A stretch of DNA of 64,000 nucleotides, from the IMG/VR virus record IMGVR_UViG_3300027782_000027, positions 1-64,000 of that record; one strand, written 5' to 3'. The notes beneath the pieces were generated by a model. The model had not been told where the DNA came from. It saw only the letters and a list, made by a program, of their open reading frames with translations, and did not search any database. Each line of letters opens with the position of its first letter. Positions within the stretch are counted from its first letter, which is position 1. The position numbers and the translations under genes were made by a program. This document shows positions 1 through 64,000 of this stretch, one piece after another. Origin of the DNA: a virus.

Positions 1-9
1 TAAGTAGTG

Positions 10-381
10 ATGATGTTTTATTGGACAAGGCAGTTTAAATCGGGACACTATCCACCTAATGTATTAGAAAAAATATGGGTAATGGCAACACCTTTTTTCG
101 CAACTGCTGATTATACACCTGTTGAAGTTGATTGGTATGGATTAGAAGATGACTCAAAGAAACCTAATGTAGGAATATACGATACAAGTGGTGATGGTGA
201 TTATTTTGTGGAACTTACACATAATACACACAATGGTAACTATTTTTTTAATAGTGTTGATAATTTATTTGATTGGTATAATACGTTTTATTTACCAGGA
301 GTTTATGAAATAATCATGAATGATTTTATATCTGAAGTCCAACAAGACACAGATGAGAGACTTAGAGATAAAAATACTTAA
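10..381 (+). CDS. Hypothetical acidic protein
   Basis: Product of about 123 residues, not recognised. It is rich in Asp, Tyr and Asn, with no signal peptide or membrane segment. An in-frame TAA occupies bases 1-3, so translation must start at GTG 7, ATG 10 or ATG 13; ATG 10 is chosen arbitrarily. The gene converges on the first array ORF and shares the hairpin at 420-451 as terminator. Confidence 0.6.
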   Translation: MMFYWTRQFKSGHYPPNVLEKIWVMATPFFATADYTPVEVDWYGLEDDSKKPNVGIYDTSGDGDYFVELTHNTHNGNYFFNSVDNLFDWYNTFYLPGVYEIIMNDFISEVQQDTDERLRDKNT

Positions 382-419
382 GATACGGACTTAGGACCGT
401 TGTAGTTTAGGCTACATTA

Positions 420-451
420 ACCCCATTGAATTCGCTACTCAGTGGGGTTTT
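420..451. terminator. Bidirectional intrinsic terminator
   Basis: ACCCCA and TGGGGT arms flank a 17-nt loop and are followed by TTTT. It lies between the convergent first gene and array ORF 1. The minus-strand arm is inside the last codons of the array ORF. Confidence 0.65.
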
Positions 452-1235
452 CATTTAAGACATCTTCTACCACTGGTGAATTACATGTACGCGATGTGTG
501 TGTTGTAGTTACCTTATGATTTAGGACTTCTCCCACCTCACTGGGAACAATAGTGGGTCTACAATTGGTTTTAGTTACCTTATGATTTAATACCTTCTCC
601 ACCATATTCGGAAACGGCGGTGTATTGAATGATATTGTAGATACCTTATGATTTAATACATCTTCCACCTTTATTTCCAACTGAAAACAAGAATGACCTG
701 TTGTAGATACCTTATGATTTAATACATCTTCTACCTTATGTCCAACCCATCCATCATACCCATCAGTTGTAGATACCTTATGATTTAATACATCTTCCAC
801 CAAGAAACCTTCGTTACCGATATCGTTTTGCGTTGTGGATACCTTATGATTTAATACCTCTTCCATCTTCACACTTGCCTTCATGCCCATGTAAACAGTT
901 GTAGATACCTTATGATTTAATACCTCTTCCACCCCGCCTGTAATCATGGTCTGCGCCATGGCAGTTGTGGACACCTTATGATTTAATACCTCTTCCACCC
1001 AAGAAGCAAGTATTGGTTCAAAATCTTTGGGTTCCAATGAGAAAATAGTAAAAAAACTATTAAAGAAATAATATCTCCACCACAAACGACCACTCTTTTC
1101 AAATTCAAAATACCAATGTTCCTTTTCTCGGTCAATTAACCATATAGAATCTTTATATGGGATTATCTCCGTATTACCTAATTCTTTGTATAGTTGTTTG
1201 AATACGACCTGTTTTAATCTATCAGTTACTTTCAT
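435..1235 (-). CDS. Array protein 1: conserved domain plus 9 repeat units with hypervariable 10-aa inserts
   Basis: Predicted protein of 266 residues. Residues 1-78 form a conserved domain starting MKVTDRLKQVVFKQLYKELG and ending in a Ser-Trp. From there the chain is 12-residue repeats (VEEVLNHKVSTT and close variants) separated by eight unrelated 10-residue inserts such as AMAQTMITGG, DGYDGWVGHK and GHSCFQLEIK. The period is 22 codons (66 nt). The N-terminal domain resembles the MKYLITES-tagged family nearby (for example 4956-5285) but lacks the ITES tag. The last unit is degenerate (VEDVLNENPTE). The start overlaps the end of array ORF 2 by 14 nt, suggesting translational coupling. Function unknown. 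It could be a repeat protein displaying variable peptides, a CRISPR-like RNA source, or both. Confidence 0.75.
   Translation of the reverse strand: MKVTDRLKQVVFKQLYKELGNTEIIPYKDSIWLIDREKEHWYFEFEKSGRLWWRYYFFNSFFTIFSLEPKDFEPILASWVEEVLNHKVSTTAMAQTMITGGVEEVLNHKVSTTVYMGMKASVKMEEVLNHKVSTTQNDIGNEGFLVEDVLNHKVSTTDGYDGWVGHKVEDVLNHKVSTTGHSCFQLEIKVEDVLNHKVSTISFNTPPFPNMVEKVLNHKVTKTNCRPTIVPSEVGEVLNHKVTTTHTSRTCNSPVVEDVLNENPTE
449..999 (-). repeat. CRISPR-like in-frame repeat-spacer array 1 (36-nt repeats, 30-nt spacers)
   Basis: Repeats start at 502, 568, 634, 700, 766, 832, 898 and 964. Each is 36 nt, of form GTTGTGGATACC...CTCTTCCACC on the plus strand, with a degenerate distal copy at 449-471. The eight spacers are exactly 30 nt and share no visible similarity. 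By hand count, 103 of 240 spacer bases are G or C (43%), well above the AT-rich surroundings. In coding orientation the repeat ends ATCCACAAC. GTGGA near one end and TCCAC near the other are complementary. The repeat nearest the conserved domain is close to consensus and the far end is degraded, as in CRISPR arrays read from the leader. No cas gene is in the window. Confidence 0.8.
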
Positions 1236-1899
1236 TTTCTTTTTTGTTGTTTAATACCTCATCTACCGATTCCGCTCTTCTTGAGATGTATTCTTCCGTT
1301 TTGGATACCTTACGATTCAATATATCTTCCACCAAAAAGTTTCCTTCACCTACGTCACGGACTGTTTTGGATACCTTACGATTCAATACCTGTTCCACCG
1401 CAATGGTTACAGTTCCTGCCTTTCCTGCAGTTGTGGATACCTTACTATTCAATACCTCTTCCATCATATCATTCGAAGTGAAACTGAATTGCTGAGTTGT
1501 GGATACCTTACTATTCAATACCTCTTCCACCCCTTGCTTAAAACTTCTGAAACGGCTTGCAGTTGTGGATACCTTACTATTCAATACCTCTTCCACCCCG
1601 CCATCCATGACATATTGAGTGCTGTCAGTTGTGGATACCTTACTATTCAATACCTCTTCCACCCAAGATGAAATAATTGGTTCAAAATCTTTGGACTCCA
1701 AAGAGAAAAAAGAAAAGAAAGATTTGAAATAATCATATCTCCAATATAAACATCCACTTTCAGTTAGTTGGAAATACCAGTATTTTTCTTCTCTATCAAT
1801 AAACCAATAACTGTATTGGGTAGGGATAATTTCCACATTACCTAATTCTTTGTATAGTTGTTTGAATACAACCTGTTTTAATCTATCCGTTACTTTCAT
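1222..1899 (-). CDS. Array protein 2: conserved domain plus 7 repeat units
   Basis: Predicted 225 residues. The N-terminal domain is nearly the same as array protein 1 over the first 26 residues. Repeats here read VEEVLNSKVSTT, changing to VEQVLNRKVSKT and VEDILNRKVSKT toward the C terminus. Six 10-residue inserts (DSTQYVMDGG, ASRFRSFKQG, QQFSFTSNDM, AGKAGTVTIA, VRDVGEGNFL, EEYISRRAES) show no mutual similarity. It ends VDEVLNNKKENESN, where the codons of the tail overlap the ATG of array ORF 1. Its own start lies inside the 3' end of array ORF 3. Function unknown. Confidence 0.75.
   Translation of the reverse strand: MKVTDRLKQVVFKQLYKELGNVEIIPTQYSYWFIDREEKYWYFQLTESGCLYWRYDYFKSFFSFFSLESKDFEPIISSWVEEVLNSKVSTTDSTQYVMDGGVEEVLNSKVSTTASRFRSFKQGVEEVLNSKVSTTQQFSFTSNDMMEEVLNSKVSTTAGKAGTVTIAVEQVLNRKVSKTVRDVGEGNFLVEDILNRKVSKTEEYISRRAESVDEVLNNKKENESN
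1232..1663 (-). repeat. CRISPR-like in-frame repeat-spacer array 2
   Basis: Repeats of 36 nt start at 1298, 1364, 1430, 1496, 1562 and 1628, with a degenerate copy at 1232-1267. All six spacers are 30 nt. The repeat differs from the other arrays at its centre: TTACTATTC in place of TTATGATTT. The array therefore has its own repeat version, homogeneous in the four proximal units. The two distal repeats carry GTTTTGG and TTACGATTC variants. Confidence 0.8.
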
Positions 1900-2521
1900 T
1901 TTCTTTTTTATTGTTTAATGCCTTTTTCACCCAAGCACTATTTAATACTTCTTCCACTGACCTTTCGGAAAACAAGGAATTATTTTTAGTTGTTGATACC
2001 CTACTATCTAATACTTTTTTTACCTTTCTTTTTTGGGCGGCGTCTACTTCAAAAGTTTCGGATACCTTATGATTTAAGACCTCTTCCACCCACTTTGCTG
2101 TTACAGTAGTTTTCTCTTCAGTTGTGGATACCTTATGATTTAATACCTCTTCCACCAGAGGAAATTCGTCAATTACAAACATTTTTGTTGTGGATACCTT
2201 ATGATTTAATACCTCTTCCACCTTTCGCGAGAAGTAACCGAGCTTATTGCCTGTCGTGGATACCTTATGATTTAATACCTCTTCCACCCAAGAAGATATT
2301 ATTGGTTCAAACTCACTCTGTTCCAAAGAAAAAATGCTGAAAAACGATGGGAAGAATGAGTATCTCCAAAATAAACATCCATCTTTAGACAACTGAAAAT
2401 ACCAATAACAATTTTCCCTATCAATGAACCATACAGAGTCTTTATACGGGATTATCTCCACATTACCTAACTCTTTGTATAGGTGTTTGAATATGAGTTG
2501 TTTTAGCTTATCTGTAACCAT
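1883..2521 (-). CDS. Array protein 3: conserved domain plus 5 repeat units, first of the three-array operon
   Basis: ATG 2521 (MVTDKLKQLIF) is chosen over the upstream GTG at 2527 because the host-type promoter box CAAAGATA (TATCTTTG on this strand) occupies 2527-2534. The conserved domain is followed by VEEVLNHKVSTT repeats and inserts GNKLGYFSRK, KMFVIDEFPL, EEKTTVTAKW, FEVDAAQKRK and KNNSLFSERS. The last units are degenerate: VKKVLDSRVSTT, then two repeat remnants fused without a full insert. The stop overlaps the array ORF 2 start by 17 nt. It is followed in the same direction by arrays 2 and 1. Confidence 0.75.
   Translation of the reverse strand: MVTDKLKQLIFKHLYKELGNVEIIPYKDSVWFIDRENCYWYFQLSKDGCLFWRYSFFPSFFSIFSLEQSEFEPIISSWVEEVLNHKVSTTGNKLGYFSRKVEEVLNHKVSTTKMFVIDEFPLVEEVLNHKVSTTEEKTTVTAKWVEEVLNHKVSETFEVDAAQKRKVKKVLDSRVSTTKNNSLFSERSVEEVLNSAWVKKALNNKKENESNG
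1923..2288 (-). repeat. CRISPR-like in-frame repeat-spacer array 3
   Basis: Repeats of 36 nt start at 1989, 2055, 2121, 2187 and 2253, with 30-nt spacers. The distal end (about 1923-1960) holds two repeat fragments with a shortened interval, consistent with a deletion. Sequence identity to the consensus falls steadily away from the conserved domain. Confidence 0.8.
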
Positions 2522-2526
2522 AAGCA

Positions 2527-2534
2527 CAAAGATA
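2527..2534 (-). promoter_or_regulatory. Host-type -7 box of the three-array operon
   Basis: TATCTTTG on the minus strand matches the Bacteroidota consensus TAnnTTTG and ends 5 nt before the ATG at 2521. The mRNA would be leaderless or nearly so. A matching -33 TTTG is not clear. Confidence 0.5.
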
Positions 2535-2546
2535 ATAAAAAATTAC

Positions 2547-3086
2547 TTAATAAACAGGTCCTGATTTGAATTTTTTACATACAGGTATATTAGCTGTGGT
2601 TTTAAACTCTCTTGGAATTGCTTCACGTATTTTACCCCATTTATTATACGTATAAACATATTTGTCAATATCATTATATAAATCACCTTTAAATTTATAA
2701 TATGAGTTTACAAATTGACAAAAATCTTTGGCGGTTGAGATAGTTTTTATTGCTGGAGTTATTAAATCTTCTGAAGATGTTGTTTGAATATCTTTTTTTA
2801 CTTGATTTGCAGCATAATTTCCATCCCAAGCGTATGTGTCGGCTTTTGAATCATATCTACACCAATTAAATGAATTTACAACAATTTCATAGTCTTCAAA
2901 TCTTTCTTCACAAAGCCTAATACTTTCAGTCCCCGAATCAGGAAGGCTTGCTCCAAGTGATAATCCCATATCATTGAGACTCCCTATTAGGTTACCTGCT
3001 GGTACTCCCCCAATAGTTTGTTCTTTTATTACACGTTTTATTAAATTAATTAATTCAGATTCGGTTAGTCTAATTTTTTTACTCAT
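2547..3086 (-). CDS. Tagged protein, LTES class, unknown body
   Basis: Starts MSKKIRLTESELINLIKRV followed by IKEQ, the tag shared with about ten genes in the window, with LTE and IKE as possible gp21-type cleavage sites. The body (about 150 residues) has Cys residues in CEERFEDYEIV, FNWCRYDS and DFCQFVNSYY contexts and is not recognised. I infer a head-packaged protein. Confidence 0.7.
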   Translation of the reverse strand: MSKKIRLTESELINLIKRVIKEQTIGGVPAGNLIGSLNDMGLSLGASLPDSGTESIRLCEERFEDYEIVVNSFNWCRYDSKADTYAWDGNYAANQVKKDIQTTSSEDLITPAIKTISTAKDFCQFVNSYYKFKGDLYNDIDKYVYTYNKWGKIREAIPREFKTTANIPVCKKFKSGPVY

Positions 3087-3112
3087 TTTGTTTTTTTTAT
3101 ATAAATATATTA

Positions 3113-3451
3113 TTAATTTTCAGACGGTAATTTTAACGACCATTGGGAGCTCATTATCTTGTTGGACATTTGACCCTCCAAATTTAGTTTATTCTTAACC
3201 CATTGCCCAACAATTCTGGTGGATTGATAACTGTTAAGAGAAAAGAAGGAAGAAATGGCTTCAATTAAACCTTTATAGATAAAACACAATTCATTATTGG
3301 AATGATTACCACCATATTGAATTTGAGCTGACTCATCTTCAGGATATGAAAAATATATACTGGCACCAGTTTTAGTTATAATGAAATCCTGACTATCAAG
3401 ATACCTGAATATTACTTTATCTAATTGTGATTCTGTGATTAAATATTTCAT
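3113..3451 (-). CDS. MKYLITES-family protein with C-terminal W-V helix
   Basis: Starts MKYLITESQLDKVIFRYLD. The body follows the pattern shared by at least six genes in this region: a beta-rich middle, a FSL motif, then a helix with GQWVKNKLNLE near the C terminus. This helix aligns with the array repeat (SWVEEVLNHKV). Function unknown; inferred virion-delivered. The start overlaps the stop of the upstream minus-strand gene at 3448. Confidence 0.75.
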   Translation of the reverse strand: MKYLITESQLDKVIFRYLDSQDFIITKTGASIYFSYPEDESAQIQYGGNHSNNELCFIYKGLIEAISSFFSLNSYQSTRIVGQWVKNKLNLEGQMSNKIMSSQWSLKLPSEN

Positions 3452-3819
3452 GATAATGTTATACTTCTAACTGATTTAACCTCATAGTCAGGAAAGAACT
3501 CATTAAATACATCTGACATAATGAATTTGCCGTGAACTAACCAAATGGGATGAGGAAACGCTGTACCATATATATCGTCAAAGTTCCTATTATAGTATAA
3601 ATCGCCACTTGGTTTATTATAAACCATTACAGCGTTTTGGTCACTATCAAATAAGTTAAGTCTTAAATCATTTTCATCATATGAATTAACCAAATTTGCA
3701 AAATAAGGAACCAATTTAGGTTTCAGTCTTTCGTATTGTTCCGTATATTCAGAATCTCTCCAAGTTCTTTCAAGTTCAGATATTAATTTATGTTGTGACT
3801 CGGTAATAATATACTTCAT
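3448..3819 (-). CDS. MKYIITES-tagged protein, unknown body
   Basis: The tag MKYIITESQHKLISEL is followed by an unrelated body with a PHPIWLVHGKFI segment. It starts from a 32-nt divergent spacer shared with 3852. TATTTATTA lies just upstream on this strand. Confidence 0.7.
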   Translation of the reverse strand: MKYIITESQHKLISELERTWRDSEYTEQYERLKPKLVPYFANLVNSYDENDLRLNLFDSDQNAVMVYNKPSGDLYYNRNFDDIYGTAFPHPIWLVHGKFIMSDVFNEFFPDYEVKSVRSITLS

Positions 3820-3851
3820 GTAATAATAAATATAATTATATTTATTATATT
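3820..3851. promoter_or_regulatory. Bidirectional late-type promoter spacer
   Basis: A 32-nt gap between divergent start codons holds TATTTAT boxes in both orientations. The plus-strand box is TATTTATT at 3839-3846, 5 nt before ATG 3852. Confidence 0.6.
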
Positions 3852-4175
3852 ATGAACCTACAAGAGAATATAAAAAAAGTATTAAGGGAAGAAACAGATT
3901 TTTCACCACAGTTCAAAAGAAGACTGAATAGATTTAAATCGTTTGTATGGGATAACAATGTAACTAATTATCCATGTGATTTTGAAAACTTTGAAGCGTT
4001 CATGCGTGGTATACAACATGAAATTATGGACATGATTACAGATGGTTCTGATACCGATGGTCCATTGTCTGAGTGGTTAAAATATAAAGATGGTGTTACG
4101 TATGTAGAAAACTACATGAGGGATGACTTAGAAAAGTTTTATAATAAAGAATGTGTTGATGTCTTATACGTATAA
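3852..4175 (+). CDS. Tagged protein, MNLQENIKKVLREE class
   Basis: The amphipathic N terminus MNLQENIKKVLREE is shared with 5643 and 9201. LRE fits the (L/I)xE consensus of T4-type prohead proteases. The remaining ~90 residues are acidic and unrecognised. The 3' end overlaps convergent 4164 by 12 nt. Confidence 0.7.
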   Translation: MNLQENIKKVLREETDFSPQFKRRLNRFKSFVWDNNVTNYPCDFENFEAFMRGIQHEIMDMITDGSDTDGPLSEWLKYKDGVTYVENYMRDDLEKFYNKECVDVLYV

Positions 4176-4520
4176 ATCAAGAAATTGTTCCACTGTTATT
4201 CCAAGACCTGAGATACCAAATAAATTCATAAATTCAGATTCATCATATCTATCACATCCGTTATTGATAATCCAAGGAATATCTGTAACATAATTCATCT
4301 GATAAAGTATATCATAACTATTATCTAATTTTATAAGATACATCGGACCATAGTTATCCATACTAAGTCTTCTTCGTAAACCATCATCAGTAATACAGTT
4401 ATCAAAAGACATCATTACATCAATCAAATCTGGGTCAATCTCCACACGACCCGTAAGGTCAATATTAAATTTGTCTTTAATTAATGTTTTTAATTTTGAT
4501 TCAGTGATTAAGTATTTCAT
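4164..4520 (-). CDS. MKYLITES-tagged protein, unknown body
   Basis: MKYLITESKLKTLIKDKFNI, then about 95 residues including DPDLIDVMMSFDNC and a YDILYQMNYVTDIPWIINN segment. Not recognised. A TATTTATATATA late-type box precedes the ATG on the minus strand. Confidence 0.7.
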   Translation of the reverse strand: MKYLITESKLKTLIKDKFNIDLTGRVEIDPDLIDVMMSFDNCITDDGLRRRLSMDNYGPMYLIKLDNSYDILYQMNYVTDIPWIINNGCDRYDESEFMNLFGISGLGITVEQFLDLYV

Positions 4521-4536
4521 TATATATAAATATTAG

Positions 4537-4947
4537 TTAACAGTTACCTGTATTATAAACCTCAATATTGTGACCTCTAATTAGACCTCCACCGAACTGA
4601 TATAAAGCCTTAGCAATAGTATCTCTATACACACTCCTATTACCTTCTTCATACATATACCTCCCCACATTTTCAGGTTCCGGCTTAGGTATGTAGACAA
4701 CCAAATCCATAGAGTTACGAGTGGGGATGATATTATAACTACAATATCTTAAGACGGTTGAAATATCATTTTCAAATATAGTTTTTGTTAGAAAGATAAT
4801 ATCTTCTCTTTTTCCTTCAAGACCAATCTCATCAATAATATCTTCAGGTTCCTTATCAGTCATTTTACACAGAGTACGCATACCAAATTTCTCTAATAAG
4901 GGTTTAAGAGTTTTGCTATATTGATTCTCAGTGATTAAGTATTTCAT
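4537..4947 (-). CDS. MKYLITEN-tagged protein, unknown body
   Basis: The tag variant MKYLITENQYSKTL is followed by a 120-residue body with TDKEPEDIIDEIGLEGK and YIPKPEPENVGRYMYEEG. No family recognised. It is packed closely between two other tagged minus-strand genes. Confidence 0.7.
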   Translation of the reverse strand: MKYLITENQYSKTLKPLLEKFGMRTLCKMTDKEPEDIIDEIGLEGKREDIIFLTKTIFENDISTVLRYCSYNIIPTRNSMDLVVYIPKPEPENVGRYMYEEGNRSVYRDTIAKALYQFGGGLIRGHNIEVYNTGNC

Positions 4948-4955
4948 ATATTATA

Positions 4956-5285
4956 TTAGTTATTTACTCTTATCCATACATTCGGTGCGGGTTTAGCCCC
5001 ACGGACTTGTACAACTATTACTTTGAGGGTATTTTCAACCCATCTACGGATAAGTTCCATGGAATCGGAGATACCCAAAGAAAAGAAAGAGGCCACTTCA
5101 TTAATTAAACTATTAACAATGTAACACCAGCCACTAATTTTATCATATCTAATCTCAGCGTATTCATCATCTTCTAAATTAACTAAAAATATAGTTGCAC
5201 CCTTTTTAATCTGAATAAAGTTCTTAATATCCAAATATCTAAAGATTACTCTGTCTAATTGTGATTCGGTGATAAGGTATTTCAT
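4956..5285 (-). CDS. MKYLITES-family protein with C-terminal W-V helix
   Basis: MKYLITESQLDRVIFRYLD tag and body, ending FFSLGISDSMELIRRWVENTL. The W-V-E helix corresponds to the first array repeat of the array proteins. Paralogue of 3113, 6268, 6634, 8520 and 8833. Confidence 0.75.
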   Translation of the reverse strand: MKYLITESQLDRVIFRYLDIKNFIQIKKGATIFLVNLEDDEYAEIRYDKISGWCYIVNSLINEVASFFSLGISDSMELIRRWVENTLKVIVVQVRGAKPAPNVWIRVNN

Positions 5286-5288
5286 ATA

Positions 5289-5609
5289 TTAATATTCAAA
5301 AAACATAACATCAACATCAAATACTTTACTAAACCAATCAGAAATGAATTTACCTGATTGCTCTTTATCAAGTGGATACATGGATGAAAACTTATCTAAA
5401 AAAGATTCATCAATAAATAATCTACCATCACTATGGTCAAACTCCATTAAAATAAAAAAATCAGGGCCTCTTTCCTGGCTATATATATTAATGAAATCAC
5501 TATCTGATGTTCTATCATAATCTAATATATTATTTAACTCAGATATCATTAAATTATTTATTACCGATTTGGCTTTATCTAATTGTGATTCGGTGATAAG
5601 ATATTTCAT
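5289..5609 (-). CDS. MKYLITES-family protein, diverged
   Basis: Start placed at the MKYLITESQLDKAK Met (5609). An upstream in-frame Met at 5630 would put the promoter box inside the gene. The C-terminal half (GRLFIDESFLDKFSSM..FISDWFSKVF) follows the same layout as the W-V family and resembles 21679-21990. Confidence 0.7.
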   Translation of the reverse strand: MKYLITESQLDKAKSVINNLMISELNNILDYDRTSDSDFINIYSQERGPDFFILMEFDHSDGRLFIDESFLDKFSSMYPLDKEQSGKFISDWFSKVFDVDVMFFEY

Positions 5610-5642
5610 ATAGAATATAAATATAATCATATTTATAATAAT
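5610..5642. promoter_or_regulatory. Bidirectional late-type promoter spacer
   Basis: Divergent start codons are 33 nt apart. TATTTATA at 5630-5637 lies 5 nt before ATG 5643, and a mirrored box faces the minus-strand gene. Confidence 0.6.
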
Positions 5643-5972
5643 ATGGACTTAAAAGAATCTATAAAAAGAATACTGAGGGAAGAACTATCGGCGAGAATTA
5701 AAAGAAGACTTTCTAATGATGAAATGGAAAATGAGTTTCTTGAATCTTTTGAAGGTGCTTATCGTCTTACAAAAGACAGAAAGGTTTTAAGTTCACATTT
5801 TTTAGATGAGTTAGTCTACACAACAATAACCTTTATGATGGATGGGGTACATTGGAGATTTGTTAGCACATTACCTGAAGATGAATTTTGGTATGATGAT
5901 ATACACCAAGGGTTAGAAAATCATTATAGAAAAAGAATTACACGGATGTATAATGAAAGAAAAGGTTTTTAA
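5643..5972 (+). CDS. Tagged protein, MDLKESIKRILREE class
   Basis: The N-terminal tag MDLKESIKRILREELS is related to 3852 and 9201. The body of ~90 residues is charged and includes FMMDGVHWRFVSTL. Unrecognised; inferred head-packaged. Confidence 0.7.
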   Translation: MDLKESIKRILREELSARIKRRLSNDEMENEFLESFEGAYRLTKDRKVLSSHFLDELVYTTITFMMDGVHWRFVSTLPEDEFWYDDIHQGLENHYRKRITRMYNERKGF

Positions 5973-5975
5973 AGA

Positions 5976-6254
5976 TTAATTAGAGTTTAAGAATTTAAGT
6001 AACGCTCCAATATATTTGGAACGTTTATCATAGAATTCAGTATCATCATCATATTGAAAAAACTCTTCACCTCTATGTCTATCAATGAACTTTTCAATTA
6101 ATTCATAAGCGTAATCATCTCTGTCGGCGGAATCTTCAAAATCTTCTTCATCCATAATGTAGTTATAATCATCCCTAAGTGCTTCCAATTCATCCATTGT
6201 AAACCTCCTAAGTAAAAATACTTCTAACTGTGATTCTGTAATTAAGTATTTCAT
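5976..6254 (-). CDS. MKYLITES-tagged acidic protein
   Basis: MKYLITESQLEVFLLRRF is followed by a short, very acidic helical body (DEEDFEDSADRDDYAYELIEK). Not recognised. Confidence 0.65.
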   Translation of the reverse strand: MKYLITESQLEVFLLRRFTMDELEALRDDYNYIMDEEDFEDSADRDDYAYELIEKFIDRHRGEEFFQYDDDTEFYDKRSKYIGALLKFLNSN

Positions 6255-6267
6255 TATTCGTTAACCA

Positions 6268-6621
6268 TTAATCTGTAACTATTAATCTGTAATCATATGG
6301 ACCATCCCAAATCGTACTATTACTAATACCCAAAGTATTATTAACCCATTCTTTGATTATATCCAAACAATCCGATTTACCAATGGGTAATAAGGTAGAT
6401 AAATCCTCAGTCAAACTACGATTTACAAACACCCAATTCCTAACTTCACCAAAGGCGTTGTTAACATAAACACTAATCTGTGATTGACTATCTGACTCAC
6501 TGTTTAAGAAATATATATAATTGTTGAATCTCTTCTTGTTGTCATATATCACAAAGTCCTGAATATCAAGATACTTAAAGATTACTTTCTCTAATTTTGA
6601 TTCGGTGATAAGGTATTTCAT
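6268..6621 (-). CDS. MKYLITES-family protein with C-terminal W-V helix
   Basis: MKYLITESKLEKVIFKYLDI, a beta-rich middle, LLPIGKSDCLDIIKEWVNNTLGI. Member of the W-V helix paralogue set related to the array proteins. Confidence 0.75.
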   Translation of the reverse strand: MKYLITESKLEKVIFKYLDIQDFVIYDNKKRFNNYIYFLNSESDSQSQISVYVNNAFGEVRNWVFVNRSLTEDLSTLLPIGKSDCLDIIKEWVNNTLGISNSTIWDGPYDYRLIVTD

Positions 6622-6633
6622 TATATATAAATA

Positions 6634-7002
6634 TTAGTTAAGGGGTATTCCCAATAACGAATGAATAAGGATGTCTTTGTTAGACGGTATTTTTAACCAA
6701 GACTGGGACATCAAAGTAGCCTTGGTGGTATTTGTAACCTTCATTTGTAGGGTATTCCCAACCCACCTACCAATAGCTGATTTAGAATCAGATTCGTCCA
6801 AAGAAAATAACGATGAGATGTTCTTGATTAATTCGGGACTTATTACACAACCAAAATTACCATTTTTGATTTGAGCATATTCATCATCTTCAGAGTTAAC
6901 GAAGTATACTAAAAGACCTATTTTAATTTGAATAAAATCTTGATGGTTCAAGTAAATAAAGATTGCTCTATCTAATTGTGATTCTGTAATTAAGTATTTC
7001 AT
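6634..7002 (-). CDS. MKYLITES-family protein with C-terminal W-V helix
   Basis: Start set at the tag Met (7002), preceded by a TATTTATATATA box. Body ends LFSLDESDSKSAIGRWVGNTLQMKVTNTT and a ~30-residue tail. The Lys-Val-Thr-Asn-Thr-Thr tail is close to the array repeat KVSTT, strengthening the link between the families. Confidence 0.75.
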   Translation of the reverse strand: MKYLITESQLDRAIFIYLNHQDFIQIKIGLLVYFVNSEDDEYAQIKNGNFGCVISPELIKNISSLFSLDESDSKSAIGRWVGNTLQMKVTNTTKATLMSQSWLKIPSNKDILIHSLLGIPLN

Positions 7003-7109
7003 TATATATAAATACAAAGATACACATAAAACTGAACAATACATATTGGGTTAATAATTTAATAAGAATAAGATAATATGGTTTGAGGTCGTTTTTAATA
7101 CTTATTATT

Positions 7110-7817
7110 ATGGATTTATCAAAGTTTTTAACCATAGTAATCCCTTGTAAGAACGAGGGCAAGATAATTGAACAAACGTTGTCCTTATTAAACTTTCAAA
7201 AGGGAATACAAGATGTTAGAGTTATTGTTTGTGATTCATCGGATGATGATTATACATCCTATTCTTTGGAAAATAGGAGAACAGATTATTTTAATCTACA
7301 GATTATTTCAGGAGGACTTCCGTCTGTTGCAAGAAATAAGGGAGCAGAGAATGTGGAAACACCTTATGTTCTATTTTTGGATGCTGACATATTCTTATTG
7401 GATTTTGACATATTAAACAATTGTATATGGGAGTTCTTATTACATAATACAGATTTGATTACATGTAAGGTAAGGTCAACGACAGGTGAGTATAATAGTA
7501 TATTCAGATTGTTTGACACCATACAAAAGGTATTTAAACCAATCACGCCATTTTGTCTTGGTGGGTTTATGATGGTTAAGAAAGAAGTATATGATACAAT
7601 CGGCGGGTTTGATGAAAACGCAAGAGTTGCTGAGGATTATCTATTCTCCAAACAAGTTAAACCAAGTAAGTTTTATATCATGAATACAACAGTATTCACA
7701 AGTCCAAGAAGGTTCAAACAGAAAGGTGTGTGGTATATGTTAAAACTTATGGTTAGTTCATTCTTCAACAGGAACAATAAAAATCATTTTGAGGATGATA
7801 AAGGATACTGGGAATGA
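7110..7817 (+). CDS. Family 2 glycosyltransferase
   Basis: GT-A fold signature: LTIVIPCKNEGKIIEQTL at the N terminus, VIVCDSSDDD for nucleotide binding, RNKGAENVETPYVLFLDADI with the DAD metal-binding motif (about residues 90-96), and later GGFDENARVAEDY. Expected to transfer a sugar from a nucleotide donor. Target unknown: host surface glycan, phage DNA or virion protein. ATG 7110 is preferred over 7083 by homology to family starts. It overlaps the next gene by ATGA, so the two are likely one operon. Confidence 0.85.
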   Translation: MDLSKFLTIVIPCKNEGKIIEQTLSLLNFQKGIQDVRVIVCDSSDDDYTSYSLENRRTDYFNLQIISGGLPSVARNKGAENVETPYVLFLDADIFLLDFDILNNCIWEFLLHNTDLITCKVRSTTGEYNSIFRLFDTIQKVFKPITPFCLGGFMMVKKEVYDTIGGFDENARVAEDYLFSKQVKPSKFYIMNTTVFTSPRRFKQKGVWYMLKLMVSSFFNRNNKNHFEDDKGYWE

Positions 7818-8527
7818 ATAATTGGAAAACGATAATCATGAGTGACTTACACTTAGGAGCGAGACAATCACAGACAGATAAGATAATAAGTTTCTTGGAT
7901 AATAACACAACGGAAAAACTAATACTGAACGGTGATATAATAGATGGTTGGGCTCTCAAAGGTAATGGTAAATGGACAAAGGATTGTACCAAGATATTCA
8001 GGAAGTTCATGAAGATGTCCGAGAAGAATACAAAGGTAATTTATATAAGAGGAAACCATGATGACTTCTTAAAAGATTTTATTCCATTTAAATTAAACAA
8101 CATCAGGATTGTAAGGAAGTATGTTCATACAGGGATAGATAATAGAAAGTATTTTTGTTTTCACGGAGATGTATTGGATTTTGTTATAATGGAAGCAAGA
8201 TGGCTTGCAGTAATCGGTGGATGGTCATATGATATTGTCATTAAGTTTAATACTCTATATAACAAAATAAGAAAGTGGTTTAACTTACCATATCATTCAT
8301 TAGCTAACACAATAAAACAATCTGTAAAAGGGGCGATTAACTTTGTATCTGATTTTGAGGATAACGCGAAAGGTTTAACAAAACAAAAGGGATATGATGT
8401 TGCGGTGTGTGGACATATTCATCACCCGAAGATAGAGAATGACTATATGAACTCAGGAGACTTTTGTGAGAACTCTACATGTCTTGTAGAAGATTACAAT
8501 GGGGTGTGGAAAATAATTACTATCTAA
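7814..8527 (+). CDS. LpxH-like calcineurin-type metallophosphoesterase
   Basis: Metallophosphoesterase motifs in order: SDLHLGA (D-x-H), NGDIIDGW (GDxxD), RGNHDD (GNHD), FCFHGDVLD (H) and CGHIHHPKI (GHxH). This layout matches UDP-2,3-diacylglucosamine hydrolase-like enzymes. A hydrophobic-aromatic insertion (residues ~125-160) may be a membrane-interacting cap. Coupled to the glycosyltransferase by ATGA overlap, which suggests a surface-lipid or glycan modification role. Substrate not determinable here. Confidence 0.85.
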   Translation: MNNWKTIIMSDLHLGARQSQTDKIISFLDNNTTEKLILNGDIIDGWALKGNGKWTKDCTKIFRKFMKMSEKNTKVIYIRGNHDDFLKDFIPFKLNNIRIVRKYVHTGIDNRKYFCFHGDVLDFVIMEARWLAVIGGWSYDIVIKFNTLYNKIRKWFNLPYHSLANTIKQSVKGAINFVSDFEDNAKGLTKQKGYDVAVCGHIHHPKIENDYMNSGDFCENSTCLVEDYNGVWKIITI

Positions 8528-8816
8528 CTATAACTTCTTTAACTCTTCTATCCAAAGTATTCTCAACCCATCTAGCAATAACATATTTAGAATTATCAAA
8601 TTCTATAGAGAAGAAATCTTTAATCTCATCAATTAACCCAAAAATTATTACACACTCACCACCTCTAAAGTATTCGATTGATGAGTCGATATATTCACCA
8701 CCTTCAGAATTGGCGAAGTAAATTGCACTCCCTCTTTTAATCTGAATAAAGTTCTTAATATCCAAATATCTAAAGATTACTCTATCTAATTGTGATTCTG
8801 TTATAAGGTATTTCAT
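8520..8816 (-). CDS. MKYLITES-family protein with C-terminal W-V helix
   Basis: MKYLITESQLDRVIFRYLDI, IIFGLIDEIKDFFSIEF, then VIARWVENTLDRRVKEVIVR. Paralogue of 4956, nearly identical over the first 27 residues. Converges on the phosphoesterase with an 8-nt overlap. Confidence 0.75.
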   Translation of the reverse strand: MKYLITESQLDRVIFRYLDIKNFIQIKRGSAIYFANSEGGEYIDSSIEYFRGGECVIIFGLIDEIKDFFSIEFDNSKYVIARWVENTLDRRVKEVIVR

Positions 8817-8832
8817 TATATATAAATATTAG

Positions 8833-9168
8833 TTAGAAGGGTAACCTCAATGTCAAACTTCCACTGTTTGTAATGGACATTGATTTTTCGTAACTGTATT
8901 TTACTTGTAATGTATCACCAATCCATCGAACAATAATCTTCTCAGAATCAGAATCACTCAAAGAAAATAATGATGAAATATCGTCAACTAATTCATAATT
9001 CATAAAAGAAAAATTATCACTCATATCGTATCTGATTTGACAATACTTATCACCTTCTGAATTAACAAAGTATATAGTGTCTTTATCCTCAACCTGAATA
9101 AAATCTTGATTGTCAAGATACCTAAAGATTACTTTTTCTAATTTAGATTCTGTGATAAGATATTTCAT
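8833..9168 (-). CDS. MKYLITES-family protein with C-terminal W-V helix
   Basis: MKYLITESKLEKVIFRYLDN, DDISSLFSLSDSDSEKIIVRWIGDTLQVKYS. Same family. The start lies on a divergent promoter spacer shared with 9201. Confidence 0.75.
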   Translation of the reverse strand: MKYLITESKLEKVIFRYLDNQDFIQVEDKDTIYFVNSEGDKYCQIRYDMSDNFSFMNYELVDDISSLFSLSDSDSEKIIVRWIGDTLQVKYSYEKSMSITNSGSLTLRLPF

Positions 9169-9200
9169 ATGATAATAAATATAATTATATTTATAATATT
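9169..9200. promoter_or_regulatory. Bidirectional late-type promoter spacer
   Basis: A third 32-nt divergent spacer with two opposed boxes. TATTTATA at 9188-9195 ends 5 nt before ATG 9201. Nearly the same sequence as 3820-3851. Confidence 0.6.
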
Positions 9201-9656
9201 ATGAACCTACAACAAAACATAAAAAGAATATTAAGGGAAGAATACACCGTAAAACAGATGAAGTTATTAACTATCGCAAGTCAGGTGGGGTTACTAAAGA
9301 CAGGAGAAATGTTCGGTGGTATAGAATACCTTATAAATGTGTTAGGTGATGAGTTCCTTACAACAAACAATAAGGTTAAGATTATTAGGGAAGTAGTAGA
9401 AACAACCGATTATGAATATATCACACTAATGGATATGAATGAAAACCCAATAGTTCTCAAGGTTGGAGACGGTAAACTTTCACAAATAGAAATGATAAAT
9501 AAAGAAGATGTTACAGTGTTCCATTATGGTGGATATGAATACTCACAAGATTTAGGTGAAAGTTATATATCTTATGAAGAACTACCAAAAGATGTATTAG
9601 ATGATATCTTTAATATGGTATTAGATTTCTATACAGATACTTTAGAGAATAAGTAA
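9201..9656 (+). CDS. Tagged protein, MNLQQNIKRILREE class
   Basis: The tag is followed by a helical segment (SQVGLLKTGEMFGGIEYLINVLG) resembling the FGG segment of 22585-23094, then a beta-rich acidic C-terminal domain. Unknown function. It abuts array ORF 4 end to end. Confidence 0.7.
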   Translation: MNLQQNIKRILREEYTVKQMKLLTIASQVGLLKTGEMFGGIEYLINVLGDEFLTTNNKVKIIREVVETTDYEYITLMDMNENPIVLKVGDGKLSQIEMINKEDVTVFHYGGYEYSQDLGESYISYEELPKDVLDDIFNMVLDFYTDTLENK

Positions 9657-10385
9657 TTATTGATTTAAGACCTGTTCCATCACATAATTCATTACAGACA
9701 TTTCTACATCCGTTGTACATACCTTATTATTTAATACCTCTTCCACTCCTCTTGTGAAAGGTCCAGAATATGCTTCCATTGTAGATACCTTATGATTTAA
9801 TACCTCTTCTACCTCAATTCTTCCAACGTAATCAAGTGAATCGGTTGTGGATACCTTATGATTTAAGACCTCTTCCACCAATGAATGTTCGGGGTATTTG
9901 AGAATGGTAGTTGTAGACACCTTAACATTATGACTTAATACATCTTCCACCTTCCAAGGAACACGAACTTTAACATCGCACGTTGTGGATACCTTATGAT
10001 TTAATACATCTTCCACCATCATGCTTTCAACACCGCTACCTGTCACGGTTGTGGATACCTTATGATTTAAGACCTCTTCCACCACGTAGTTCCTAAGCCC
10101 TATAGGGCGATATGTTGCGGATACCTTATGATTTAAGACCTCTTCCACCCAAGAAGATAGAACAGGACAAAAATCATCCGAACTCATGGAGAATATTTGA
10201 AAAAACGAATTAAAAAAATCGTATCTCCACCATAAAGTACCTGACTCATCAAGTTCAAAGTACCAATGTTTATTATCCCTATTAATGAACCATATAGACC
10301 CATTATAAGGAATAATCTCACAATCACCTAACTCTCTATATAGGTGTTTAAAAATAATTTGTTTTAATCTATCTGTAATAACCAT
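9657..10385 (-). CDS. Array protein 4: conserved domain plus 8 repeat units
   Basis: Predicted 242 residues. The domain begins MVITDRLKQIIFKHLYRELG and ends SSWVEEVLNHKVSAT. Seven inserts of 10 residues follow (YRPIGLRNYV, VTGSGVESMM, CDVKVRVPWK, TILKYPEHSL, DSLDYVGRIE, EAYSGPFTRG, DVEMSVMNYV) between VEEVLNHKVSTT-type repeats. One repeat has two extra residues (VEDVLSHNVKVSTT), and the last is cut short as MEQVLNQ. It stands alone about 7 kb from the triple array and has its own strong host-type promoter. Function unknown. Confidence 0.75.
   Translation of the reverse strand: MVITDRLKQIIFKHLYRELGDCEIIPYNGSIWFINRDNKHWYFELDESGTLWWRYDFFNSFFQIFSMSSDDFCPVLSSWVEEVLNHKVSATYRPIGLRNYVVEEVLNHKVSTTVTGSGVESMMVEDVLNHKVSTTCDVKVRVPWKVEDVLSHNVKVSTTTILKYPEHSLVEEVLNHKVSTTDSLDYVGRIEVEEVLNHKVSTMEAYSGPFTRGVEEVLNNKVCTTDVEMSVMNYVMEQVLNQ
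9658..10149 (-). repeat. CRISPR-like in-frame repeat-spacer array 4
   Basis: Repeats start at 9712, 9778, 9844, 9910, 9982, 10048 and 10114, with a truncated copy at 9658-9681. All are 36 nt except 9910-9951, which is 42 nt. All seven spacers are exactly 30 nt and mutually unrelated. The 6-nt enlargement keeps the frame. Confidence 0.8.
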
Positions 10386-10389
10386 AGAG

Positions 10390-10421
10390 CAAATATAGTA
10401 AGAAATTATGAACTAAACAAA
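10390..10421 (-). promoter_or_regulatory. Host-type promoter of array ORF 4 (-33 TTTG, 20 nt, TATATTTG)
   Basis: On the minus strand, TTTG (plus 10418-10421) is followed after exactly 20 nt by TATATTTG (10390-10397), the canonical Bacteroidota housekeeping promoter. The -7 box ends 4 nt before the ATG, implying a leaderless transcript. Confidence 0.7.
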
Positions 10422-10734
10422 CTCATTCCCCCATTCCACTATCGTGTCGTTCCATTCCCCTAGCGGGTCATTACACTAATGGGTTCATTCATTTGTTTAC
10501 TTCTTAATTTCCCCTATTGTATGAATCTATAATTAACGTACAACACTAATCTATAATAATCCCCCATAATGAAAGACATATAGTATGAGGGGACATAACA
10601 TATTACTGTTAATGGTATTGTACCCATCGGGATAATGAAATACCCTAAAGGGTATATAATATGATATGAGTATACCTGTTAGGGTATAAAATATATGGTG
10701 GAATGTGAAGGGGACAATGTCCTTTATAGGGAAC

Positions 10735-10752
10735 ATAACCCTACAGGGTTAT
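10735..10752. repeat. Perfect-arm hairpin
   Basis: The 8-nt arms ATAACCCT and AGGGTTAT are separated by 2 nt in the non-coding region. There is no T-tract to make it a terminator. Confidence 0.5.
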
Positions 10753-11198
10753 CCCTTATATAACACATTATGTCCCACTTTTTACCACCACTATAATTGT
10801 CCATATCATGTGTCTATATGGTAAGGGGAAATCTTAAAAACCTCATTATATTCGGGTCAAGAACCCCGTTGAAGACACTATAAAATACACTTTTCGTTGA
10901 AGGATTTAAACAACTAAAGTCTGTCCACGCCACTTTATTGTTACATCCTATTTTTAGCTGGAAAATGTATATAGTTAAAAAAACCCTTCTCACACTATCA
11001 GGAGGACCACTTTTTTCACTTTTCATATAACCAAAAACCCCTCTCACATATATGTCAGTGGTAAAAAGTGGGAAATAAAAACTTAACATAAACTATACAT
11101 TATACCATATATTTATTATGATTATTAGGTCTAAAAGTGGTCAAGGGGATTATCCCCCATCTGACACTCAACTGACATTTTGACAAAATCAAGAAAAA

Positions 11199-11495
11199 AT
11201 GAATAATAATTTATCAACAATTCCCCCTGACGATATGTCTAACCCCATTTCCATACCTGACATACTGAAGAATGTGAGGGTTGTAACTGACCCTTTACGG
11301 GATGTTGTTGCGGTGACCCTATATTATAATGGGGAAAAGGTGGGTAAGATGGAGTATAGGAAAGCTTCATCTACATACCAAGGAGACATGAAGATATTAA
11401 CATTGTATTCACTGACCCCTGAGTTCATGGAGTTATTCAAGGGACAGGAAAACCCAATTAGGATTTTAGACAACCATATTAAAGTGTTTGTTTAA
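11199..11495 (+). CDS. Hypothetical protein
   Basis: A 98-residue protein with a proline-rich N terminus and a beta-rich core (VVAVTLYYNGEKVGKMEYRK). Not recognised. It overlaps the convergent metalloprotease-like gene by 17 nt. No packaging tag, unlike its neighbours. Confidence 0.6.
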   Translation: MNNNLSTIPPDDMSNPISIPDILKNVRVVTDPLRDVVAVTLYYNGEKVGKMEYRKASSTYQGDMKILTLYSLTPEFMELFKGQENPIRILDNHIKVFV

Positions 11496-11865
11496 ACTGT
11501 TTCCAAATAACACTCTTGTATTTTGTTTCATTTCCCCGAGCTTCTATTTCAAAGGGGCAGTCCCAATAACCATGTCTTGTTTGTGATGATGCGTAGTTAC
11601 GTTTGATACCCCTTTGTATGTGGTGGGTGTATTCGTGTATGATTGTTTTTACAAACTTATCAACAGTCTCACATGTGGATGGGTTTATCACCAATGCTTC
11701 ATAATCGTATTGGCCATAGAGATTTGTTAACCCGTTTCTAATTTTTAGTTTCGGGGATGGTTTGTTTCCATGACCGAGTGTCTTTCTAACTATGGTTATA
11801 AGTTGTAACCCCATCTTACGAAGTTCGGTGGTTGTGTATGTGTCTAATCTATCTTTGAGTTTCAT
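11479..11865 (-). CDS. HExxH zinc metallopeptidase-like protein
   Basis: About 128 residues from MKLKDRLDTYTTTELRKMG. The longer upstream frame to 12054 overlaps another gene and looks non-coding. IIHEYTHHIQRG is an HExxH zinc site near residue 80, and a downstream PFEIEARGNE could give the third ligand. Resembles SprT/minigluzincin-type phage metalloproteins. Substrate unknown. It forms a tight pair with the following gene. Confidence 0.65.
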   Translation of the reverse strand: MKLKDRLDTYTTTELRKMGLQLITIVRKTLGHGNKPSPKLKIRNGLTNLYGQYDYEALVINPSTCETVDKFVKTIIHEYTHHIQRGIKRNYASSQTRHGYWDCPFEIEARGNETKYKSVIWKQFKQTL

Positions 11866-11866
11866 A

Positions 11867-12289
11867 TTAGTCGATGAATTTGTAAGTGATGTTCCCGATG
11901 ATTTCGTCATTGTGTCTTGGTAATGGGATAGAGGCAGCTTTGAAGAAGGTTGGGATGATTGTGTTGTTGATAAGTTTCTGTGCTCCGTTGTTAGCTGACC
12001 ACTTTCTGCTCTTGAAGTAACTTGCTCTGTGATGACTACGCCAAGAGTTAACACTTGGGATTGATGACTCAGCGTAACGGTGGCCTTCTTTCTTCATGGT
12101 TACCTCTATGTTAATCACACGACCATAAGCGTTAGCGTTCCAACTCCACTTATCTGTCTCACCCACAGATACAATACGAACCGATACCTCACCGAAGTGG
12201 TTCCATGTGTCAGTCATAACAACAAGGTTCTGCTTCTTGATGAATCTCATTAACAATTTGGTTGATAGTTTGTCTTGGGTGATTTTCAT
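11867..12289 (-). CDS. Hypothetical protein paired with a metallopeptidase
   Basis: 140 residues, basic, with KWSWNANAYGRVINIEVTMK and WRSHHRASYFKSRKW. Not recognised. It ends 1 nt before the start of the HExxH gene, so the two are probably co-transcribed and co-translated. Confidence 0.65.
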   Translation of the reverse strand: MKITQDKLSTKLLMRFIKKQNLVVMTDTWNHFGEVSVRIVSVGETDKWSWNANAYGRVINIEVTMKKEGHRYAESSIPSVNSWRSHHRASYFKSRKWSANNGAQKLINNTIIPTFFKAASIPLPRHNDEIIGNITYKFID

Positions 12290-12603
12290 AGTGGTTGTTT
12301 ATTGTTCTACAAATATACAACAATTTTCTTCCCCCACAAGAAAAATCTTCTTTTTTTTTAAAAGCAGGGTGGAGTACACACTCCAAGCATTAACCGTGCC
12401 AGCCCTTTATCCCCTTATCGTTATAAGGTACAGTTAGGGGGCTAAGTAACAACGAAAATAATTAATAAAAAATTAGGATGTTAACTTTCTTCGCCGTATC
12501 TTTGTGTTGACGCTCTATTTTATATAAAAAAACATATAAGGCACCAAGCTAAGTTACGGCGAATATTTTGAATAAACAAATATATTTCCCCAAGATATTA
12601 TCT

Positions 12604-12611
12604 TATATTTG
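12604..12611 (+). promoter_or_regulatory. Host-type -7 box, leaderless
   Basis: TATATTTG ends 4 nt before ATG 12616. The longer reading frame from 12568 would run through the promoter. Confidence 0.5.
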
Positions 12612-12615
12612 TATA

Positions 12616-12918
12616 ATGAGACAGAAGATATATACACTAAAAGATTTTGACTTCAAACCCCATGGAGTGGTAAAGGGTGCGGTACAAGGATTACTTACAC
12701 TCCCCAACAATATCACAGTATCCATTGTAGGTGGTGGTCTTCAATCTATTGTCGGTGGGATGAATATGTTACGTGGTGATGGAGTGGATACCTTTGAAGT
12801 AGCCGCTTGGTGGGGTGACCAAGGTGATTGGATTAAACTATCTGACTACGATGATGTATTATCATATGTTGATAAAGATAGACTACCAATCATACTACTT
12901 GACTTATCTAAGAAATAA
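12616..12918 (+). CDS. Hypothetical protein with Gly-rich segment
   Basis: MRQKIYTLKDFDFKPHGVVK, then NNITVSIVGGGLQSIVGGMN and DTFEVAAWWGDQGDWIKL. About 100 residues, unrecognised. Similar small proteins occur in phages of Bacteroidota, but I cannot name a family. Confidence 0.65.
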   Translation: MRQKIYTLKDFDFKPHGVVKGAVQGLLTLPNNITVSIVGGGLQSIVGGMNMLRGDGVDTFEVAAWWGDQGDWIKLSDYDDVLSYVDKDRLPIILLDLSKK

Positions 12919-12950
12919 TTTGTTTATGTAAAACCTTTGTCGTATATTTG
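12919..12950 (+). promoter_or_regulatory. Host-type promoter (-33 TTTG, 20 nt, TATATTTG)
   Basis: TTTG 12919-12922 and TATATTTG 12943-12950 have the canonical 20-nt spacing. They lie 13 nt upstream of the lipoprotein ATG. Confidence 0.7.
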
Positions 12951-12963
12951 TAGTCTACACACT

Positions 12964-13152
12964 ATGAAGAAATACATACTATCCCTAATCATGTTAGTCG
13001 TTATACTAACATCTTGTTCTACCCCACAACGTGGGTACAACTACAAGAAACATTCTAACACACAACAGAAGATGTATAAACAAACTAAGAGAGTGAACAA
13101 AGGTAAGAACCAACTACAACATCAGTGTACCCCTAAGAAACACAGACGATAA
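12964..13152 (+). CDS. Small basic lipoprotein
   Basis: ATG 12964 gives MKKYILSLIMLVVILTSC, a lipoprotein signal with lipobox LTSC. A ~45-residue, very basic, Gln/Lys-rich tail follows with a terminal KKHRR. Expected to be anchored in a membrane of the host. Possible roles are superinfection exclusion or lysis control. Followed after 1 nt by a membrane peptide. Confidence 0.7.
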   Translation: MKKYILSLIMLVVILTSCSTPQRGYNYKKHSNTQQKMYKQTKRVNKGKNQLQHQCTPKKHRR

Positions 13153-13153
13153 T

Positions 13154-13252
13154 ATGAAACGATTTAAGATGACCCCTGACTTGGGGATACTAATATACAT
13201 AGCCATAGTAATTACCCTTGTAGTAATACTAAGAGCTTACCACATACTGTAA
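13154..13252 (+). CDS. 32-residue single-pass membrane peptide
   Basis: MKRFKMTPDLGILIYIAIV and a continuous hydrophobic helix to VVILRAYHIL. It follows the lipoprotein by one base and shares its promoter. Possible lysis or exclusion partner. Confidence 0.5.
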   Translation: MKRFKMTPDLGILIYIAIVITLVVILRAYHIL

Positions 13253-13325
13253 AGGGGAGGGGATACTTATCATAAGTTATCAACACCCCCTCCTATACCC
13301 CCATATACCCCTACCTATGGGGCCC

Positions 13326-13363
13326 CTCCCCCCGTATCCCCCCTTATATAGGGGGTTTTTTGG
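13326..13363 (+). terminator. C-rich hairpin terminator candidate
   Basis: TATCCCCCC..TATAGGGGGTTTTTT is a G/C arm pair followed by six T. It sits in a 230-nt gap dominated by runs of C and G. Confidence 0.5.
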
Positions 13364-13488
13364 GTCAGAAGGGGGGATAATCCCCTCAAAAAAATCCTGG
13401 AAAAATTTTTTAGAAAAGCGACCCTTTGTTTTAAAATGTTCCCTATATGTAAAAAATAAATTTTTGGAAAAATTTTGTATTTATGAAT

Positions 13489-13881
13489 ATGAGTAATGTT
13501 ATTGGTTCGGAAAAGTTTAATGGGTTATTAACTAAGGTTGTTAATTCTGTTATTGGTAAGTATCTTAAAAACGCTACCACTATTGATTACGATTTTAATT
13601 TTAGTGTTAAGGTAAGAAGAGGTATGAGTAAACCATATGTTGGTTGTAATGCGGGTTCTCATGGGGAACCTTATAATTACGTGATTGAGGTTTATTCGGA
13701 TATTGATATACCGAAGGGTTTTACATATAATGATGAGTATAGAAAGAAACACAATAAGATTGCTGATGGGTTTCATAATAGTATAATAGCCAATGAAATT
13801 AAAAATCTTATTCCAATGATGGGTTTGGATACCAAGAGTCTTGGTAATGTGTTTGGTGTTTGTTTTATGAATGTAATTTAA
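13489..13881 (+). CDS. Hypothetical protein
   Basis: Begins MSNVIGSEKFNGLLTKVVN; ATG 13483 in the same frame overlaps the TATTTAT box, so 13489 is chosen. 130 residues with a central YVGCNAGSHGEPYNYVIEVY. Unrecognised. About 55 bases upstream are nearly repeated before the next gene (13887-13943). Confidence 0.6.
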   Translation: MSNVIGSEKFNGLLTKVVNSVIGKYLKNATTIDYDFNFSVKVRRGMSKPYVGCNAGSHGEPYNYVIEVYSDIDIPKGFTYNDEYRKKHNKIADGFHNSIIANEIKNLIPMMGLDTKSLGNVFGVCFMNVI

Positions 13882-13943
13882 GTACACCACCCCTTTGTTT
13901 TAAAATATTCCCTATATTTGAAAAATAAATTTTTGGAAAAATT

Positions 13944-14216
13944 ATGAGTATTTTGTCAAATAAGAGAATGGAATTTTTAAAGAATTATATTGAGGGTGAG
14001 TTACGTGATTATGATTGGTTTAAGGGTGTTAAGGTAAGTATGTCTGAATGGGAATATAATGATTTGAGATTACCTTGTTATGATATTGATATTGATTCGG
14101 GTGGTCAATCTTTGTATAGTGAGTTTATTGAGGACCTTGACACTATGTTTTCTGTATTGTGTCCCAAGGATAAGGATGGGGAGACAATTGCTGTATGGAA
14201 TTTAATCAGTGAATGA
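13944..14216 (+). CDS. Untagged paralogue of 20516-20827
   Basis: 90 residues: EFLKNYIEGELRDYDWFKG..VKVSMSEWEYN..YDIDIDSGGQSLY..DLDTMFSVLCPKDKDGETIAVW. The gene at 20516 has the same body with an added MKYIITESQEMSIRKVN leader. This one starts directly at the body, so it may act in the cell rather than in the capsid. Confidence 0.7.
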   Translation: MSILSNKRMEFLKNYIEGELRDYDWFKGVKVSMSEWEYNDLRLPCYDIDIDSGGQSLYSEFIEDLDTMFSVLCPKDKDGETIAVWNLISE

Positions 14217-14241
14217 GTATTTATTGTAAACATTATATAAT

Positions 14242-14739
14242 ATGAAAAAAGTTGTAAGATTAACAGAGTCGGATTTAACAAGAATTGTTAAACGAGTAAT
14301 AAATGAGAAAAAAGAAATGATTCGTATTACGGGTGATTATAGTGGGGCTAAACATGTACTTGGTAGTTCTGCATCTCCTGAAGATATTATGGATGAATAT
14401 AATAATGCAGTTGAAGAGGGAACACCTCTTGTTAGTTATTCTGATGGTGTGTTCTATAATCAGGATGATAAAGAGATTCCTGTAGACGTTGTTTTGGATG
14501 AATTGAATTATGCAATTCTTGGTTATGAAGAAGAAGATTATGATGATATGGGGGATTCTCCAAAACAAAAAAGATTTGGTGATGGTAATGAAAATGAAAT
14601 GTATTTAACCGATAATGTAAGGTTCCACCGTAAAGGGGGGAGGTTAACTTTAAGTTACACTCCGACTAAGACTATGGGAGGACTTACTATATCTGATAAA
14701 CAGAAGAAGATGTTAATTGATTTTTTAAACAGGAATTAA
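14242..14739 (+). CDS. Tagged protein, VVRLTESDL class; ASPSDI family
   Basis: The tag MKKVVRLTESDLTRIVKRVI-NE is followed by a body with SASPEDIMDEYNNAVEEGTP and VVLDELNYAILG, shared with 17769-18362. Acidic low-complexity stretch in the middle. Unknown function; predicted head-packaged. Confidence 0.75.
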   Translation: MKKVVRLTESDLTRIVKRVINEKKEMIRITGDYSGAKHVLGSSASPEDIMDEYNNAVEEGTPLVSYSDGVFYNQDDKEIPVDVVLDELNYAILGYEEEDYDDMGDSPKQKRFGDGNENEMYLTDNVRFHRKGGRLTLSYTPTKTMGGLTISDKQKKMLIDFLNRN

Positions 14740-14765
14740 CCTCTCCAATGATAGTATTGTTGGAC

Positions 14766-14795
14766 CGACCCCTTCTTCAACGGAGGGGTTTTTTA
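14766..14795 (+). terminator. Intrinsic terminator
   Basis: ACCCCTTC..GGAGGGGTTTTTT hairpin with T-run after 14739. Confidence 0.7.
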
Positions 14796-14823
14796 TTTCA
14801 TTTTTTTTTCTTATTATTAATAT

Positions 14824-15066
14824 ATGGAAGAAGAGAAATTATCAGTTACTGTGGATGTAACATTAAAGGACAATAAGTTTTTTTATAACATAATGGCCAT
14901 GAAGGGTATGAATATGGATGATATTATGTCTGTATTGTGTGGAGGTCTTGCTTTATCTATTCGTAGTAGGGAAACCCCTGAGTTACAGGGTCAGACTCTT
15001 AGGGATATTATTGGTCATTTGGAATCTGAGTTTATTAATGTGGATTCATTTTCTGACGTTAAATAA
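14824..15066 (+). CDS. Hypothetical acidic protein
   Basis: 80 residues, MEEEKLSVTVDVTLKDNKFF then MKGMNMDDIMSVLCGGLALS. Helical and not recognised. No tag. Confidence 0.6.
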   Translation: MEEEKLSVTVDVTLKDNKFFYNIMAMKGMNMDDIMSVLCGGLALSIRSRETPELQGQTLRDIIGHLESEFINVDSFSDVK

Positions 15067-15115
15067 TTTTTTGGAAAATTAAGATTATTGTTTTATCTTT
15101 GTAAAAAAAATATAT

Positions 15116-15616
15116 ATGGAACCTGAAGAAGAAAATATTGGTATGATGAATATTTTAGGAGATAATGTTTTGTTAACAAGGGATTATGGTAATTATACTA
15201 TAACTAATGGAGGAATGACTGTTAATCCGTATCTTGATAATGATTATCGTGTTTCTTCAATGAACAACAGAACGTATAATAAAGATGGTGAATTTGTTTT
15301 TCCTGAGATGTTATTCAAGGTTCTTAAGAAGAGTTTACCTGGTATTCATTCAATTGTTATTAATAAGTTTGAAACTAAATTTACATATACTGTTGATAGT
15401 TTTGAATCTACCCCAAAGTACTTGGTATTTGTTGATGTTATATACAATTGGGATTCAAGTGAGGTGTTATCTCCTGAGAAGTTGGGTGATAAAATCAACA
15501 TGTCATTTCCTATGATATATACTGATGTTAAGTTTGTCACCTTTAGTGTAAATACCGTTAAGGTTGAGAGACGTGATTACGAGAAAGAGTTTATGAATAT
15601 CTTTGGTAAAAAATAA
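15116..15616 (+). CDS. Hypothetical protein
   Basis: 166 residues with beta-rich content (NKFETKFTYTVDSFESTPKY). A TATCTTTG host-type box lies near 15094-15101. No family recognised. Confidence 0.6.
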   Translation: MEPEEENIGMMNILGDNVLLTRDYGNYTITNGGMTVNPYLDNDYRVSSMNNRTYNKDGEFVFPEMLFKVLKKSLPGIHSIVINKFETKFTYTVDSFESTPKYLVFVDVIYNWDSSEVLSPEKLGDKINMSFPMIYTDVKFVTFSVNTVKVERRDYEKEFMNIFGKK

Positions 15617-15635
15617 TTTTTTTCTTCGTTGTTCC

Positions 15636-15679
15636 AATCCCCCCTACCCCCTTTTTTGTTTTGATGTATTTATTGTAAT
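15636..15679 (+). repeat. C-rich intergenic element, copy 1
   Basis: TTCCAATCCCCCCTACCCCC followed by a T-run and a TATTTATTG box immediately before the next ATG. Related copies lie at 16085-16133, 16513-16553 and 20841-20894. Confidence 0.55.
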
Positions 15680-16072
15680 ATGAAATACCAAATCACAAAG
15701 GAACAATATTCTAAACTTGTCTATAAGTTAATTGAAGCATTTTTTAAGGATGTTAAATTTTACAAAGATGATGGTGGGGGTTATTTGACTTATGATATTA
15801 CTGTTGATGGTGAGGATGTTGCTTATATTCACACGAAAAAAAGTCCTCATATAGCTAAGGGATGTGAATATGAACTTGTAATATATGACGATACTATATT
15901 AAAGATAACAGACTTTGTTCCGATTTTTAGGAAGAAGGTATTCTCAAAAATACTCATTAAATATTTTTCTGATATTACTGGCGAAGATATTGATTGTATT
16001 AATTTTGATATGAAACATCCTGGAAGTGATGATACAATTATATATACAAAAAAATTCAAAAAGAAAAAATAA
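15680..16072 (+). CDS. MKYQITKE-tagged protein
   Basis: The tag variant MKYQITKEQYSKLVYKLIEA is followed by a beta-rich body (GGYLTYDITVDGEDVAYIH) and a C-terminal half FVPIFRKKVFSKILIKYFSD. It matches the layout of the MKYLITES family. Lys-rich tail. Confidence 0.7.
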   Translation: MKYQITKEQYSKLVYKLIEAFFKDVKFYKDDGGGYLTYDITVDGEDVAYIHTKKSPHIAKGCEYELVIYDDTILKITDFVPIFRKKVFSKILIKYFSDITGEDIDCINFDMKHPGSDDTIIYTKKFKKKK

Positions 16073-16084
16073 TTTTTTTTCGTC

Positions 16085-16133
16085 GTTCAATCCCCCCTAC
16101 CCCCTTTTTTGTTTTTAGATATTTATATATAAT
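16085..16133 (+). repeat. C-rich intergenic element, copy 2
   Basis: Same CCCCCCTACCCCC-T-run and TATTTATA arrangement before ATG 16134. Confidence 0.55.
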
Positions 16134-16514
16134 ATGAATACAACAGAACAAGAGCTTAAAGAAATACTTGATTATCAAATTGAGACAATAATAAGAAAGG
16201 GAACAACATATGAATTTCAAATCATTGACTCACCATCAATTTTTATTGATGGGGAAAGTTTTTTATCTCGCACAAATACCGTATCTATAATTAGGGAACA
16301 TCAATTAACCTCAAAATTTAATTCTATAAGAGAAGAATTTGTGAGCCGAGATGAATACGAAACGGTTGATTTTATATTAACGTCCATGGAATTTATTTTA
16401 ACATTCTTGGAGGAACATAAAGGTAAAAGGATATTTATTATGGGTGAGTCATTTAATTCTGGACCAAATCCTTTTTTTGTGAGAACTAAAACTATTAGAG
16501 CAATAGTGGTTTAA
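16134..16514 (+). CDS. Hypothetical protein
   Basis: 126 residues starting MNTTEQELKEILDYQIETII. Mixed alpha/beta, unrecognised. Preceded and followed by copies of the C-rich element. Confidence 0.6.
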   Translation: MNTTEQELKEILDYQIETIIRKGTTYEFQIIDSPSIFIDGESFLSRTNTVSIIREHQLTSKFNSIREEFVSRDEYETVDFILTSMEFILTFLEEHKGKRIFIMGESFNSGPNPFFVRTKTIRAIVV

Positions 16515-16553
16515 TCCCCCTACCCCCTTTTTTGTTTTTGGATACTTATTTAT
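16513..16553 (+). repeat. C-rich intergenic element, copy 3
   Basis: ATCCCCCTACCCCC-T-run then TACTTATTTATATG. It begins at the stop codon of the preceding gene. Confidence 0.5.
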
Positions 16554-16745
16554 ATGAAAGAATTTTTAAAATATCTTATCATATGGATTGCTGAGAATCT
16601 ATCTATTCCATTTTGGGTTGTTGGTCATGTCCATCTATCACTTAATGTTTATAACGACATTTATGAGGTTATTGCATCTTTTGGAATGAACATAATTGTT
16701 GGTGTAGGTTTTTATTTTGGTTGGAAAGAATCTTTAAAGAAATAA
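16554..16745 (+). CDS. Small membrane protein
   Basis: 63 residues with two hydrophobic segments (FLKYLIIWIAENLSIPFWVV and ASFGMNIIVGVGFYFGW). No lysis-family signature. A holin-like role is possible but not shown. Confidence 0.6.
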   Translation: MKEFLKYLIIWIAENLSIPFWVVGHVHLSLNVYNDIYEVIASFGMNIIVGVGFYFGWKESLKK

Positions 16746-16774
16746 AATTTGAGTATTTATAATAAAAAACTATT

Positions 16775-16951
16775 ATGAAAAAATTATTAATTATCTTATC
16801 TATTGGTTTGTTTAGTTGTGGGTCATTAAAGAGTTCATCATGTTGTGATACTCATAAGGATTGTGTTAAACAGACTGAGTGTTGTGGTATGGACCACTGT
16901 GATAAAAATCATTGTGAGGGAAATTGTTGTGATTCATCTTGTTGTAGATAA
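16775..16951 (+). CDS. Cys-rich lipoprotein
   Basis: 58 residues, missed by simple length cut-offs. The signal MKKLLIILSIGLFSC has lipobox LFSC. The mature part contains about a dozen further Cys, many as CC pairs (SSSCCDTHKDC, ECCGMDHCDKNHC, GNCCDSSCCR) with His. This pattern suggests metal binding or a disulfide knot on the cell envelope. Followed by a good terminator. No homologue recognised. Confidence 0.65.
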   Translation: MKKLLIILSIGLFSCGSLKSSSCCDTHKDCVKQTECCGMDHCDKNHCEGNCCDSSCCR

Positions 16952-16971
16952 TCTGATAATTTTATTATCTT

Positions 16972-17002
16972 AAACCCCTTTTTAAACGGAGGGGTTTTTT
17001 AT
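16972..17002 (+). terminator. Intrinsic terminator
   Basis: AAACCCC..GGGGTTTTTT hairpin after the Cys-rich lipoprotein gene. Confidence 0.7.
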
Positions 17003-17033
17003 TTGTGTAGTATATTTATAATAAAATATTAAT

Positions 17034-17687
17034 ATGAAAAAAGTTGTAAGACTAACCGAGTCTGATTTGGTTAAAATAGTTAAAAGAGTTATTAGTGAAC
17101 AGACACAACCAAAAAAATTTAGAATTGGTACAACAACTTACCAAATACAAAAGATAACACCTGTTGATAATATGTGGAATCAATTAGAGTATGTAAAAGT
17201 ACTATCTAATGGAATGATGGAAAAGAGATTAATTACGGGATTTGTTAAAAATGGTAATTCTAAATTTATTTATCAAACTAAAAATGATAAATCCCAAAAG
17301 ATGGGGCCATCTGATATCGAATTAGTTGTTGGACAAAATAAACCTGATAATAAACCACAGACTCAATCACAACCTACGGTTAGTCAAAAGGACATTAATG
17401 AACTTAAAAATTTTTATAAAAACTTAACGGATTATCTAAATGACTTTTCAGGAGAGTATAAAACAAAACCTGAGAATTCTACCGAAAGTAATAAAATAAA
17501 TTTTAAATTATTTAGTAGTGAAAACATAAATGTTGGAGGATTAGTTACTTTGTCTTCAGAGTCTGGTAAAATAAAAGTATTGTTTGGTGGTAGACCTATA
17601 TACGATACTGAGCCAAATGACCCAAGAGGTATTGTTTTAACATCTAAACGTTTAGTAAAAGAATTGTTTAAACAACAAAATTACTAA
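17034..17687 (+). CDS. Tagged protein, VVRLTESDL class
   Basis: MKKVVRLTESDLVKIVKRVI-SEQ tag, then a small SH3-like or beta domain (KKFRIGTTTYQIQKI..), a Gln/Pro linker and a C-terminal helical/beta region. Unknown; predicted virion-internal. Confidence 0.7.
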   Translation: MKKVVRLTESDLVKIVKRVISEQTQPKKFRIGTTTYQIQKITPVDNMWNQLEYVKVLSNGMMEKRLITGFVKNGNSKFIYQTKNDKSQKMGPSDIELVVGQNKPDNKPQTQSQPTVSQKDINELKNFYKNLTDYLNDFSGEYKTKPENSTESNKINFKLFSSENINVGGLVTLSSESGKIKVLFGGRPIYDTEPNDPRGIVLTSKRLVKELFKQQNY

Positions 17688-17705
17688 ACCAATATTGAGT
17701 TATAC

Positions 17706-17734
17706 AACCCCATTCTTATGAGTGGGGTTTTTTA
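17706..17734 (+). terminator. Intrinsic terminator
   Basis: ACCCCATT..AGTGGGGTTTTTT hairpin. Confidence 0.7.
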
Positions 17735-17768
17735 TTTTATGATATATTTATATATAAATTAAAATATT

Positions 17769-18362
17769 ATGAAAAAAGTTGTAAGATTAACAGAATCAGA
17801 TTTAATTAGAATTGTTAAAAGAGTTATTAAAGAAGAAACTTCCCCAAAAGAAAAAGGAAAAGATTTATACACATTATTACATTCATTGAGGAATTCAATT
17901 AACGATGAAGATAAGAAAGAAGCGTTATCTAAACTTGAGGATGTATTTTCTATTGTTAGAGACATGGATGATAAAGATAAACCAAAACGTAAGGTTAATG
18001 AAAATAGACATGAAGAAAAAGATATTTTCATATCTAAAGGTTTTAAGGGAGTTAGAATGGAATTTGGAGGTGAATCGGCATCACCAAGTGATATTATTGA
18101 GTTATATAATGATTATGTTGAAGAGGGTACCCCGTTGGTGAAATATCTTGGACGTGATATCTTTTTGAATGTTAATGATGAGGAGGTTGATAAGTATATT
18201 GTTCTTGACGAATTGAACTATGCCATTCTTGGTGAAGAAGATGAAGAAGAAGATTATGATGATGAGGAAGAAGAGCAAGATGATGATAATAATCGTCAAA
18301 GCTTTGATGATACCGGTAGACATCTTGGATGGTTTAATCCCAAACGTTTGAATGATATGTAA
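17769..18362 (+). CDS. Tagged protein, VVRLTESDL class; ASPSDI family
   Basis: The tag MKKVVRLTESDLIRIVKRVI-KEE and a helical spacer precede SASPSDIIELYNDYVEEGTP and YIVLDELNYAILGEE. The core is shared with 14242-14739. A run of about 30 Asp/Glu residues follows. Duplicated body and tag point to gene duplication. Confidence 0.75.
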   Translation: MKKVVRLTESDLIRIVKRVIKEETSPKEKGKDLYTLLHSLRNSINDEDKKEALSKLEDVFSIVRDMDDKDKPKRKVNENRHEEKDIFISKGFKGVRMEFGGESASPSDIIELYNDYVEEGTPLVKYLGRDIFLNVNDEEVDKYIVLDELNYAILGEEDEEEDYDDEEEEQDDDNNRQSFDDTGRHLGWFNPKRLNDM

Positions 18363-18384
18363 AACAATATTTCTAAATAAAATT

Positions 18385-18419
18385 AAAACTCCTTATTTTT
18401 TAAGGAGTTTTTTATTTTT
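18385..18419 (+). terminator. Intrinsic terminator
   Basis: AAAACTCCTTA..TAAGGAGTTTTTT hairpin. Confidence 0.7.
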
Positions 18420-18463
18420 TAATATATTTATAGTAAACATAAAAAAAATAAAAATTAAACATT

Positions 18464-18661
18464 ATGAAAAAAATTAGATTATCAGAAAGAGAATTAACTA
18501 ATATTATTAAAAAAGTTATCCGCGAGGGTGTTTATATTACAATCCCAATAGAGGGTGAACATGACGGAGTAAAATATACAATACAATTCCCTGACGGTTC
18601 AGGAAACCCTGGAACTTTAACATACGGTGAGGAAACATATACTTTAACTGAATTAAAATAA
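18464..18661 (+). CDS. Short tagged protein, IRLSERELTNI class
   Basis: 65 residues: the tag MKKIRLSERELTNIIKKVIRE is followed by a ~40-residue beta-rich cargo (EHDGVKYTIQFPDGSG). Nearly half the protein is tag, supporting the idea that the tag is a separable signal. Confidence 0.65.
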   Translation: MKKIRLSERELTNIIKKVIREGVYITIPIEGEHDGVKYTIQFPDGSGNPGTLTYGEETYTLTELK

Positions 18662-18668
18662 AATTATT

Positions 18669-19052
18669 ATGAGAAATATTGAGGCATATAAGAACAGATT
18701 TTATAACTTGATGGAATCAACTATTGGTAATGTAAAACCATTAATTAGTGAACAAGAGGAAACTGAACCACAAATTTTTGACAAAAATTATTTTATTACA
18801 AAAAAAACGGGCACATTATCTTTGAATGATAATAGTATAGTTAACAAAATAGATGATGTTGAATTAACAGATGCTGGAAGTCAATTCTATGATAGTTTTG
18901 AAAGACAAAATTTTGGTGGAAGAGGGAGCTCATCGGGAGACTACCAATGGTCATACGGGGATACCCTTGACATTGGAATTAACGGAGCTCCTGGACAACC
19001 AGGTATTTCGATAAGTCAAAATGGAACCGAATTAGGTACAATGATATTTTAA
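18669..19052 (+). CDS. Tagged protein, MRNIExY class
   Basis: MRNIEAYKNRFYNLMESTIG then NVKPLISEQEE, the tag also used by the MORN protein at 20895. The body is Gly/Ser rich with possible surface strands. LISE is a candidate protease site. Confidence 0.65.
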   Translation: MRNIEAYKNRFYNLMESTIGNVKPLISEQEETEPQIFDKNYFITKKTGTLSLNDNSIVNKIDDVELTDAGSQFYDSFERQNFGGRGSSSGDYQWSYGDTLDIGINGAPGQPGISISQNGTELGTMIF

Positions 19053-19072
19053 AAAATATCAATACTATAGTA

Positions 19073-19100
19073 CAACCCCTCCGATGTGAGGGTTTTTTTA
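19073..19100 (+). terminator. Intrinsic terminator
   Basis: AACCCCTCC..GAGGGTTTTTTT hairpin. Confidence 0.65.
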
Positions 19101-19122
19101 TTTGGTATATATTTATTGTAAT

Positions 19123-19779
19123 ATGAAAAAGATTGTAAGATTAACTGAATCAGATTTGGTTAAAATAGTTAAAAGAGTTATAGAAGAAGAACAGTCGTTC
19201 TCAGATAAATTGAAGCAGAAGATGTTATTCTTTAAACCTTTAAAGTTAACGGATGATAGAAAACTGAAGTTGTTTGAGTTTGTTGTTGATTCTATTGATT
19301 CTGGTGATTTTAGTACAGATGCTCGTAGAACACATCAAAAGGATGTAAACCTTGTAATTTATTCTAAGGGTGAGATAGTCATTGATGGTATCAAGACAAC
19401 TGCAAGTGTTGTTGTGTTTAATGTTAGAAAAAATATGGATGTTGGTCGTATTCCATCTTCTGATGTTATTGTTCAGATTCCAAAACATACAAAGGGTTAT
19501 GGTGATATGGGTTTTATGGATGAAAATAACCCTCTGTTTCAGAAGTTTGTCGGGTTATGTAAAAATATATTTGAAACCGACAAAAAATTACATATGGAGT
19601 TGGAAAAAGCTCAAATTAATTTATCTCGTGTTTCACCACATAAGAAGAAAGAAGACGAACCAATTCCCCGTTATGGAGTTTATTATGATTTTGATGATGA
19701 TGATTACACCAACAATAATGGTTTTGGGGGATTTGGTGGAGGTAGTTTCGGAGGTGGTGGAGCTGGTAGTGATTTCTAA
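19123..19779 (+). CDS. Tagged protein, IVRLTESDL class, Gly-rich tail
   Basis: Start at the tag Met (19123), after TATTTATTG. The tag is followed by a helical domain, then a C-terminal tail NGFGGFGGGSFGGGGAGSDF. Function unknown. Confidence 0.7.
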   Translation: MKKIVRLTESDLVKIVKRVIEEEQSFSDKLKQKMLFFKPLKLTDDRKLKLFEFVVDSIDSGDFSTDARRTHQKDVNLVIYSKGEIVIDGIKTTASVVVFNVRKNMDVGRIPSSDVIVQIPKHTKGYGDMGFMDENNPLFQKFVGLCKNIFETDKKLHMELEKAQINLSRVSPHKKKEDEPIPRYGVYYDFDDDDYTNNNGFGGFGGGSFGGGGAGSDF

Positions 19780-19794
19780 AGTATTTATTGTAAT

Positions 19795-20502
19795 ATGAAA
19801 AAGATTGTAAGATTAACTGAATCTGATTTGACAAGAATTGTTAAACGTATTATTCGTGAAAACGAGGAACAACAAATAACTGACGAGGTAACCAATATAA
19901 TTCTTAATAACATATCAAAAGAAGATTTATTAACTCTTGGGAAACTATACAACTCTATTGGGGAAGATGAATTTAAAGACGTTGTCGAAGATGTTGTTGA
20001 TAGTGTTATTGAAGGTGATACGGTTAGTGAATCAATAGGTTTTTCTAGAAGGGGTATTACTGTTGACACTCAATCTGAAAAAGATAAACTTGATGTTGCA
20101 AAAATAATCACACGATTTGCAACTACAGTACTGTCGTTACTGACAGGAGCGGTTACTATTAATACCTTGAATCCACAACACCAAGACATTGATAGTGCGA
20201 TGGTTGCCGGTATAATTACCGCAGCATTAGTAGGAACAAATCTATTAACAAGAATCCCACATAAAATTGGTACTAAACCGTTATCTAAAAAATTAAAAAA
20301 TTCAAGAATGGTTGGATTGGTTGACTCTAAATTGAACAATTTTGATAACCCAAAAAACACATTAATTGATGATGCAATTGAACATTTAATGGATAGTGGA
20401 ATTCCTGAAACAGTTACAAGACAATTTATTGAGGATTGGGAAGAAACAAATAATATTAAATTTAAAAGACCTCCTGAAAAAAGGGTAAAAAGGGCTAAAT
20501 AA
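19795..20502 (+). CDS. Tagged protein with membrane-like segment
   Basis: MKKIVRLTESDLTRIVKRII-REN tag, acidic helical region, then hydrophobic stretches ATTVLSLLTGAVTINTL and AMVAGIITAALVGTNLL (about residues 105-150), and a basic C terminus. A packaged protein with membrane-inserting potential could help genome entry. Inference only. Confidence 0.7.
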   Translation: MKKIVRLTESDLTRIVKRIIRENEEQQITDEVTNIILNNISKEDLLTLGKLYNSIGEDEFKDVVEDVVDSVIEGDTVSESIGFSRRGITVDTQSEKDKLDVAKIITRFATTVLSLLTGAVTINTLNPQHQDIDSAMVAGIITAALVGTNLLTRIPHKIGTKPLSKKLKNSRMVGLVDSKLNNFDNPKNTLIDDAIEHLMDSGIPETVTRQFIEDWEETNNIKFKRPPEKRVKRAK

Positions 20503-20515
20503 CATTAGTTTGAAA

Positions 20516-20827
20516 ATGAAATATATTATCACCGAGTCTCAAGAGATGTCAATTAGAAAAGTTAATTTCTTTAAAGAATATCTTGAGAACCTATTATCTA
20601 AATACGAATGGTTTAATGGTGATGTCTCGATAGAAACAAAAAATTGGAAAGTTAAAGATAAGACATATCCTGTATATCAAATTATACTAAATACAGGTGG
20701 TCGTAGTTATCACGCTTATGACGAGGGTTCAGAGATTGATGATAATATTGACACTATGTTTAAATTATTATTCCCTAAAGACAAGAACGGAGATTCTACT
20801 GCGGTGTGGGATGTTATTTTTATATAA
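20516..20827 (+). CDS. Tagged paralogue of 13944-14216
   Basis: The tag MKYIITESQEMSIRKVN is joined to the body FFKEYLENLLSKYEWFNGD..IILNTGGRSYH..NIDTMFKLLFPKDKNGDSTAVW. The body is clearly homologous to the untagged 13944 product. Confidence 0.75.
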   Translation: MKYIITESQEMSIRKVNFFKEYLENLLSKYEWFNGDVSIETKNWKVKDKTYPVYQIILNTGGRSYHAYDEGSEIDDNIDTMFKLLFPKDKNGDSTAVWDVIFI

Positions 20828-20840
20828 AATATTTTTTCCC

Positions 20841-20894
20841 GTTGTTCCAATCCTCCCTACCCCCCTTTTTATTTTCTGATGTATTTATAGTATT
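20841..20894 (+). repeat. C-rich intergenic element, copy 4
   Basis: TTCCAATCCTCCCTACCCCC, T-run and TATTTATAG before ATG 20895. It is 5 kb away from the first three copies. Confidence 0.55.
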
Positions 20895-21677
20895 ATGAGA
20901 AACATAGAACAATATAGAAAAAGATTTTTTAATTTAATGGAATCAACCATTGGTGATGTTAAACCATTGATTAATGAAATTTTCGAGACGGATACAAATG
21001 GAACTTTAAACTATCCTGATGGTACATACACCGGAGACTATCATGCTAAACCTTTCAATCAACCTGTACGACGTGGTTATGGAATTATGAAATGGAATAA
21101 TGGTAATATATACACCGGTAATTGGGGTAATAATACGATGGATGGTTATGGAACTTTTATATATGCTAATGGTCAAAAATATATAGGGGATTTTAAAGAA
21201 GGGACTTTCAGTGGTTATGGAAGTATGACATGGCCTGATGGTCAAAAATATGTGGGATATTTCGAAAATGATTATGCCAATGGTTATGGTTCTTATACAG
21301 AAAAAAACGGAACTATTTACAAGGGAATGTGGAAAGACTTTGAGTTAGTAAATCCTGACATTGTTGAAAGTGAAGTATCGAGTACTGAATGTAATACTTT
21401 AAAGGCGGAAGCCGATAAACAAACATTATATAATCCGACTAATCTTAGTTCAGGTAAATTATCTATTGGTTTAAAAAATCAAGGACCTCTTGTAAAATAT
21501 GTTCAGTGTTTATTAAATGGAAAAAACAAAGAATTAAGTCTTGGTCTAACTGACCTTACAGTTGATGGTATTTTTGGAAATAATACAAAGAAAATGGTTA
21601 GAAAATTTCAAGAAAAGACTGGAGGATTAGGTAATGATGGTGTCGTTGGTAAAAATACATTTTTGAAATTGGTTTAA
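20895..21677 (+). CDS. MORN-repeat and peptidoglycan-binding protein, tagged
   Basis: Residues 1-30 are the MRNIEQYRKRFFNLMESTIG tag plus VKPLINE. Residues ~35-150 hold five MORN-type units (GTYTGDY, GNIYTGNWGN, GQKYIGDFKEG, GQKYVGYFEND, GTIYKGMW). The C-terminal ~80 residues match a PG_binding_1 domain (GPLVKYVQCLL..VDGIFGNNTKKMVRKFQ). A virion component contacting the cell wall is plausible. MORN with a peptidoglycan-binding domain is unusual in phages. Confidence 0.8.
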   Translation: MRNIEQYRKRFFNLMESTIGDVKPLINEIFETDTNGTLNYPDGTYTGDYHAKPFNQPVRRGYGIMKWNNGNIYTGNWGNNTMDGYGTFIYANGQKYIGDFKEGTFSGYGSMTWPDGQKYVGYFENDYANGYGSYTEKNGTIYKGMWKDFELVNPDIVESEVSSTECNTLKAEADKQTLYNPTNLSSGKLSIGLKNQGPLVKYVQCLLNGKNKELSLGLTDLTVDGIFGNNTKKMVRKFQEKTGGLGNDGVVGKNTFLKLV

Positions 21678-21678
21678 T

Positions 21679-21990
21679 ATGAAGTATATCATTACCGAGA
21701 GTAAGTTAAATGAGGTTATTAAGAAGTACATGGAGGCCACCTATGGTGATGTTGAAATGAACATTGACAAAGATGATGGATATATTCATTTCTTTAGTAG
21801 GAAAGACTTTGATAGTGATGGTTACCCTGTAAGAATTGCCCACAGAAATAATCACGGGACATTATGGATTGATTATTCTTTTTTTGAAAAGATGCGTGTT
21901 TTATTTGGAAATTCAGTGGGTGAAGGTATTGAAAAATATTATTCCGATAAGTTTGGAATAGAAATTAAGAGAATTAACATGGAGTTTTAG
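21679..21990 (+). CDS. MKYIITES-family protein
   Basis: MKYIITESKLNEVIKKYMEA, a beta-rich middle, GTLWIDYSFFEKMRVLFG, and EGIEKYYSDKFGIEIKRIN. Same layout as 5289. Begins 1 nt after the MORN gene. Confidence 0.7.
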   Translation: MKYIITESKLNEVIKKYMEATYGDVEMNIDKDDGYIHFFSRKDFDSDGYPVRIAHRNNHGTLWIDYSFFEKMRVLFGNSVGEGIEKYYSDKFGIEIKRINMEF

Positions 21991-22011
21991 TATTTTATCA
22001 AAAACTTTTTA

Positions 22012-22019
22012 TATATTTG
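22012..22019 (+). promoter_or_regulatory. Host-type -7 box, leaderless
   Basis: TATATTTG ends 4 nt before ATG 22024. Confidence 0.5.
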
Positions 22020-22023
22020 TTCT

Positions 22024-22527
22024 ATGGATTTATCTAATTATACAATAGAACAACTTGTTGAATTGAAAGACAAGATTAGTAGTCAAATTTATTCTTTTGA
22101 AGATGGATATTTTTATATCTGTAAAATTAATTCTTATGGAAGAAGTTGGGAAGATAAAGGTATAACAAACCCATATACTCTTCAAGAGTTATGTAATCAG
22201 TATGATGGTGATGAGGGTATTCTTAATGTTTATACAAACAACCCTGATTTGAATATTTATAACTATGGTGACGTTAAATTCGTTCCCACACGTGAGGACT
22301 ACGAGAAGTGGTATAAATATTCATATGTAAAACGACAAATCCCTAATATAGAAAAAGAATTGGAGGAGTGGAAAACCCGTGATGAGGTTCCATTTAATCG
22401 TCGTCCATTATTTGCTCCCATCTATTCAGTTGAGACTGTTGAGGAGTATAAAAAAGAAATGTCTGAACTTGAGGGAACATTTGTGGAACCTGTTAATATT
22501 GAGAGACATTTTGATGGAGAGGAATAA
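22024..22527 (+). CDS. Hypothetical cytoplasmic protein
   Basis: 167 residues from MDLSNYTIEQLVELKDKISS. Aromatic and acidic, with coiled-coil-like IPNIEKELEEWKTRDEVP. No tag. Expressed from a host-type promoter, so possibly early. Confidence 0.65.
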   Translation: MDLSNYTIEQLVELKDKISSQIYSFEDGYFYICKINSYGRSWEDKGITNPYTLQELCNQYDGDEGILNVYTNNPDLNIYNYGDVKFVPTREDYEKWYKYSYVKRQIPNIEKELEEWKTRDEVPFNRRPLFAPIYSVETVEEYKKEMSELEGTFVEPVNIERHFDGEE

Positions 22528-22534
22528 TTTTTAT

Positions 22535-22562
22535 ACCCCATTCATCTGAGTGGGGTTTTTTG
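22535..22562 (+). terminator. Intrinsic terminator
   Basis: ACCCCATTC..GAGTGGGGTTTTTT hairpin. Confidence 0.7.
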
Positions 22563-22584
22563 TTTTATAATGTATTTATCTTAT

Positions 22585-23094
22585 ATGTCTGATAATTTTT
22601 CACAAAAAGTAATTAGTTTAATAGATAAGGGAGGGTCTGTTTTGGATATTGCCAAGTTTTTCGGTGGGTTAGAACAATTCATTCAAAAAGTTTCCCAATA
22701 TCCATATTTAAAAGCATTGGTTGATTCAAAGTTAGGAGGTAATATTGAGTTCTATCTTGACGATTTGTCCAAAAGGTACCGACTTCCTGTTCAAATAAAA
22801 GCTGTTGAAGAGGCAGATGACTACTTTGGAGAAATGTATGACGTTTATGTTGATGTAATAATACCTGAAGTTACTGATGAAGTTGATATTGCAATCTTAT
22901 ATAATTATTTGAAAATGTATGAGGATGATACTGCGGATGAATGGGCATTACTTAACGATAAAAAACTTAATTCAGGTATGACAATGGTACATATTCTATC
23001 AATCAATGGTATTGATTGGAGAGATATGAAACGAGTGATTAATACGACAGAAGAAGACGTTGAAGAAATAATCCCTGACGAATACGAAATATAA
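22585..23094 (+). CDS. Hypothetical protein
   Basis: ATG 22585 (MSDNFSQKVISLIDKGGS) is preferred because the upstream in-frame ATG 22570 overlaps the TATTTAT box. The N-terminal VLDIAKFFGGLEQFIQKV resembles part of 9201. Acidic C terminus. Unknown. Confidence 0.65.
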   Translation: MSDNFSQKVISLIDKGGSVLDIAKFFGGLEQFIQKVSQYPYLKALVDSKLGGNIEFYLDDLSKRYRLPVQIKAVEEADDYFGEMYDVYVDVIIPEVTDEVDIAILYNYLKMYEDDTADEWALLNDKKLNSGMTMVHILSINGIDWRDMKRVINTTEEDVEEIIPDEYEI

Positions 23095-23097
23095 TAT

Positions 23098-23802
23098 ATG
23101 AGTAATTTACGTCCCAAATACAAAGCGTTTTCTAAAGTAATGTCCGTCTATTTTAAGTCAAAAGAGATTTACGGATTAATAATTTATCATGATAACGAAT
23201 ATACTGGAGTTTATTTGGATAATGAACTAGTTAAGGTCCCAATCTTAAAGATAAAAAATCCAAATAACATTCCGTTTTCATACAATGCACTCAGCTCTTT
23301 ACTTGATGATGAATTAGATACTGTTGGAAATTTTGCCAATGTATCAATTAAATCATATCAACGTCCATCACTTATAGTATTAAATGATTTCAATAAAGGA
23401 GAGTTTTATATTCCTAAAGAAAATGAAAAAAAATTAAGGAAATGTTTAAATACAGATACCGTTGAGATAAAATACAGAGATAATAACAGCATAATATATA
23501 CAATATATGGAAAATATATTGTTGATGATAACTTTGAAATGTATTGGGAAAGTAGTGAATCTTTTAGAATAGACATCACTTTTGAAATTGAAAAAATATT
23601 TGTTGATGACCTTGTTAGAAAGGTTCATCATTTTATGAAAAACTATGATGAAATGGTTCACTTGGTTTATGATATAAAGTATGATAATGATGAATTGTTT
23701 GAAAACCCTGTATGGGATTGTATTATAGAAAATTTGGGTCAATATAAAACAATGATAAACAGAGACTGGCAATATGTTGATGTAAACATTATCGTTGCGT
23801 AA
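23098..23802 (+). CDS. Hypothetical protein
   Basis: 234 residues; beta-rich centre and acidic helical C-terminal half (HHFMKNYDEMVHLVYDIKYD). No recognised domain. Starts 3 nt after the previous gene. Confidence 0.6.
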   Translation: MSNLRPKYKAFSKVMSVYFKSKEIYGLIIYHDNEYTGVYLDNELVKVPILKIKNPNNIPFSYNALSSLLDDELDTVGNFANVSIKSYQRPSLIVLNDFNKGEFYIPKENEKKLRKCLNTDTVEIKYRDNNSIIYTIYGKYIVDDNFEMYWESSESFRIDITFEIEKIFVDDLVRKVHHFMKNYDEMVHLVYDIKYDNDELFENPVWDCIIENLGQYKTMINRDWQYVDVNIIVA

Positions 23803-23816
23803 GGTATATATAATAT

Positions 23817-24164
23817 ATGAAGTACATCATAGACCAAAAACAATTAGAAAAGACAAAAAATTTAATTCAGGGATTAATTAATTCTAAATTAGATAGTTTA
23901 AGAGAAGAATCTGAAGAATGGGGAATGGGTGAGATGGATGAATTACACGAAGTTGAATCTGTTGATAAGATTGAGGTTGTTGATATTGTAATGTCAGGTA
24001 AGATAAAAGTTCTTATTAATATTTATAGAACTCAGTTAAGAGATGATTTTGATAATATTAGGGCGGAAATTCAATATAGATTAGAAGATTTGTTACCCAA
24101 TATTGAATTATACATAAACGATATTATTGATGAAAGGAAATTTGGTCCTGGAATTGATTGGTAA
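23817..24164 (+). CDS. MKYIIDQK-tagged protein
   Basis: A diverged tag MKYIIDQKQLEKTKNLIQGL followed by an acidic helical body. No ITE core, so packaging is less sure. Confidence 0.6.
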   Translation: MKYIIDQKQLEKTKNLIQGLINSKLDSLREESEEWGMGEMDELHEVESVDKIEVVDIVMSGKIKVLINIYRTQLRDDFDNIRAEIQYRLEDLLPNIELYINDIIDERKFGPGIDW

Positions 24165-24203
24165 TTTTTAAAATAAGTCAGATATTTATAAATAAAAAAC
24201 ACA

Positions 24204-24500
24204 ATGAAAAAAATTATTAGATTAACTGAATCAGATTTAACTCAAATTATTAAAAGAGTTATAAAAGAACAAACGTCTTCTAACGGTCCAATACAAGGAG
24301 ATAATGCCATAAAAATCACAATAAAAGGTAACGAAAAAAAAGTAACACTAAAAGGTGGGTATCAAACTAAAATTACTGACCATAATTATGGTAACGTAGA
24401 AGTAACTAATGCTATCCCTCAATCAGGTAAATACATTAAGTTTGTTTTTAATGGTTACACTTACACTTGTAATGGAACACAAACTTGTGTTAAAGGTTAA
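24204..24500 (+). CDS. Tagged protein, IIRLTESDL class
   Basis: MKKIIRLTESDLTQIIKRVI-KEQ, then ~70 residues of beta-rich cargo with a C-terminal TYTCNGTQTCVKG Cys pair. Possibly a secreted or periplasm-acting payload. Confidence 0.65.
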   Translation: MKKIIRLTESDLTQIIKRVIKEQTSSNGPIQGDNAIKITIKGNEKKVTLKGGYQTKITDHNYGNVEVTNAIPQSGKYIKFVFNGYTYTCNGTQTCVKG

Positions 24501-24530
24501 TTAAAAAAACCAATAATTGAATTTTTTCAC

Positions 24531-24538
24531 TATATTTG
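24531..24538 (+). promoter_or_regulatory. Host-type -7 box
   Basis: TATATTTG 20 nt upstream of the small acidic gene at 24559. Confidence 0.45.
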
Positions 24539-24558
24539 TAATCTAAAATAAAAACACT

Positions 24559-24657
24559 ATGACACTAAACAATTTCCCCGATGAAGACTATTACGACCAA
24601 GAAGTTTATGATGATGGAGAATTGTTAGATGACTGTGATGATTATTGCGGAAGTTGA
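24559..24657 (+). CDS. 32-residue acidic peptide
   Basis: MTLNNFPDEDYYDQEVYDDG and a DDCDDYCGS end; about half acidic residues. It has its own promoter. DNA-mimic-like composition but too short to assign. Confidence 0.45.
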   Translation: MTLNNFPDEDYYDQEVYDDGELLDDCDDYCGS

Positions 24658-24688
24658 TTATATTTATATAGTATAAAAACTTATAATT

Positions 24689-24844
24689 ATGAAATTCAAC
24701 AACTTTTGGTTAAAATTACAGGAAATTGATGAAATCAATATCACTGTTAAAGTCTTAGCATTTACAATTCTTTCAATTGAATTGGATTGGTCAGCAAAAA
24801 AAGTTTCTTTTACTGTATTGAACTTTAATTGGTCAAACAAGTAA
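24689..24844 (+). CDS. 51-residue hypothetical protein
   Basis: MKFNNFWLKLQEIDEINITV then hydrophobic VLAFTILSIELDW. Possible membrane association. Late-type TATTTATATAG upstream and a terminator downstream support a real gene. Confidence 0.5.
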   Translation: MKFNNFWLKLQEIDEINITVKVLAFTILSIELDWSAKKVSFTVLNFNWSNK

Positions 24845-24847
24845 TTT

Positions 24848-24880
24848 TAAACCCCTTGTAAAAAGGGGTTTATTTTTTTA
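24848..24880 (+). terminator. Intrinsic terminator
   Basis: AAACCCCTT..AAGGGGTTTATTTTTTT hairpin. Confidence 0.7.
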
Positions 24881-24902
24881 AATTTATTTTTATTTTTATT
24901 TT

Positions 24903-25091
24903 ATGACACAAGAACAAAAATCACAATTGTATAGTAATCTATTATTACAACATACTCGTTTAGATAATCAAATTAATGAGATTAAGGCAGAACATTTTGA
25001 GATGAATGATGAACAGATGGGTAGAATTCGTGTATTACAGTCTAAACAAGGACAACTTGTTGGTCAGATGCAACAGTTGATGCAGGGTTAA
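24903..25091 (+). CDS. Small Gln-rich coiled-coil protein
   Basis: 62 residues, MTQEQKSQLYSNLLLQHTRL and VLQSKQGQLVGQMQQLM. Predicted helical. It overlaps the convergent gene at 25042 by 50 nt. Confidence 0.6.
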   Translation: MTQEQKSQLYSNLLLQHTRLDNQINEIKAEHFEMNDEQMGRIRVLQSKQGQLVGQMQQLMQG

Positions 25092-25575
25092 ACCATTCAG
25101 GAATATCTTTATTTTTCCATTTAGCAAAATCTTTCTTAGCTCCGTTATAATAGTTTCTATATGATTCTATAACGTCTGTTACTTTGTATTTATCGGGCAT
25201 TGCTTTTGGCGGTTCTGTAAAACCTTTGTCATGAATGTTTAATTTATTTGTTAAACACCATTCAATCACATCCTGTGATTTATGACGTTTTCCGTATCTA
25301 TAAGTGTATTCCTTACATAACTCAAGTCCTAAGTCACATAGATAAAGATAGTTTGATAATGACTCTCTAACCCATATTGAACAAGGGTGGTTTTTGTGTG
25401 ATAACTTATACGGTACTTGGGCGGTACTTGGGCGGTACTTGGTGGGTGCTTGGTGGGTCACATGGTGGGCTCCACATAATAGTTGTGCAGTCTCAAGTAT
25501 CATCTTAACCACGTGTTTATCACAATGGTATTCTGCGCATTTTTTTGTGTTCCAGTCTAAAAAGAAAATATTCAT
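25042..25575 (-). CDS. Conserved phage protein, CAxYHCDKHVVKM family
   Basis: Start at MNIFFLDWNTKKCAEYHCDK. The pattern (D..CA.YH.DKHVVKM.LE..QLL) is found in many phages and large viruses and has been loosely annotated as a nuclease or glycosylase-like protein. I do not assign a reaction. Conserved His/Asp/Lys near residues 17-25 look catalytic. The region 25415-25460 contains direct micro-repeats of GGCGGTACTTG encoding APTKYRPSTAQVP. Confidence 0.65.
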   Translation of the reverse strand: MNIFFLDWNTKKCAEYHCDKHVVKMILETAQLLCGAHHVTHQAPTKYRPSTAQVPYKLSHKNHPCSIWVRESLSNYLYLCDLGLELCKEYTYRYGKRHKSQDVIEWCLTNKLNIHDKGFTEPPKAMPDKYKVTDVIESYRNYYNGAKKDFAKWKNKDIPEWFNPASTVASDQQVVLV

Positions 25576-25642
25576 AATGTAAAAATAGTTATTTTTTTTC
25601 ATTGTTTGATATATTTATAGTAATAAAATTAAAATTAAAATT

Positions 25643-26254
25643 ATGAAAAGATTAGTTATAACCGAATCTGAAAAACAAAGAATTTTGGGAATGCACCAAA
25701 CTGCCGCAAAAAAATTAAACTTATTAGAACAAACAGGAAATCAAACTCTTGATAGAATACTACAACAAAATAACGATGCTGCTTGGAGATTCATTGATGG
25801 TGTTACCGCAGCTGAAAAGGCGGGTACGCTTGGAACTGTTGATGAAGAGGCAATTGCTAACTTAGTTTATGGTATTAAAACAGTTGACTTATATATTGCT
25901 ATATTGTGGAATGTTAGAAATAATGTCAAAGATAATTATTGTGATGTTACTAGCTTCTCAGTTAAAACTATGTTTAGAGGTGAAGCCGGTGCAGCATCCG
26001 ATGTTCCATACTATGTAGACCCTATTAATAAACAGTTAAGAGGATTATGTACTTCCGCGGAAAAATCTTATGGTGGTGAGAATGGTAAACCTGAAAAAGG
26101 TGGATTTGAATTTACGTGTCGTGAAACGGCTGTTTATACTTCACTTCCTGCTGGTTGTAAAGGAAGTTTTAAAGTTGGTGCAACTAAATCGATTAATAGT
26201 GGTGGATTAAATAAGGTGTTTAATCTTATAGGTGACGGAGGAATTAATCCTTAA
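25643..26254 (+). CDS. Tagged protein, EKQRIL class
   Basis: The tag MKRLVITESEKQRILGMHQT, ending KLNLLEQ, is shared in form with 34130. The body of ~170 residues has several Cys (NNVKDNYCDV, LRGLCTSAEK, FEFTCRETAVY, LPAGCKG), suggesting disulfides and an extracytoplasmic site of action. Fold unknown. Confidence 0.7.
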   Translation: MKRLVITESEKQRILGMHQTAAKKLNLLEQTGNQTLDRILQQNNDAAWRFIDGVTAAEKAGTLGTVDEEAIANLVYGIKTVDLYIAILWNVRNNVKDNYCDVTSFSVKTMFRGEAGAASDVPYYVDPINKQLRGLCTSAEKSYGGENGKPEKGGFEFTCRETAVYTSLPAGCKGSFKVGATKSINSGGLNKVFNLIGDGGINP

Positions 26255-26291
26255 ATATGAATTGAATCTGTAGTTAATATACTTTTTAAAT

Positions 26292-26327
26292 AAAAAAGGA
26301 GGGATAGTTAAATCCCTCCTTTTTTAT
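26292..26327. terminator. Bidirectional intrinsic terminator
   Basis: AAAAAAGGAGGGAT..ATCCCTCCTTTTTT between convergent genes. Confidence 0.75.
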
Positions 26328-26524
26328 TTGATAACATTTTTTGTTGAACGGTAAATAGTAATCATCACACTTGGAACAACCAAGAAAATAAGAGTTAGTT
26401 TATTTAACGCTGAGATTAAATTTACAGTATTAATGAATTGAACTGGACATCCCGTACCTAAGAAGTTAACTAACAATGTAGAGATGATGAAGAGGGTTAC
26501 GATTACGAAGGTGAATTTTTTCAT
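26324..26524 (-). CDS. Small two-helix membrane protein
   Basis: 66 residues, MKKFTFVIVTLFIISTLLVN and LTLIFLVVPSVMITIY segments around a short loop. A TATATTTG-type box lies on the minus strand near 26570. Role unknown, holin-like topology. Confidence 0.6.
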   Translation of the reverse strand: MKKFTFVIVTLFIISTLLVNFLGTGCPVQFINTVNLISALNKLTLIFLVVPSVMITIYRSTKNVIK

Positions 26525-26605
26525 TTTGTTGTAAGTATTAGAGGGTTATTGTTTGATTATCTTCTACAAATATACACATGTTTTTTGATTATACAAATTT
26601 ATTTT

Positions 26606-26637
26606 AAAAAAAAATCCCACAAAAGTGGGAAATTTTT
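26606..26637. terminator. Intrinsic terminator
   Basis: AAAAATCCCAC..GTGGGAAATTTTT hairpin just past the FKBP gene. Confidence 0.6.
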
Positions 26638-26655
26638 AAAATAAATGAAATTGTA

Positions 26656-27081
26656 TTAGTTTACTGACACAACTTCTAAATCAAAGATAAGTTTCTTACC
26701 TGCTAATGGATGGTTCATATCCAATACCGCAGTACTTTCTTTAACTTCTGTAACTACAACGTTTACAGGACCAAATTGGTTTTGTCCTTGTAACATATCC
26801 CCAGCTTTAACACCTTCAGGGACTTGAGATAGTGGTACTTCACTCATCATTTGAGGTTTAATATCTCCGTAAGCATTTTCTGGCTCAATTTCAATTGTTT
26901 TCATTTCGCCTGCGGTCATATCAATTAATCCGTTTTCAAAACCTGGAATTAATTGACCTTGACCTAATGTTACTGTAAGAGGTTCTCTACCCTCAGCTAA
27001 AGATGTGTCGAATACTGAACCATCTTCTAATTTACCTGTATAATGAACAGATACATTATCACCGTTTTTAATTTTTGTCAT
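26656..27081 (-). CDS. SlyD-like FKBP peptidyl-prolyl isomerase
   Basis: 141 residues matching SlyD/FKBP: NVSVHYTGKLEDGSVFDTS at the N terminus, LIPGFENGLIDMTAGE, an inserted flap domain (~residues 65-120), and VLDMNHPLAGKKLIFDLEV. Catalyses cis-trans isomerisation of Xaa-Pro bonds. The His-rich SlyD tail is absent. A phage copy may assist folding of virion proteins. The Thr/Pro-rich protein at 61842 is a possible client (inference). Confidence 0.9.
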   Translation of the reverse strand: MTKIKNGDNVSVHYTGKLEDGSVFDTSLAEGREPLTVTLGQGQLIPGFENGLIDMTAGEMKTIEIEPENAYGDIKPQMMSEVPLSQVPEGVKAGDMLQGQNQFGPVNVVVTEVKESTAVLDMNHPLAGKKLIFDLEVVSVN

Positions 27082-27190
27082 ATTTCAATATTAAATGAAA
27101 AAAAATCACTTTCAAAGTGAAAAATCAAAATTTCTTAATATTTATTACATATTAATGTGATTAATACTTAAAATAAAAAAAATATAAAAA

Positions 27191-27607
27191 ATGAAAAAAA
27201 TTGTAAGATTATCAGAATCAGAATTAACTAACTTAATTAAAACAGTAGTTAAAGAAACAAAAAGAAATAAAAGAAATGGTGTTAACGAAGAGCTTCAAAA
27301 CTACTTTAATCCTGAAGCTATGGAGACTGGTAGTGCAATTGTAACAATGGTTGGTACGGTTATAGGACTTTTAGGTATTGCTGGATGGGATTATCTTAAA
27401 GAACTTTATAGTGAATTAAGAAATACTAAAGGGAAACAAAAAGAAGCAATGGAACTTAAGTCTATTATCCAAGATTACGAAAGTAATAAAATGGATTCAG
27501 GTGAAGAAATGGATTCTGAAGTTGAAGTGGATAATATGGATATGGAAGATGAAGAACCAATGAATCCAATGGCTGAGAGTATCAGAAGACACATTAGAAG
27601 ACGTTAA
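27191..27607 (+). CDS. Tagged protein, IVRLSESEL class
   Basis: MKKIVRLSESELTNLIKTVV-KET tag, one hydrophobic segment (GSAIVTMVGTVIGLLGIAG), acidic helical part and an Arg-rich end RRHIRRR. Membrane-interacting packaged protein is inferred. Confidence 0.7.
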   Translation: MKKIVRLSESELTNLIKTVVKETKRNKRNGVNEELQNYFNPEAMETGSAIVTMVGTVIGLLGIAGWDYLKELYSELRNTKGKQKEAMELKSIIQDYESNKMDSGEEMDSEVEVDNMDMEDEEPMNPMAESIRRHIRRR

Positions 27608-27626
27608 TTTTTTAAAAAAAATAATG

Positions 27627-27652
27627 AAAAACTCCCAATCGGGAGTTTTTTT
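27627..27652 (+). terminator. Intrinsic terminator
   Basis: AAAACTCCCAATCGGGAGTTTTTTT, a compact hairpin with T-run. Confidence 0.75.
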
Positions 27653-27655
27653 GTT

Positions 27656-27663
27656 TATATTTG
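27656..27663 (+). promoter_or_regulatory. Host-type -7 box
   Basis: TATATTTG 25 nt upstream of ATG 27689, directly after the terminator. Confidence 0.5.
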
Positions 27664-27688
27664 TAGAACAATTAACACCAACACGACT

Positions 27689-27853
27689 ATGAAAAACTTA
27701 AAACTAAAATTGACTTCAGCAATGTTCGCTCTTGTATTATCAGTTGTATTAATGGTAAACTCACCATCATTACCTGTATTCGTTTTAAGTGTTGGTCTTA
27801 TTGTATTACAGACGGTTTTGTGGGGTAAGTTGATGAAAGAGATTAAAGAATAA
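27689..27853 (+). CDS. 54-residue two-helix membrane protein
   Basis: MKNLKLKLTSAMFALVLSVV and VFVLSVGLIVLQTVLW hydrophobic segments and a charged C terminus. It has its own promoter and terminator, so a real small gene. Confidence 0.6.
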   Translation: MKNLKLKLTSAMFALVLSVVLMVNSPSLPVFVLSVGLIVLQTVLWGKLMKEIKE

Positions 27854-27880
27854 AAAAATCCCCTTATTTGGAGGGGATTT
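27853..27880 (+). terminator. Intrinsic terminator
   Basis: AAAAATCCCC..GGGGATTT hairpin. It serves the small membrane gene and may also stop the convergent gene. Confidence 0.6.
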
Positions 27881-27885
27881 GTAAT

Positions 27886-28710
27886 TTATACTGTTACTTC
27901 TTGTTGTAGTAGTTCGTAAGCTCTTGATAAACGAGTCATTCCTATTCCACCACCAAATCGTGGGAAGAAATCGTGTGATAAAAACTCTTCCAATTCTTTT
28001 TCTACTCTTTCTTTTCCGAATAATTCAAAAAGTTTTTCAGAGTATTTTCCATTTTCTATTGTGTAGAAGTTATTTCTCATTTCTTCTACGTTAGAACTTC
28101 TTTCAGCAGAACCGATAGTCTCTTGTCCGTAAAGAATTACATCAACTTTGTTGAATATTTTGTTTTTACCTTCTCTCATGTTCCAAAAAGGATTTGTTCT
28201 GTAAGGAAAGTTTTGTAGAGACACTACTGGTCCTTTTTCTTCCCACATTTTTGTCTCGTGTTCGTTCTCTAAAATGGATACTCCACCATATTCTTCACAA
28301 ACATCGTCGTAGTTAACTTCTACCTCACTATCAAATCCAAGATAGTCTAAAAGTTCTGATTCAAGTTTTAACATTTCTTTCATTCCACCTTTTGATTCAA
28401 ACTCAAACATTGGAAAAATCATTTCATGACGACCTGGGATTGGGTCTTTTTCTTGTCTATACGACGTTGAAATACAATATACACCATTCCATTCAGGATT
28501 TTTAAGAAGTTCGTATTCTAACCACATTTGACCTGTCTGTGGTAGTGGCCACACTTCTCCTTGATAATTAAATGTTGTTATTGAGTGTGGATTTTCACAC
28601 GCTGCCAAGATTGACAATCTTGATTGGGTTGGAACTTCTTTAAAACCTTTGTTTTGGAAGAATGTTCTCATTTTTTGAACTAACTCGTTGTAAGTTTCTG
28701 TGTTTTTCAT
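27886..28710 (-). CDS. Class II aminoacyl-tRNA synthetase-like enzyme (Asp/Asn branch)
   Basis: 274 residues forming a stand-alone class II catalytic core. Motif 2 is in SYRQEKDPIPGRHEMIFPMF and motif 3 in FGGGIGMTRLSRAYELL. There is no N-terminal OB anticodon-binding domain, so it cannot be an ordinary AspRS or AsnRS. Related stand-alone proteins include asparagine synthetase A and other paralogues that activate an amino acid with ATP. Product unknown. It might make an aminoacyl adenylate for modification or asparagine synthesis. Confidence 0.75.
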   Translation of the reverse strand: MKNTETYNELVQKMRTFFQNKGFKEVPTQSRLSILAACENPHSITTFNYQGEVWPLPQTGQMWLEYELLKNPEWNGVYCISTSYRQEKDPIPGRHEMIFPMFEFESKGGMKEMLKLESELLDYLGFDSEVEVNYDDVCEEYGGVSILENEHETKMWEEKGPVVSLQNFPYRTNPFWNMREGKNKIFNKVDVILYGQETIGSAERSSNVEEMRNNFYTIENGKYSEKLFELFGKERVEKELEEFLSHDFFPRFGGGIGMTRLSRAYELLQQEVTV

Positions 28711-28746
28711 TTTTTTGTTTTTTTTGTTTTATTTATTAAAAGGGCA

Positions 28747-28777
28747 AAAAAAATCCTGACAAATGTCAGGATTTCTT
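28747..28777. terminator. Hairpin with T-run
   Basis: AAAAATCCTGAC..GTCAGGATTTCTT between divergent genes. The longer T-run is on the minus strand, so it may be a leader attenuator of the synthetase-like gene or a general transcription barrier. Confidence 0.45.
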
Positions 28778-28907
28778 AAAAATATTATTGTTATTTAAAT
28801 TTCGTAATTTTCTTTTAACTTTTTTTGTAGTCATTAAAATTAAATATATGCGTTTTATTAAAAATAATCAAGATTAACAAAATATTTATTAAAAAGTATT
28901 TATCAGT

Positions 28908-30695
28908 ATGAGGAATTTATTGACTGAAGTTAGTAAGATGAAAAACATGATGGGTTTACAAGAGGCAGATAAGCCAAAATATAACCCTGAAGTAAAATAT
29001 CTTGTTTCAGTTTTAAAAGATAATAAAGTGTATAGTGCTCAAATCCAAAAATTCATTAATAGGATTAATGAATTTTCAAAAGACGGTTTAGTTGATTTTG
29101 GATTAATTACCCGAGGTATTTTAAAAACTTTAAAGTTAAAAGGTAACAAAGATATTAATGTTTTTGAATTTTTCAAACAACTAACTAAATCATTAGAAAA
29201 AAGAAAAAATAAAAAAGAAGTTGTTAATCCTGAAGAAGAACCATCAATTTTAGATAAAGACATTTATAAAAAAGAAATATTTTTTCTACAGGTTGAACTT
29301 TTAAAGTTACAGGAATGGTTAAAACAAACAGGTAAAACTGTTATAATTGTTTTTGAAGGAAGAGACTCGGCAGGTAAAGGTTCTACAATTAAGAAATTCA
29401 CTGAAAATTTAAATCCAAGATATTATAAAGTTATTGCTCTTGGTATCCCAACACCTGATGAAAGAAAGAACTGGTGGGATAGATACAGTAATCAAATTGA
29501 AAAAGGTAAGATAAACTTCTTTGATAGAAGTTGGTACAATAGAGGATTAGTTGAACCTGTAATGGGTTATGGTTCATCAGAAGAGTACGAAGACTTTATG
29601 GATAATGTTCAGGATTTTGAAGAATCATTGGTTGTTGATGGGGATTACTTATTTAAACTTTGGTTCTCAATAGATAAAGAAACTCAAGCTAAGAGATTTG
29701 ATTTCAGACAGAAGTCACCATTGAAATATTGGAAGTATTCTGAGAATGATGAGAAGATGCAAGATGTGTGGGAAAAGTTTACAGAGTATAAACAAAAACT
29801 TTTTGATAAAACATCAACCGTAAACCATCCGTGGGTTATTTTGGACGCTAACGATAAAAAGATTTCAGGTTTAAACTCAATTAGATACGTTTTACAAAAT
29901 ATTCCTTATACAAATAAGGATGAGGATGTTTTAAACAAAGACTTCCCTGAAGCGATGACGGTTTTAAAACCAAATATTAATGAGCAATCAGTTTTTGATT
30001 TCTATAACCAATTAACGGGTAAATCACAACAAAAACAAGAACCAAATTTTATGGATACATGGTCATCTATGGGACAACCAAAAGACCAAATGACACCAAA
30101 TTCAGGAGGTGCTGTTGATGCAGTTAAAGCTGGTGCTAAAAAAATTGCAAAAATTGCAAAAGAAAAGTCATCAAATTCAAATACAGTTGGGGTCGGAACA
30201 GTTTCAGATAAACTTGTAAATTTTGTAGCGAATATTGAGTTTTTTGTTAAGTGTGTTTATGACGACGCTAAAGGTGGTAAATGTGTGAGAAAAGAACCTG
30301 ATTGTTGTTTAAGAGGAAAATCCCCAACTCCCGGAGCAAAGGCAACAATAGGTTATGGTACAACGTATTATCCTGGTGGAATACCTGTTAAACCTAATGA
30401 CCCTGACATTACTGAAACAAGAGCAAAAGAATTAATGAGAAATACATTAAACAAAAATGCAAAAAAAATACTTAATTTATACCCAAACTTAAATCAACAA
30501 CAATTAGATGCGATGGCTTCATTATGTTACCAAATGGGACCTGATGGTTGTACAACAGAAGCTCCAAATTTATCAGCAGCCTTAAAAAGTAATCCAAATA
30601 ATTTACAAAATGTTGGACAACATTTTGTTGATTTCCCATTCAAAGACAGAAGAGAAAAAGAGTGGAAAATTTATAGTCAAGGAATTTATTCTTAA
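28908..30695 (+). CDS. Fusion: packaging tag, PPK2-type polyphosphate kinase, lysozyme-like domain
   Basis: 595 residues. The start MRNLLTEVSKMKNMMGLQE resembles other tags in this window. Residues ~115-345 are PPK2-like: Walker A FEGRDSAGKGS (about 150-159), FFDRSWYNRGLVEP (about 204-217), LWFSIDKETQAKRF. PPK2 enzymes transfer phosphate between polyphosphate and nucleotides. Residues ~430-595 look like a GH24-type muramidase: NIEFF (general acid Glu), YDDAKG and ATIGYGTTYYPGG. The linker is Ala/Lys/Ser rich. I know of no characterised protein with this combination. Confidence 0.8.
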   Translation: MRNLLTEVSKMKNMMGLQEADKPKYNPEVKYLVSVLKDNKVYSAQIQKFINRINEFSKDGLVDFGLITRGILKTLKLKGNKDINVFEFFKQLTKSLEKRKNKKEVVNPEEEPSILDKDIYKKEIFFLQVELLKLQEWLKQTGKTVIIVFEGRDSAGKGSTIKKFTENLNPRYYKVIALGIPTPDERKNWWDRYSNQIEKGKINFFDRSWYNRGLVEPVMGYGSSEEYEDFMDNVQDFEESLVVDGDYLFKLWFSIDKETQAKRFDFRQKSPLKYWKYSENDEKMQDVWEKFTEYKQKLFDKTSTVNHPWVILDANDKKISGLNSIRYVLQNIPYTNKDEDVLNKDFPEAMTVLKPNINEQSVFDFYNQLTGKSQQKQEPNFMDTWSSMGQPKDQMTPNSGGAVDAVKAGAKKIAKIAKEKSSNSNTVGVGTVSDKLVNFVANIEFFVKCVYDDAKGGKCVRKEPDCCLRGKSPTPGAKATIGYGTTYYPGGIPVKPNDPDITETRAKELMRNTLNKNAKKILNLYPNLNQQQLDAMASLCYQMGPDGCTTEAPNLSAALKSNPNNLQNVGQHFVDFPFKDRREKEWKIYSQGIYS

Positions 30696-30701
30696 CCCTT
30701 A

Positions 30702-30709
30702 TATTTATA
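30702..30709 (+). promoter_or_regulatory. Late-type box TATTTATA
   Basis: TATTTATA ends 4 nt before ATG 30714. Confidence 0.55.
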
Positions 30710-30713
30710 GAAT

Positions 30714-31031
30714 ATGAAAAAGTTTATTATCACAGAAAACCAATTAGAATTTATCGTTAAAAGATATATTAACGAAGATGCAAGATACGTAATGTCTTTT
30801 GACGAATTTATGAAACATAAAAACAAAGACCAACAATATAAATGTGGTTATGAAAACTTATGTTTTATCATTCATGATGGAAATCACCAAATTGACTTGG
30901 ATGAAAAATTCCATGAAACACACAAAATTCCTAATGGAGTTGGTGGAACAATTTACCACGATGGTAATAATACTTATTTCTGTCCTGACTTTGGTGATGA
31001 TAGACCACAAAGAACTATTCAGGTTTATTAA
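30714..31031 (+). CDS. MKKFIITEN-tagged protein
   Basis: The tag MKKFIITENQLEFIVKRYIN-ED combines the ITE core and the IVKRxI helix of the other classes. The cargo is ~80 residues rich in His, Asp and Cys with paired DGN turns. Function unknown. Confidence 0.7.
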   Translation: MKKFIITENQLEFIVKRYINEDARYVMSFDEFMKHKNKDQQYKCGYENLCFIIHDGNHQIDLDEKFHETHKIPNGVGGTIYHDGNNTYFCPDFGDDRPQRTIQVY

Positions 31032-31726
31032 AATTCAAATTGGTGTTTATATTCGTAACCTGTTGAAGATTCTTCAACATTCATACGAAAATCTAATTCT
31101 ATAATTTGGTTTTCATTATCAATTGTGAACGTTCCCTCAGAACCTTCATTTATTTCCCATCCACCATGATTTTGTTCCAAAATGTTGTATAACTTACTTT
31201 CCCAAACCGCTGTAAATTCATAATGTTTGTCATCAGTATCATTGATTAGACCAACGTCATCAATATAACCTGAATCACCACCACCGCTAAAATTAACTCT
31301 AATTTTAAGTTTACCATCTTCTTTCCACTGAACCATATCCTCAAGTAATTCCTTTTCGTCAATTTCAAACTCTTGGTAATACGATTCATAACCCATAGTT
31401 TGAATATTTTCTTCAATTATTAAAGTTTTGTCTGTTGTTGAATACTCACATGACACCGTTGCTCTAGAATCACCATCACCTTCTAATGAATCTAAAACTT
31501 CATCTTTAATAGAATCAAAAAAATTATCTAAAAAATCAAATAATTTATTAGGTATAATATCATAAGCACCACCTTTATTAGTCCAAGGTGAAAAGTGATA
31601 ATCAACATTTCCATCATAATCAACATAAAAGTCATTACTCATACGAGTAACACCATTACTTAATAGGATATAATGTAAAAGTTTAAAATTTTTTATAGTT
31701 TCAGGGTTATTTAATAATTCTTCCAT
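31028..31726 (-). CDS. Hypothetical acidic protein
   Basis: Start at MEELLNNPETIKNFKLLHYI, after a TATTTATTGT box on this strand. Acidic beta-rich repeats of FEFDxx type. No family recognised. Overlaps the convergent tagged gene by 4 nt. Confidence 0.6.
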   Translation of the reverse strand: MEELLNNPETIKNFKLLHYILLSNGVTRMSNDFYVDYDGNVDYHFSPWTNKGGAYDIIPNKLFDFLDNFFDSIKDEVLDSLEGDGDSRATVSCEYSTTDKTLIIEENIQTMGYESYYQEFEIDEKELLEDMVQWKEDGKLKIRVNFSGGGDSGYIDDVGLINDTDDKHYEFTAVWESKLYNILEQNHGGWEINEGSEGTFTIDNENQIIELDFRMNVEESSTGYEYKHQFEF

Positions 31727-31737
31727 AACAATAAATA

Positions 31738-32091
31738 TCAATCATTAATTTCTAACTTCATCGTTTTAATCATCCATAAAGGTCTTTGTTTATTTTCTAA
31801 TGCTAACACCCATTCTTTTCCAGACGGAATATATCCGTTACAATCTTCCATTACATGTTGTTCACCGACATAACGGGTATATACAGTTTTTCCATCACTA
31901 TTTTTGAATTCAGGACCAAACTTTTGTTCCATTTCAAAGATACCCTCTGAATGATGTCTCCATATTCTGTGTAATGAATGTCCATACCATGATTTCGTAT
32001 TATCAAACCATTCATGAATTTCAATATAATCTTCCCATTTTCCTCCGAATTTTTTTGCTGAGGATTTAGCGTGTACGATTGGATGTGGCAT
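31738..32091 (-). CDS. DUF6915-like conserved phage protein
   Basis: 117 residues with MPHPIVHAKSSAKKFGGKWE, HRIWRHHSEGIFEMEQKFG and YVGEQHVMEDCNGYIPS, the conserved pattern of a family common in phages and mobile elements. The biochemical role is unknown. The several His residues could bind a metal. Confidence 0.75.
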   Translation of the reverse strand: MPHPIVHAKSSAKKFGGKWEDYIEIHEWFDNTKSWYGHSLHRIWRHHSEGIFEMEQKFGPEFKNSDGKTVYTRYVGEQHVMEDCNGYIPSGKEWVLALENKQRPLWMIKTMKLEIND

Positions 32092-32094
32092 AAT

Positions 32095-32364
32095 TTAGTG
32101 TTCTATAGATGTTGTTAATATATAATCCTCAGGAAGTGAAAGACTTTTGATAGTATGTAGGATAAGAATTTCCAGGCCTTCCGGAAAAAGTTCAATAGCA
32201 TATTCATAATTTGATGGGTATAATTTTACTGATAAAATGTTTTTTTTCTGACTAATTGAATGAGAAAATTCCGTAACTTTGATTTCAGAATTTTCACCAA
32301 ACCATTGGTCGATGTCTTGTTTGTTTGTTTTATTTAAGACTTTTTCAAAAAAACTCTTTTTCAT
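32095..32364 (-). CDS. Hypothetical protein
   Basis: 89 residues starting MKKSFFEKVLNKTNKQDIDQ. No tag or domain recognised. First gene of a three-gene minus-strand cluster. Confidence 0.6.
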   Translation of the reverse strand: MKKSFFEKVLNKTNKQDIDQWFGENSEIKVTEFSHSISQKKNILSVKLYPSNYEYAIELFPEGLEILILHTIKSLSLPEDYILTTSIEH

Positions 32365-32405
32365 AATTATATATACAAAAGAAATATAAGATATTTATTG
32401 TTAAT

Positions 32406-32789
32406 ATGAAAGTAAATTTATATGATAAATCTAGTGGACTTAGTTCTGAGCAGATAAATGTTATTCAGGACTTCTTGAGATTTTGTCAAAAAAACTCTCC
32501 ACTTAAGAAAGACGTTGACATCCAACTTCTTGGTGAACGTTTTGGTAAGATGACTACAGGTAGTGAAATACTTGGTAGAATTAAAGTTCTTGCTGGTGGA
32601 AGAATGTTAATTGACATTTTAAGAACTATTGCTCACGAGTGGGTTCATGAGTTTGCTCGTCAAAGAAATATCAAATTGCAAGGGTTTAACACCGTTTCTC
32701 AAGAAAACTTTGCAAATTCTGAAGCAGGGATTATGATACGTATGTATGAAAAAAGTAATCCACAATTAACTGCGTTGTTGTATAATTAA
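32406..32789 (+). CDS. HExxH metalloprotease-like protein
   Basis: 127 residues; IAHEWVHEFARQ (HExxH, about residue 79) with a downstream ENFANSEAG segment that could complete an ImmA/IrrE- or minigluzincin-like site. TATTTATTG box before ATG. Substrate unknown. Confidence 0.7.
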   Translation: MKVNLYDKSSGLSSEQINVIQDFLRFCQKNSPLKKDVDIQLLGERFGKMTTGSEILGRIKVLAGGRMLIDILRTIAHEWVHEFARQRNIKLQGFNTVSQENFANSEAGIMIRMYEKSNPQLTALLYN

Positions 32790-32800
32790 GAAAGATTATG

Positions 32801-32808
32801 TATATTTG
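32801..32808 (+). promoter_or_regulatory. Host-type -7 box, leaderless
   Basis: TATATTTG ends 4 nt before ATG 32813. Confidence 0.5.
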
Positions 32809-32812
32809 TCCT

Positions 32813-33019
32813 ATGGATAGGGACTTTCAATGGATACGTAAGGTAATTGGTTCGATTACCCACTTTGGACAAATTCAATCTGCCGAAAATTTGATTGATT
32901 TATATGTTAAAAAGTATGAAGAATCTGAAGAATTAACACAATATTCTTTGGACTTTGAATGTAGTATTGTTTCCTTAAAGAAAAATTTAATTGGTAAAAA
33001 AGCAATTCTTGAACTATGA
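32813..33019 (+). CDS. Hypothetical helical protein
   Basis: MDRDFQWIRKVIGSITHFGQ, 68 residues, helical. ATG 32813 chosen over 32798 because the -7 box lies between. Overlaps the next gene by 4 nt (ATGA). Confidence 0.6.
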   Translation: MDRDFQWIRKVIGSITHFGQIQSAENLIDLYVKKYEESEELTQYSLDFECSIVSLKKNLIGKKAILEL

Positions 33020-33612
33020 AAGAAAAAATAAGTGATTTTATTTGGAAATATTTTAGAAATCCCGTTAGAAACTTTTCTACATCTGTTGGTAATCTAATCA
33101 AGTGGTTTCCTGTGATTTGGAAAGACAGAGATTGGGATGACCATTATATTTTTGAGGTATTCAAGTTCAAGTTAGAGAAACAGGCTAAGTACATTAAAGA
33201 AAAAGGATTTCACACTAATTCAGACCTTGATTCTAAACGAATGATGTTGTGTGTCAAATTGATGGAAAAAGTTCAGGAAGAGTTTTATACAATGGAATAT
33301 ATGGACTATGAGGACAAAGATTTTTTCTTTGTTCCGACAGGTGATGATATTGAAGATGTATTGGGTGGTTATTATATGGAGACACGTTTGAAAAAAGAAA
33401 ACTTAAATGACTTTTTCAAAAAATATCCATTGGTATATAAGAAAATTGTTACCGATAAAAAGTATCATATTTTTAAAATGGACAACGAGGACTTAACTTC
33501 ATACGAGGTTAAATCAAGAATCGCTTTGAATATCGGAAGATACAATCACGAAAGGGCAAGAAAGTTACTTTTCAAAATCTTGAGTGAGAATATTGAACGT
33601 TGGTGGAATTAA
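33016..33612 (+). CDS. Conserved hypothetical phage protein
   Basis: 198 residues. N-terminal WKYFRNPVRNFSTSVGNLIK and WKDRDWDDHYIFEVFKFKLE look like a conserved family of large phages whose function is not known. C-terminal basic helix. Translationally coupled to 32813. Confidence 0.65.
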   Translation: MKEKISDFIWKYFRNPVRNFSTSVGNLIKWFPVIWKDRDWDDHYIFEVFKFKLEKQAKYIKEKGFHTNSDLDSKRMMLCVKLMEKVQEEFYTMEYMDYEDKDFFFVPTGDDIEDVLGGYYMETRLKKENLNDFFKKYPLVYKKIVTDKKYHIFKMDNEDLTSYEVKSRIALNIGRYNHERARKLLFKILSENIERWWN

Positions 33613-33923
33613 CCGTTAATCTCTTCTTCAGTAGTTTCTGTAACTTCTTCTACCGTAGGTTCCTCTGTCTTATCTTTTGATTTTCTATAACCTAAAAGAG
33701 TTGCTCCAATACCAACAAGGACTACTGATTGTGTAATAACGTCAATATCCTTGTTTAAAAACATTTTATCCACACAACCCATGAAGAATGTCAAACCTCC
33801 AATAAAGACGATGTAAAGACCCGCCGTTCCACTTCCTGATGTCTTCCCTGAACTATTGGAAGTCATCTCTGCGAATGAAAACTGTTTGATGTTTCCGATT
33901 TGTTTTTTAATATATTCTTTCAT
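33609..33923 (-). CDS. Two-helix membrane protein
   Basis: 104 residues; hydrophobic segments AGLYIVFIGGLTFFMGC and ITQSVVLVGIGATLLGY with a Glu/Thr-rich cytoplasmic tail. Topology is compatible with a holin or other membrane anchor. No signature decides. Confidence 0.6.
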   Translation of the reverse strand: MKEYIKKQIGNIKQFSFAEMTSNSSGKTSGSGTAGLYIVFIGGLTFFMGCVDKMFLNKDIDVITQSVVLVGIGATLLGYRKSKDKTEEPTVEEVTETTEEEING

Positions 33924-33926
33924 CTT

Positions 33927-34058
33927 TTACCTCCCTTGACCTTTATAAGGTTTTTTGTAATTCTTACTTGTTTTATTGGATGTAAACTTCTTTGAAGATT
34001 TACCTGATTTCTTAACTCCGAATGATAACTTCGTTGAACCTGTTGATTTAGCTGCCAT
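33927..34058 (-). CDS. 43-residue basic protein
   Basis: MAAKSTGSTKLSFGVKKSGK through KKPYKGQGR; about 12 Lys plus Arg. Resembles small nucleic-acid-binding basic virion proteins. Located 3 nt upstream of the membrane gene. Confidence 0.5.
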   Translation of the reverse strand: MAAKSTGSTKLSFGVKKSGKSSKKFTSNKTSKNYKKPYKGQGR

Positions 34059-34129
34059 TATTTCATTTATTTAGCAATAAGTATATACGTTTTTTAAAAT
34101 GACATATATTTATTAATAAAAATTATATT

Positions 34130-34825
34130 ATGAAAAAACTATTTGAAATTTCTTCGGAAGAAAAACAAAGAATATTGGAAATGCATGAAAGTGCCACCAA
34201 GAGAAATTATTTAAGTGAACTAGACACAACACAAGCAACTACTAAACCAGTTAAAACAACACAAATTATACCAGGTGCGGAATCAGTTGAATCTTTTATT
34301 ATACCAAGAGATTTTTGTAAAGTTCAATATGGGATTGATTTACAAAAAATTATTGATGAATATAGACAAGGTATCACTCAAGGATATTTGATTGGTAAAG
34401 ATAAACCATATTTATGGTCTGTTGAACAAGATGATTCCAAATTCGTACAATTTCAGATTAACGAATTATTTAAAACAGGTAATTTGGACCGAGTACAAAC
34501 GGTGACTTATTACAAAGATTCAAAATCATGGGGACAACAATATTTACGTCCAGATTCCGAAAAAGTTAATAACGATAAAGTTACTGACGAATATTGGAAA
34601 CCTACATTTTTTTGGAGAGGAATAGTTAACGATTTATCTCAAATAACGAATTCTTTAGTGTTAACTAGATTTCTTCAGGCTAGTAAACAAATGAATCAAC
34701 CATATAATTTAAAAGATATGATAAATAAAAAATCGCAATTGTATGTAAATCCTGAAAGTGATATTAGTCAACAAACAATAGACAATATAAAATCATCTTT
34801 AGTATATAAGACTCTTGCAACTTAA
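34130..34825 (+). CDS. Tagged protein, EKQRIL class
   Basis: MKKLFEISSEEKQRILEMHE tag, ending in a LSE site, then a Thr-rich linker and a ~170-residue alpha/beta body. Paralogous tag to 25643 but unrelated cargo. Function unknown. Confidence 0.7.
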   Translation: MKKLFEISSEEKQRILEMHESATKRNYLSELDTTQATTKPVKTTQIIPGAESVESFIIPRDFCKVQYGIDLQKIIDEYRQGITQGYLIGKDKPYLWSVEQDDSKFVQFQINELFKTGNLDRVQTVTYYKDSKSWGQQYLRPDSEKVNNDKVTDEYWKPTFFWRGIVNDLSQITNSLVLTRFLQASKQMNQPYNLKDMINKKSQLYVNPESDISQQTIDNIKSSLVYKTLAT

Positions 34826-34831
34826 TTATTT

Positions 34832-35338
34832 TTATTGTAAAATTGAGTATGTGAGGGTATCTACAAAAAATACAAATCCTGATTGAGTTTCTAATAACAC
34901 TATTGTATTATATTGATTATCATTTAGGGTCTCAACAATTTGAATTGATTTATATTTACCACCATAAAGATTAATTTTTGAAAAACCAATTACTTTAAAA
35001 TTAAGTTCTGAAAGCATAGAATTTGTAAAAGTTTCATCACCTAAAAAAACAAGTGACTCTGAAAATACCCCCCAATCTACTGAAGGGGTATTTTTTGTTG
35101 GGGAAAAATCAAACTCGTATTTACTAAAATATTTGTTATGTTTTTTAACACTTCTTTCAAATGGTCCATCAGAGTAAATTGGTTCAGTCCCATTTCTTTG
35201 TGGAATTGGTACATATGGTATGTCTAAAGAATCTAAAACAAATTGTGACTCGTAGTTAGGAAAAAAATATTTTGATTCCTGAGCATTGGATACCAAACCA
35301 ACCATCACTAAAACAAGAGAAAGGAATAAGTTTTTCAT
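34832..35338 (-). CDS. Secreted protein, signal-peptide pair member 1
   Basis: The signal peptide MKNLFLSLVLVMVGLVSNAQ is nearly the same as in 36259, with cleavage expected after NAQ. The mature part is unrecognised. About 60 bases upstream including TATATTTG are also shared. Likely exported to the periplasm or surface of the infected cell. Confidence 0.7.
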   Translation of the reverse strand: MKNLFLSLVLVMVGLVSNAQESKYFFPNYESQFVLDSLDIPYVPIPQRNGTEPIYSDGPFERSVKKHNKYFSKYEFDFSPTKNTPSVDWGVFSESLVFLGDETFTNSMLSELNFKVIGFSKINLYGGKYKSIQIVETLNDNQYNTIVLLETQSGFVFFVDTLTYSILQ

Positions 35339-35402
35339 AGGACTTGATTATTTAATTATTTCTACAAATATACACAAAATATTCGTCTACACAAACATAT
35401 TT
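35339..35402 (-). repeat. Duplicated promoter/leader, copy 1
   Basis: This 5' flank is nearly identical to 36712-36778 and contains a host-type TATATTTG on the minus strand. Confidence 0.6.
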
Positions 35403-35421
35403 ATAAATAAAATATTTTATT

Positions 35422-36246
35422 ATGGCAAAAATAGTTAGACTAACTGAAAATGATTTAGTTAAAATAATCAAAAAAGTTCTATCTGAACAAGAGACTCAAC
35501 CAACAACTCAACCTACTGGAACAACTCAAACTACGACACAAACTACAACTCAAAGTCCTGATTTATCTAATTTAGGTATAAAAACACTTAATGGTGGTGT
35601 TAAAGTCGTTGAGGTTCCTCAAAAACAAAGTCGTAATATAGAAGAAATTGCCAAACAAACTGGTGATAAAGTTTATGGTGTGGGTAAATATGAGATAATG
35701 AGTGACGTGGGTGGAAATTATCCAGGAATGCTTGTAGTTAAAAAAGAGGCGTATCAAAAATTATTATCAGACAAAGGTATTACTGTTGTGGAAGGGGAAC
35801 ATTGTTCTGAACCAAAATGGACAGGTAAAAAAGATAAAAATAATCCTACCGGTTGGGTATACACATTTAAGGCAGGTAATGATTCTTCTAATTACGTTGT
35901 TAAACCATTACCATGGAATTTATTTAATAAAATACTTAATGAAAGAGGAACACCAGGATGTCCTGACGATAGAGTGAATAGGCACATTCATCCTAAAGTT
36001 AAAGGGGATTATTCAGGAGGTAATTTTATGGACTCTGATTACAGTCAAGCCTCAAAGAATTTCTTTGATAACCCGAATTCAAATCAAGCTATGAATGCTT
36101 TTTGTAGTGGTTTAAAGCCTACAAGTTTTTATCGTATAAATGGTTTTCCAGGTGTATCGGCAAAATGTCCTGTATTTGTTGATGGTAACGAAGATATGGA
36201 ACGGGCATTTTCTACAAATGATTATATAAGGATTCAAACTATCTAA
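35422..36246 (+). CDS. Tagged protein, IVRLTENDL class, with Cys-rich cargo
   Basis: MAKIVRLTENDLVKIIKKVL-SEQ tag, Thr/Gln linker (~residues 24-48), then a ~225-residue domain with GEHCSEPKW, GTPGCPDDRVNRHIHPK, NAFCSGLKP and VSAKCPVF. The CPDDRVNRHIHP segment with His pairs could be a catalytic or metal site. Enzyme class unknown. Confidence 0.7.
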   Translation: MAKIVRLTENDLVKIIKKVLSEQETQPTTQPTGTTQTTTQTTTQSPDLSNLGIKTLNGGVKVVEVPQKQSRNIEEIAKQTGDKVYGVGKYEIMSDVGGNYPGMLVVKKEAYQKLLSDKGITVVEGEHCSEPKWTGKKDKNNPTGWVYTFKAGNDSSNYVVKPLPWNLFNKILNERGTPGCPDDRVNRHIHPKVKGDYSGGNFMDSDYSQASKNFFDNPNSNQAMNAFCSGLKPTSFYRINGFPGVSAKCPVFVDGNEDMERAFSTNDYIRIQTI

Positions 36247-36247
36247 T

Positions 36248-36275
36248 TAAAAAACCCTCTAACGAGGGTTTTTCT
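36248..36275. terminator. Bidirectional intrinsic terminator
   Basis: AAAAAACCCTCTAACGAGGGTTTTT between convergent genes. Confidence 0.7.
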
Positions 36276-36711
36276 TTTTACATTTAACATCAAAACACAT
36301 GTAACCTTCAGTGGTTTCATTATTAATGTCATACTCAACTAACATATTAACTGATTTATTATCATTTTTGTAAACGACTACAACACCTTTAAAACCTTTA
36401 GTATCGACACATTCAAAAGAAACTAAAATATCGTTTGATGGATTTTTGAATACCTCAGTGATTACAAAATTAAACACCACACCCTCACCATTTTTCATAG
36501 TTAAAGATTTATTGTCGACATCAATAGTGTAAACAACTTCCCCCTGACCAAGAGTAGTGTATGTAATTAAACCATTTTCCAATGATGGAATAAAATTAAC
36601 TTCTTTTGGGTGTTGGAATTTTTGAATAGTATCAGTTTTTACAACAAATACTTGTGAGTTAGCCACCAAACCAACCATCACTAAAACAAAAGAAAGAAAT
36701 AAGTTTTTCAT
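36259..36711 (-). CDS. Secreted protein, signal-peptide pair member 2
   Basis: Signal peptide MKNLFLSFVLVMVGLVANSQ and a beta-rich mature domain of ~130 residues ending in a KCKKKNPR tail. Same upstream DNA and signal sequence as 34832, but the mature parts differ. This indicates reuse of an expression and export cassette. Confidence 0.7.
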   Translation of the reverse strand: MKNLFLSFVLVMVGLVANSQVFVVKTDTIQKFQHPKEVNFIPSLENGLITYTTLGQGEVVYTIDVDNKSLTMKNGEGVVFNFVITEVFKNPSNDILVSFECVDTKGFKGVVVVYKNDNKSVNMLVEYDINNETTEGYMCFDVKCKKKNPR

Positions 36712-36778
36712 AGGACTTGATTATTTAATTATTAATACAAATATACACAAAATATTCCTCCACACAAATATATTTATA
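36712..36778 (-). repeat. Duplicated promoter/leader, copy 2
   Basis: See 35339-35402. The match runs from the start codon through the TATATTTG box and ends in a TATTTATAAATA block facing the plus strand. Confidence 0.6.
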
Positions 36779-36825
36779 AATAAAGTGAACTTTGTTCATA
36801 AACTTTAAACCCACGTTAATGGATA

Positions 36826-37029
36826 ATGACAAAAATGAAACGAATTCTAAAGGAAAATGTTGCCACTTACTGCCTTATGCTCGCAATGTTTTTCAACCCA
36901 CTAGGATTCGACATAATGTTCAAAGCAATTTTAGACTACACAAGTTCTTATTGGATTACCACAGGAATTTTTTATTGTATATCGGGATTGTTCTTTGGGT
37001 TGTATTTCTTATTACGAAGTAAAAAATGA
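36826..37029 (+). CDS. Small two-helix membrane protein
   Basis: 67 residues, MTKMKRILKENVATYCLMLA then ITTGIFYCISGLFFGLYFLL. The charged start MKRILKEN resembles the short tags. The C-terminal RSKK overlaps the next gene by 4 nt. Confidence 0.6.
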   Translation: MTKMKRILKENVATYCLMLAMFFNPLGFDIMFKAILDYTSSYWITTGIFYCISGLFFGLYFLLRSKK

Positions 37030-37625
37030 ATATCAAAAAACTTATCAAAAAAGTTCTTACAGAATCGGTGGAAAAACCACTTATTTCAGAACACCTTAAT
37101 TATCATATAACAAATGAAGTACCATTGAATGATAATATCTTCAGATTTGGTTCAGAAGAGTTCTTTAATGTTATTAACGAAGCTCGTGAGTTGTATTACG
37201 AAGGAATGGTTGAGTTAAATGAAGATGATGTTGAACTTATTGAATCTGATTTTGGAACACAGGTTAGATTATCAAGTGGTAGAGTTATTTACTTGGATAC
37301 TCCTATGGAAGAATCATTTATTTCTGAGGCGGAACATAATGGTAAGAAAGTTGAACTTGGTAAACCAAGAAGAAACAGTGGTGGTGGAAAAAAATACGTT
37401 GTTTATGTTAAAAACCCATCGACAGGTAGAGTTAAAAAGATTTCATTTGGTGATGTTAAAGGTGGATTAACCGCTAAGGTATCTAATCCTAAAGCTCGTA
37501 AATCATTTGCCGCAAGACATCAGTGTTCTAAAAAGAAAGATAGATTAACTGCGGGGTACTGGGCATGTAGACTCAATCGCTTTGGTTACCTCTGGGGAGG
37601 TAAAACTTATCCAGGATTTTGGTAA
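37026..37625 (+). CDS. Tagged protein with KSFAARHQC-type C-terminal domain
   Basis: The tag MNIKKLIKKVLTESVEKPLI-SE precedes a variable middle. The C-terminal ~75 residues have KKISFGDVKGGLTAKVSNPK, ARKSFAARHQCSKKKDRLTA and YWACRLNRF. This Cys/His arrangement recurs at the ends of many large-phage structural or head-maturation proteins. Likely small metal-binding domain; function unknown. Confidence 0.7.
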   Translation: MNIKKLIKKVLTESVEKPLISEHLNYHITNEVPLNDNIFRFGSEEFFNVINEARELYYEGMVELNEDDVELIESDFGTQVRLSSGRVIYLDTPMEESFISEAEHNGKKVELGKPRRNSGGGKKYVVYVKNPSTGRVKKISFGDVKGGLTAKVSNPKARKSFAARHQCSKKKDRLTAGYWACRLNRFGYLWGGKTYPGFW

Positions 37626-37626
37626 T

Positions 37627-37893
37627 ATGAAACCGTATAAAGATAGAAAACTAACAGAAACTTCAAAGATTAGAGTTTTTAAATCCAATGTTGATAGTGG
37701 TGAACTACAATGGCATCGTGATAGAGAAGATAGATTGGTTGAAGTGGTACAAGGTGATGGATGGAAATTTCAAATGGATAATCAACTACCTATAGAGTTA
37801 ACTGAAGGACAAGTATTATTAATCCCTGAAGGAACTTACCACAGAATATTCAGAGGAACGTCTGATTTGGAATTAAAGATTGATTTTATTTAG
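37627..37893 (+). CDS. Single-domain cupin
   Basis: ATG 37627 gives an 88-residue cupin. LQWHRDREDRLVEVVQGDGW and LLIPEGTYHRI supply the two cupin motifs with His/Glu/His metal ligands. ATG 37582 lies inside the preceding gene. Resembles phage small cupins. Substrate unknown. Confidence 0.75.
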   Translation: MKPYKDRKLTETSKIRVFKSNVDSGELQWHRDREDRLVEVVQGDGWKFQMDNQLPIELTEGQVLLIPEGTYHRIFRGTSDLELKIDFI

Positions 37894-38506
37894 TAATTCT
37901 ATCAACGATTAAATCCATAAGTCGTTTTAAGAAATTACCCGAAATTGTTATTAATCCAAATGCCGATAATGATTTAACCAACATTTCAGTATCTTTCATA
38001 TCCCATATACCTTCAGAGACAGCGTCATATATCATTGGTATAATTGGAACCAAGAATGCATAACTTAACATATTTGTCACACTGAATGCTGATAAATTCA
38101 AACTCTTTAAAAAACCTGCCAAAACAGTTTTAAGTTGATTAGCTTTAATTGCTCCCAATTTAAATGGTTCTTCAAGTCCGTCTTCTTTAATCTTTTTAAT
38201 AATTGATTTGGTAAAACTTCTTTCCTGAAAGAATATTACTGAAGCAATACCCGCAGCAATCAATGATGAATCTTTTTCTGTTAACTCTGGTACCTGTCCA
38301 TTTAACCATTGCATAATTGGTCCCATAAACCCTCCAATTGCCGCACCCCATGTAAGCATCATCTTTAAGTTTATTGAAGCATGTGATTTAGTGTCTTCAA
38401 CAATCTTTTTAGTTAGTTCAACACCATCTTCTTGAACTTCTTTAATCCTATCATTTATTGATTCAAGGATAATTTGCTTTTGAGATTCTTTAATTATATA
38501 TTTCAT
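37886..38506 (-). CDS. MKYIIKES-tagged membrane protein
   Basis: MKYIIKESQKQIILESINDR, then about four hydrophobic segments (MLTWGAAIGGFMGPIMQWL, SLIAAGIASVIFF, SVTNMLSYAFLVPIIPM, LVKSLSAFGLITISG). If packaged, it may form a pore or channel for entry (inference). Unrecognised family. Confidence 0.65.
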   Translation of the reverse strand: MKYIIKESQKQIILESINDRIKEVQEDGVELTKKIVEDTKSHASINLKMMLTWGAAIGGFMGPIMQWLNGQVPELTEKDSSLIAAGIASVIFFQERSFTKSIIKKIKEDGLEEPFKLGAIKANQLKTVLAGFLKSLNLSAFSVTNMLSYAFLVPIIPMIYDAVSEGIWDMKDTEMLVKSLSAFGLITISGNFLKRLMDLIVDRITK

Positions 38507-38521
38507 TATATTTATAAATAT

Positions 38522-39124
38522 ATGAGTAAGAAATTAAATCCTGAACTTAAACCTGATGATAGAATTGTTGTCATTGAACTATTAGGTGAACCTCAATTAT
38601 CGTTTGGTGACAGAGGAACTGTTAAAGGAATTCAAAAAGGACCTGGATTTGTTCAGTATGTTGTTAAATGGGACAATGGGTCAAGTCTTTATTTATTGGA
38701 TGAAGATAAATGGATGTATGAATCTGAGTTTGATGAAATGAGAGAAAGAAAAAGAAAAAAAAATATTCAGGAAAATAAATCAACTGATTTAACACTACAT
38801 TCATTGTTAGTAAAACATTTCAACATGTTGTATTTAAAAAAATATCTTAATAAATTAAGAGAGACTAGTGTTGTTAATATGTTTGCAGCGGCACCATATC
38901 TTTATATAGGTAAAGAAAGATTGGCTCACGAACACAAATATAACGATACTAACGAATCGTTTGATGAGTTACTTGATATGGCCGATAAGGCTCAAGGTGA
39001 AATGGTAAACGGAGTAATCAGTATTATTGAAGACGAAAATAAAGAAGTAACCGTAGAAAGAATCAATGCTTATTTAAGAAGATACTCTCCAAAAATTATT
39101 TCATTTTACGCAAATTACTTCTAA
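38522..39124 (+). CDS. SH3/KOW-like N-terminal domain protein
   Basis: ATG 38522 (MSKKLNPELKPDDRIVVIEL). Residues ~10-70 form a small beta-barrel-like domain (GDRGTVKGIQKGPGFVQYVV, WDNGSSLYLL), followed by a charged linker and an all-helical C terminus. Function unknown. Confidence 0.65.
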   Translation: MSKKLNPELKPDDRIVVIELLGEPQLSFGDRGTVKGIQKGPGFVQYVVKWDNGSSLYLLDEDKWMYESEFDEMRERKRKKNIQENKSTDLTLHSLLVKHFNMLYLKKYLNKLRETSVVNMFAAAPYLYIGKERLAHEHKYNDTNESFDELLDMADKAQGEMVNGVISIIEDENKEVTVERINAYLRRYSPKIISFYANYF

Positions 39125-39357
39125 AGTAAAAACAAAGGATTTCTTTCACCGAAATGTCCACCAACAATGTTGTAGTAGTAATATTCTAAAGCATCTTCAT
39201 AAGACATATCTTTTTGTAATGACTCAAGTATTTTATCACGTGAATAAAGTATTCTTATACCATTACCAAACTCTTCAACAACTCCTGTAATACAATCATC
39301 AAATCCGTCTAATAGAATTGCTCCTTCAGCTAATTCTTCTACTTCTTCTTTTGTCAT
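39121..39357 (-). CDS. Conserved small phage protein
   Basis: 78 residues, EGAILLDGFDDCITGVVEEF, ILYSRDKILESL, YEDALEYYYYNIVGGHFGER. The pattern FDxCIxGV..I.YS.DK.....M.YEDA.E...YN..G.. recurs in many phages with unknown role. Start overlaps the end of the epimerase gene by 4 nt. Confidence 0.75.
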   Translation of the reverse strand: MTKEEVEELAEGAILLDGFDDCITGVVEEFGNGIRILYSRDKILESLQKDMSYEDALEYYYYNIVGGHFGERNPLFLL

Positions 39358-39863
39358 TTGTTTTTGTATTCTTTCAGTGTGATTCCTTCGGTGTCTTTAT
39401 CACTAATCTTAACTTTAAAGTTAAATCCTCTCATGTATTTTGTGATAATATCTTTCACTTCTTCTACGGTATCCCATTGAATACATCCTTCATGTTCTTT
39501 TGAGTATTCATTGTCAACCAAATAGTTAACGATTGTTCCACTTTGAAGTGTTAAAAATCCGTGAGCGTATCCTTTTGGAACATATACCGATTCACCTGAT
39601 GTTAAAATGAATGTTTCTAACTTACCGAAGTCTTCACTGTCTTTATCTAAGTTGATAACAAAATCAATTACTTTTCCTTGAATAACTGAAACTAATTTGG
39701 ATTGAGCCATTGGGTCATCTTGATAATGTAATCCACGAAATACGAATATATCGTCGTTTATGCTAATGTTTGATTGAACCCACTTGTCAGAAAGTTTAAT
39801 TGGTGTAAAAGACCCACGATGGTCTTTAAAAACTGGTTGTAATAGTTGATAAGGTTTTTCCAT
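39354..39863 (-). CDS. rfbC: dTDP-4-dehydrorhamnose 3,5-epimerase-like protein
   Basis: 169 residues matching RmlC/RfbC: KDHRGSFTPIKL, FVFRGLHYQDDPMAQSKLVS with the catalytic His in RGLHYQ, GKVIDFVINLDKDS, and VYVPKGYAHGFLTL. It would convert the dTDP-4-keto sugar for rhamnose or a related sugar, in surface glycan or virion glycosylation. No other rhamnose genes are in the window, so the symbol is by family only. Confidence 0.85.
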   Translation of the reverse strand: MEKPYQLLQPVFKDHRGSFTPIKLSDKWVQSNISINDDIFVFRGLHYQDDPMAQSKLVSVIQGKVIDFVINLDKDSEDFGKLETFILTSGESVYVPKGYAHGFLTLQSGTIVNYLVDNEYSKEHEGCIQWDTVEEVKDIITKYMRGFNFKVKISDKDTEGITLKEYKNK

Positions 39864-39927
39864 GTGTAAAATATAATAAATTAATATTATTCAATCAACC
39901 ATATATTTATATAGAAAACAATTATAT

Positions 39928-40395
39928 ATGAGAAACGCATTTTTTTTGAATATTACTAAAGAAGAAAAAGAATCAATACAAGATAAACACAGAAGTCAAT
40001 ATGATGGATATGTTACTCGTGGATTTAACACACCAAAAGAACAAATCCTTAATGTTGAAAATTTGGCGTTAGATGAAAAAGGAATTACTGTTAATAATAA
40101 AGGTGATGTTACTGAATATAGAAACACGAACATTAATCAAAAACTTAAAAAAGTTTGTGAACAATGTACTGGATTATATGAAGGTGATATGTGTGAACAA
40201 TGTTCATCCATGAAAGAAGGTGAAATGTGTGAGCAGTGTGGTGGTGGAATAAAAGAGGGAGAACAATGTGAACAGTGTTCAACTAAATCATATTCTATGG
40301 AAGAAATTGAAGAAGGTATTAAAGTAAAATCAAAGGCTTATTTAGTACAAGAACAAATTAATGAATCACTTAAGTGGTTCAAGAAAATCATTTAA
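39928..40395 (+). CDS. Tagged-like protein with tandem CEQC motifs
   Basis: 155 residues starting MRNAFFLNITKEEKESIQDK. A central block has tandem C-x-x-C units (KVCEQCTG, DMCEQCSS, EMCEQCGG, EQCEQCST), about 13-16 residues apart. The spacing suggests two zinc ribbons or an iron-sulfur scaffold. C terminus helical with VQEQINESLK. Not recognised. Confidence 0.65.
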   Translation: MRNAFFLNITKEEKESIQDKHRSQYDGYVTRGFNTPKEQILNVENLALDEKGITVNNKGDVTEYRNTNINQKLKKVCEQCTGLYEGDMCEQCSSMKEGEMCEQCGGGIKEGEQCEQCSTKSYSMEEIEEGIKVKSKAYLVQEQINESLKWFKKII

Positions 40396-40399
40396 TGAA

Positions 40400-40735
40400 A
40401 TGAAAATCAAAGAAATCGTTGATTACTATTACAATCCAAAATCTGAAATCATACAAGTTAGTTTCAGATTAAAAGAAGATGGTGAAGACGAGATAAGAGA
40501 ACATGAATTTGAACTGGACTTTGTTGAAAAGTCTGGTTTTTTCATTTTAGAGAACTATGATTATGAATCAAATGATTTACCAATTATATATGAAGAAGAT
40601 ACTGACGAGTTAATTATTGATGAAGAAGCGTCAGATGAAAAAGAATACGAAGTAGATGTAACTGAGTTAAAGGATTTTATGGAAGAATTCTACAAATTAA
40701 ATCCAAAGAAAATTCCACCTTCGTTTTTATTCTAA
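40400..40735 (+). CDS. Hypothetical acidic protein
   Basis: ATG 40400, MKIKEIVDYYYNPKSEIIQV. 111 residues, strongly acidic (about a third Asp/Glu). Might mimic DNA or act as a charge-rich packaged protein. No tag. Confidence 0.6.
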   Translation: MKIKEIVDYYYNPKSEIIQVSFRLKEDGEDEIREHEFELDFVEKSGFFILENYDYESNDLPIIYEEDTDELIIDEEASDEKEYEVDVTELKDFMEEFYKLNPKKIPPSFLF

Positions 40736-40777
40736 TAACTACATTTTTTTTATTGGTTGTGTTATATTTATGTAATA

Positions 40778-41035
40778 ATGACACAAGACGTTGATTACAT
40801 AATTTCATTACTTAAAGAATTGACTACCAATAACAGAAAAAAAGGTAGTAAAGATGAGTTAGGTGAACAAGACGCCGCCGCTGGTGGTGGAGGGGGAACT
40901 GCTAACACAAATAAAAGAGGTAGTAATTGGAATGAATTATATGTAACAACAAGAGGACCTGCAAATATGTTAGGTAAGAAAGGTGAGAAATGGGACTCAG
41001 GAGTTAAACGTGGTTCGGCAAATCAAGTTTGGTAA
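40778..41035 (+). CDS. Small Gly-rich virion protein candidate
   Basis: 85 residues from MTQDVDYIISLLKELTTNNR, then a LGEQDAAAGGGGG candidate cleavage site and linker. A conserved-looking tail follows (GSNWNELYVTTRGPANMLGK). TATTTATG box upstream. Unrecognised. Confidence 0.65.
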   Translation: MTQDVDYIISLLKELTTNNRKKGSKDELGEQDAAAGGGGGTANTNKRGSNWNELYVTTRGPANMLGKKGEKWDSGVKRGSANQVW

Positions 41036-41037
41036 AT

Positions 41038-42873
41038 ATGGATAGTAAACAAGAATTATTAGAAAGAGTGTTGTTGATGATGAAATATGACTCATCAAGA
41101 ACTTTAAATGAAAATGTTCAAATTATAAATGAACAGTCAGATGCAAATTGGAAAACCAAATATGCGTGTGTTCCCAAACACTATGGTGCTACAAAGGATA
41201 CTTTAAAAGATGGCTCTACCGCATATAAAATTAATGGACTTTATTATTACAACAACGGAAGAGCTCAACCGTCACGAACATATTCATGTAATGACGCTTT
41301 TTTCAAATATCCTAAAAATCAAGTCGATGGAGATGCGTTTAGAAAATGGTTTTATAAGAATTATAGTAATGACAAATATTTAGGTAACATTGCAAAAAAA
41401 TATAAAGTTTCACAAACAGGTCCTTACAATTCACCTGAATTAAGAAATGCTTGGGAATCGTATGGGTGGGAATTTTTAGAAGGTGGAGGGAAATTAACAC
41501 CAGATGAAGTAATTGCTAAACGAAAAGAAATAGAAAATTCTGATATTGATGGTTATATGAGAAAGGTATGGGGAACAAGTTTTTCTATGCCTAACGCTAA
41601 ATCTAAACAAGAATGGATTAATGGTTATGCTAAGTACGCGGCTAAAGAAATTGAAGGAGCTATTTACATGGTGTGGGGTACTAATCCTGATGGTAAATGT
41701 TCTAGAAAAGATAAATCATTTTTGGATGATAAACCAATCGGTTTAAAATGGCCTTCATTATGGGAAAGATTAAATAAAAAAGGAAGTTACAATGACGGAG
41801 GTAGTACGGTTAACGAATATAATACATGTTATAATGAAGATGTTGCAATGGGATTAAAAGATGCTTACAAACCTTCTTGGGACCATGTCGTTAAAGCTTA
41901 CGGTATCAATACTACAGTATCTGTTGAAAAGATTGTTGATAAATTATGGAAAACATATACGGATGGTCATGGAAGTATTTCAAACGTACCGTCATATAGT
42001 AATCGTAGAATTTATAGAAATACGGGTTCTGTTTCAAAATCGGGTGGTATAACAATGGAAGAATTCCATGAAATTATGATGTATTTAGAAATAGGTTCAG
42101 CGTTTATACCTGGTATCGGCCCTATATTATCTTTCGGATTTGGTTTTGGTGACGCATTATTTTATATGGATGAAAATCCGGAAATGGGGGCCTTTGTTTT
42201 ACTTTTAACTGTATTACCTGAATTAAAATTGTTTACTAATACTGTAAAATTAGGTAAAGCAACAGGTGTTTATGCCACTACCTTAAATAAACTCGCCAAA
42301 GGTGATGTTAAAGCGTTAACGAAACAAGAGATTGCGTTTGTTAATGAAGTTAAGACATTAGTTGAAACAAATAAAGGTGAGGTTAAATCTGAAGTTAAAA
42401 AGGTTGTAGGTAAAGAAGCTGATAAAATTTTAAATAATCCAAGTGCGAAAAAACAATTAAAACAGGAAGAGATTAAAGCTTTAAACACAGTATCTGCTGC
42501 GAAAAATTTAGAATTTTTAAAATTAGATACTTTATTTGGTATTGCTTTACCATTTACAACAAAATATGGTAGAGATATATTAAAACGAATTTTTGGATTA
42601 TATGAAGAAAATTTTGGAGGAATGACGGAAGCTCAATGGGTTGATTTAGAAAGAAAACTTAATAAAGTTCCTAAAGAAGTAATGCCTCCAACTGTTACCG
42701 CTTTTGAAAACAAACCTGAGGAGTTTGTAGCGTATGTAAAAGAAGAAAAAGTTTCTAAAGCAATTAATTCAAGATTACAAAACTTAACACTAAAAGTACC
42801 ATTAAACCAATTAGAGACTAAAACAACTGAAGAAGATATTGCTGTTATGATGGCACAAGAACCAAACAAATAA
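41038..42873 (+). CDS. Large virion-internal protein 1
   Basis: 611 residues from ATG 41038. The leader MDSKQELLERVLLMMKYDSS ends ENVQIINEQ, a gp21-type site. Residues ~20-300 hold Trp- and Tyr-rich segments shared in style with 44432 (DAFRKWFYKNYSND and ELRNAWESYGWEFLEGGGK). Residues ~340-400 hold two hydrophobic stretches; the rest is charged helix. First of three large genes that likely encode a head-internal or injected complex. Function inferred from context only. Confidence 0.65.
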   Translation: MDSKQELLERVLLMMKYDSSRTLNENVQIINEQSDANWKTKYACVPKHYGATKDTLKDGSTAYKINGLYYYNNGRAQPSRTYSCNDAFFKYPKNQVDGDAFRKWFYKNYSNDKYLGNIAKKYKVSQTGPYNSPELRNAWESYGWEFLEGGGKLTPDEVIAKRKEIENSDIDGYMRKVWGTSFSMPNAKSKQEWINGYAKYAAKEIEGAIYMVWGTNPDGKCSRKDKSFLDDKPIGLKWPSLWERLNKKGSYNDGGSTVNEYNTCYNEDVAMGLKDAYKPSWDHVVKAYGINTTVSVEKIVDKLWKTYTDGHGSISNVPSYSNRRIYRNTGSVSKSGGITMEEFHEIMMYLEIGSAFIPGIGPILSFGFGFGDALFYMDENPEMGAFVLLLTVLPELKLFTNTVKLGKATGVYATTLNKLAKGDVKALTKQEIAFVNEVKTLVETNKGEVKSEVKKVVGKEADKILNNPSAKKQLKQEEIKALNTVSAAKNLEFLKLDTLFGIALPFTTKYGRDILKRIFGLYEENFGGMTEAQWVDLERKLNKVPKEVMPPTVTAFENKPEEFVAYVKEEKVSKAINSRLQNLTLKVPLNQLETKTTEEDIAVMMAQEPNK

Positions 42874-42913
42874 TTTTTTATCAAAACAATAATATTTATA
42901 AAAAAAGACAAAA

Positions 42914-44422
42914 ATGAAATCAGAAATTTTACTTGAAATAAATAGAGTTAAAGAGATTATGGGGTTATCCCCATCATTACTCAACGAGCAACTTGCGTTT
43001 TTAAAATCAATTGCAAAATCAGGAAAGGCAGAATTAAAGGCAGAATTAAAAAATTATTTAGATACATATGCAAAGGCTATGAATGTAAGTACGGACACCG
43101 CTCTTGAAGCATTTGAAAAAGACTATGCTGAGGCTTTGTTAAAAAATGACGATAATGTAGTTAATAAAGTATTTGATGATTATTTTAGTATTGTTTCTAA
43201 AGATTATGCGGATGATTTAATTGAGATGTATGCGAGAGTTTCACCTATAGAATTTGGTAAAGAGGTAGTCGGTGCTCAGTTAGGAGTTCAATATAAAGGA
43301 GTGTATGCTAAATATATTAAACCAGAAACTAAACTTACCGACGAAACTTTTAACAGTGTTAGAAATATGTTATACGATGTTAAATCTAAAAAATTAAATA
43401 TTGTTGGAGATAGTTCTGCGGACATATTAGCAAGAGAGTCTCTTGCAGAATTTGAAGAAGCTCTTGAAAAGAAATTTACTGATTATAACGATGAGTATAT
43501 TAAAAGGGAAGAAAAAAGAGAAGCTGAGGAAATACTAAAACAACAAGAAAAGGAACTGGCAACAAGAAGTTTAGATGACTGGTATGATGATGTTTATACG
43601 GTTGATACTAAAAATGCAAGTAAAAAGCCATTAACAAGAGAAGAATTCAAAGCTCAGGTAAAATCAGCTCAAGCTAAAGTCGCTGGTGCAAAACCAGTAG
43701 ACATTGTAAAAGAGTTAATTGAAAGTGCTCCGAATAAGAAAAATGCGGTTGAATACATTAATAATGCGTTTAGAAAAAAAGGAGGTGTTGGAGATGTTGT
43801 TGACATGGCGGCAGATGGTAGTATAAAGACAACTAATAAATTGGTTGAATTTACAAAATCACTTGGAGCATTGGGTTGGGGAGGGTTATTAGTTATAGGT
43901 ATTGCGGTTGCGGTTTTTGCACCAAGTGTTATTGAGTCTATTTACCAAAAATATAAAGAAATGAGCACTAAGTATAATGATGTTTATGATGCTCTTGGGG
44001 AAAGATTATCTGGAAATTATTATGATTTACCTGATGATGTTAAATTTTTTATTAGTCGGGAATTCACAATTGAACAAGCTAAAAAAAATGACACTACACC
44101 ATATATTAAAAATATAGAATATAAAGAAAATACGGACTCTGAGGCAGGTTCAATAACAATTAAAATGAGTGATGACTCTATTGTAAAATATGAAACCTCT
44201 GATGGTAAAACATTTAATAAAGTTGGTGGTGAAGGTGAAGTTGAAAGCGGAAAAAAAACTGAAGAGGAATTTAAAGCCGCCGCTATAAAAGGAGGTTTTG
44301 ATATTGGAAAATCATTTGTTAAACAAACAGACACAAAATATTGGGGGGTTGATAACGATGATACAGAAAGTACTACTGAATGGAACGGGACAACGTTTAT
44401 TGTAACGGCAGGACACATTTAA
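42914..44422 (+). CDS. Large virion-internal protein 2 with one membrane segment
   Basis: 502 residues. The leader MKSEILLEINRVKEIMGLSP ends SLLNEQ, a tag form shared with 28908. The N-terminal two thirds is charged helix. One transmembrane-like stretch lies at about residues 315-335 (LGWGGLLVIGIAVAVFAPSV), followed by a beta-rich C-terminal domain. Possible channel or injection component. Confidence 0.65.
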   Translation: MKSEILLEINRVKEIMGLSPSLLNEQLAFLKSIAKSGKAELKAELKNYLDTYAKAMNVSTDTALEAFEKDYAEALLKNDDNVVNKVFDDYFSIVSKDYADDLIEMYARVSPIEFGKEVVGAQLGVQYKGVYAKYIKPETKLTDETFNSVRNMLYDVKSKKLNIVGDSSADILARESLAEFEEALEKKFTDYNDEYIKREEKREAEEILKQQEKELATRSLDDWYDDVYTVDTKNASKKPLTREEFKAQVKSAQAKVAGAKPVDIVKELIESAPNKKNAVEYINNAFRKKGGVGDVVDMAADGSIKTTNKLVEFTKSLGALGWGGLLVIGIAVAVFAPSVIESIYQKYKEMSTKYNDVYDALGERLSGNYYDLPDDVKFFISREFTIEQAKKNDTTPYIKNIEYKENTDSEAGSITIKMSDDSIVKYETSDGKTFNKVGGEGEVESGKKTEEEFKAAAIKGGFDIGKSFVKQTDTKYWGVDNDDTESTTEWNGTTFIVTAGHI

Positions 44423-44431
44423 AAAAATATT

Positions 44432-46174
44432 ATGAAAAAAATAATACTAGAACAGGTTGATAAATTAAATGTTAAAGAAAAGAGTAAATACGATGCCGCT
44501 ATAAAGTCGGGATTTAAAATTACTACTGTTAAAGAGTTTAATAAGGATACTGCGAATTATGAATATAAGTCGTTTGGAACGGGATATAGTCCCGCAATTC
44601 AGCCTGTTTATGTTAGAAAAAAGAAAACAGTTAGCCCCCCAAAACCAGTTGAAACTGAAAAAGAAAAAAAAGACAAAAAACCTTATAGTGAAGTAAAATT
44701 ACCGTTTACAAAAACTTCAGAGAGTGATGAGTTTAGAGCTTGGTTATTATCAAAATTTCCTGATTATGGAGATGAGGTAAAAATGACCAAATTATTAACT
44801 GTCGCTAAACCATCATCAAAATACAAAACATCAGACGCCCTTAAAAACGCTTATTTTGATAAAGGTGCTGAATATGTAAAATGGGTTACTGGTGGTGGAA
44901 AAGTTGATAGTAAAACATTTGCAGTTACTGACGGAACATATATACCAACCAATGACAAACCAACTGAAATAGAAAAAACTACTAAGAAGATAAAAAGAAT
45001 GGGATGTAAAAATGTTGGTGATACTAGCAGATTTAAAACCTTATCCTCTGACGATTCTCAAAGAAATGATTTTGTTAGAGATTTTTTATCGTGGTGGAAG
45101 AAAAAATTCAATAAGATATTTTTTGTATCAGATGGTAAATGTGGTATGTATCCTAGAACGGTATCCAGTTGGATTTATGGTGTTTTATATGATGAAAACG
45201 GTGATGAGTATTACGCATGGCAAGATGAAAATATAAATAATCTCGCAAATGTTAAAGATACAACTGAAGAAGGAGATGATACTACATATTTTGATATGTG
45301 GTTAAGAGATAGAGAGTTAAATATAAGAGCTCAAGAAGAAAAAAGAAAAGAAATACAAAATAAATACGGTGATAAAAACGAAAAAGAAATATCAGTTGTT
45401 AAAGATTTTGAAGGTCTTAAACTAGCGGCTGGTAACGCCAAAATTAACCCTACTAGACAAAATTGTAAGGTGTTATTCCAACAAACGAAAGGTTACAATA
45501 ATACTGATAAAACTATTAACGCAACCATTGAAACTTGTAGGTCAAAATTCCCATTGATGGACATACCTGAAAGTCTTGAAAATAAAATATCCGGAAAATT
45601 AAAACTAATGAAAGAAAATAAAAGTTTAAGTGAATCTATAACTAATAAGATTAAATCAAAGAAATATGAAAAAACTTTGGGTGGTCTATCAGAACAGTTC
45701 GACAAACAAAATTACAGAAAATTCTTTGATACGTTAACTAAATTTAGAAATAACAATATCAACGAAGCGACAAATTCAGAATTTGAAAAATCATTTGATG
45801 TTATTTTCCAAGGTAAAGAAACAGAGTTTAAAAACAGAGCGATAGAATATATCTTAGGTAAATTGGAAGTTTCACCATCGTCTGAACTTGGTAAAAGTAT
45901 TAAATCAGAATTAGATAGAGTACCAGCTAAAGACATGTTTAGAAATGAATATGATGTCCCTGAGGCAATATCAAAGGCTATTGAGACATCTTCACAATCA
46001 AATAATGGTGAACAAACAGGATTAAAAGGTATTGTATCTCAATCAATTAAATTTGACGATAAACAAATCAAACAAGGTGTTAGACAACATCTTCATGATT
46101 ATATCGAAGGAGTTAAAGATGATATTAAGTCTTTGGAACAAAAATTAAAAAGTTCGATAGTACAAGGTCTTTAA
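44432..46174 (+). CDS. Large virion-internal protein 3
   Basis: 580 residues, MKKIILEQVDKLNVKEKSKY. Long Lys/Glu linkers, a segment DEFRAWLLSKFPDYGDEVK matching in layout the gene at 41038, a Cys motif region (~residues 185-350) and a helical C terminus. It overlaps the convergent HNH gene by 4 nt. Confidence 0.65.
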   Translation: MKKIILEQVDKLNVKEKSKYDAAIKSGFKITTVKEFNKDTANYEYKSFGTGYSPAIQPVYVRKKKTVSPPKPVETEKEKKDKKPYSEVKLPFTKTSESDEFRAWLLSKFPDYGDEVKMTKLLTVAKPSSKYKTSDALKNAYFDKGAEYVKWVTGGGKVDSKTFAVTDGTYIPTNDKPTEIEKTTKKIKRMGCKNVGDTSRFKTLSSDDSQRNDFVRDFLSWWKKKFNKIFFVSDGKCGMYPRTVSSWIYGVLYDENGDEYYAWQDENINNLANVKDTTEEGDDTTYFDMWLRDRELNIRAQEEKRKEIQNKYGDKNEKEISVVKDFEGLKLAAGNAKINPTRQNCKVLFQQTKGYNNTDKTINATIETCRSKFPLMDIPESLENKISGKLKLMKENKSLSESITNKIKSKKYEKTLGGLSEQFDKQNYRKFFDTLTKFRNNNINEATNSEFEKSFDVIFQGKETEFKNRAIEYILGKLEVSPSSELGKSIKSELDRVPAKDMFRNEYDVPEAISKAIETSSQSNNGEQTGLKGIVSQSIKFDDKQIKQGVRQHLHDYIEGVKDDIKSLEQKLKSSIVQGL

Positions 46175-46665
46175 AAAGACTTTTGATATTCAGTCCAAAC
46201 TTTTTGTAAAGATTGACCCACAGAATCCGAAAATATAGAAGGTTCTGTGGGTTTTTTCATTAACCTCATATTGGTTTCACCCAATAACTTGTCCCCTTTC
46301 TTCGAATTACACGTTATACAACACGTAACTAGGTTATCCCATGTGTTACCCCCACCTTTTGATTTAGGGATGATATGGTCTATTGTAAGGTCTTTTTTAC
46401 TACCACAATAAACACAAGCGTTATGGTCACGTCTCATGATTCTATGACGATTAACACGAATACGTCTACGAGTGATTGAAACGTAGTTTAAAAGTCTAAT
46501 AATAACGGGTCTAACGAGTTTTATAATACCGCACACGACTGGCTCGTCAGATGATTTTACAACCTCTGCCTTCCCTTTATAGACTAAATTAAACCCACGA
46601 TTAAACGATGTTACATTTAAGGGACTATAATCTGAATTAAGAACTAATACTCCATTCATATTCAT
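46171..46665 (-). CDS. HNH endonuclease
   Basis: 164 residues with a clear HNH/Cys4 nuclease core: CVYCGSKKDLTIDHIIPKSK, GNTWDNLVTCCITCNSKKG. The two CxxC pairs hold structural zinc. The N terminus (NSDYSPLNVTSFNRGFNLVY) is typical of bacterial/phage HNH family members. It could be a packaging nuclease, host-restriction enzyme or homing endonuclease; its isolated minus-strand position favours the last two. Confidence 0.85.
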   Translation of the reverse strand: MNMNGVLVLNSDYSPLNVTSFNRGFNLVYKGKAEVVKSSDEPVVCGIIKLVRPVIIRLLNYVSITRRRIRVNRHRIMRRDHNACVYCGSKKDLTIDHIIPKSKGGGNTWDNLVTCCITCNSKKGDKLLGETNMRLMKKPTEPSIFSDSVGQSLQKVWTEYQKSF

Positions 46666-46734
46666 AAAGATATTAATAAAAATTTATTAGGACAAATTGA
46701 ATTTACCAATAAGTATTATTATACTTAAATTGTT

Positions 46735-46986
46735 ATGTCAGAAAACAAAATACAAATATCAGAAAAATATAGAAATGATGTTAAGGGATTGACTCATGAT
46801 AAACTTATATTAGTTCCTTTGGAGGTATTAGAGAGTTTATGTGATTTTTATACATGGAAAGAATTTATGTCAAATCCATACTTTATTGAAGAACAATCAT
46901 CTCCAATCATTAAAAAATATGATAAAGTGAAGTTTTCGTTTGATGACGAATGGGATAATTATAGTGGAACACATTTTGGGTATTAA
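46735..46986 (+). CDS. Hypothetical protein
   Basis: 83 residues, MSENKIQISEKYRNDVKGLT. Acidic and aromatic, unrecognised. Confidence 0.6.
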   Translation: MSENKIQISEKYRNDVKGLTHDKLILVPLEVLESLCDFYTWKEFMSNPYFIEEQSSPIIKKYDKVKFSFDDEWDNYSGTHFGY

Positions 46987-46988
46987 TT

Positions 46989-47165
46989 ATGTTTGTAATC
47001 GTTAAATTTATAAAAAACAAAAAAGGAGTTGAGATGCCAGTCATCCTTCTAAACATCCATGATGAAATCTTGGAGTTTAATACCTATGAAGAAGCTGAAA
47101 TAACAAAAGAATTATTTGAGAAAAATTCTGATTCAGGTCATAAGTATATTGTCAAAGAACTTTAA
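46989..47165 (+). CDS. 58-residue hypothetical protein
   Basis: MFVIVKFIKNKKGVEMPVIL, NTYEEAEITKELFEKNSDSG. Beta-beta-alpha-like small protein, 2 nt after the previous stop. Not recognised. Confidence 0.5.
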   Translation: MFVIVKFIKNKKGVEMPVILLNIHDEILEFNTYEEAEITKELFEKNSDSGHKYIVKEL

Positions 47166-47185
47166 TATTGTCACAAATTTAATCT

Positions 47186-47193
47186 ATATTTGT
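47186..47193 (+). promoter_or_regulatory. Host-type -7 box for the tRNA
   Basis: TATATTTG 11 nt upstream of the tRNA 5' end, so the RNA is expressed from the host polymerase. Confidence 0.55.
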
Positions 47194-47204
47194 GACAAAT
47201 AAAT

Positions 47205-47278
47205 GCCTTCGTAGCTCAGTAGGATAGAGCAACAGATTTCTAATCTGTGGGCCAGGGGTTCGAATCCCTTCGGGGGTA
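47205..47278 (+). tRNA. tRNA-Arg (anticodon UCU)
   Basis: Full cloverleaf: acceptor GCCTTCG/CGGGGGT (with G-U pairs), D arm GCTC, anticodon stem ACAGA/TCTGT with loop TTTCTAA (anticodon TCT), T arm with GGTTCGAATCC. CCA is not encoded. It decodes AGA, the Arg codon used most in these AT-rich genes. Confidence 0.9.
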
Positions 47279-47286
47279 CTATTTAA

Positions 47287-47318
47287 AAAGGGTAAATTTT
47301 TACCCTTTTTTATTTTTA
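47287..47318 (+). terminator. Intrinsic terminator
   Basis: AAAAAGGGTAAA..TTTACCCTTTTTT hairpin directly after the tRNA. Confidence 0.7.
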
Positions 47319-47363
47319 CTAATATTTATCAATTAGTGATATAAAAATTTAAAGAAAAAAACG

Positions 47364-47981
47364 GTGAAGGAAATTATACCAACAATTATTACATCAGTAA
47401 CATCTATCATTATAGCATTAATTACCGCAGGGGTTTTTAACATGATGAAAGAAAAAAGAGCGAAACAAAACTCAAGAAACAAACTTTCACAACAAATAGA
47501 AACAGACGAAATTGTTCATTCTACGTTAAGAGAAATAAGAAGAAAATATAACGCAGATAGAATATATGTCATCCAATTTCACAATGGTGGTAATTTTTAT
47601 ACATCGTCAGCAATGCAAAAAGCCTCAGTTACATATGAAAGATGTTCTGACGGACTTGAAAGAATAACTGAAAAAATACAAAATGTATTTGTAAGTCACT
47701 ATAATTGGTTGATTAAACAAACTATGGAGCACGGATTGTTTATTCACGATTGTGAGCATATTTCCGATATATCAACAAGAGCATTAATTAAAAAGTTTGG
47801 AACACAGTCTATGGTAGCATTACCAATTACGGATAAAGATAATCATTTGATTGCTCTTCTTTGTATGGATTGGGTATTCAGTGAGCATGTTGAGATATAT
47901 TGTGAAAATGAGGAGTTTACAAAGACTTTTGTTGAAGAATTTAAAACTGATACCGAATCGGTTAAAAACTTTTTGATTTAA
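47364..47981 (+). CDS. Membrane-anchored GAF-like protein
   Basis: GTG start. One N-terminal transmembrane segment (TIITSVTSIIIALITAGVFN), then a GAF-like domain (DRIYVIQFHNGGNFY..QSMVALPITDKDNHLIALLC). GAF domains bind small ligands or regulate. Target unknown. It overlaps convergent 47978 by 4 nt. Confidence 0.65.
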   Translation: MKEIIPTIITSVTSIIIALITAGVFNMMKEKRAKQNSRNKLSQQIETDEIVHSTLREIRRKYNADRIYVIQFHNGGNFYTSSAMQKASVTYERCSDGLERITEKIQNVFVSHYNWLIKQTMEHGLFIHDCEHISDISTRALIKKFGTQSMVALPITDKDNHLIALLCMDWVFSEHVEIYCENEEFTKTFVEEFKTDTESVKNFLI

Positions 47982-48745
47982 TAATCTAAATCAAAGTTTG
48001 GGTTACTAGCCCTATTACCAACCCATCCAGCGGTATCTATTTCATAAAAATATTCGGTATTATATTCTAAATCTTCAGTTGTCTCAACTTCTATTGCTAT
48101 TGGTAGTGCATATATAAATATAGTTTCATTTGTCTCTTCATAATCTGTGATTGTGTCAGAGTCAATTTTGTCATATCTGTTAAGTTTACTAACTTCTGAT
48201 TTTAATTCTTCATTAATACTAAAATAAATGTCTAATTTTAATTCGTAAGCATCGCTTTTTTGTTGTTCACCTGTACCACTACAGTCATAACAATCTTCAT
48301 GACCGCTACCCCCACAGGTATCACAATCACTTTTACCACCACCATCACAATTTCCACATGTTTCACCTTCTTCGTTTTCACCTTCACCACCACAATCAGA
48401 ACATTCTACTTCACCTGAACCATCACATTCACTGCAACTAATCTCACCATCACCACCACAGTAATCACAGCTTTCCTGAACTTCAGTATCAAATACATTG
48501 GCAATTGCGTAGGTAAATCTTTCATTATCTACTTTCCATAATATTGATTCAAATTCTTTTTCACCATTATTAATAGCACCGATTAAAAATACCAATTTAA
48601 CAAAATCCCATCCTTCTAACACGGACATCATTTGTTGATACGGGCCTTTACTGCTATTTAATTTTCTTGATATTTGTGCGACATTTGTATCTTTAATCGA
48701 TAAAGATAACTTTTGAGCAATTCTAATTAATTTATTGTTTTCCAT
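47978..48745 (-). CDS. DnaJ-type zinc-finger protein without J domain
   Basis: Start at MENNKLIRIAQKLSLSIKDT. Residues ~95-165 hold six tandem CxxCxGxG-like motifs (CDYCGGDGE, CSECDGSGE, CSDCGGEGE, CGNCDGGGK, CDTCGGSGH, CYDCSGTGE), as in the DnaJ central domain. There is no J domain. Likely zinc-binding chaperone- or thiol-related protein; two or three zinc sites are expected. Confidence 0.75.
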   Translation of the reverse strand: MENNKLIRIAQKLSLSIKDTNVAQISRKLNSSKGPYQQMMSVLEGWDFVKLVFLIGAINNGEKEFESILWKVDNERFTYAIANVFDTEVQESCDYCGGDGEISCSECDGSGEVECSDCGGEGENEEGETCGNCDGGGKSDCDTCGGSGHEDCYDCSGTGEQQKSDAYELKLDIYFSINEELKSEVSKLNRYDKIDSDTITDYEETNETIFIYALPIAIEVETTEDLEYNTEYFYEIDTAGWVGNRASNPNFDLDY

Positions 48746-48772
48746 AATATTTATAAATATACCATTTTTATA

Positions 48773-50434
48773 ATGAATAAAAAACAATTACACGAACAAT
48801 CGTTAAAGGAACTACGTAAGTTAGAATATATCTTTGAGGAGGAATCAACTGCAAGACCTGTTGCAACAAGTGTTAAAAGTCACTTGGAAGGTTTAGGATA
48901 CGAAACTAAAAGAACAATGGCGGAAGTTGGTGATTTAACTCCTGAATTTGGGGACACCTTAAAAGATGTCGGAAGTGCATTTAAACAAAAATTACCTGAT
49001 TTAAAAATAAAGTTTGGTTCAGGTAGAGATTTATTTCATAAAGCATATCCAAATAGTAGACACAATAAAGGTAATGCTATTGATGTTGTATTCAAAGGAA
49101 TTGAAAAAGGTGATGATGATGAATTAAATAAAATCTCAACTTTACTATGTGCGTTAAGAAAAAAATACCCCGGATTTACATTTATTGATGAGTATAGAAG
49201 ACCAAGTAGATTCTCAACAGGAGTTCATTATCATTTATCATATTCAGATAGTAAAACAGATGAAGGTGGTGGAACCTCTCAATTTTGTTCGTCCCTAAAA
49301 AACTTAGATAATTTAGAAGATATTGATTTTGAAAAAATTGATAACCTACAAACAACAGAAACAACAAAAGACCCTAGTAAATTAGAGAAGTTCTTAGATT
49401 ATATTGGATTAGGAAGTTTAACTGATATTAAATCAGGTGATAAAGAAAGTCAAAAAGAATTGGTATCAAAGGTTCAAGATAAAGAAGATGTTAAAGATAC
49501 TGATGACGGATTTGAAATCTTTGGATATAATGTTGACGATATAATAAATAAAATTGATGACATTTTACCTCAATTTGAGTCGGAACAAAAGAGAAAGAAT
49601 ATTTTAGAAACTCTTGCAATTAGAGATATTTCAGGAATGTCAACTTACGGAAGGAAAAATGAAAAACTTAAATCAAGAGATTTTTTTGTTATCCACCATA
49701 CCGCAGGTAGAGGTGATGCTGAAAAAGTTGTTGGTATTCTTAACAGTAGAAAAGGTGGATTAGGAGTTCAGTGGGTTATAGAAAGAGATGGGTCAATTGT
49801 TAGAACATTACCAAGTGGAAGTAGAGGCGCACACACTTTAAATTCAAGTGATTTCCCATCGGCACCACAAGGAATTAATAATTCTAACGCTGAAGGTGTT
49901 GAAGTTATTGGTATGAATGATGAGGACATTTTACCAGTACAAGCGGTTTCAGCACTTAAATTAGTTAAATCTTTGGGGTATAGTCCTGATAGTATTTACG
50001 GTCATGGTGAAATAAATCCGGGGCATAAAGCAAAAACTGAGGGTCAAACAATCAAACAATTCATTTTAAAAAATTGGGGTAATAGTGAATCTGATTATGA
50101 TTATTCTATGTTTGAAAATAGGGGAATTGATGTTGAGGCGGAAACAAAGAATATTAAAGAACCAAGTAAATTGGATTCATTTTTAGATGCCGTTGGATTA
50201 GGAAGTCTGACAGGGGCTAAAGCTGGTGATAAAGAAAGTCAAAAAGAATTAGTTTCAAAGGTTGAGAATGAAAAAGACGTTAAAGATACTGGCGATGGAT
50301 TTGAAATTTTTGGATATAAAGTTGACGATATATTAGATAAAATTGGTGATTTATTACCTCAATTTGAATCAGAACAAGAAAAAAAGAATCTTTTAGAAGA
50401 TATTGAAAGAATTAAATCAAAAATGATTAAATAA
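48773..50434 (+). CDS. Two-enzyme lysin: M15-like peptidase plus N-acetylmuramoyl-L-alanine amidase
   Basis: 553 residues. After a leader MNKKQLHEQSLKELRKLEYI, residues ~75-170 are M15-like (SRHNKGNAIDVV..GVHYHLSYS, the HxxxxxxD..HxH zinc set). Residues ~300-430 are Amidase_2: FFVIHHTAGRG, GLGVQWVIERDGSIV, YGHGEINPGHKAKT. A ~70-residue segment (PSKL..FLD..GLGSLT..ESQKELVSKV..FEIFGY..DD) occurs twice, at ~205-275 and ~465-535. It may be injected or act at lysis. Confidence 0.8.
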   Translation: MNKKQLHEQSLKELRKLEYIFEEESTARPVATSVKSHLEGLGYETKRTMAEVGDLTPEFGDTLKDVGSAFKQKLPDLKIKFGSGRDLFHKAYPNSRHNKGNAIDVVFKGIEKGDDDELNKISTLLCALRKKYPGFTFIDEYRRPSRFSTGVHYHLSYSDSKTDEGGGTSQFCSSLKNLDNLEDIDFEKIDNLQTTETTKDPSKLEKFLDYIGLGSLTDIKSGDKESQKELVSKVQDKEDVKDTDDGFEIFGYNVDDIINKIDDILPQFESEQKRKNILETLAIRDISGMSTYGRKNEKLKSRDFFVIHHTAGRGDAEKVVGILNSRKGGLGVQWVIERDGSIVRTLPSGSRGAHTLNSSDFPSAPQGINNSNAEGVEVIGMNDEDILPVQAVSALKLVKSLGYSPDSIYGHGEINPGHKAKTEGQTIKQFILKNWGNSESDYDYSMFENRGIDVEAETKNIKEPSKLDSFLDAVGLGSLTGAKAGDKESQKELVSKVENEKDVKDTGDGFEIFGYKVDDILDKIGDLLPQFESEQEKKNLLEDIERIKSKMIK

Positions 50435-50460
50435 AAAAAGGGACTGAAAAGTCCCTTTTT
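50433..50460 (+). terminator. Intrinsic terminator
   Basis: AAAAAAAGGGACTGAAAAGT and CCCTTTTT close the lysin gene. The minus-strand T-run may also end tmRNA transcription. Confidence 0.7.
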
Positions 50461-50463
50461 AAT

Positions 50464-50856
50464 TGGTGGAGGTGCTGGGTTTCGAACCCAGGTCCAAAAA
50501 TGTTTACGATAAAACACTACACGTTTAGGTCATTGTTTTTCTAAACAATCCGAAACTTCACAATTCCCTTATTTTATAGTGGTTCGGTTTACTGAGAACT
50601 AATCCTCCACTTTGTTCCTTTTCGGATAGAAACCACACCACGGTACGAGCTTCTGTTTCAAGGCGTATGCTTACCGGCCCATTGTATACTAATCTTAGAT
50701 TAGGCTACAGATACTTCTTCAGTACGGATTAAACCGAGTGTAGAAAGTTTTGCAATTGTGTTGCCGTTTGTTTTTTAAACCAGTTTTACAGGGTTAGTTT
50801 AGCCCCGACGTGCGTTTTATAATAAATTCATTCCTGTCAAATCCAGAAACACCCCC
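50464..50856 (-). ncRNA. ssrA: tmRNA
   Basis: The 5' end GGGGGTGTTTCTGGATTTGA and the 3' end CGAAACCCAGCACCTCC-A-CCA pair as a tRNA-like acceptor, and the T arm GGGTTCGAAACCC is intact. An internal open frame reads NGNTIAKLSTLGLIRTEEVS-VA then TAA (50700-50702), followed by the usual hairpin CTAATC..GATTAG. The tag would be longer than most bacterial tags. tmRNA frees stalled ribosomes and marks products for proteolysis. About 393 nt, CCA encoded. Confidence 0.85.
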
Positions 50857-50930
50857 ATAAATCAAAGAACTATGTTACAAAGATATAAATATATTCTTCT
50901 TTTACCAAGTATTTATTTAAAAAAAGTTTA

Positions 50931-52010
50931 ATGAGTCAACTTTATCAAGCATTAAAAGATTTTACGGAAGGTTTAGCTACTGCAAATTTTGTTAGATACG
51001 AAGACGATGAAGATATTTTACGTATTACAAGAATAAATGAAAAAAATCTTGGTAAATCTTTGGTTTATTTAACATTTGATACTGAGGATTATGTTGACCT
51101 TTTCACTAGAAATAATGATGAAACTAATAACGGTTATTTAATTAGAGTTGCTTTCCAAGGGGGGTATTATGGAGATAATGTTTTCGTTGATGATTATTCC
51201 ATGGATTATGATTGGGATGAGGGTTATTTACTACATTATTTCAATAATGAGAATTTAGATAGGGTCAAACAAATAGTAAAAATATTACGACCTAGTCTTT
51301 CCGTAGAGAATTTAACAGAACATAACGATAAAATTATTGAAATTTGTAAGTGGTTAAAAAATGATTTTTCAAATGAGATAGATAGTATTATTTACGATTA
51401 TTCAAGTGAATATGATGAAGCACTCGTTAAAGGATTAAGACAATATGTTACATCTAAATTATGTAACGCTTTACTTCCTTTAAATATCTTTGAGAAAAAA
51501 TGTACTAATCTCTACATGACAACTGTAGCAATTCTTTTAAATACTTGGGATAAATCTGGTGAAGACAAAGACGCTAAACTTTCAGATATGTTAAAAACAA
51601 GTATTGACCAATTGGGAATACAGTTTGATGAAGATTTATATGAAGATTATTATGCTTATTTTGATAGTCAAAATTATGATGATGAAAGTTTTAACAGAAG
51701 TGTAACTTGGAATCTTGATAAAATCATGGAAAAAATTGAAGATAGTGATAATATTGATTCTTATCGTAAAAACTCTGAAGTACTTGAAAAATTGTCAAAT
51801 TTAAAGTATGGTGATATTGGTAAATGGTATGAATTTCCTCCACAAAAAACATTTGGCGAAAAAACACCAAACAAATTCATAATTCAAGATGTTAATGACG
51901 GAAAAATACTTATTACATATACTGACTATGAAAAAAATCAATTTAACCAAACCGTTAAAATTGATTATGATACTTTCTTAAATTTTTTATATCATCCTGA
52001 ATTGTTTTAA
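50931..52010 (+). CDS. Hypothetical acidic protein
   Basis: 359 residues, very rich in Asp, Glu, Tyr (YSMDYDWDEGYLLHYF, YEDYYAYFDSQNYDDE). No signature recognised. A TATTTATT box is ~20 nt upstream. A C-terminal ~80-residue unit (FGEKTPNKFIIQDVNDGKIL) may form a small beta domain. Confidence 0.65.
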   Translation: MSQLYQALKDFTEGLATANFVRYEDDEDILRITRINEKNLGKSLVYLTFDTEDYVDLFTRNNDETNNGYLIRVAFQGGYYGDNVFVDDYSMDYDWDEGYLLHYFNNENLDRVKQIVKILRPSLSVENLTEHNDKIIEICKWLKNDFSNEIDSIIYDYSSEYDEALVKGLRQYVTSKLCNALLPLNIFEKKCTNLYMTTVAILLNTWDKSGEDKDAKLSDMLKTSIDQLGIQFDEDLYEDYYAYFDSQNYDDESFNRSVTWNLDKIMEKIEDSDNIDSYRKNSEVLEKLSNLKYGDIGKWYEFPPQKTFGEKTPNKFIIQDVNDGKILITYTDYEKNQFNQTVKIDYDTFLNFLYHPELF

Positions 52011-52037
52011 TAGAAAAATGGCTTATCTTTATAAGCT

Positions 52038-52856
52038 ATGATAGAAAATGTTGATTTCTTAAAAAAGGTATTGTCAATACCTACAAAATCATTTAAAGAA
52101 GATTTAATGATTGAATTTTTGGTTGAATATTTAACCGAAAAAAAACACAATTTTAAAGTTGATGACTTTGGAAATGTTTATGTCACAAAAGGTGAAATAA
52201 ACGAGGGTGAATCCTACCCTTGTATTGTTGCACATACCGATACGGTTCATAACATTGACACAATCAATATCCATGAAGAACAACTTAAAGACTCAAAAGG
52301 TAATCCAAGTTTATCACTTAAAGCATATAATGATTTGGGTAACCCGACAGGTATTGGTGGTGATGATAAGTGTGGAGTGTTTGCCTGTCTTCAGTTATTG
52401 GAAGTCTTTGATGTAATTAAAGTTGCTTTATTTGTATCTGAAGAAGTTGGTTGTTTGGGTTCAAAAGAAGCTGACAGGGATTTCTTTAGTAATGTGGGTT
52501 ATGCAATTCAATTTGATGCTCCTGACGATTACATGGTAACAGAATATTGTTATGGTGTTAAAGTATTTGAAACGGATTCTGAATTTGAGACAAAGGCTAA
52601 AAAAGTTCTTTCTGAAGGTATGTTGTCTGAACCAAAATATATGCAACATCCTTACACTGATGTTTGGCAACTTCGTAAGAAGTTTGATTTCTCTTGTATT
52701 AACTTTTCAATCGGATATCACAACTATCACACACCAAATGAATATGTTGTTGTTCATGAAGTTTTTGCTGGTATGAATACAGGTAAAAAACTAATTGAAG
52801 AACTTGGTAAACAGAAATACAAATTCATACATAGTTCACAAGTTTTTAATTTTTAA
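52038..52856 (+). CDS. M20-type zinc peptidase-like protein
   Basis: 272 residues: VAHTDTVHN (His-x-Asp zinc/catalytic pair), IGGDDKCGVFACLQLLE (bridging Asp), VSEEVGCLGSKEAD (catalytic Glu and zinc Glu), QFDAPDD (Asp) and the final YHNYHTPNEYVVV (His). Layout of the PepT/M20 family but shorter, because the dimerisation domain is largely missing. It probably cleaves small peptides and could recycle degradation products. Phage copies are unusual. Confidence 0.8.
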   Translation: MIENVDFLKKVLSIPTKSFKEDLMIEFLVEYLTEKKHNFKVDDFGNVYVTKGEINEGESYPCIVAHTDTVHNIDTINIHEEQLKDSKGNPSLSLKAYNDLGNPTGIGGDDKCGVFACLQLLEVFDVIKVALFVSEEVGCLGSKEADRDFFSNVGYAIQFDAPDDYMVTEYCYGVKVFETDSEFETKAKKVLSEGMLSEPKYMQHPYTDVWQLRKKFDFSCINFSIGYHNYHTPNEYVVVHEVFAGMNTGKKLIEELGKQKYKFIHSSQVFNF

Positions 52857-52860
52857 TCAT

Positions 52861-52890
52861 AAAAAAAGGGGGTTTATTCCCCCTTTTTCT
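52861..52890. terminator. Bidirectional intrinsic terminator
   Basis: AAAAAAAGGGGGTTTATTCC and CCCTTTTTCT between convergent genes. Confidence 0.7.
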
Positions 52891-54937
52891 TTCTTGGTCT
52901 TTTCACTTTTGATGTTTCATCAGGTTGAATTTCAATTTCTGATATTGACACTTCTTCCTCATTAATTTCAATATTGTAGGTTTTATCCATTACAATTTTT
53001 TCACGTAATACTTCATCTGAAATGTAGTCTTCAATCTTTTCTTGAATTGCTCTCTTCAAAGGACGCGCTCCGTAAACATCATCAAATCCAACTTTTGAAA
53101 CAAAGTCAATTACTGACTGACCGAAGTTAATGTTATATCCCAATTTTGACAAACGAGATTTCAATTTGTTAACTTCAACCAAAACAATCTTTTGAATATC
53201 GTCATTTTGAAGTGTATTGAATACAATTACCTCATCCAAACGATTGATAAACTCAGGTGCGAAGTGATTCTTCAATTCTTTGTTTAACATTGTTTTCTTA
53301 AGTTCTTCGTTGGTATAAACATTACCTGTCTTACTAAATCCAACACCTGCTCCAAACTCTTGCATCTTTTTCACCCCAAGATTTGATGTCATAATGATTA
53401 GACAGTTCTTGAAATTAATTTTTCTTCCAAAACTATCCGTCATATAACCTTCATCTAATAGTTGAAGTAATGCTGAGAAGATATCTTTGTGTGCTTTCTC
53501 AACCTCGTCAAATAATACCACAGAGTATGGTTTAGTTTTAACTTGTTCTGTAAGTTGTCCACCTTCATCGTATCCTACATAGCCAGGAGGAGAACCAATC
53601 AAACGAGATACAGTATGTTTATCTTGGTACTCAGACATATCAACTCGAATAAGATTTTCATCGCTACCAAAGATTTGTTTTGCTAATTCTTTTGCCAATA
53701 ATGTCTTACCAACACCTGTTGAACCTAAGAATATAAATGAACCAATTGGTTTATTTGGGTCCTTGATACCTAATCTATTTCTACGAATAGATTTCGCAAT
53801 CTTTGTAACCGCTTCTTTTTGTCCGATAACCGATTTATTTAATTCTTCTTCTAAATTAATAAGAGCAATCTTATCATCTAAATTAAGTTTTGTTAAAGGT
53901 ATTTTTGTCATTGTTGACACCACCTCGTAAACCAATTCTTCAGAAATTGTTTTTCTATTATCTAATAAAGTTTGTTCAAACTTTTTCTTTTCAATATCAA
54001 GTTGTGATAAAACTTTCTTTTCTTTATCTCTTAAGTTAGCAGCTTCTTCGTAATTCTGTTTTTTAACAACAAGTAATTTTTGTTGTTTAATCTCTAACGC
54101 CTGACGTTTTAATTCATCAATTATCTCAGGATTTTTTACATCCACCTGAGCTCTTGCTCCGACTTCATCCAAGATGTCAAATGCTTTATCAGGGAACTCT
54201 CTGTCCGTGATATATCGCTCTGCTAAGTCAACACAGATTTGTAGAATATTATCGGTATAATTTACTTTGTGATAATTTTCGTATCTGTCTTTAACATTTT
54301 TAAGGATTTGTAATGTTTCTTCTTTTGTTGATGAACTAACAATTACTTTTTGGAAACGTCTATCCAACGCTCCGTCCTTTTCAATTTGTTTTTTGTATTC
54401 GTCCAATGTAGTAGCTCCAATACATTGTATTTCACCTCTCGATAATGCTGGCTTTAAGATGTTGGATGCGTCCATGGAACCTGAGGCATTACCCGCTCCG
54501 ACAATAGTATGGATTTCATCAATGAATAGAATAACATTTGGGTTTGCTTGAATTTCTTCCAAAATAACCTTTAATCTCTCTTCAAATTGACCACGATACT
54601 TTGTTCCGGCAACAACTGAATTCATTTCTAATGAAAGAATACGTTTGTCAACCAAGTTTCTTGGACAATCACCTTCAAAAATCTTCATTGCTAATCCCTC
54701 AACAATTGCCGTCTTACCACAACCAGGTTCACCGATGATAATTGGGTTATTTTTCTTTCTTCTTGAAAGAATTTGAGCAATACGTAATATTTCGTCTTCC
54801 CTACCAACAACTGGGTCTAACTTACCTTCTTCAGCAAGTTTAATAAGGTCACGACTAAAATTGTCTAAAACAGGTGTACTTGAGTTAACCTCTGCTTTTT
54901 TTGGTAGTTTCCCACCTTCTTCAACTGAATCTGTCAT
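52874..54937 (-). CDS. ClpC/ClpB-type AAA+ unfoldase
   Basis: Start at MTDSVEEGGKLPKKAEVNSS (54937). Two AAA+ modules: the first with GEPGCGKTA and LFIDEIHTIVGAG, the second with GSTGVGKTLLAKEL and LFDEVEKAHKDIF. Between them is a short UVR-like segment (NYEEAANLRDKEKKVLSQL) rather than a long ClpB coil. An AGVGF loop suggests ClpP contact. The N-terminal Clp_N domain is missing, so substrate selection must differ. It may work with host ClpP on tmRNA-tagged or host proteins. Confidence 0.9.
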   Translation of the reverse strand: MTDSVEEGGKLPKKAEVNSSTPVLDNFSRDLIKLAEEGKLDPVVGREDEILRIAQILSRRKKNNPIIIGEPGCGKTAIVEGLAMKIFEGDCPRNLVDKRILSLEMNSVVAGTKYRGQFEERLKVILEEIQANPNVILFIDEIHTIVGAGNASGSMDASNILKPALSRGEIQCIGATTLDEYKKQIEKDGALDRRFQKVIVSSSTKEETLQILKNVKDRYENYHKVNYTDNILQICVDLAERYITDREFPDKAFDILDEVGARAQVDVKNPEIIDELKRQALEIKQQKLLVVKKQNYEEAANLRDKEKKVLSQLDIEKKKFEQTLLDNRKTISEELVYEVVSTMTKIPLTKLNLDDKIALINLEEELNKSVIGQKEAVTKIAKSIRRNRLGIKDPNKPIGSFIFLGSTGVGKTLLAKELAKQIFGSDENLIRVDMSEYQDKHTVSRLIGSPPGYVGYDEGGQLTEQVKTKPYSVVLFDEVEKAHKDIFSALLQLLDEGYMTDSFGRKINFKNCLIIMTSNLGVKKMQEFGAGVGFSKTGNVYTNEELKKTMLNKELKNHFAPEFINRLDEVIVFNTLQNDDIQKIVLVEVNKLKSRLSKLGYNINFGQSVIDFVSKVGFDDVYGARPLKRAIQEKIEDYISDEVLREKIVMDKTYNIEINEEEVSISEIEIQPDETSKVKRPRKKKGE

Positions 54938-55025
54938 AAAATAGTTTTTATTAAAATTAAATGAATTTGTTCTTAAATTCAACTACAAATGTAATTCAAA
55001 ATTATTTATCATTAAAAAAAAAGTT

Positions 55026-55268
55026 ATGGCAATCACAAAAGAAACAATCAGTGGAACAAATATTATTTGTGAAATTGAATCATCAAACATTACTAAAACT
55101 GATTTCAACACGGAGAGTAAAAAACTAATTGTTGATTTTAAAACAGGGGCTCAGTACGAGTATGAAGGAGTCCCACATGAAGTTTATACAAGATTTAGAA
55201 TGGCGGAATCACAGGGAAGTTTTTTTAATAAAAACATTTCAAAAACATACAAATATAAAAGATTGTAA
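55026..55268 (+). CDS. KTSC-domain protein
   Basis: 80 residues; DFNTESKKLIVDFKTGAQYE and YEGVPHEVYTRFRMAESQGS, then SKTYKYKRL. This is the KTSC domain pattern (beta strands with a SxGxFFNxxI end). Function unknown; it is often found beside phage and tRNA-synthetase genes. Confidence 0.8.
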   Translation: MAITKETISGTNIICEIESSNITKTDFNTESKKLIVDFKTGAQYEYEGVPHEVYTRFRMAESQGSFFNKNISKTYKYKRL

Positions 55269-55288
55269 TTAGTTGATATTTATTATTT

Positions 55289-56050
55289 GTGAAAGATAAT
55301 AATATAATCCAAAGTTTTTTTTCTAAAGATGAACTCAACTCAAAAATTTGGGATGAGAATCAAAAATTGAGAAAAGAAGTAAGAGAAAAACTACTTCAAA
55401 CAGCCAATGAATTTATTGATTTTATTGGTGTTCCTTTATTAATTGAAGATGTTATTTTCACAGGTTCTTTAGCAAACTATAATTGGTCTGAGTATTCTGA
55501 CATTGATTTACACGTAGTTTGTGATTTTATTCAATTTTCAGATACTGAATTATCACTTTACGAAGAATTATTTAAAGTTAAAAAAACTATTTTTAATACC
55601 AATCACGATATTAAAATCTTTGGGTATGAAGTTGAACTATATGTTCAAAACGCATCTGAAGCACATTTTAGTTCAGGGGTTTATTCAGTTCTATATGATG
55701 AATGGGATGTAAAACCTGAAAAAGAAGATTCAAATATTGACACTAAAATTCTTAAATCAAAAATTAATCATTGGAAAAGTCAAATTGATACTGTTGTTGA
55801 TAACGCAACTGAAAAGGATATTGATGAGGCTCGAGAATATATTAAAAAGTTTAAAGAGAAACTTAAAAAATATCGTAGTTCAGGTCTTAAAAAAGAAGGT
55901 GAATATTCTTACGAAAATTTGGTGTTTAAATACTTAAGAAGAAGTGATTATTTAGAAAAATTATTTAATTTAGAGAATAATCTTTTAGATAAAGAACTTT
56001 CTTTAATGGAACAAAACATAGATTTTTTACTTAATCTAAAAAAATCCTAA
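55289..56050 (+). CDS. Nucleotidyltransferase-superfamily protein
   Basis: GTG start. FTGSLANYNWSEYSDIDLHV carries the Gly-Ser and Asp-x-Asp metal site of the pol-beta nucleotidyltransferase fold. A later GYEVELYVQ supplies a third acidic residue (Glu). Helical C terminus. It may adenylylate or otherwise modify a target protein or nucleic acid. Acceptor unknown. Confidence 0.75.
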   Translation: MKDNNIIQSFFSKDELNSKIWDENQKLRKEVREKLLQTANEFIDFIGVPLLIEDVIFTGSLANYNWSEYSDIDLHVVCDFIQFSDTELSLYEELFKVKKTIFNTNHDIKIFGYEVELYVQNASEAHFSSGVYSVLYDEWDVKPEKEDSNIDTKILKSKINHWKSQIDTVVDNATEKDIDEAREYIKKFKEKLKKYRSSGLKKEGEYSYENLVFKYLRRSDYLEKLFNLENNLLDKELSLMEQNIDFLLNLKKS

Positions 56051-56080
56051 TTTTCTGTATATTTATAAAGAAAAAATAAC

Positions 56081-56266
56081 ATGGCAGTATTTTCGTCGGG
56101 AACTTATACTTATAAGTTAATTAATTACACAGGTGTAACTAATTGTGAAGCGTGTACTTCATCAATACAACCACACCCAATATATGGTAGTATGTCAAAT
56201 TCTGCGGACACTATTGTTCAACTAACTGCAATAACCCTTGGCGGATTTAATGGATTAAATAATTAA
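56081..56266 (+). CDS. Small hypothetical protein
   Basis: 61 residues, MAVFSSGTYTYKLINYTGVT with a CEAC pair. Between the nucleotidyltransferase and the virion block, with TATTTATA upstream. Confidence 0.55.
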   Translation: MAVFSSGTYTYKLINYTGVTNCEACTSSIQPHPIYGSMSNSADTIVQLTAITLGGFNGLNN

Positions 56267-56272
56267 AAAAAA

Positions 56273-57520
56273 ATGAGTAAGATAAACCCAATCGGTAGTG
56301 AAAAACTACAAGGAATTGAAAAATTACAAAGAATTATGGAAATTGCAAGATATAAAGAAGCAATCCCAAATTCTATAAATGAAACATCATCAATTGATTA
56401 CAGAATCACATTGGCTGATGGTAATACCTATGAGATTGTTAAAGAAAGATTAGGATACATTATTAAGAAACAAATTAACGAATCTACTTCAGATTATATT
56501 GATGTTATTAAAAATAGAAAACATTTTTCATCATATTCTGCGGCAATGAGAAAATTAAACTTAATGGCTGGTGAACTTAACAGAGTTAATGGTATTAGTG
56601 AAGGTATATCTTTATTTACTGAAGATAAAAAATATATGTTGAAGGCACCTCAACCAAAAATGGAAGCTCCAACTGAAGAACCTTCAGATTTACCGCCACC
56701 ATCTCCTGAGCCAGCTCCGGCACCGGCTCCTGAGGGCGCAATGTCAACACCTCCATCAGATGAGGAATTACCAATGTCTCCTGAAGGTGAAGAGCCGGAT
56801 ATGGACATGGATTTACCTGATATGGAAGATATGGGTGGAGAACCGTCAGAAGGTGGTGAAGGTGAACCTGTTACATTTAAGTCTATCCAAAAGTTAACTG
56901 GTAAGTTGGCTCAAAAGATTAGAGATTATTCAGGTGAAGACGAGTTATCAAGTAAAGATGTAAAATATGTTATTAATTCAATATTATCTTCTTTAGATTT
57001 AAATTCATTAGATGAAGAAGATAAGGAAGAAATCTTAACAAGATTTGATGGTGAAGAAGATTCTGACTATGGAATGGAAGATATGGGTTCAGAAGAAGAC
57101 GAAATTGATATTGATACTGAAGAAGAACCAATTGAAGAACCTGAGGGTGAAATGGCTGAAGGATTTATGGATGAAATGGAATTTAAAGAAGAAGATTATG
57201 TTAATTCAGCTTTAAACAGTATTTTCAGTGAATCAACAATTGAAAAAGTTCTTAAAAGTTATGTTGTAGTTAATGAAAATGAAAAGAAATTTGTTAATAA
57301 CAAGAAAAAAGAACAAAAAGTTATTTCAGAATCAAAAAAAATAAGATACTCAAAAGAAATTGAAAGATTATCTTTAACTGAAGCACAAGCTGAAATATCA
57401 AAAAAGATTGTTAATAATTTCCCATATATAACTTTTGTTGGTAAGACTAATAAAGGTAATTTAGTATTTGAAAATAAAAACAAACAACTTAAGGTATCCC
57501 CACAAGGTAATATCCTATGA
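56273..57520 (+). CDS. Acidic, Pro-rich virion morphogenesis protein candidate
   Basis: 415 residues. Helical N terminus with (L/I)xE sites, then a Pro/Glu/Asp/Met low-complexity core (~residues 125-200 and 250-300) and a basic C-terminal region. Such acidic low-complexity proteins beside terminase and portal often act as prohead core or scaffold. Not recognised by sequence. Confidence 0.6.
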   Translation: MSKINPIGSEKLQGIEKLQRIMEIARYKEAIPNSINETSSIDYRITLADGNTYEIVKERLGYIIKKQINESTSDYIDVIKNRKHFSSYSAAMRKLNLMAGELNRVNGISEGISLFTEDKKYMLKAPQPKMEAPTEEPSDLPPPSPEPAPAPAPEGAMSTPPSDEELPMSPEGEEPDMDMDLPDMEDMGGEPSEGGEGEPVTFKSIQKLTGKLAQKIRDYSGEDELSSKDVKYVINSILSSLDLNSLDEEDKEEILTRFDGEEDSDYGMEDMGSEEDEIDIDTEEEPIEEPEGEMAEGFMDEMEFKEEDYVNSALNSIFSESTIEKVLKSYVVVNENEKKFVNNKKKEQKVISESKKIRYSKEIERLSLTEAQAEISKKIVNNFPYITFVGKTNKGNLVFENKNKQLKVSPQGNIL

Positions 57521-57936
57521 GTTATTTAGTTTTTGTTAACGGATTAGGGGCAAATTATAAAGGGAATAAAACTTACGAGTTTATTTTCTCAGAAACCACT
57601 GATGTATTTGGTGATGATTGGGACACAAACCCCGCAAATGGGAATCCAACACCACCTGATACTGAAGAAATTAAAAAAGTAGGAGTATTGAATAGAGACG
57701 GAATAGATATGGAGCTCATTCAAAACTCCGATTTTTTTTGTATGAAAGATGCGATTGATAAAGTAATTGCGTTGGCTTGGGAAAAGGATAGTGATAAAGA
57801 TAATAGATTAGTATTTCACTTTGGAATGAGTGAACAACAGGTTAAAGATAAACTATACGAAAAGGACATAATCCTTGAGTATTACAAAGAATTTGAAGAA
57901 AATGGTAACAGAAAAACAAATCCAAGAAATAATTAA
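57517..57936 (+). CDS. Hypothetical virion-block protein
   Basis: 139 residues, MSYLVFVNGLGANYKGNKTY, with a DVFGDDWDTNPANGNPTPPD loop. Overlaps both neighbours (ATGA at the start; the next start lies inside it). Unknown. Confidence 0.65.
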   Translation: MSYLVFVNGLGANYKGNKTYEFIFSETTDVFGDDWDTNPANGNPTPPDTEEIKKVGVLNRDGIDMELIQNSDFFCMKDAIDKVIALAWEKDSDKDNRLVFHFGMSEQQVKDKLYEKDIILEYYKEFEENGNRKTNPRNN

Positions 57937-58726
57937 GATGGGTGTTAGTAAAAACACTTTATCAAAGATGACATTAAAAGAAATTAAAAACTTACATGAG
58001 AGTATGGTAAATTCTCAAGGGTTTGTCGGAATGGATAAACCAATCGGAAGAATGGAAACTAAAGAACAAGTTACATCAGTACCTGGAAAACCATCATATA
58101 AGATTGGAGACAAGGGTGGAGTAGTTCCCGCAAACGATAAGGGGTATTCAATAAAGAAAAATACTGATAATACGGTTACCGCAACTCCAATGGAAGAAAA
58201 TAAAAAACCAAAGAAAAAAGTTGAACAAAATCCTTTTGGTATTTGTACGACATCATTAGGTTTAAAAGGTAAAAAGAAAGACGATTATACTAAAGGTGAA
58301 GAGAAAAAATTTGAAAGATGTGTTCTTGATGTCAAAAAGTCATTAAAAGAAGGTAAAAATCCATATGAAGTAATTTTGGAACAAAAAATGAGAGAGATTG
58401 TTGAATCAAATTTAAGACCCACTATGACAAAGAACGATTTAATCAATAGTATTTTGGAATCAAAAACAAAAGAAAAAACTAAAGAGAAAGAAAAAACAAC
58501 TACTCCTACTAGAAAGAATCCTTTCAAACCGGCTCCTGATACTGAGCCAAGACCAAAAGGTTCAGGTACTAAGGAAAAAGAAAAAACTAAAGAAAAGGAA
58601 AGAACAACAACAAATCCTAGAAAAAATCCTTTTCAACCAGCTCCTAACACAGACCCAAGACCAAAAGGTGAATTACCATCATATTTGAATTTTGGTAAAA
58701 TGAATATTAAATTAAAAGGTGAGTAA
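57902..58726 (+). CDS. Lys/Glu-rich virion-block protein with two repeats
   Basis: ATG 57902, MVTEKQIQEIIKMGVSKNTL. Contains a Cys segment (FGICTTSLGLKGKKKDDYTK) and two ~45-residue repeats KEKEK-TT-RKNPF-PAP-T-PRPKG near the C terminus. Low-complexity and charged. A head or core component is inferred. Confidence 0.65.
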   Translation: MVTEKQIQEIIKMGVSKNTLSKMTLKEIKNLHESMVNSQGFVGMDKPIGRMETKEQVTSVPGKPSYKIGDKGGVVPANDKGYSIKKNTDNTVTATPMEENKKPKKKVEQNPFGICTTSLGLKGKKKDDYTKGEEKKFERCVLDVKKSLKEGKNPYEVILEQKMREIVESNLRPTMTKNDLINSILESKTKEKTKEKEKTTTPTRKNPFKPAPDTEPRPKGSGTKEKEKTKEKERTTTNPRKNPFQPAPNTDPRPKGELPSYLNFGKMNIKLKGE

Positions 58727-58727
58727 G

Positions 58728-60026
58728 ATGAAAAAAGAACAATTAGTAAAAAGATTGGTTAGTCGAATTAATGAGGCTCCTATCGGATACGAAGGACCTG
58801 AAAGAATGGCTCCTGATATCCAATCTAAATTTGAAAAAGGTGAAACTCCTCATTCAGGTAGTAAAGCATTTCCTGAAATTACACCTGAAGGACCGGATAA
58901 ACCATCTAACTTTGAGCAACTTATTGCTTCACAAAGATTTAAAGAGGTTATCAACAGACTAAAAAGATATACTGGTCTTCAAGATGTTACATCACAAAAC
59001 GCGATGATGCAACTTCAAATGATGGTGATGAGTGCTATGCAAGAGATTGCTCAGATTGAATCTGAAAACAAAGAATACTTGGAAGAACTTGCAATTGAAG
59101 TTGTTCAAAAAGAATTCGCAATTCCTGAAGGTTCATTACAATATGATGTAAAGTTAGTTCAACCAAATGATATTGACTCAAGTAAGTTATCACCTAAAGG
59201 TGAAGAACCAAGTGAAGAAGAAATTGAAAATATGTTTGGGTCTGAAGAAGAACAAGAACAACTTGAAGATTTCATGGACTCATTCGAACAATTTGACTTA
59301 GAAAAGGCAAAAAGAAGATTTATCAACTCACTTATTCAAGGAGCCGCTAAACAATCTTCTTATATGTTTGAATTGTTAAACAGAGAGTTAAATGCTATTA
59401 ACCCAAGGTTATTAAATTTGTATGGTGTGTTTATGTCATTTGCTGATTCACTTTATTGGTTAATGCCTGACTCAATGGTTCAAGGTATGGCAGGTGATGG
59501 AGAATCTACTTTTGGTATGTCTGAATTGGATGCTAAAACTGACCCACCGACAGTAAAAGCTCGTGGTGTTAACTTACCAATCCTTATTCATGAACTTGCT
59601 AAAGGTGTTATGGAAATTGCTGGAACATACGGATTACCAAAAGATAAAACAAGACAAGAGGCGGTGATTAACTCACAAGATACTGTTGTAGGTGAAATTT
59701 GGGATATGAGATTAGGTCCTGTTATTTGGCAAAAGTTCCGTGAGTCTTATCCTGATGAGTTATTTGATGACGATAAAAGAAACTTACAACAATATTTTCT
59801 TGTAAAGTTTGCAGAACTTACACCAAACGAATTCTTTGCTATGGCTCGTGAAATTTTATCAGGTTCACCAAAAGGAAAGAAAATGGTAAAAGACATGGTT
59901 GATGAAATTGTAGAGGAATTAAAAGGATATGAGTATGAAGATACTATGAAGAAATATGAGGATGATGATGACGACGATGATGATGAAGATTTTGATGACT
60001 TCTTAAAAGGATTAGGTATCAACTAA
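58728..60026 (+). CDS. Virion morphogenesis protein upstream of terminase
   Basis: 432 residues from ATG 58728, MKKEQLVKRLVSRINEAPIG, where RINE is a possible (L/I)xE site. The rest is a mainly helical protein ending in an Asp run (DDDDDDDDEDFDDFLKGLGI). Likely head-related; not identified. Confidence 0.65.
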   Translation: MKKEQLVKRLVSRINEAPIGYEGPERMAPDIQSKFEKGETPHSGSKAFPEITPEGPDKPSNFEQLIASQRFKEVINRLKRYTGLQDVTSQNAMMQLQMMVMSAMQEIAQIESENKEYLEELAIEVVQKEFAIPEGSLQYDVKLVQPNDIDSSKLSPKGEEPSEEEIENMFGSEEEQEQLEDFMDSFEQFDLEKAKRRFINSLIQGAAKQSSYMFELLNRELNAINPRLLNLYGVFMSFADSLYWLMPDSMVQGMAGDGESTFGMSELDAKTDPPTVKARGVNLPILIHELAKGVMEIAGTYGLPKDKTRQEAVINSQDTVVGEIWDMRLGPVIWQKFRESYPDELFDDDKRNLQQYFLVKFAELTPNEFFAMAREILSGSPKGKKMVKDMVDEIVEELKGYEYEDTMKKYEDDDDDDDDEDFDDFLKGLGIN

Positions 60027-60032
60027 AAACTT

Positions 60033-60062
60033 TAAAACCCTTCAGAGATGAAGGGTTTTCTA
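60033..60062 (+). terminator. Intrinsic terminator
   Basis: AAAACCCTTCAGAGATGAAG then GGTTTTC before the terminase gene. Confidence 0.65.
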
Positions 60063-60079
60063 TTTTACGATAAATTTTA

Positions 60080-60087
60080 TATTTATA
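60080..60087 (+). promoter_or_regulatory. Late-type box TATTTATA
   Basis: TATTTATA ends 4 nt before ATG 60092, the strongest location for a late promoter (terminase gene). Confidence 0.6.
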
Positions 60088-60091
60088 GTAT

Positions 60092-61837
60092 ATGAGTTTA
60101 TCTAAAGAAGCCGTTTTAATGGAGTATGCCAAGTGTATGAAATCAACACCATACGCCCTTAAAACTTATTTACAGACATATGACAACACTGTTTCAAAGT
60201 ATGTCCCATTAGAGTTATTCCCTGACCAAATTAGTCTGGTTGAAGATTATGAAAACTATAATGAAAATATTGCACTAAAGTATAGACAAGCTGGTGTATC
60301 TACGGTAACCGCTGCTTGGTCATCAAAAAAACTTGTTTTTGCTAAAAAGAATAGTCCTGAAAAGGTTTTGATTATAGCAAATAAGTTGGATACTGCGGTG
60401 GAGGTGGCGAATAAGATTAGAGGATTCACCGACCAATGGCCTAGTTGGGTTGGTGTTGGGTTTTCTGCTGAAAAAAATTCACAAAGACATTTTAAATTAA
60501 CTAACGGATGTGAAGTTAAGGCAGTTGCGACATCTAAGGATGCTCTTCGTGGTTATACACCCACAATATTAATATTTGACGAGGCTGCGTATATTGAAGC
60601 TGATGGGGATTTTTGGGCGGCTTGTATGGCATCCTTATCTACAGGTGGTAAAGTAATAGTTGTATCAACACCAAACGGATATGACGCAATCTATTATGAA
60701 ATTTACGACCAAGCATTAAAGGGAATGAATGAATTCAAAGTTTCCGAAATGGTTTGGTGGAAAGACCCAAGATATGCGAAAGATTTATCATTAGTTAATG
60801 TTAAAGATATTATTCATTATTATTTAAATCGTAATGAATACCCGAATGTTGAAATTATTGAATATAATAATAAAGAAAAGAACTTTGATGAGATAAGACA
60901 ACTGATTTCACAGGGTTATAAGCCAAACTCATCTTGGTATGAGTCAATGGTAAAGAAACTTAAATACGATAAACGTAAAGTTAACCAGGAGTTGGAATGT
61001 GCGTTTCTTGGTTCAGGGGATAACGTATTTAATTCTGATATGTTGGAAGATTTAAGGGTAAATATGGTTAAGGAACCACCTACGAAGATGATGGGTGGTG
61101 GACTATGGATTTGGAAAGAACCTGAAATAGGTAAAAAATATATCATGGGAGTTGACGTATCTCGTGGTGACAGTGAAGACTTTTCAACATTTCAAATTGT
61201 TGATTTTGATACAAGAGAACAGGTTGCTGAGTATGTTGGTAAACTTCCTCCTGACACTTTGGCTGAAATATGTTATAAGTGGGGTAATATGTATAATGCG
61301 TTCATTGTTGTGGATATTACTGGTGGTATGGGTGTTACAACATCTTTAAGATTAAGGGAACTTGGATATAGGAATGTGTATGTTGATGGAGTTGATGTGT
61401 CAAACAAATGGCAATACGACCCAAAGGCAACTGAAAAAATACCAGGAATTAACTTTAATGCTAAAAGAGTTCAAATTATAGCAACTTTTGAAGAATATCT
61501 AAGACATGGATTTAGAATAAATTCAAGTAGGTTGTTAAATGAAATGAATACATTTATTTACATGAATGGAAGACCTGACCACCAAAAGGGACAACATGAT
61601 GACTTGATTATGTCTGTTGCGATGGCACTTTATGTTGGTGAAACATCATTTTCATCACTTAACAAGGTGACAAATCAAACAAAGGCGATGATTGACTCGT
61701 GGACTGTTAACACTAATGAATTTAATAGAAGACAATTTATGGACCCGGTAATTTCACAACAACAAGAAAACTTTAAACGAGAGGCAACAAAAAGTGACTA
61801 CGAAAACTATTTATGGTTATTCGGTGGTAAACGATAA
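60092..61837 (+). CDS. Large terminase subunit, T4 gp17-like
   Basis: 581 residues with both terminase domains. ATPase: KYRQAGVST (Walker A variant, 64-71), [11 protein letters not shown] (Walker B, 159-169), VVSTPNG (coupling motif, 190-196). RNase H-like nuclease: [20 protein letters not shown] (first Asp), IVVDITGG (second Asp) and [12 protein letters not shown] (third acidic). It packages DNA into the prohead with the portal. Its T4-like type supports headful packaging and a gp21-type protease. Confidence 0.95.
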
Positions 61838-61841
61838 AAAT

Positions 61842-63122
61842 ATGGGATTATCTAAAAGACAAAGAACGGGAACATATAACGCGACTGGGTCAAGAATGAT
61901 TGTACCTGGACTGGGTGGATTAAGTTCTAAAATACAAAATGGAGATAAAGTTTCTATTCGACCAAATAACACAATTATTTTTGAACCATCTCCGACGCCT
62001 TCGTCAACATCTATACCAACATCTACACCAACTCCAACACCTTCTATAACTCCAACACCTTCTATAACCCCTACTAATACTGTTACGCCAACAAATACAA
62101 TTACTCCTACTAACACTCAAACACCAACTAATACTGTTACACCAACAAATACTCAAACACCAACTAATACTGTTACACCAACAAATACAATTACACCAAC
62201 AAATACAATTACTCCAACTCAAACACCGACTAATACTGTTACACCAACAAATACTCAAACACCAACACCTACTCAAACTCCTACTAATACACCGACACCT
62301 TCAATTACCCCAACTAAAACTGTAACTCCAACGGTAACTCAAACACCTACTAATACTATAACTCCAACACCTTCAATTACTCCAACTAAAACTGTAACTC
62401 CAACGGTTACTCAAACACCAACTAATACCACAACTAAAACACCTACACCAACTACTACACCTACACCAACAAGATTACCAGCATTAGTTTATGATTTAGA
62501 CGCCGCTTATTATTCCGCAATGCCAACTAATGGTTCTGTAGTTTCTGGAACAGGAGCCTATAGTGTTACAGTAACTAATGCAGGAAGTAGTATATCTTGG
62601 AACAGTGCAAATGGTGGGGTATTTATTAAATCAAATAATGTTGGTACAGATGCGATATATGGTGGTCCAAACTATGTAACCAGTCAAAGTTACACAGTAT
62701 TTATGGCCTATAAACTATCAGCAACATCTCTTGGAAGATTGTTAAACACTCAAAATGAAAGTATTAAGGATTGGTTGATGGGGGCATACAATGGTAATCC
62801 AAATACTTTTTATCCAAACTTTAGTGTAAACTTACCATCATCAGGAGCTGATACAGTTTGGCATTTAGATTGGGCAACTTGGGATACGGGGACTAATACA
62901 GGTACACTGTATACCTCAACAAATACCGCCCCAACTAATTTCTCATATTCTGCAACTAATGGTGGTGGAGGTGGATTTAACCAAATAAGATTGTTTAGTC
63001 GTTCATCAGGTAGTGAAGTACAAACAGCAAACATAGGATTTGTTAAAGTTTGGGATGGGGTATTATCATTATCCCAAATACAGGCTCAACACGCTTTATA
63101 CAAAACTAGATTTGGATATTAA
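61842..63122 (+). CDS. Thr/Pro-repeat surface protein with lectin-like domain
   Basis: ATG 61842, 4 nt after the terminase stop. Residues ~60-210 are degenerate TPTNTVTPT-type repeats, likely an extended stalk and a possible glycosylation or isomerase target. The C-terminal ~210 residues resemble a LamG/concanavalin-like beta sandwich ([36 protein letters not shown]) that may bind carbohydrate. Probable head or tail decoration protein contacting the host or mucus. GTG 61794 is an alternative start overlapping the terminase. Confidence 0.75.
62000..62470 (+). repeat. Thr-Pro codon repeat tract
   Basis: Tandem ACNCCNACNAAYAC-type units (9-21 nt period) code for TPTNT repeats. The repeats are imperfect, so the tract can expand or contract by recombination. 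Confidence 0.7.
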
Positions 63123-63176
63123 AAACCATTCTATGTGTCCATCATGTTTTGATTAAACTTTAATTTAATTTAAAAG

Positions 63177-63184
63177 TATTTATA
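63177..63184 (+). promoter_or_regulatory. Late-type box TATTTATA
   Basis: TATTTATA ends 7 nt before the portal ATG. Confidence 0.55.
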
Positions 63185-63191
63185 TTTTAGT

Positions 63192-64000
63192 ATGAGTGAA
63201 AATAAACTAACGGTATGGCAACGGTTATCCCAAACATTTGGACCCAATTCTCTTTTGGGGCAGGATTATCCTACGTACAAATATGATAAAAGTGAATTAT
63301 TAAAAACAACCTCTAAGTCTGAATATGATAGAGAAAAACTTCAGGCACAACAAACATATTATTTAGCTAACCAATGGGGTAGAATTGAAAATAATCTATA
63401 TACACAGGCGGTTTATTATGAACCAACTCGTTTATCATCTTTCTACGACTATGAGTCAATGGAATTTACCCCTGAAATTGGTGCCGCTCTTGACATATAC
63501 GCTGAAGAATCTACAACCATTGACCAAAATGGTTTTATGTTACAAATTTATTCTGAATCATCGAGAATTAAATCAATTCTTGGAGATTTGTTTAATAATG
63601 CTTTAGATATTAACACTAACTTACCTATGTGGATAAGAAACACATGTAAGTATGGTGATAATTTTGTATATCTTAAATTAGACCCTGAAAAAGGTATTAT
63701 AGGATGTATGCAATTACCAATCATTGAGATTGAACGATTGGAAGCGGGTATGGGAGCACACTCAACAGACTCAACAACTAATCCTGAAAAGAAACATTTG
63801 AAGTTCAAATGGAAACAAAAGGATTTAGAGTTTAATACTTGGGAAATTGCTCACTTTAGATTACTTGGTGATGATAGAAGACTTCCTTATGGAACTTCTA
63901 TGTTAGAAAAGGCTCGTCGTATTTGGAAACAATTATTGTTATCTGAAGATGCTATGTTAATCTACAGAACATCAAGAGCACCTGAAAGACGTGTATTTAA
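63192..64000 (+). CDS. Portal protein, T4 gp20-like (partial, runs off the window)
   Basis: The first ~269 residues are in the window. MSENKLTVWQRLSQTFGPNS, EFTPEIGAALDIYAEESTTI and WEIAHFRLLGDDRRLPYGTS lead to MLEKARRIWKQLLLSEDAML then IYRTSRAPERRVFK. This is the gp20 signature. The portal is the dodecameric head vertex for DNA entry and exit. The frame stays open to the window edge. Confidence 0.93.
   Translation, partial: MSENKLTVWQRLSQTFGPNSLLGQDYPTYKYDKSELLKTTSKSEYDREKLQAQQTYYLANQWGRIENNLYTQAVYYEPTRLSSFYDYESMEFTPEIGAALDIYAEESTTIDQNGFMLQIYSESSRIKSILGDLFNNALDINTNLPMWIRNTCKYGDNFVYLKLDPEKGIIGCMQLPIIEIERLEAGMGAHSTDSTTNPEKKHLKFKWKQKDLEFNTWEIAHFRLLGDDRRLPYGTSMLEKARRIWKQLLLSEDAMLIYRTSRAPERRVF

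Follow-up and report, generated by a model that had tools for sequence, protein, structure and literature searches.

Organization of the array genes

Four open reading frames on the minus strand of the analyzed window, i.e., the whole stretch of 64,000 nt of viral DNA, consist of a conserved domain of about 79 aa followed by an array of 36-nt repeats and 30-nt segments. Complete units number 8 in A1, 6 in A2, 5 in A3 and 7 in A4, and all 26 segments are in frame, which confirms the original prediction for these genes with the exception of one unit: the spacing is 66 nt throughout A1 to A4 apart from a 72-nt unit of A4 with two extra codons inside the repeat. The arrays finish in degenerate partial repeats and then a stop codon, the terminal repeat of A1 reading VEDVLNENPTE*. 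The same region holds paralogues of the domain that carry no array.

435..1235, minus strand: array gene A1, 266 aa (domain 999-1235, array 435-998, 8 units)
964..999, minus strand: first DNA repeat of A1, 36 nt, GGTGGAAGAGGTATTAAATCATAAGGTGTCCACAAC (boundaries from column composition, 167 unique units)
934..963, minus strand: youngest 30-nt segment of A1, peptide AMAQTMITGG (60% G+C vs 32% G+C for the genome)
1222..1899, minus strand: array gene A2, 225 aa (domain 1663-1899, array 1222-1662, 6 units)
1883..2527, minus strand: array gene A3, 214 aa, listed with a GTG start (domain ~2288-2527, array 1883-2287, 5 units)
3113..3451, minus strand: array-less domain paralogue with an MKYLITESQ tag, the same fold and a single repeat-like helix
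4956..5285, minus strand: array-less paralogue
6268..6621, minus strand: array-less paralogue
6634..7044, minus strand: array-less paralogue with the tail WVGNTLQMKVTNT
8520..8816, minus strand: array-less paralogue
8833..9168, minus strand: array-less paralogue
9657..10385, minus strand: array gene A4, 242 aa (domain 10149-10385, array 9657-10148, 7 units)

The N-terminal array domain had no match in Pfam, PHROGs or PDB, fold search included, and matched only the uncharacterised viral proteins A0A6J5L9L5, A0A6J5L9N2 and A0A6J5L6U7 in BFVD; genome-contig scans found no relatives of it or of a neighbouring phosphoesterase. AlphaFold gave no confident structure for the array part (pLDDT <50), so that a peptide-display role has no structural support. 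The neighbouring paralogues bear N-terminal tags that terminate in a probable prohead-protease site, and a protease of the T4 type is encoded by the phage.

The phage carrying the arrays is T4-like, and the family as a whole, found in uncultivated T4-like giant phages, comprises about 60 arrays with 313 units and about 188 distinct segments on about 40 uncultivated viral contigs. Among the collections searched, it was met solely in viral contigs, and all array-bearing genomes are metagenome assemblies. Contig ends lie near arrays in 12 of 36 cases as compared to 3 expected, which was counted in favour of the cassette-array reading given below.

Repeats and segments

The repeat is a DNA unit, with edges out of codon phase and end codons conserved at synonymous sites. 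It spans from the third base of a codon to the second base of codon 12, placing the repeat-segment boundary one base off phase; the first repeat of A1 accordingly opens on the G of the TGG codon of Trp79. Column composition showed G at segment base 30 in 89% of cases, while the 4-fold wobble base R36 is free. Identity of the end codons between lineages was.71 for GTG,.80 for GAA,.89 for GAG,.95 for AAT,.90 for AAG and.95 for ACA, against a domain baseline of.35-.36 at 4-fold sites and.51-.54 for all codons (pairs 45-65% identical). The repeat is also conserved at the protein level, as VEEVLNxKVxTT. Moving outward, repeats differ from the domain-adjacent copy by a mean of 3.5, 3.9, 5.6, 7.4, 8.2, 8.5 and 10.9 nt, and each array's repeats match its own first repeat, e.g., VESVLNGGVTTT vs VESALNCGVTTT in contig L094. 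An RNA hairpin in the repeat looked compensatory within the window but is broken in other lineages and was rejected.

The segments are of fixed length, being exactly 30 nt in 54/59, 53/56 and 49/51 cases at the first three array positions, and unrelated to each other: their identities equal those of a column-shuffled null, i.e., random expectation. In 23 adjacent pairs with identical repeats, the segments differ by 72%, the random level, with a minimum of 59% and no intermediates. The claim that they did not arise by tandem duplication is thus upheld, and in their regular direct repeats and unrelated segments of fixed length these loci resemble CRISPR arrays. The G+C of the segments falls from.43 near the domain to.36 at the far end, as compared to.23-.33 in the domains. 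A candidate PAM-like edge motif was not retained: biases at segment bases 2-3 and 30 are weak, and unclear in young segments.

The open reading frame of the arrays is under selection. Across 144 segment clusters, none of 1296 codons is an in-frame stop, while the other five frames contain 56-148 stops, and segments shared between arrays show a pN/pS of 0.31 (18.5 synonymous and 21.5 nonsynonymous changes; p 5e-4). Acquired segments therefore drift by mostly conservative substitution, which points to a function of the peptides. A chance origin of the arrays is excluded by the lack of in-frame stops, the random-level segment identities and the recurrence of the geometry in about 40 independent contigs.

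Turnover of units among related phages

Orthologous arrays gain and lose whole units, which is well supported by comparison of related phages, where the flanking DNA is nearly identical. The domain DNA of A4 is 100% identical to that of its counterpart in contig L021, and yet 4 units are shared and 7 are different. The order of shared segments between orthologous arrays was kept in 210 cases and changed in none. The distal array end is common to 23/40 ortholog pairs and the proximal end to 5/40 (p 0.0009, pairs treated as independent). The comparison of segments between related phages, which had been suggested as a check, thus revealed whole-unit turnover in kept order with the youngest repeats at the domain end. 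Since repeats decay with distance from the domain, growth at the domain end is implied; insertions in the middle of arrays were also seen, and growth is not strictly one-ended. Polarised growth and turnover of whole units in conserved order, with some internal insertions, are a further likeness to CRISPR arrays.

Proposed growth of the arrays by cassette addition

These loci are probably translated CRISPR-like cassette arrays that build a variable multi-peptide phage protein. We propose that the domain encoded by each gene is a small alpha-beta fold, with the 36-nt DNA repeat at the end of its last helix, and that a new 66-nt unit would consist of a copy of the domain-adjacent repeat together with a 30-nt segment from elsewhere, inserted beside the domain. 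Older units would be pushed outward and decay, and units may be deleted or exchanged via recombination between near-identical repeats. With 66 nt divisible by three and the phase kept by the repeat, each addition would lengthen the protein by a 12-residue spacer that stays constant and a 10-residue peptide that is new, and the product would be a scaffold with 1-9 different peptides in fast turnover. Most likely, provided that the peptides bind something, they form a changing set of binders or decoys that serves the phage in an arms race against its host or rival phages.

The segments appear to be captured from other, probably coding, DNA. At their 4-fold sites in the expressed frame, T reaches.38 and G.14 vs.28 and.21 overall (p 4e-8), and this coding-like composition is compatible with the capture of real peptides. 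A six-frame mixture test placed about half of the weight on in-frame coding origin, which is suggestive given that random DNA was partly assigned there too. No source or protospacer turned up in 31 related records, in 50,697 phages, in plasmids or in the genome of the phage itself, so that the phage and plasmid part of the segment search named in the original prediction returned no match; the best phage match to any segment was 22 nt long (E=3) and not beyond chance. The youngest A1 segment has no second copy in its own genome, and degenerate peptide patterns of five segments retrieved only the arrays themselves or nothing from IMG/VR.

The insertion of a fixed 30-nt segment with repeat duplication had been ascribed to a Cas1-Cas2-like agent. 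The segments do behave as acquired cassettes, but neither protein was detected in the phage or its relatives: no hit exceeded the threshold for Cas1 (PF01867) in 16 records or for Cas2 (PF09827) in 9 records. Likewise, the records of the phage and its relatives yielded no tyrosine integrase, and no conserved recombinase or other integrase candidate was found adjoining the arrays.

Alternative explanations

A large old pool of 66-nt units might merely be reshuffled at the 36-nt repeats among paralogous or related-phage arrays, the segments being ancient and capture no longer ongoing. Homologous recombination at repeats would be expected to yield the observed presence or absence of units in an unchanged order, the occurrence of the segment DVEMSVMNYV in both A4-type and A3-type genes shows that units do move, and T4-like phages replicate in a recombination-dependent manner. 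Nevertheless, we consider recombination as the sole process unlikely, as it leaves unexplained where unrelated 30-nt segments beside identical repeats come from, why in each lineage the repeats close to the domain match the first repeat of their own array and why domain-near segments have the highest G+C.

Integration of prespacers by host Cas1-Cas2 acting in trans, at a phage repeat that imitates the CRISPR repeat of the host or takes its place, appears quite improbable. The observed 36/30 geometry, repeat duplication, polarity and synonymous conservation at both repeat ends are traces to be expected of such an integrase. However, besides the lack of Cas1 and Cas2 in the phage, the repeat has no CRISPR-repeat match in Rfam, its 5-bp GTGGA/TCCAC stem is intact in just 25/49 first repeats and lost in other lineages, and plasmids and phages hold no trace of a matching bacterial repeat.

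The original prediction had also offered the arrays as a crRNA source. Their transcripts would then be pre-crRNA that guides host Cas proteins against competitors or host genes, with an incidental reading frame, as might be suspected from the array geometry and from the mini-arrays that many phages carry according to the literature. This use is very improbable: no cas genes were found in the phage records, the repeat hairpin is not conserved, and protospacers were found neither in phages, plasmids and related phages nor in five viral-contig scans. Moreover, all 144 segment clusters are open in frame and under purifying selection at the protein level, and the variable-peptide option from the same prediction is clearly better supported.

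The in-frame 22-residue period and the repeat conserved as protein would also suit an ordinary protein of 22-residue repeats in which point mutation under positive selection makes the loops between repeats diverge fast. Segments alignable to one another or conserved by gradual substitution had been named as signs of such a protein; the slow, conservative drift is indeed seen once segments are acquired, but they are not mutually alignable, which argues against this origin. The absence of partly diverged segments and of homology among the inter-repeat segments, the turnover of whole units with identical flanks, the repeat boundaries out of codon phase and the low pN/pS of shared segments already contradict this explanation, which is hardly tenable. 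Least probable, and contradicted as well, is template-directed diversification by a diversity-generating retroelement or similar, suggested by a phage protein with hypervariable stretches of constant length: reverse transcriptase (PF00078) is absent from 9 records (own and 8 related), the differences between segments involve every base and the G+C content instead of template adenines, and the genome holds no template copy.

Comparison with known systems

The translated cassette arrays that we favour share with CRISPR arrays of 36-nt repeats and ~30-nt spacers (e.g., II-C, VI-B) the unit lengths, the unrelated segments, the ordered whole-unit turnover, the youngest repeats at one end and the degenerate terminal repeat. 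By contrast, they are translated in one selected coding frame, which speaks against a non-coding transcript processed to crRNA, a protein-domain gene ends in their repeat, their peptides are under purifying selection, and no cas1/cas2, conserved repeat hairpin or protospacers were found in the phage, plasmid and viral-contig sequences covered.

In mimivirus, the MIMIVIRE gene R349 is likewise a viral reading frame with short foreign-like segments, namely four copies of one 15-bp sequence matching a virophage (PMC6538805), whereas the phage arrays hold 188 different 30-nt segments between 36-nt repeats, for which no match was found; the partner helicase/nuclease of MIMIVIRE has no established equivalent here. 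False-CRISPRs are CRISPR-looking tandem repeats in protein genes defined by lack of spacer diversity (PMC5294841), while the segments of the phage arrays show full diversity and turnover. RNA anti-CRISPRs (Racr), which are non-coding repeats that stand alone and imitate the repeat of the host, and phage mini-arrays similarly place CRISPR-repeat-like units in phage genomes (PMC10651486), but the translated arrays are long and coding, and any host counterpart of their repeat is hypothetical. Diversity-generating retroelements also create hypervariable short windows in phage proteins, though by base changes, with reverse transcriptase and template, and not by addition of whole cassettes. The tags of the neighbouring paralogues and the T4-type protease may be analogous to T4 internal head proteins with capsid targeting sequences (PMC9026906); the array proteins differ in carrying D for E in the tag, and their packaging is putative. 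In agreement with the original prediction, the literature offered no described equivalent of translated cassette arrays, within partial coverage.

Implications

It is conceivable, if doubtful, that the phage encodes a heritable system which records pieces of coding DNA from its environment, each fixed at 30 nt, as 10-residue scaffold peptides via a non-Cas integrase, a peptide counterpart of CRISPR memory. The questions raised concern the enzyme that would duplicate a 36-nt repeat and at the same time insert a piece of fixed 30-nt length, the source of the pieces and the targets of the peptides; with about 40 public viral contigs carrying the family, strain comparison is possible now. If the cassette-array reading is true, CRISPR-like array growth exists without Cas proteins and builds proteins instead of guide RNAs, and viruses would possess a new route to diversity, one that works with entire peptide cassettes and adds to phase variation and mutagenesis by retroelements. 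The mechanism by which these phages seem to gather short peptides is without prior description.

Array genes and their relatives

Four genes in the window were found to combine a domain of approximately 79 residues with tandem 22-residue units, each consisting of 12 conserved residues (VEEVLNHKVSTT) and 10 unrelated residues, the latter encoded by 26 segments in total:

435-1235, minus strand: array gene A1, domain and tandem units
1222-1899, minus strand: array gene A2, domain and tandem units
1883-2527, minus strand: array gene A3, domain and tandem units
9657-10385, minus strand: array gene A4, domain and tandem units

No further array copies were found in the rest of the 240,759-base source record, whose first 64 kb make up the window. 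The phage is of the T4-like type and encodes gp20 portal, gp23 capsid and S77 prohead protease. The same arrays were detected by the repeat DNA pattern and two domain searches in about 40 uncultivated viral contigs, all data being metagenome assemblies without a cultured host, and the parsed set comprised 61 array genes and 313 units, with all segment lengths divisible by three. Of 36 contigs of at least 20 kb (among viral contigs L018-L110), 12 end no more than 2.5 kb from an array, compared to 3 expected, which is compatible with arrays that vary within a sample or are hard to assemble.

Searches of phage records, plasmid records and GTDB genomes did not detect the domain, and neither its sequence (Pfam, PHROGs) nor its fold (PDB) had a match; in BFVD, three uncharacterised proteins from uncultured phages matched it. 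The AlphaFold model of the domain was confident (pLDDT ~95) and comprised a helix, four strands and two helices, while disorder was predicted for the array part. Six ORFs in the neighbourhood are paralogues that share the fold but lack an array, and their last helix, WVENTLQMKVTxT, is the counterpart of the first repeat of the array genes; therefore, the array is an outgrowth from the end of a pre-existing protein domain. An ORF with a zinc-peptidase-like HEYTHH motif (11479-12054, minus strand) had no match in Pfam, and 13 of the 36 array loci have a relative of it nearby. Other features of the window were:

47205-47279: tRNA-Arg(tct)
50464-50856, minus strand: predicted phage-encoded tmRNA gene, tag AKLSTLGLIRTEEVSVA
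13408-13477 and 13877-13946: two 70-nt direct repeats, 86% identical and probably promoter elements, each immediately preceding an ATG (13483 and 13944)
62016-62470: low-complexity Thr/Pro/Asn repeat (TPTNTxTPTNT) within ORF 61794-63122, which may be a linker in a tail or fibre

The array as DNA and as protein

Column composition of 167 unique units placed the start of the constant stretch at the third base of the preceding codon (G, 89%) and its end at the second base of codon 12 (C, 96%). Codon 12 is unconstrained at the wobble position. The repeat is therefore exactly 36 nt and the segment exactly 30 nt, the geometry given in the original prediction. The edge between them is one base off codon phase, which is not expected from a purely protein-level repeat. 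Moreover, between lineages with 45-65% shared domain residues, the synonymous base of repeat codons GTG, GAA, GAG, AAT, AAG and ACA was kept far more often than in domain codons, with no such retention at repeat codons 4, 5, 9, 10 and 12. This retention points to recognition of both repeat ends as sequence.

The single open frame predicted for the 26 segments was confirmed in the larger set: 0 of 1296 segment codons were stops, as compared to 56-148 in the other frames. Segments common to several phages had undergone 18.5 synonymous and 21.5 nonsynonymous steps (pN/pS.31; domain.14), and we conclude that the array peptides matter. At their 4-fold sites, T and G made up.38 and.14 as compared to.28 and.21 overall, as would coding DNA in the array frame, and in-frame capture of coding DNA is a possible segment source. 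A six-frame mixture test assigned roughly half of the weight to in-frame coding, although some random DNA was placed there as well.

Turnover of whole units

In 23 adjacent unit pairs with identical repeats (35 compared bases), the segments differed at a median of 72% and a minimum of 59%, and the pairwise identities of 188 segment clusters, a count set by a 9-mismatch threshold, fitted a column-shuffled null. The segments are thus as unlike one another as had been predicted and, judged by sequence, are cassettes and not diverged copies; unrelated segments between identical neighbouring repeats rule out an ordinary repeat protein. The comparison between related phages, which the original prediction had proposed, revealed ortholog arrays differing by entire units: A4 and its counterpart in viral contig L021 have identical domain DNA, but share 4 segments and differ in 7. 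In 40 ortholog pairs, not phylogenetically independent, the order of shared segments was kept 210 times and broken 0 times, and the domain-far segment was present in both members of 23 pairs, the domain-near one in both members of 5. The repeats of each array were similar to its own first repeat, their divergence from this domain-adjacent copy growing with distance outward. G+C was.43 in domain-near segments,.36 in domain-far segments and.23-.33 in domains.

An integrase that cuts at the ends of the 36-nt repeat and inserts 30 nt while copying the repeat would leave this pattern; the step might be performed by Cas1-Cas2 of the host, by a phage protein not yet characterised or by another enzyme. 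The predicted Cas1-Cas2-like insertion would fit the pattern, but neither Cas1 nor Cas2 was found in the phage or its relatives, nor were reverse transcriptase and tyrosine integrase. Recombination between repeats could account for loss, exchange and insertion inside arrays, yet leaves the origin of unrelated segments without explanation. The arrays change as CRISPR arrays do, but are not classed as such: neither cas genes nor a repeat hairpin conserved between lineages were found, the coding frame is under selection, and no protospacer was found in phages, plasmids and related phages or, for five segments, in IMG/VR viral contigs. A retroelement system is ruled out by the lack of reverse transcriptase in the phage and its relatives. 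In line with the original prediction, to which no such system was known, no equivalent was found in the part of the literature covered; the nearest published ideas are MIMIVIRE R349 (PMC6538805), false-CRISPRs (PMC5294841) and RNA anti-CRISPRs (PMC10651486), each differing in a defining point.

Possible packaging and function

About 30 ORFs at 2547-38506 carry common short N-terminal tags (MKKxVRLTESDLxRIVKRVIxE, MKYLITES, MNLQENIKKxLREE) ending in I/L-x-E, likely a prohead-protease site. Similar tags ending in such a site are present in T4 internal proteins (PMC9026906). With the T4-type S77 protease also encoded in the genome, the tagged ORFs probably form a large group of proteins that are targeted to the capsid and injected. 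In the array proteins (435-2527, 9657-10385), D (VTD, ISD) replaces the E of the paralogues' presumed cleavage site ITE. Since aspartate at the cleavage position in T4 stops processing with packaging still possible (PMC9026906), the array proteins could enter the capsid without being cleaved and then be injected. Most likely, the scaffold displays a variable set of peptides that would bind or decoy a fast-evolving partner.
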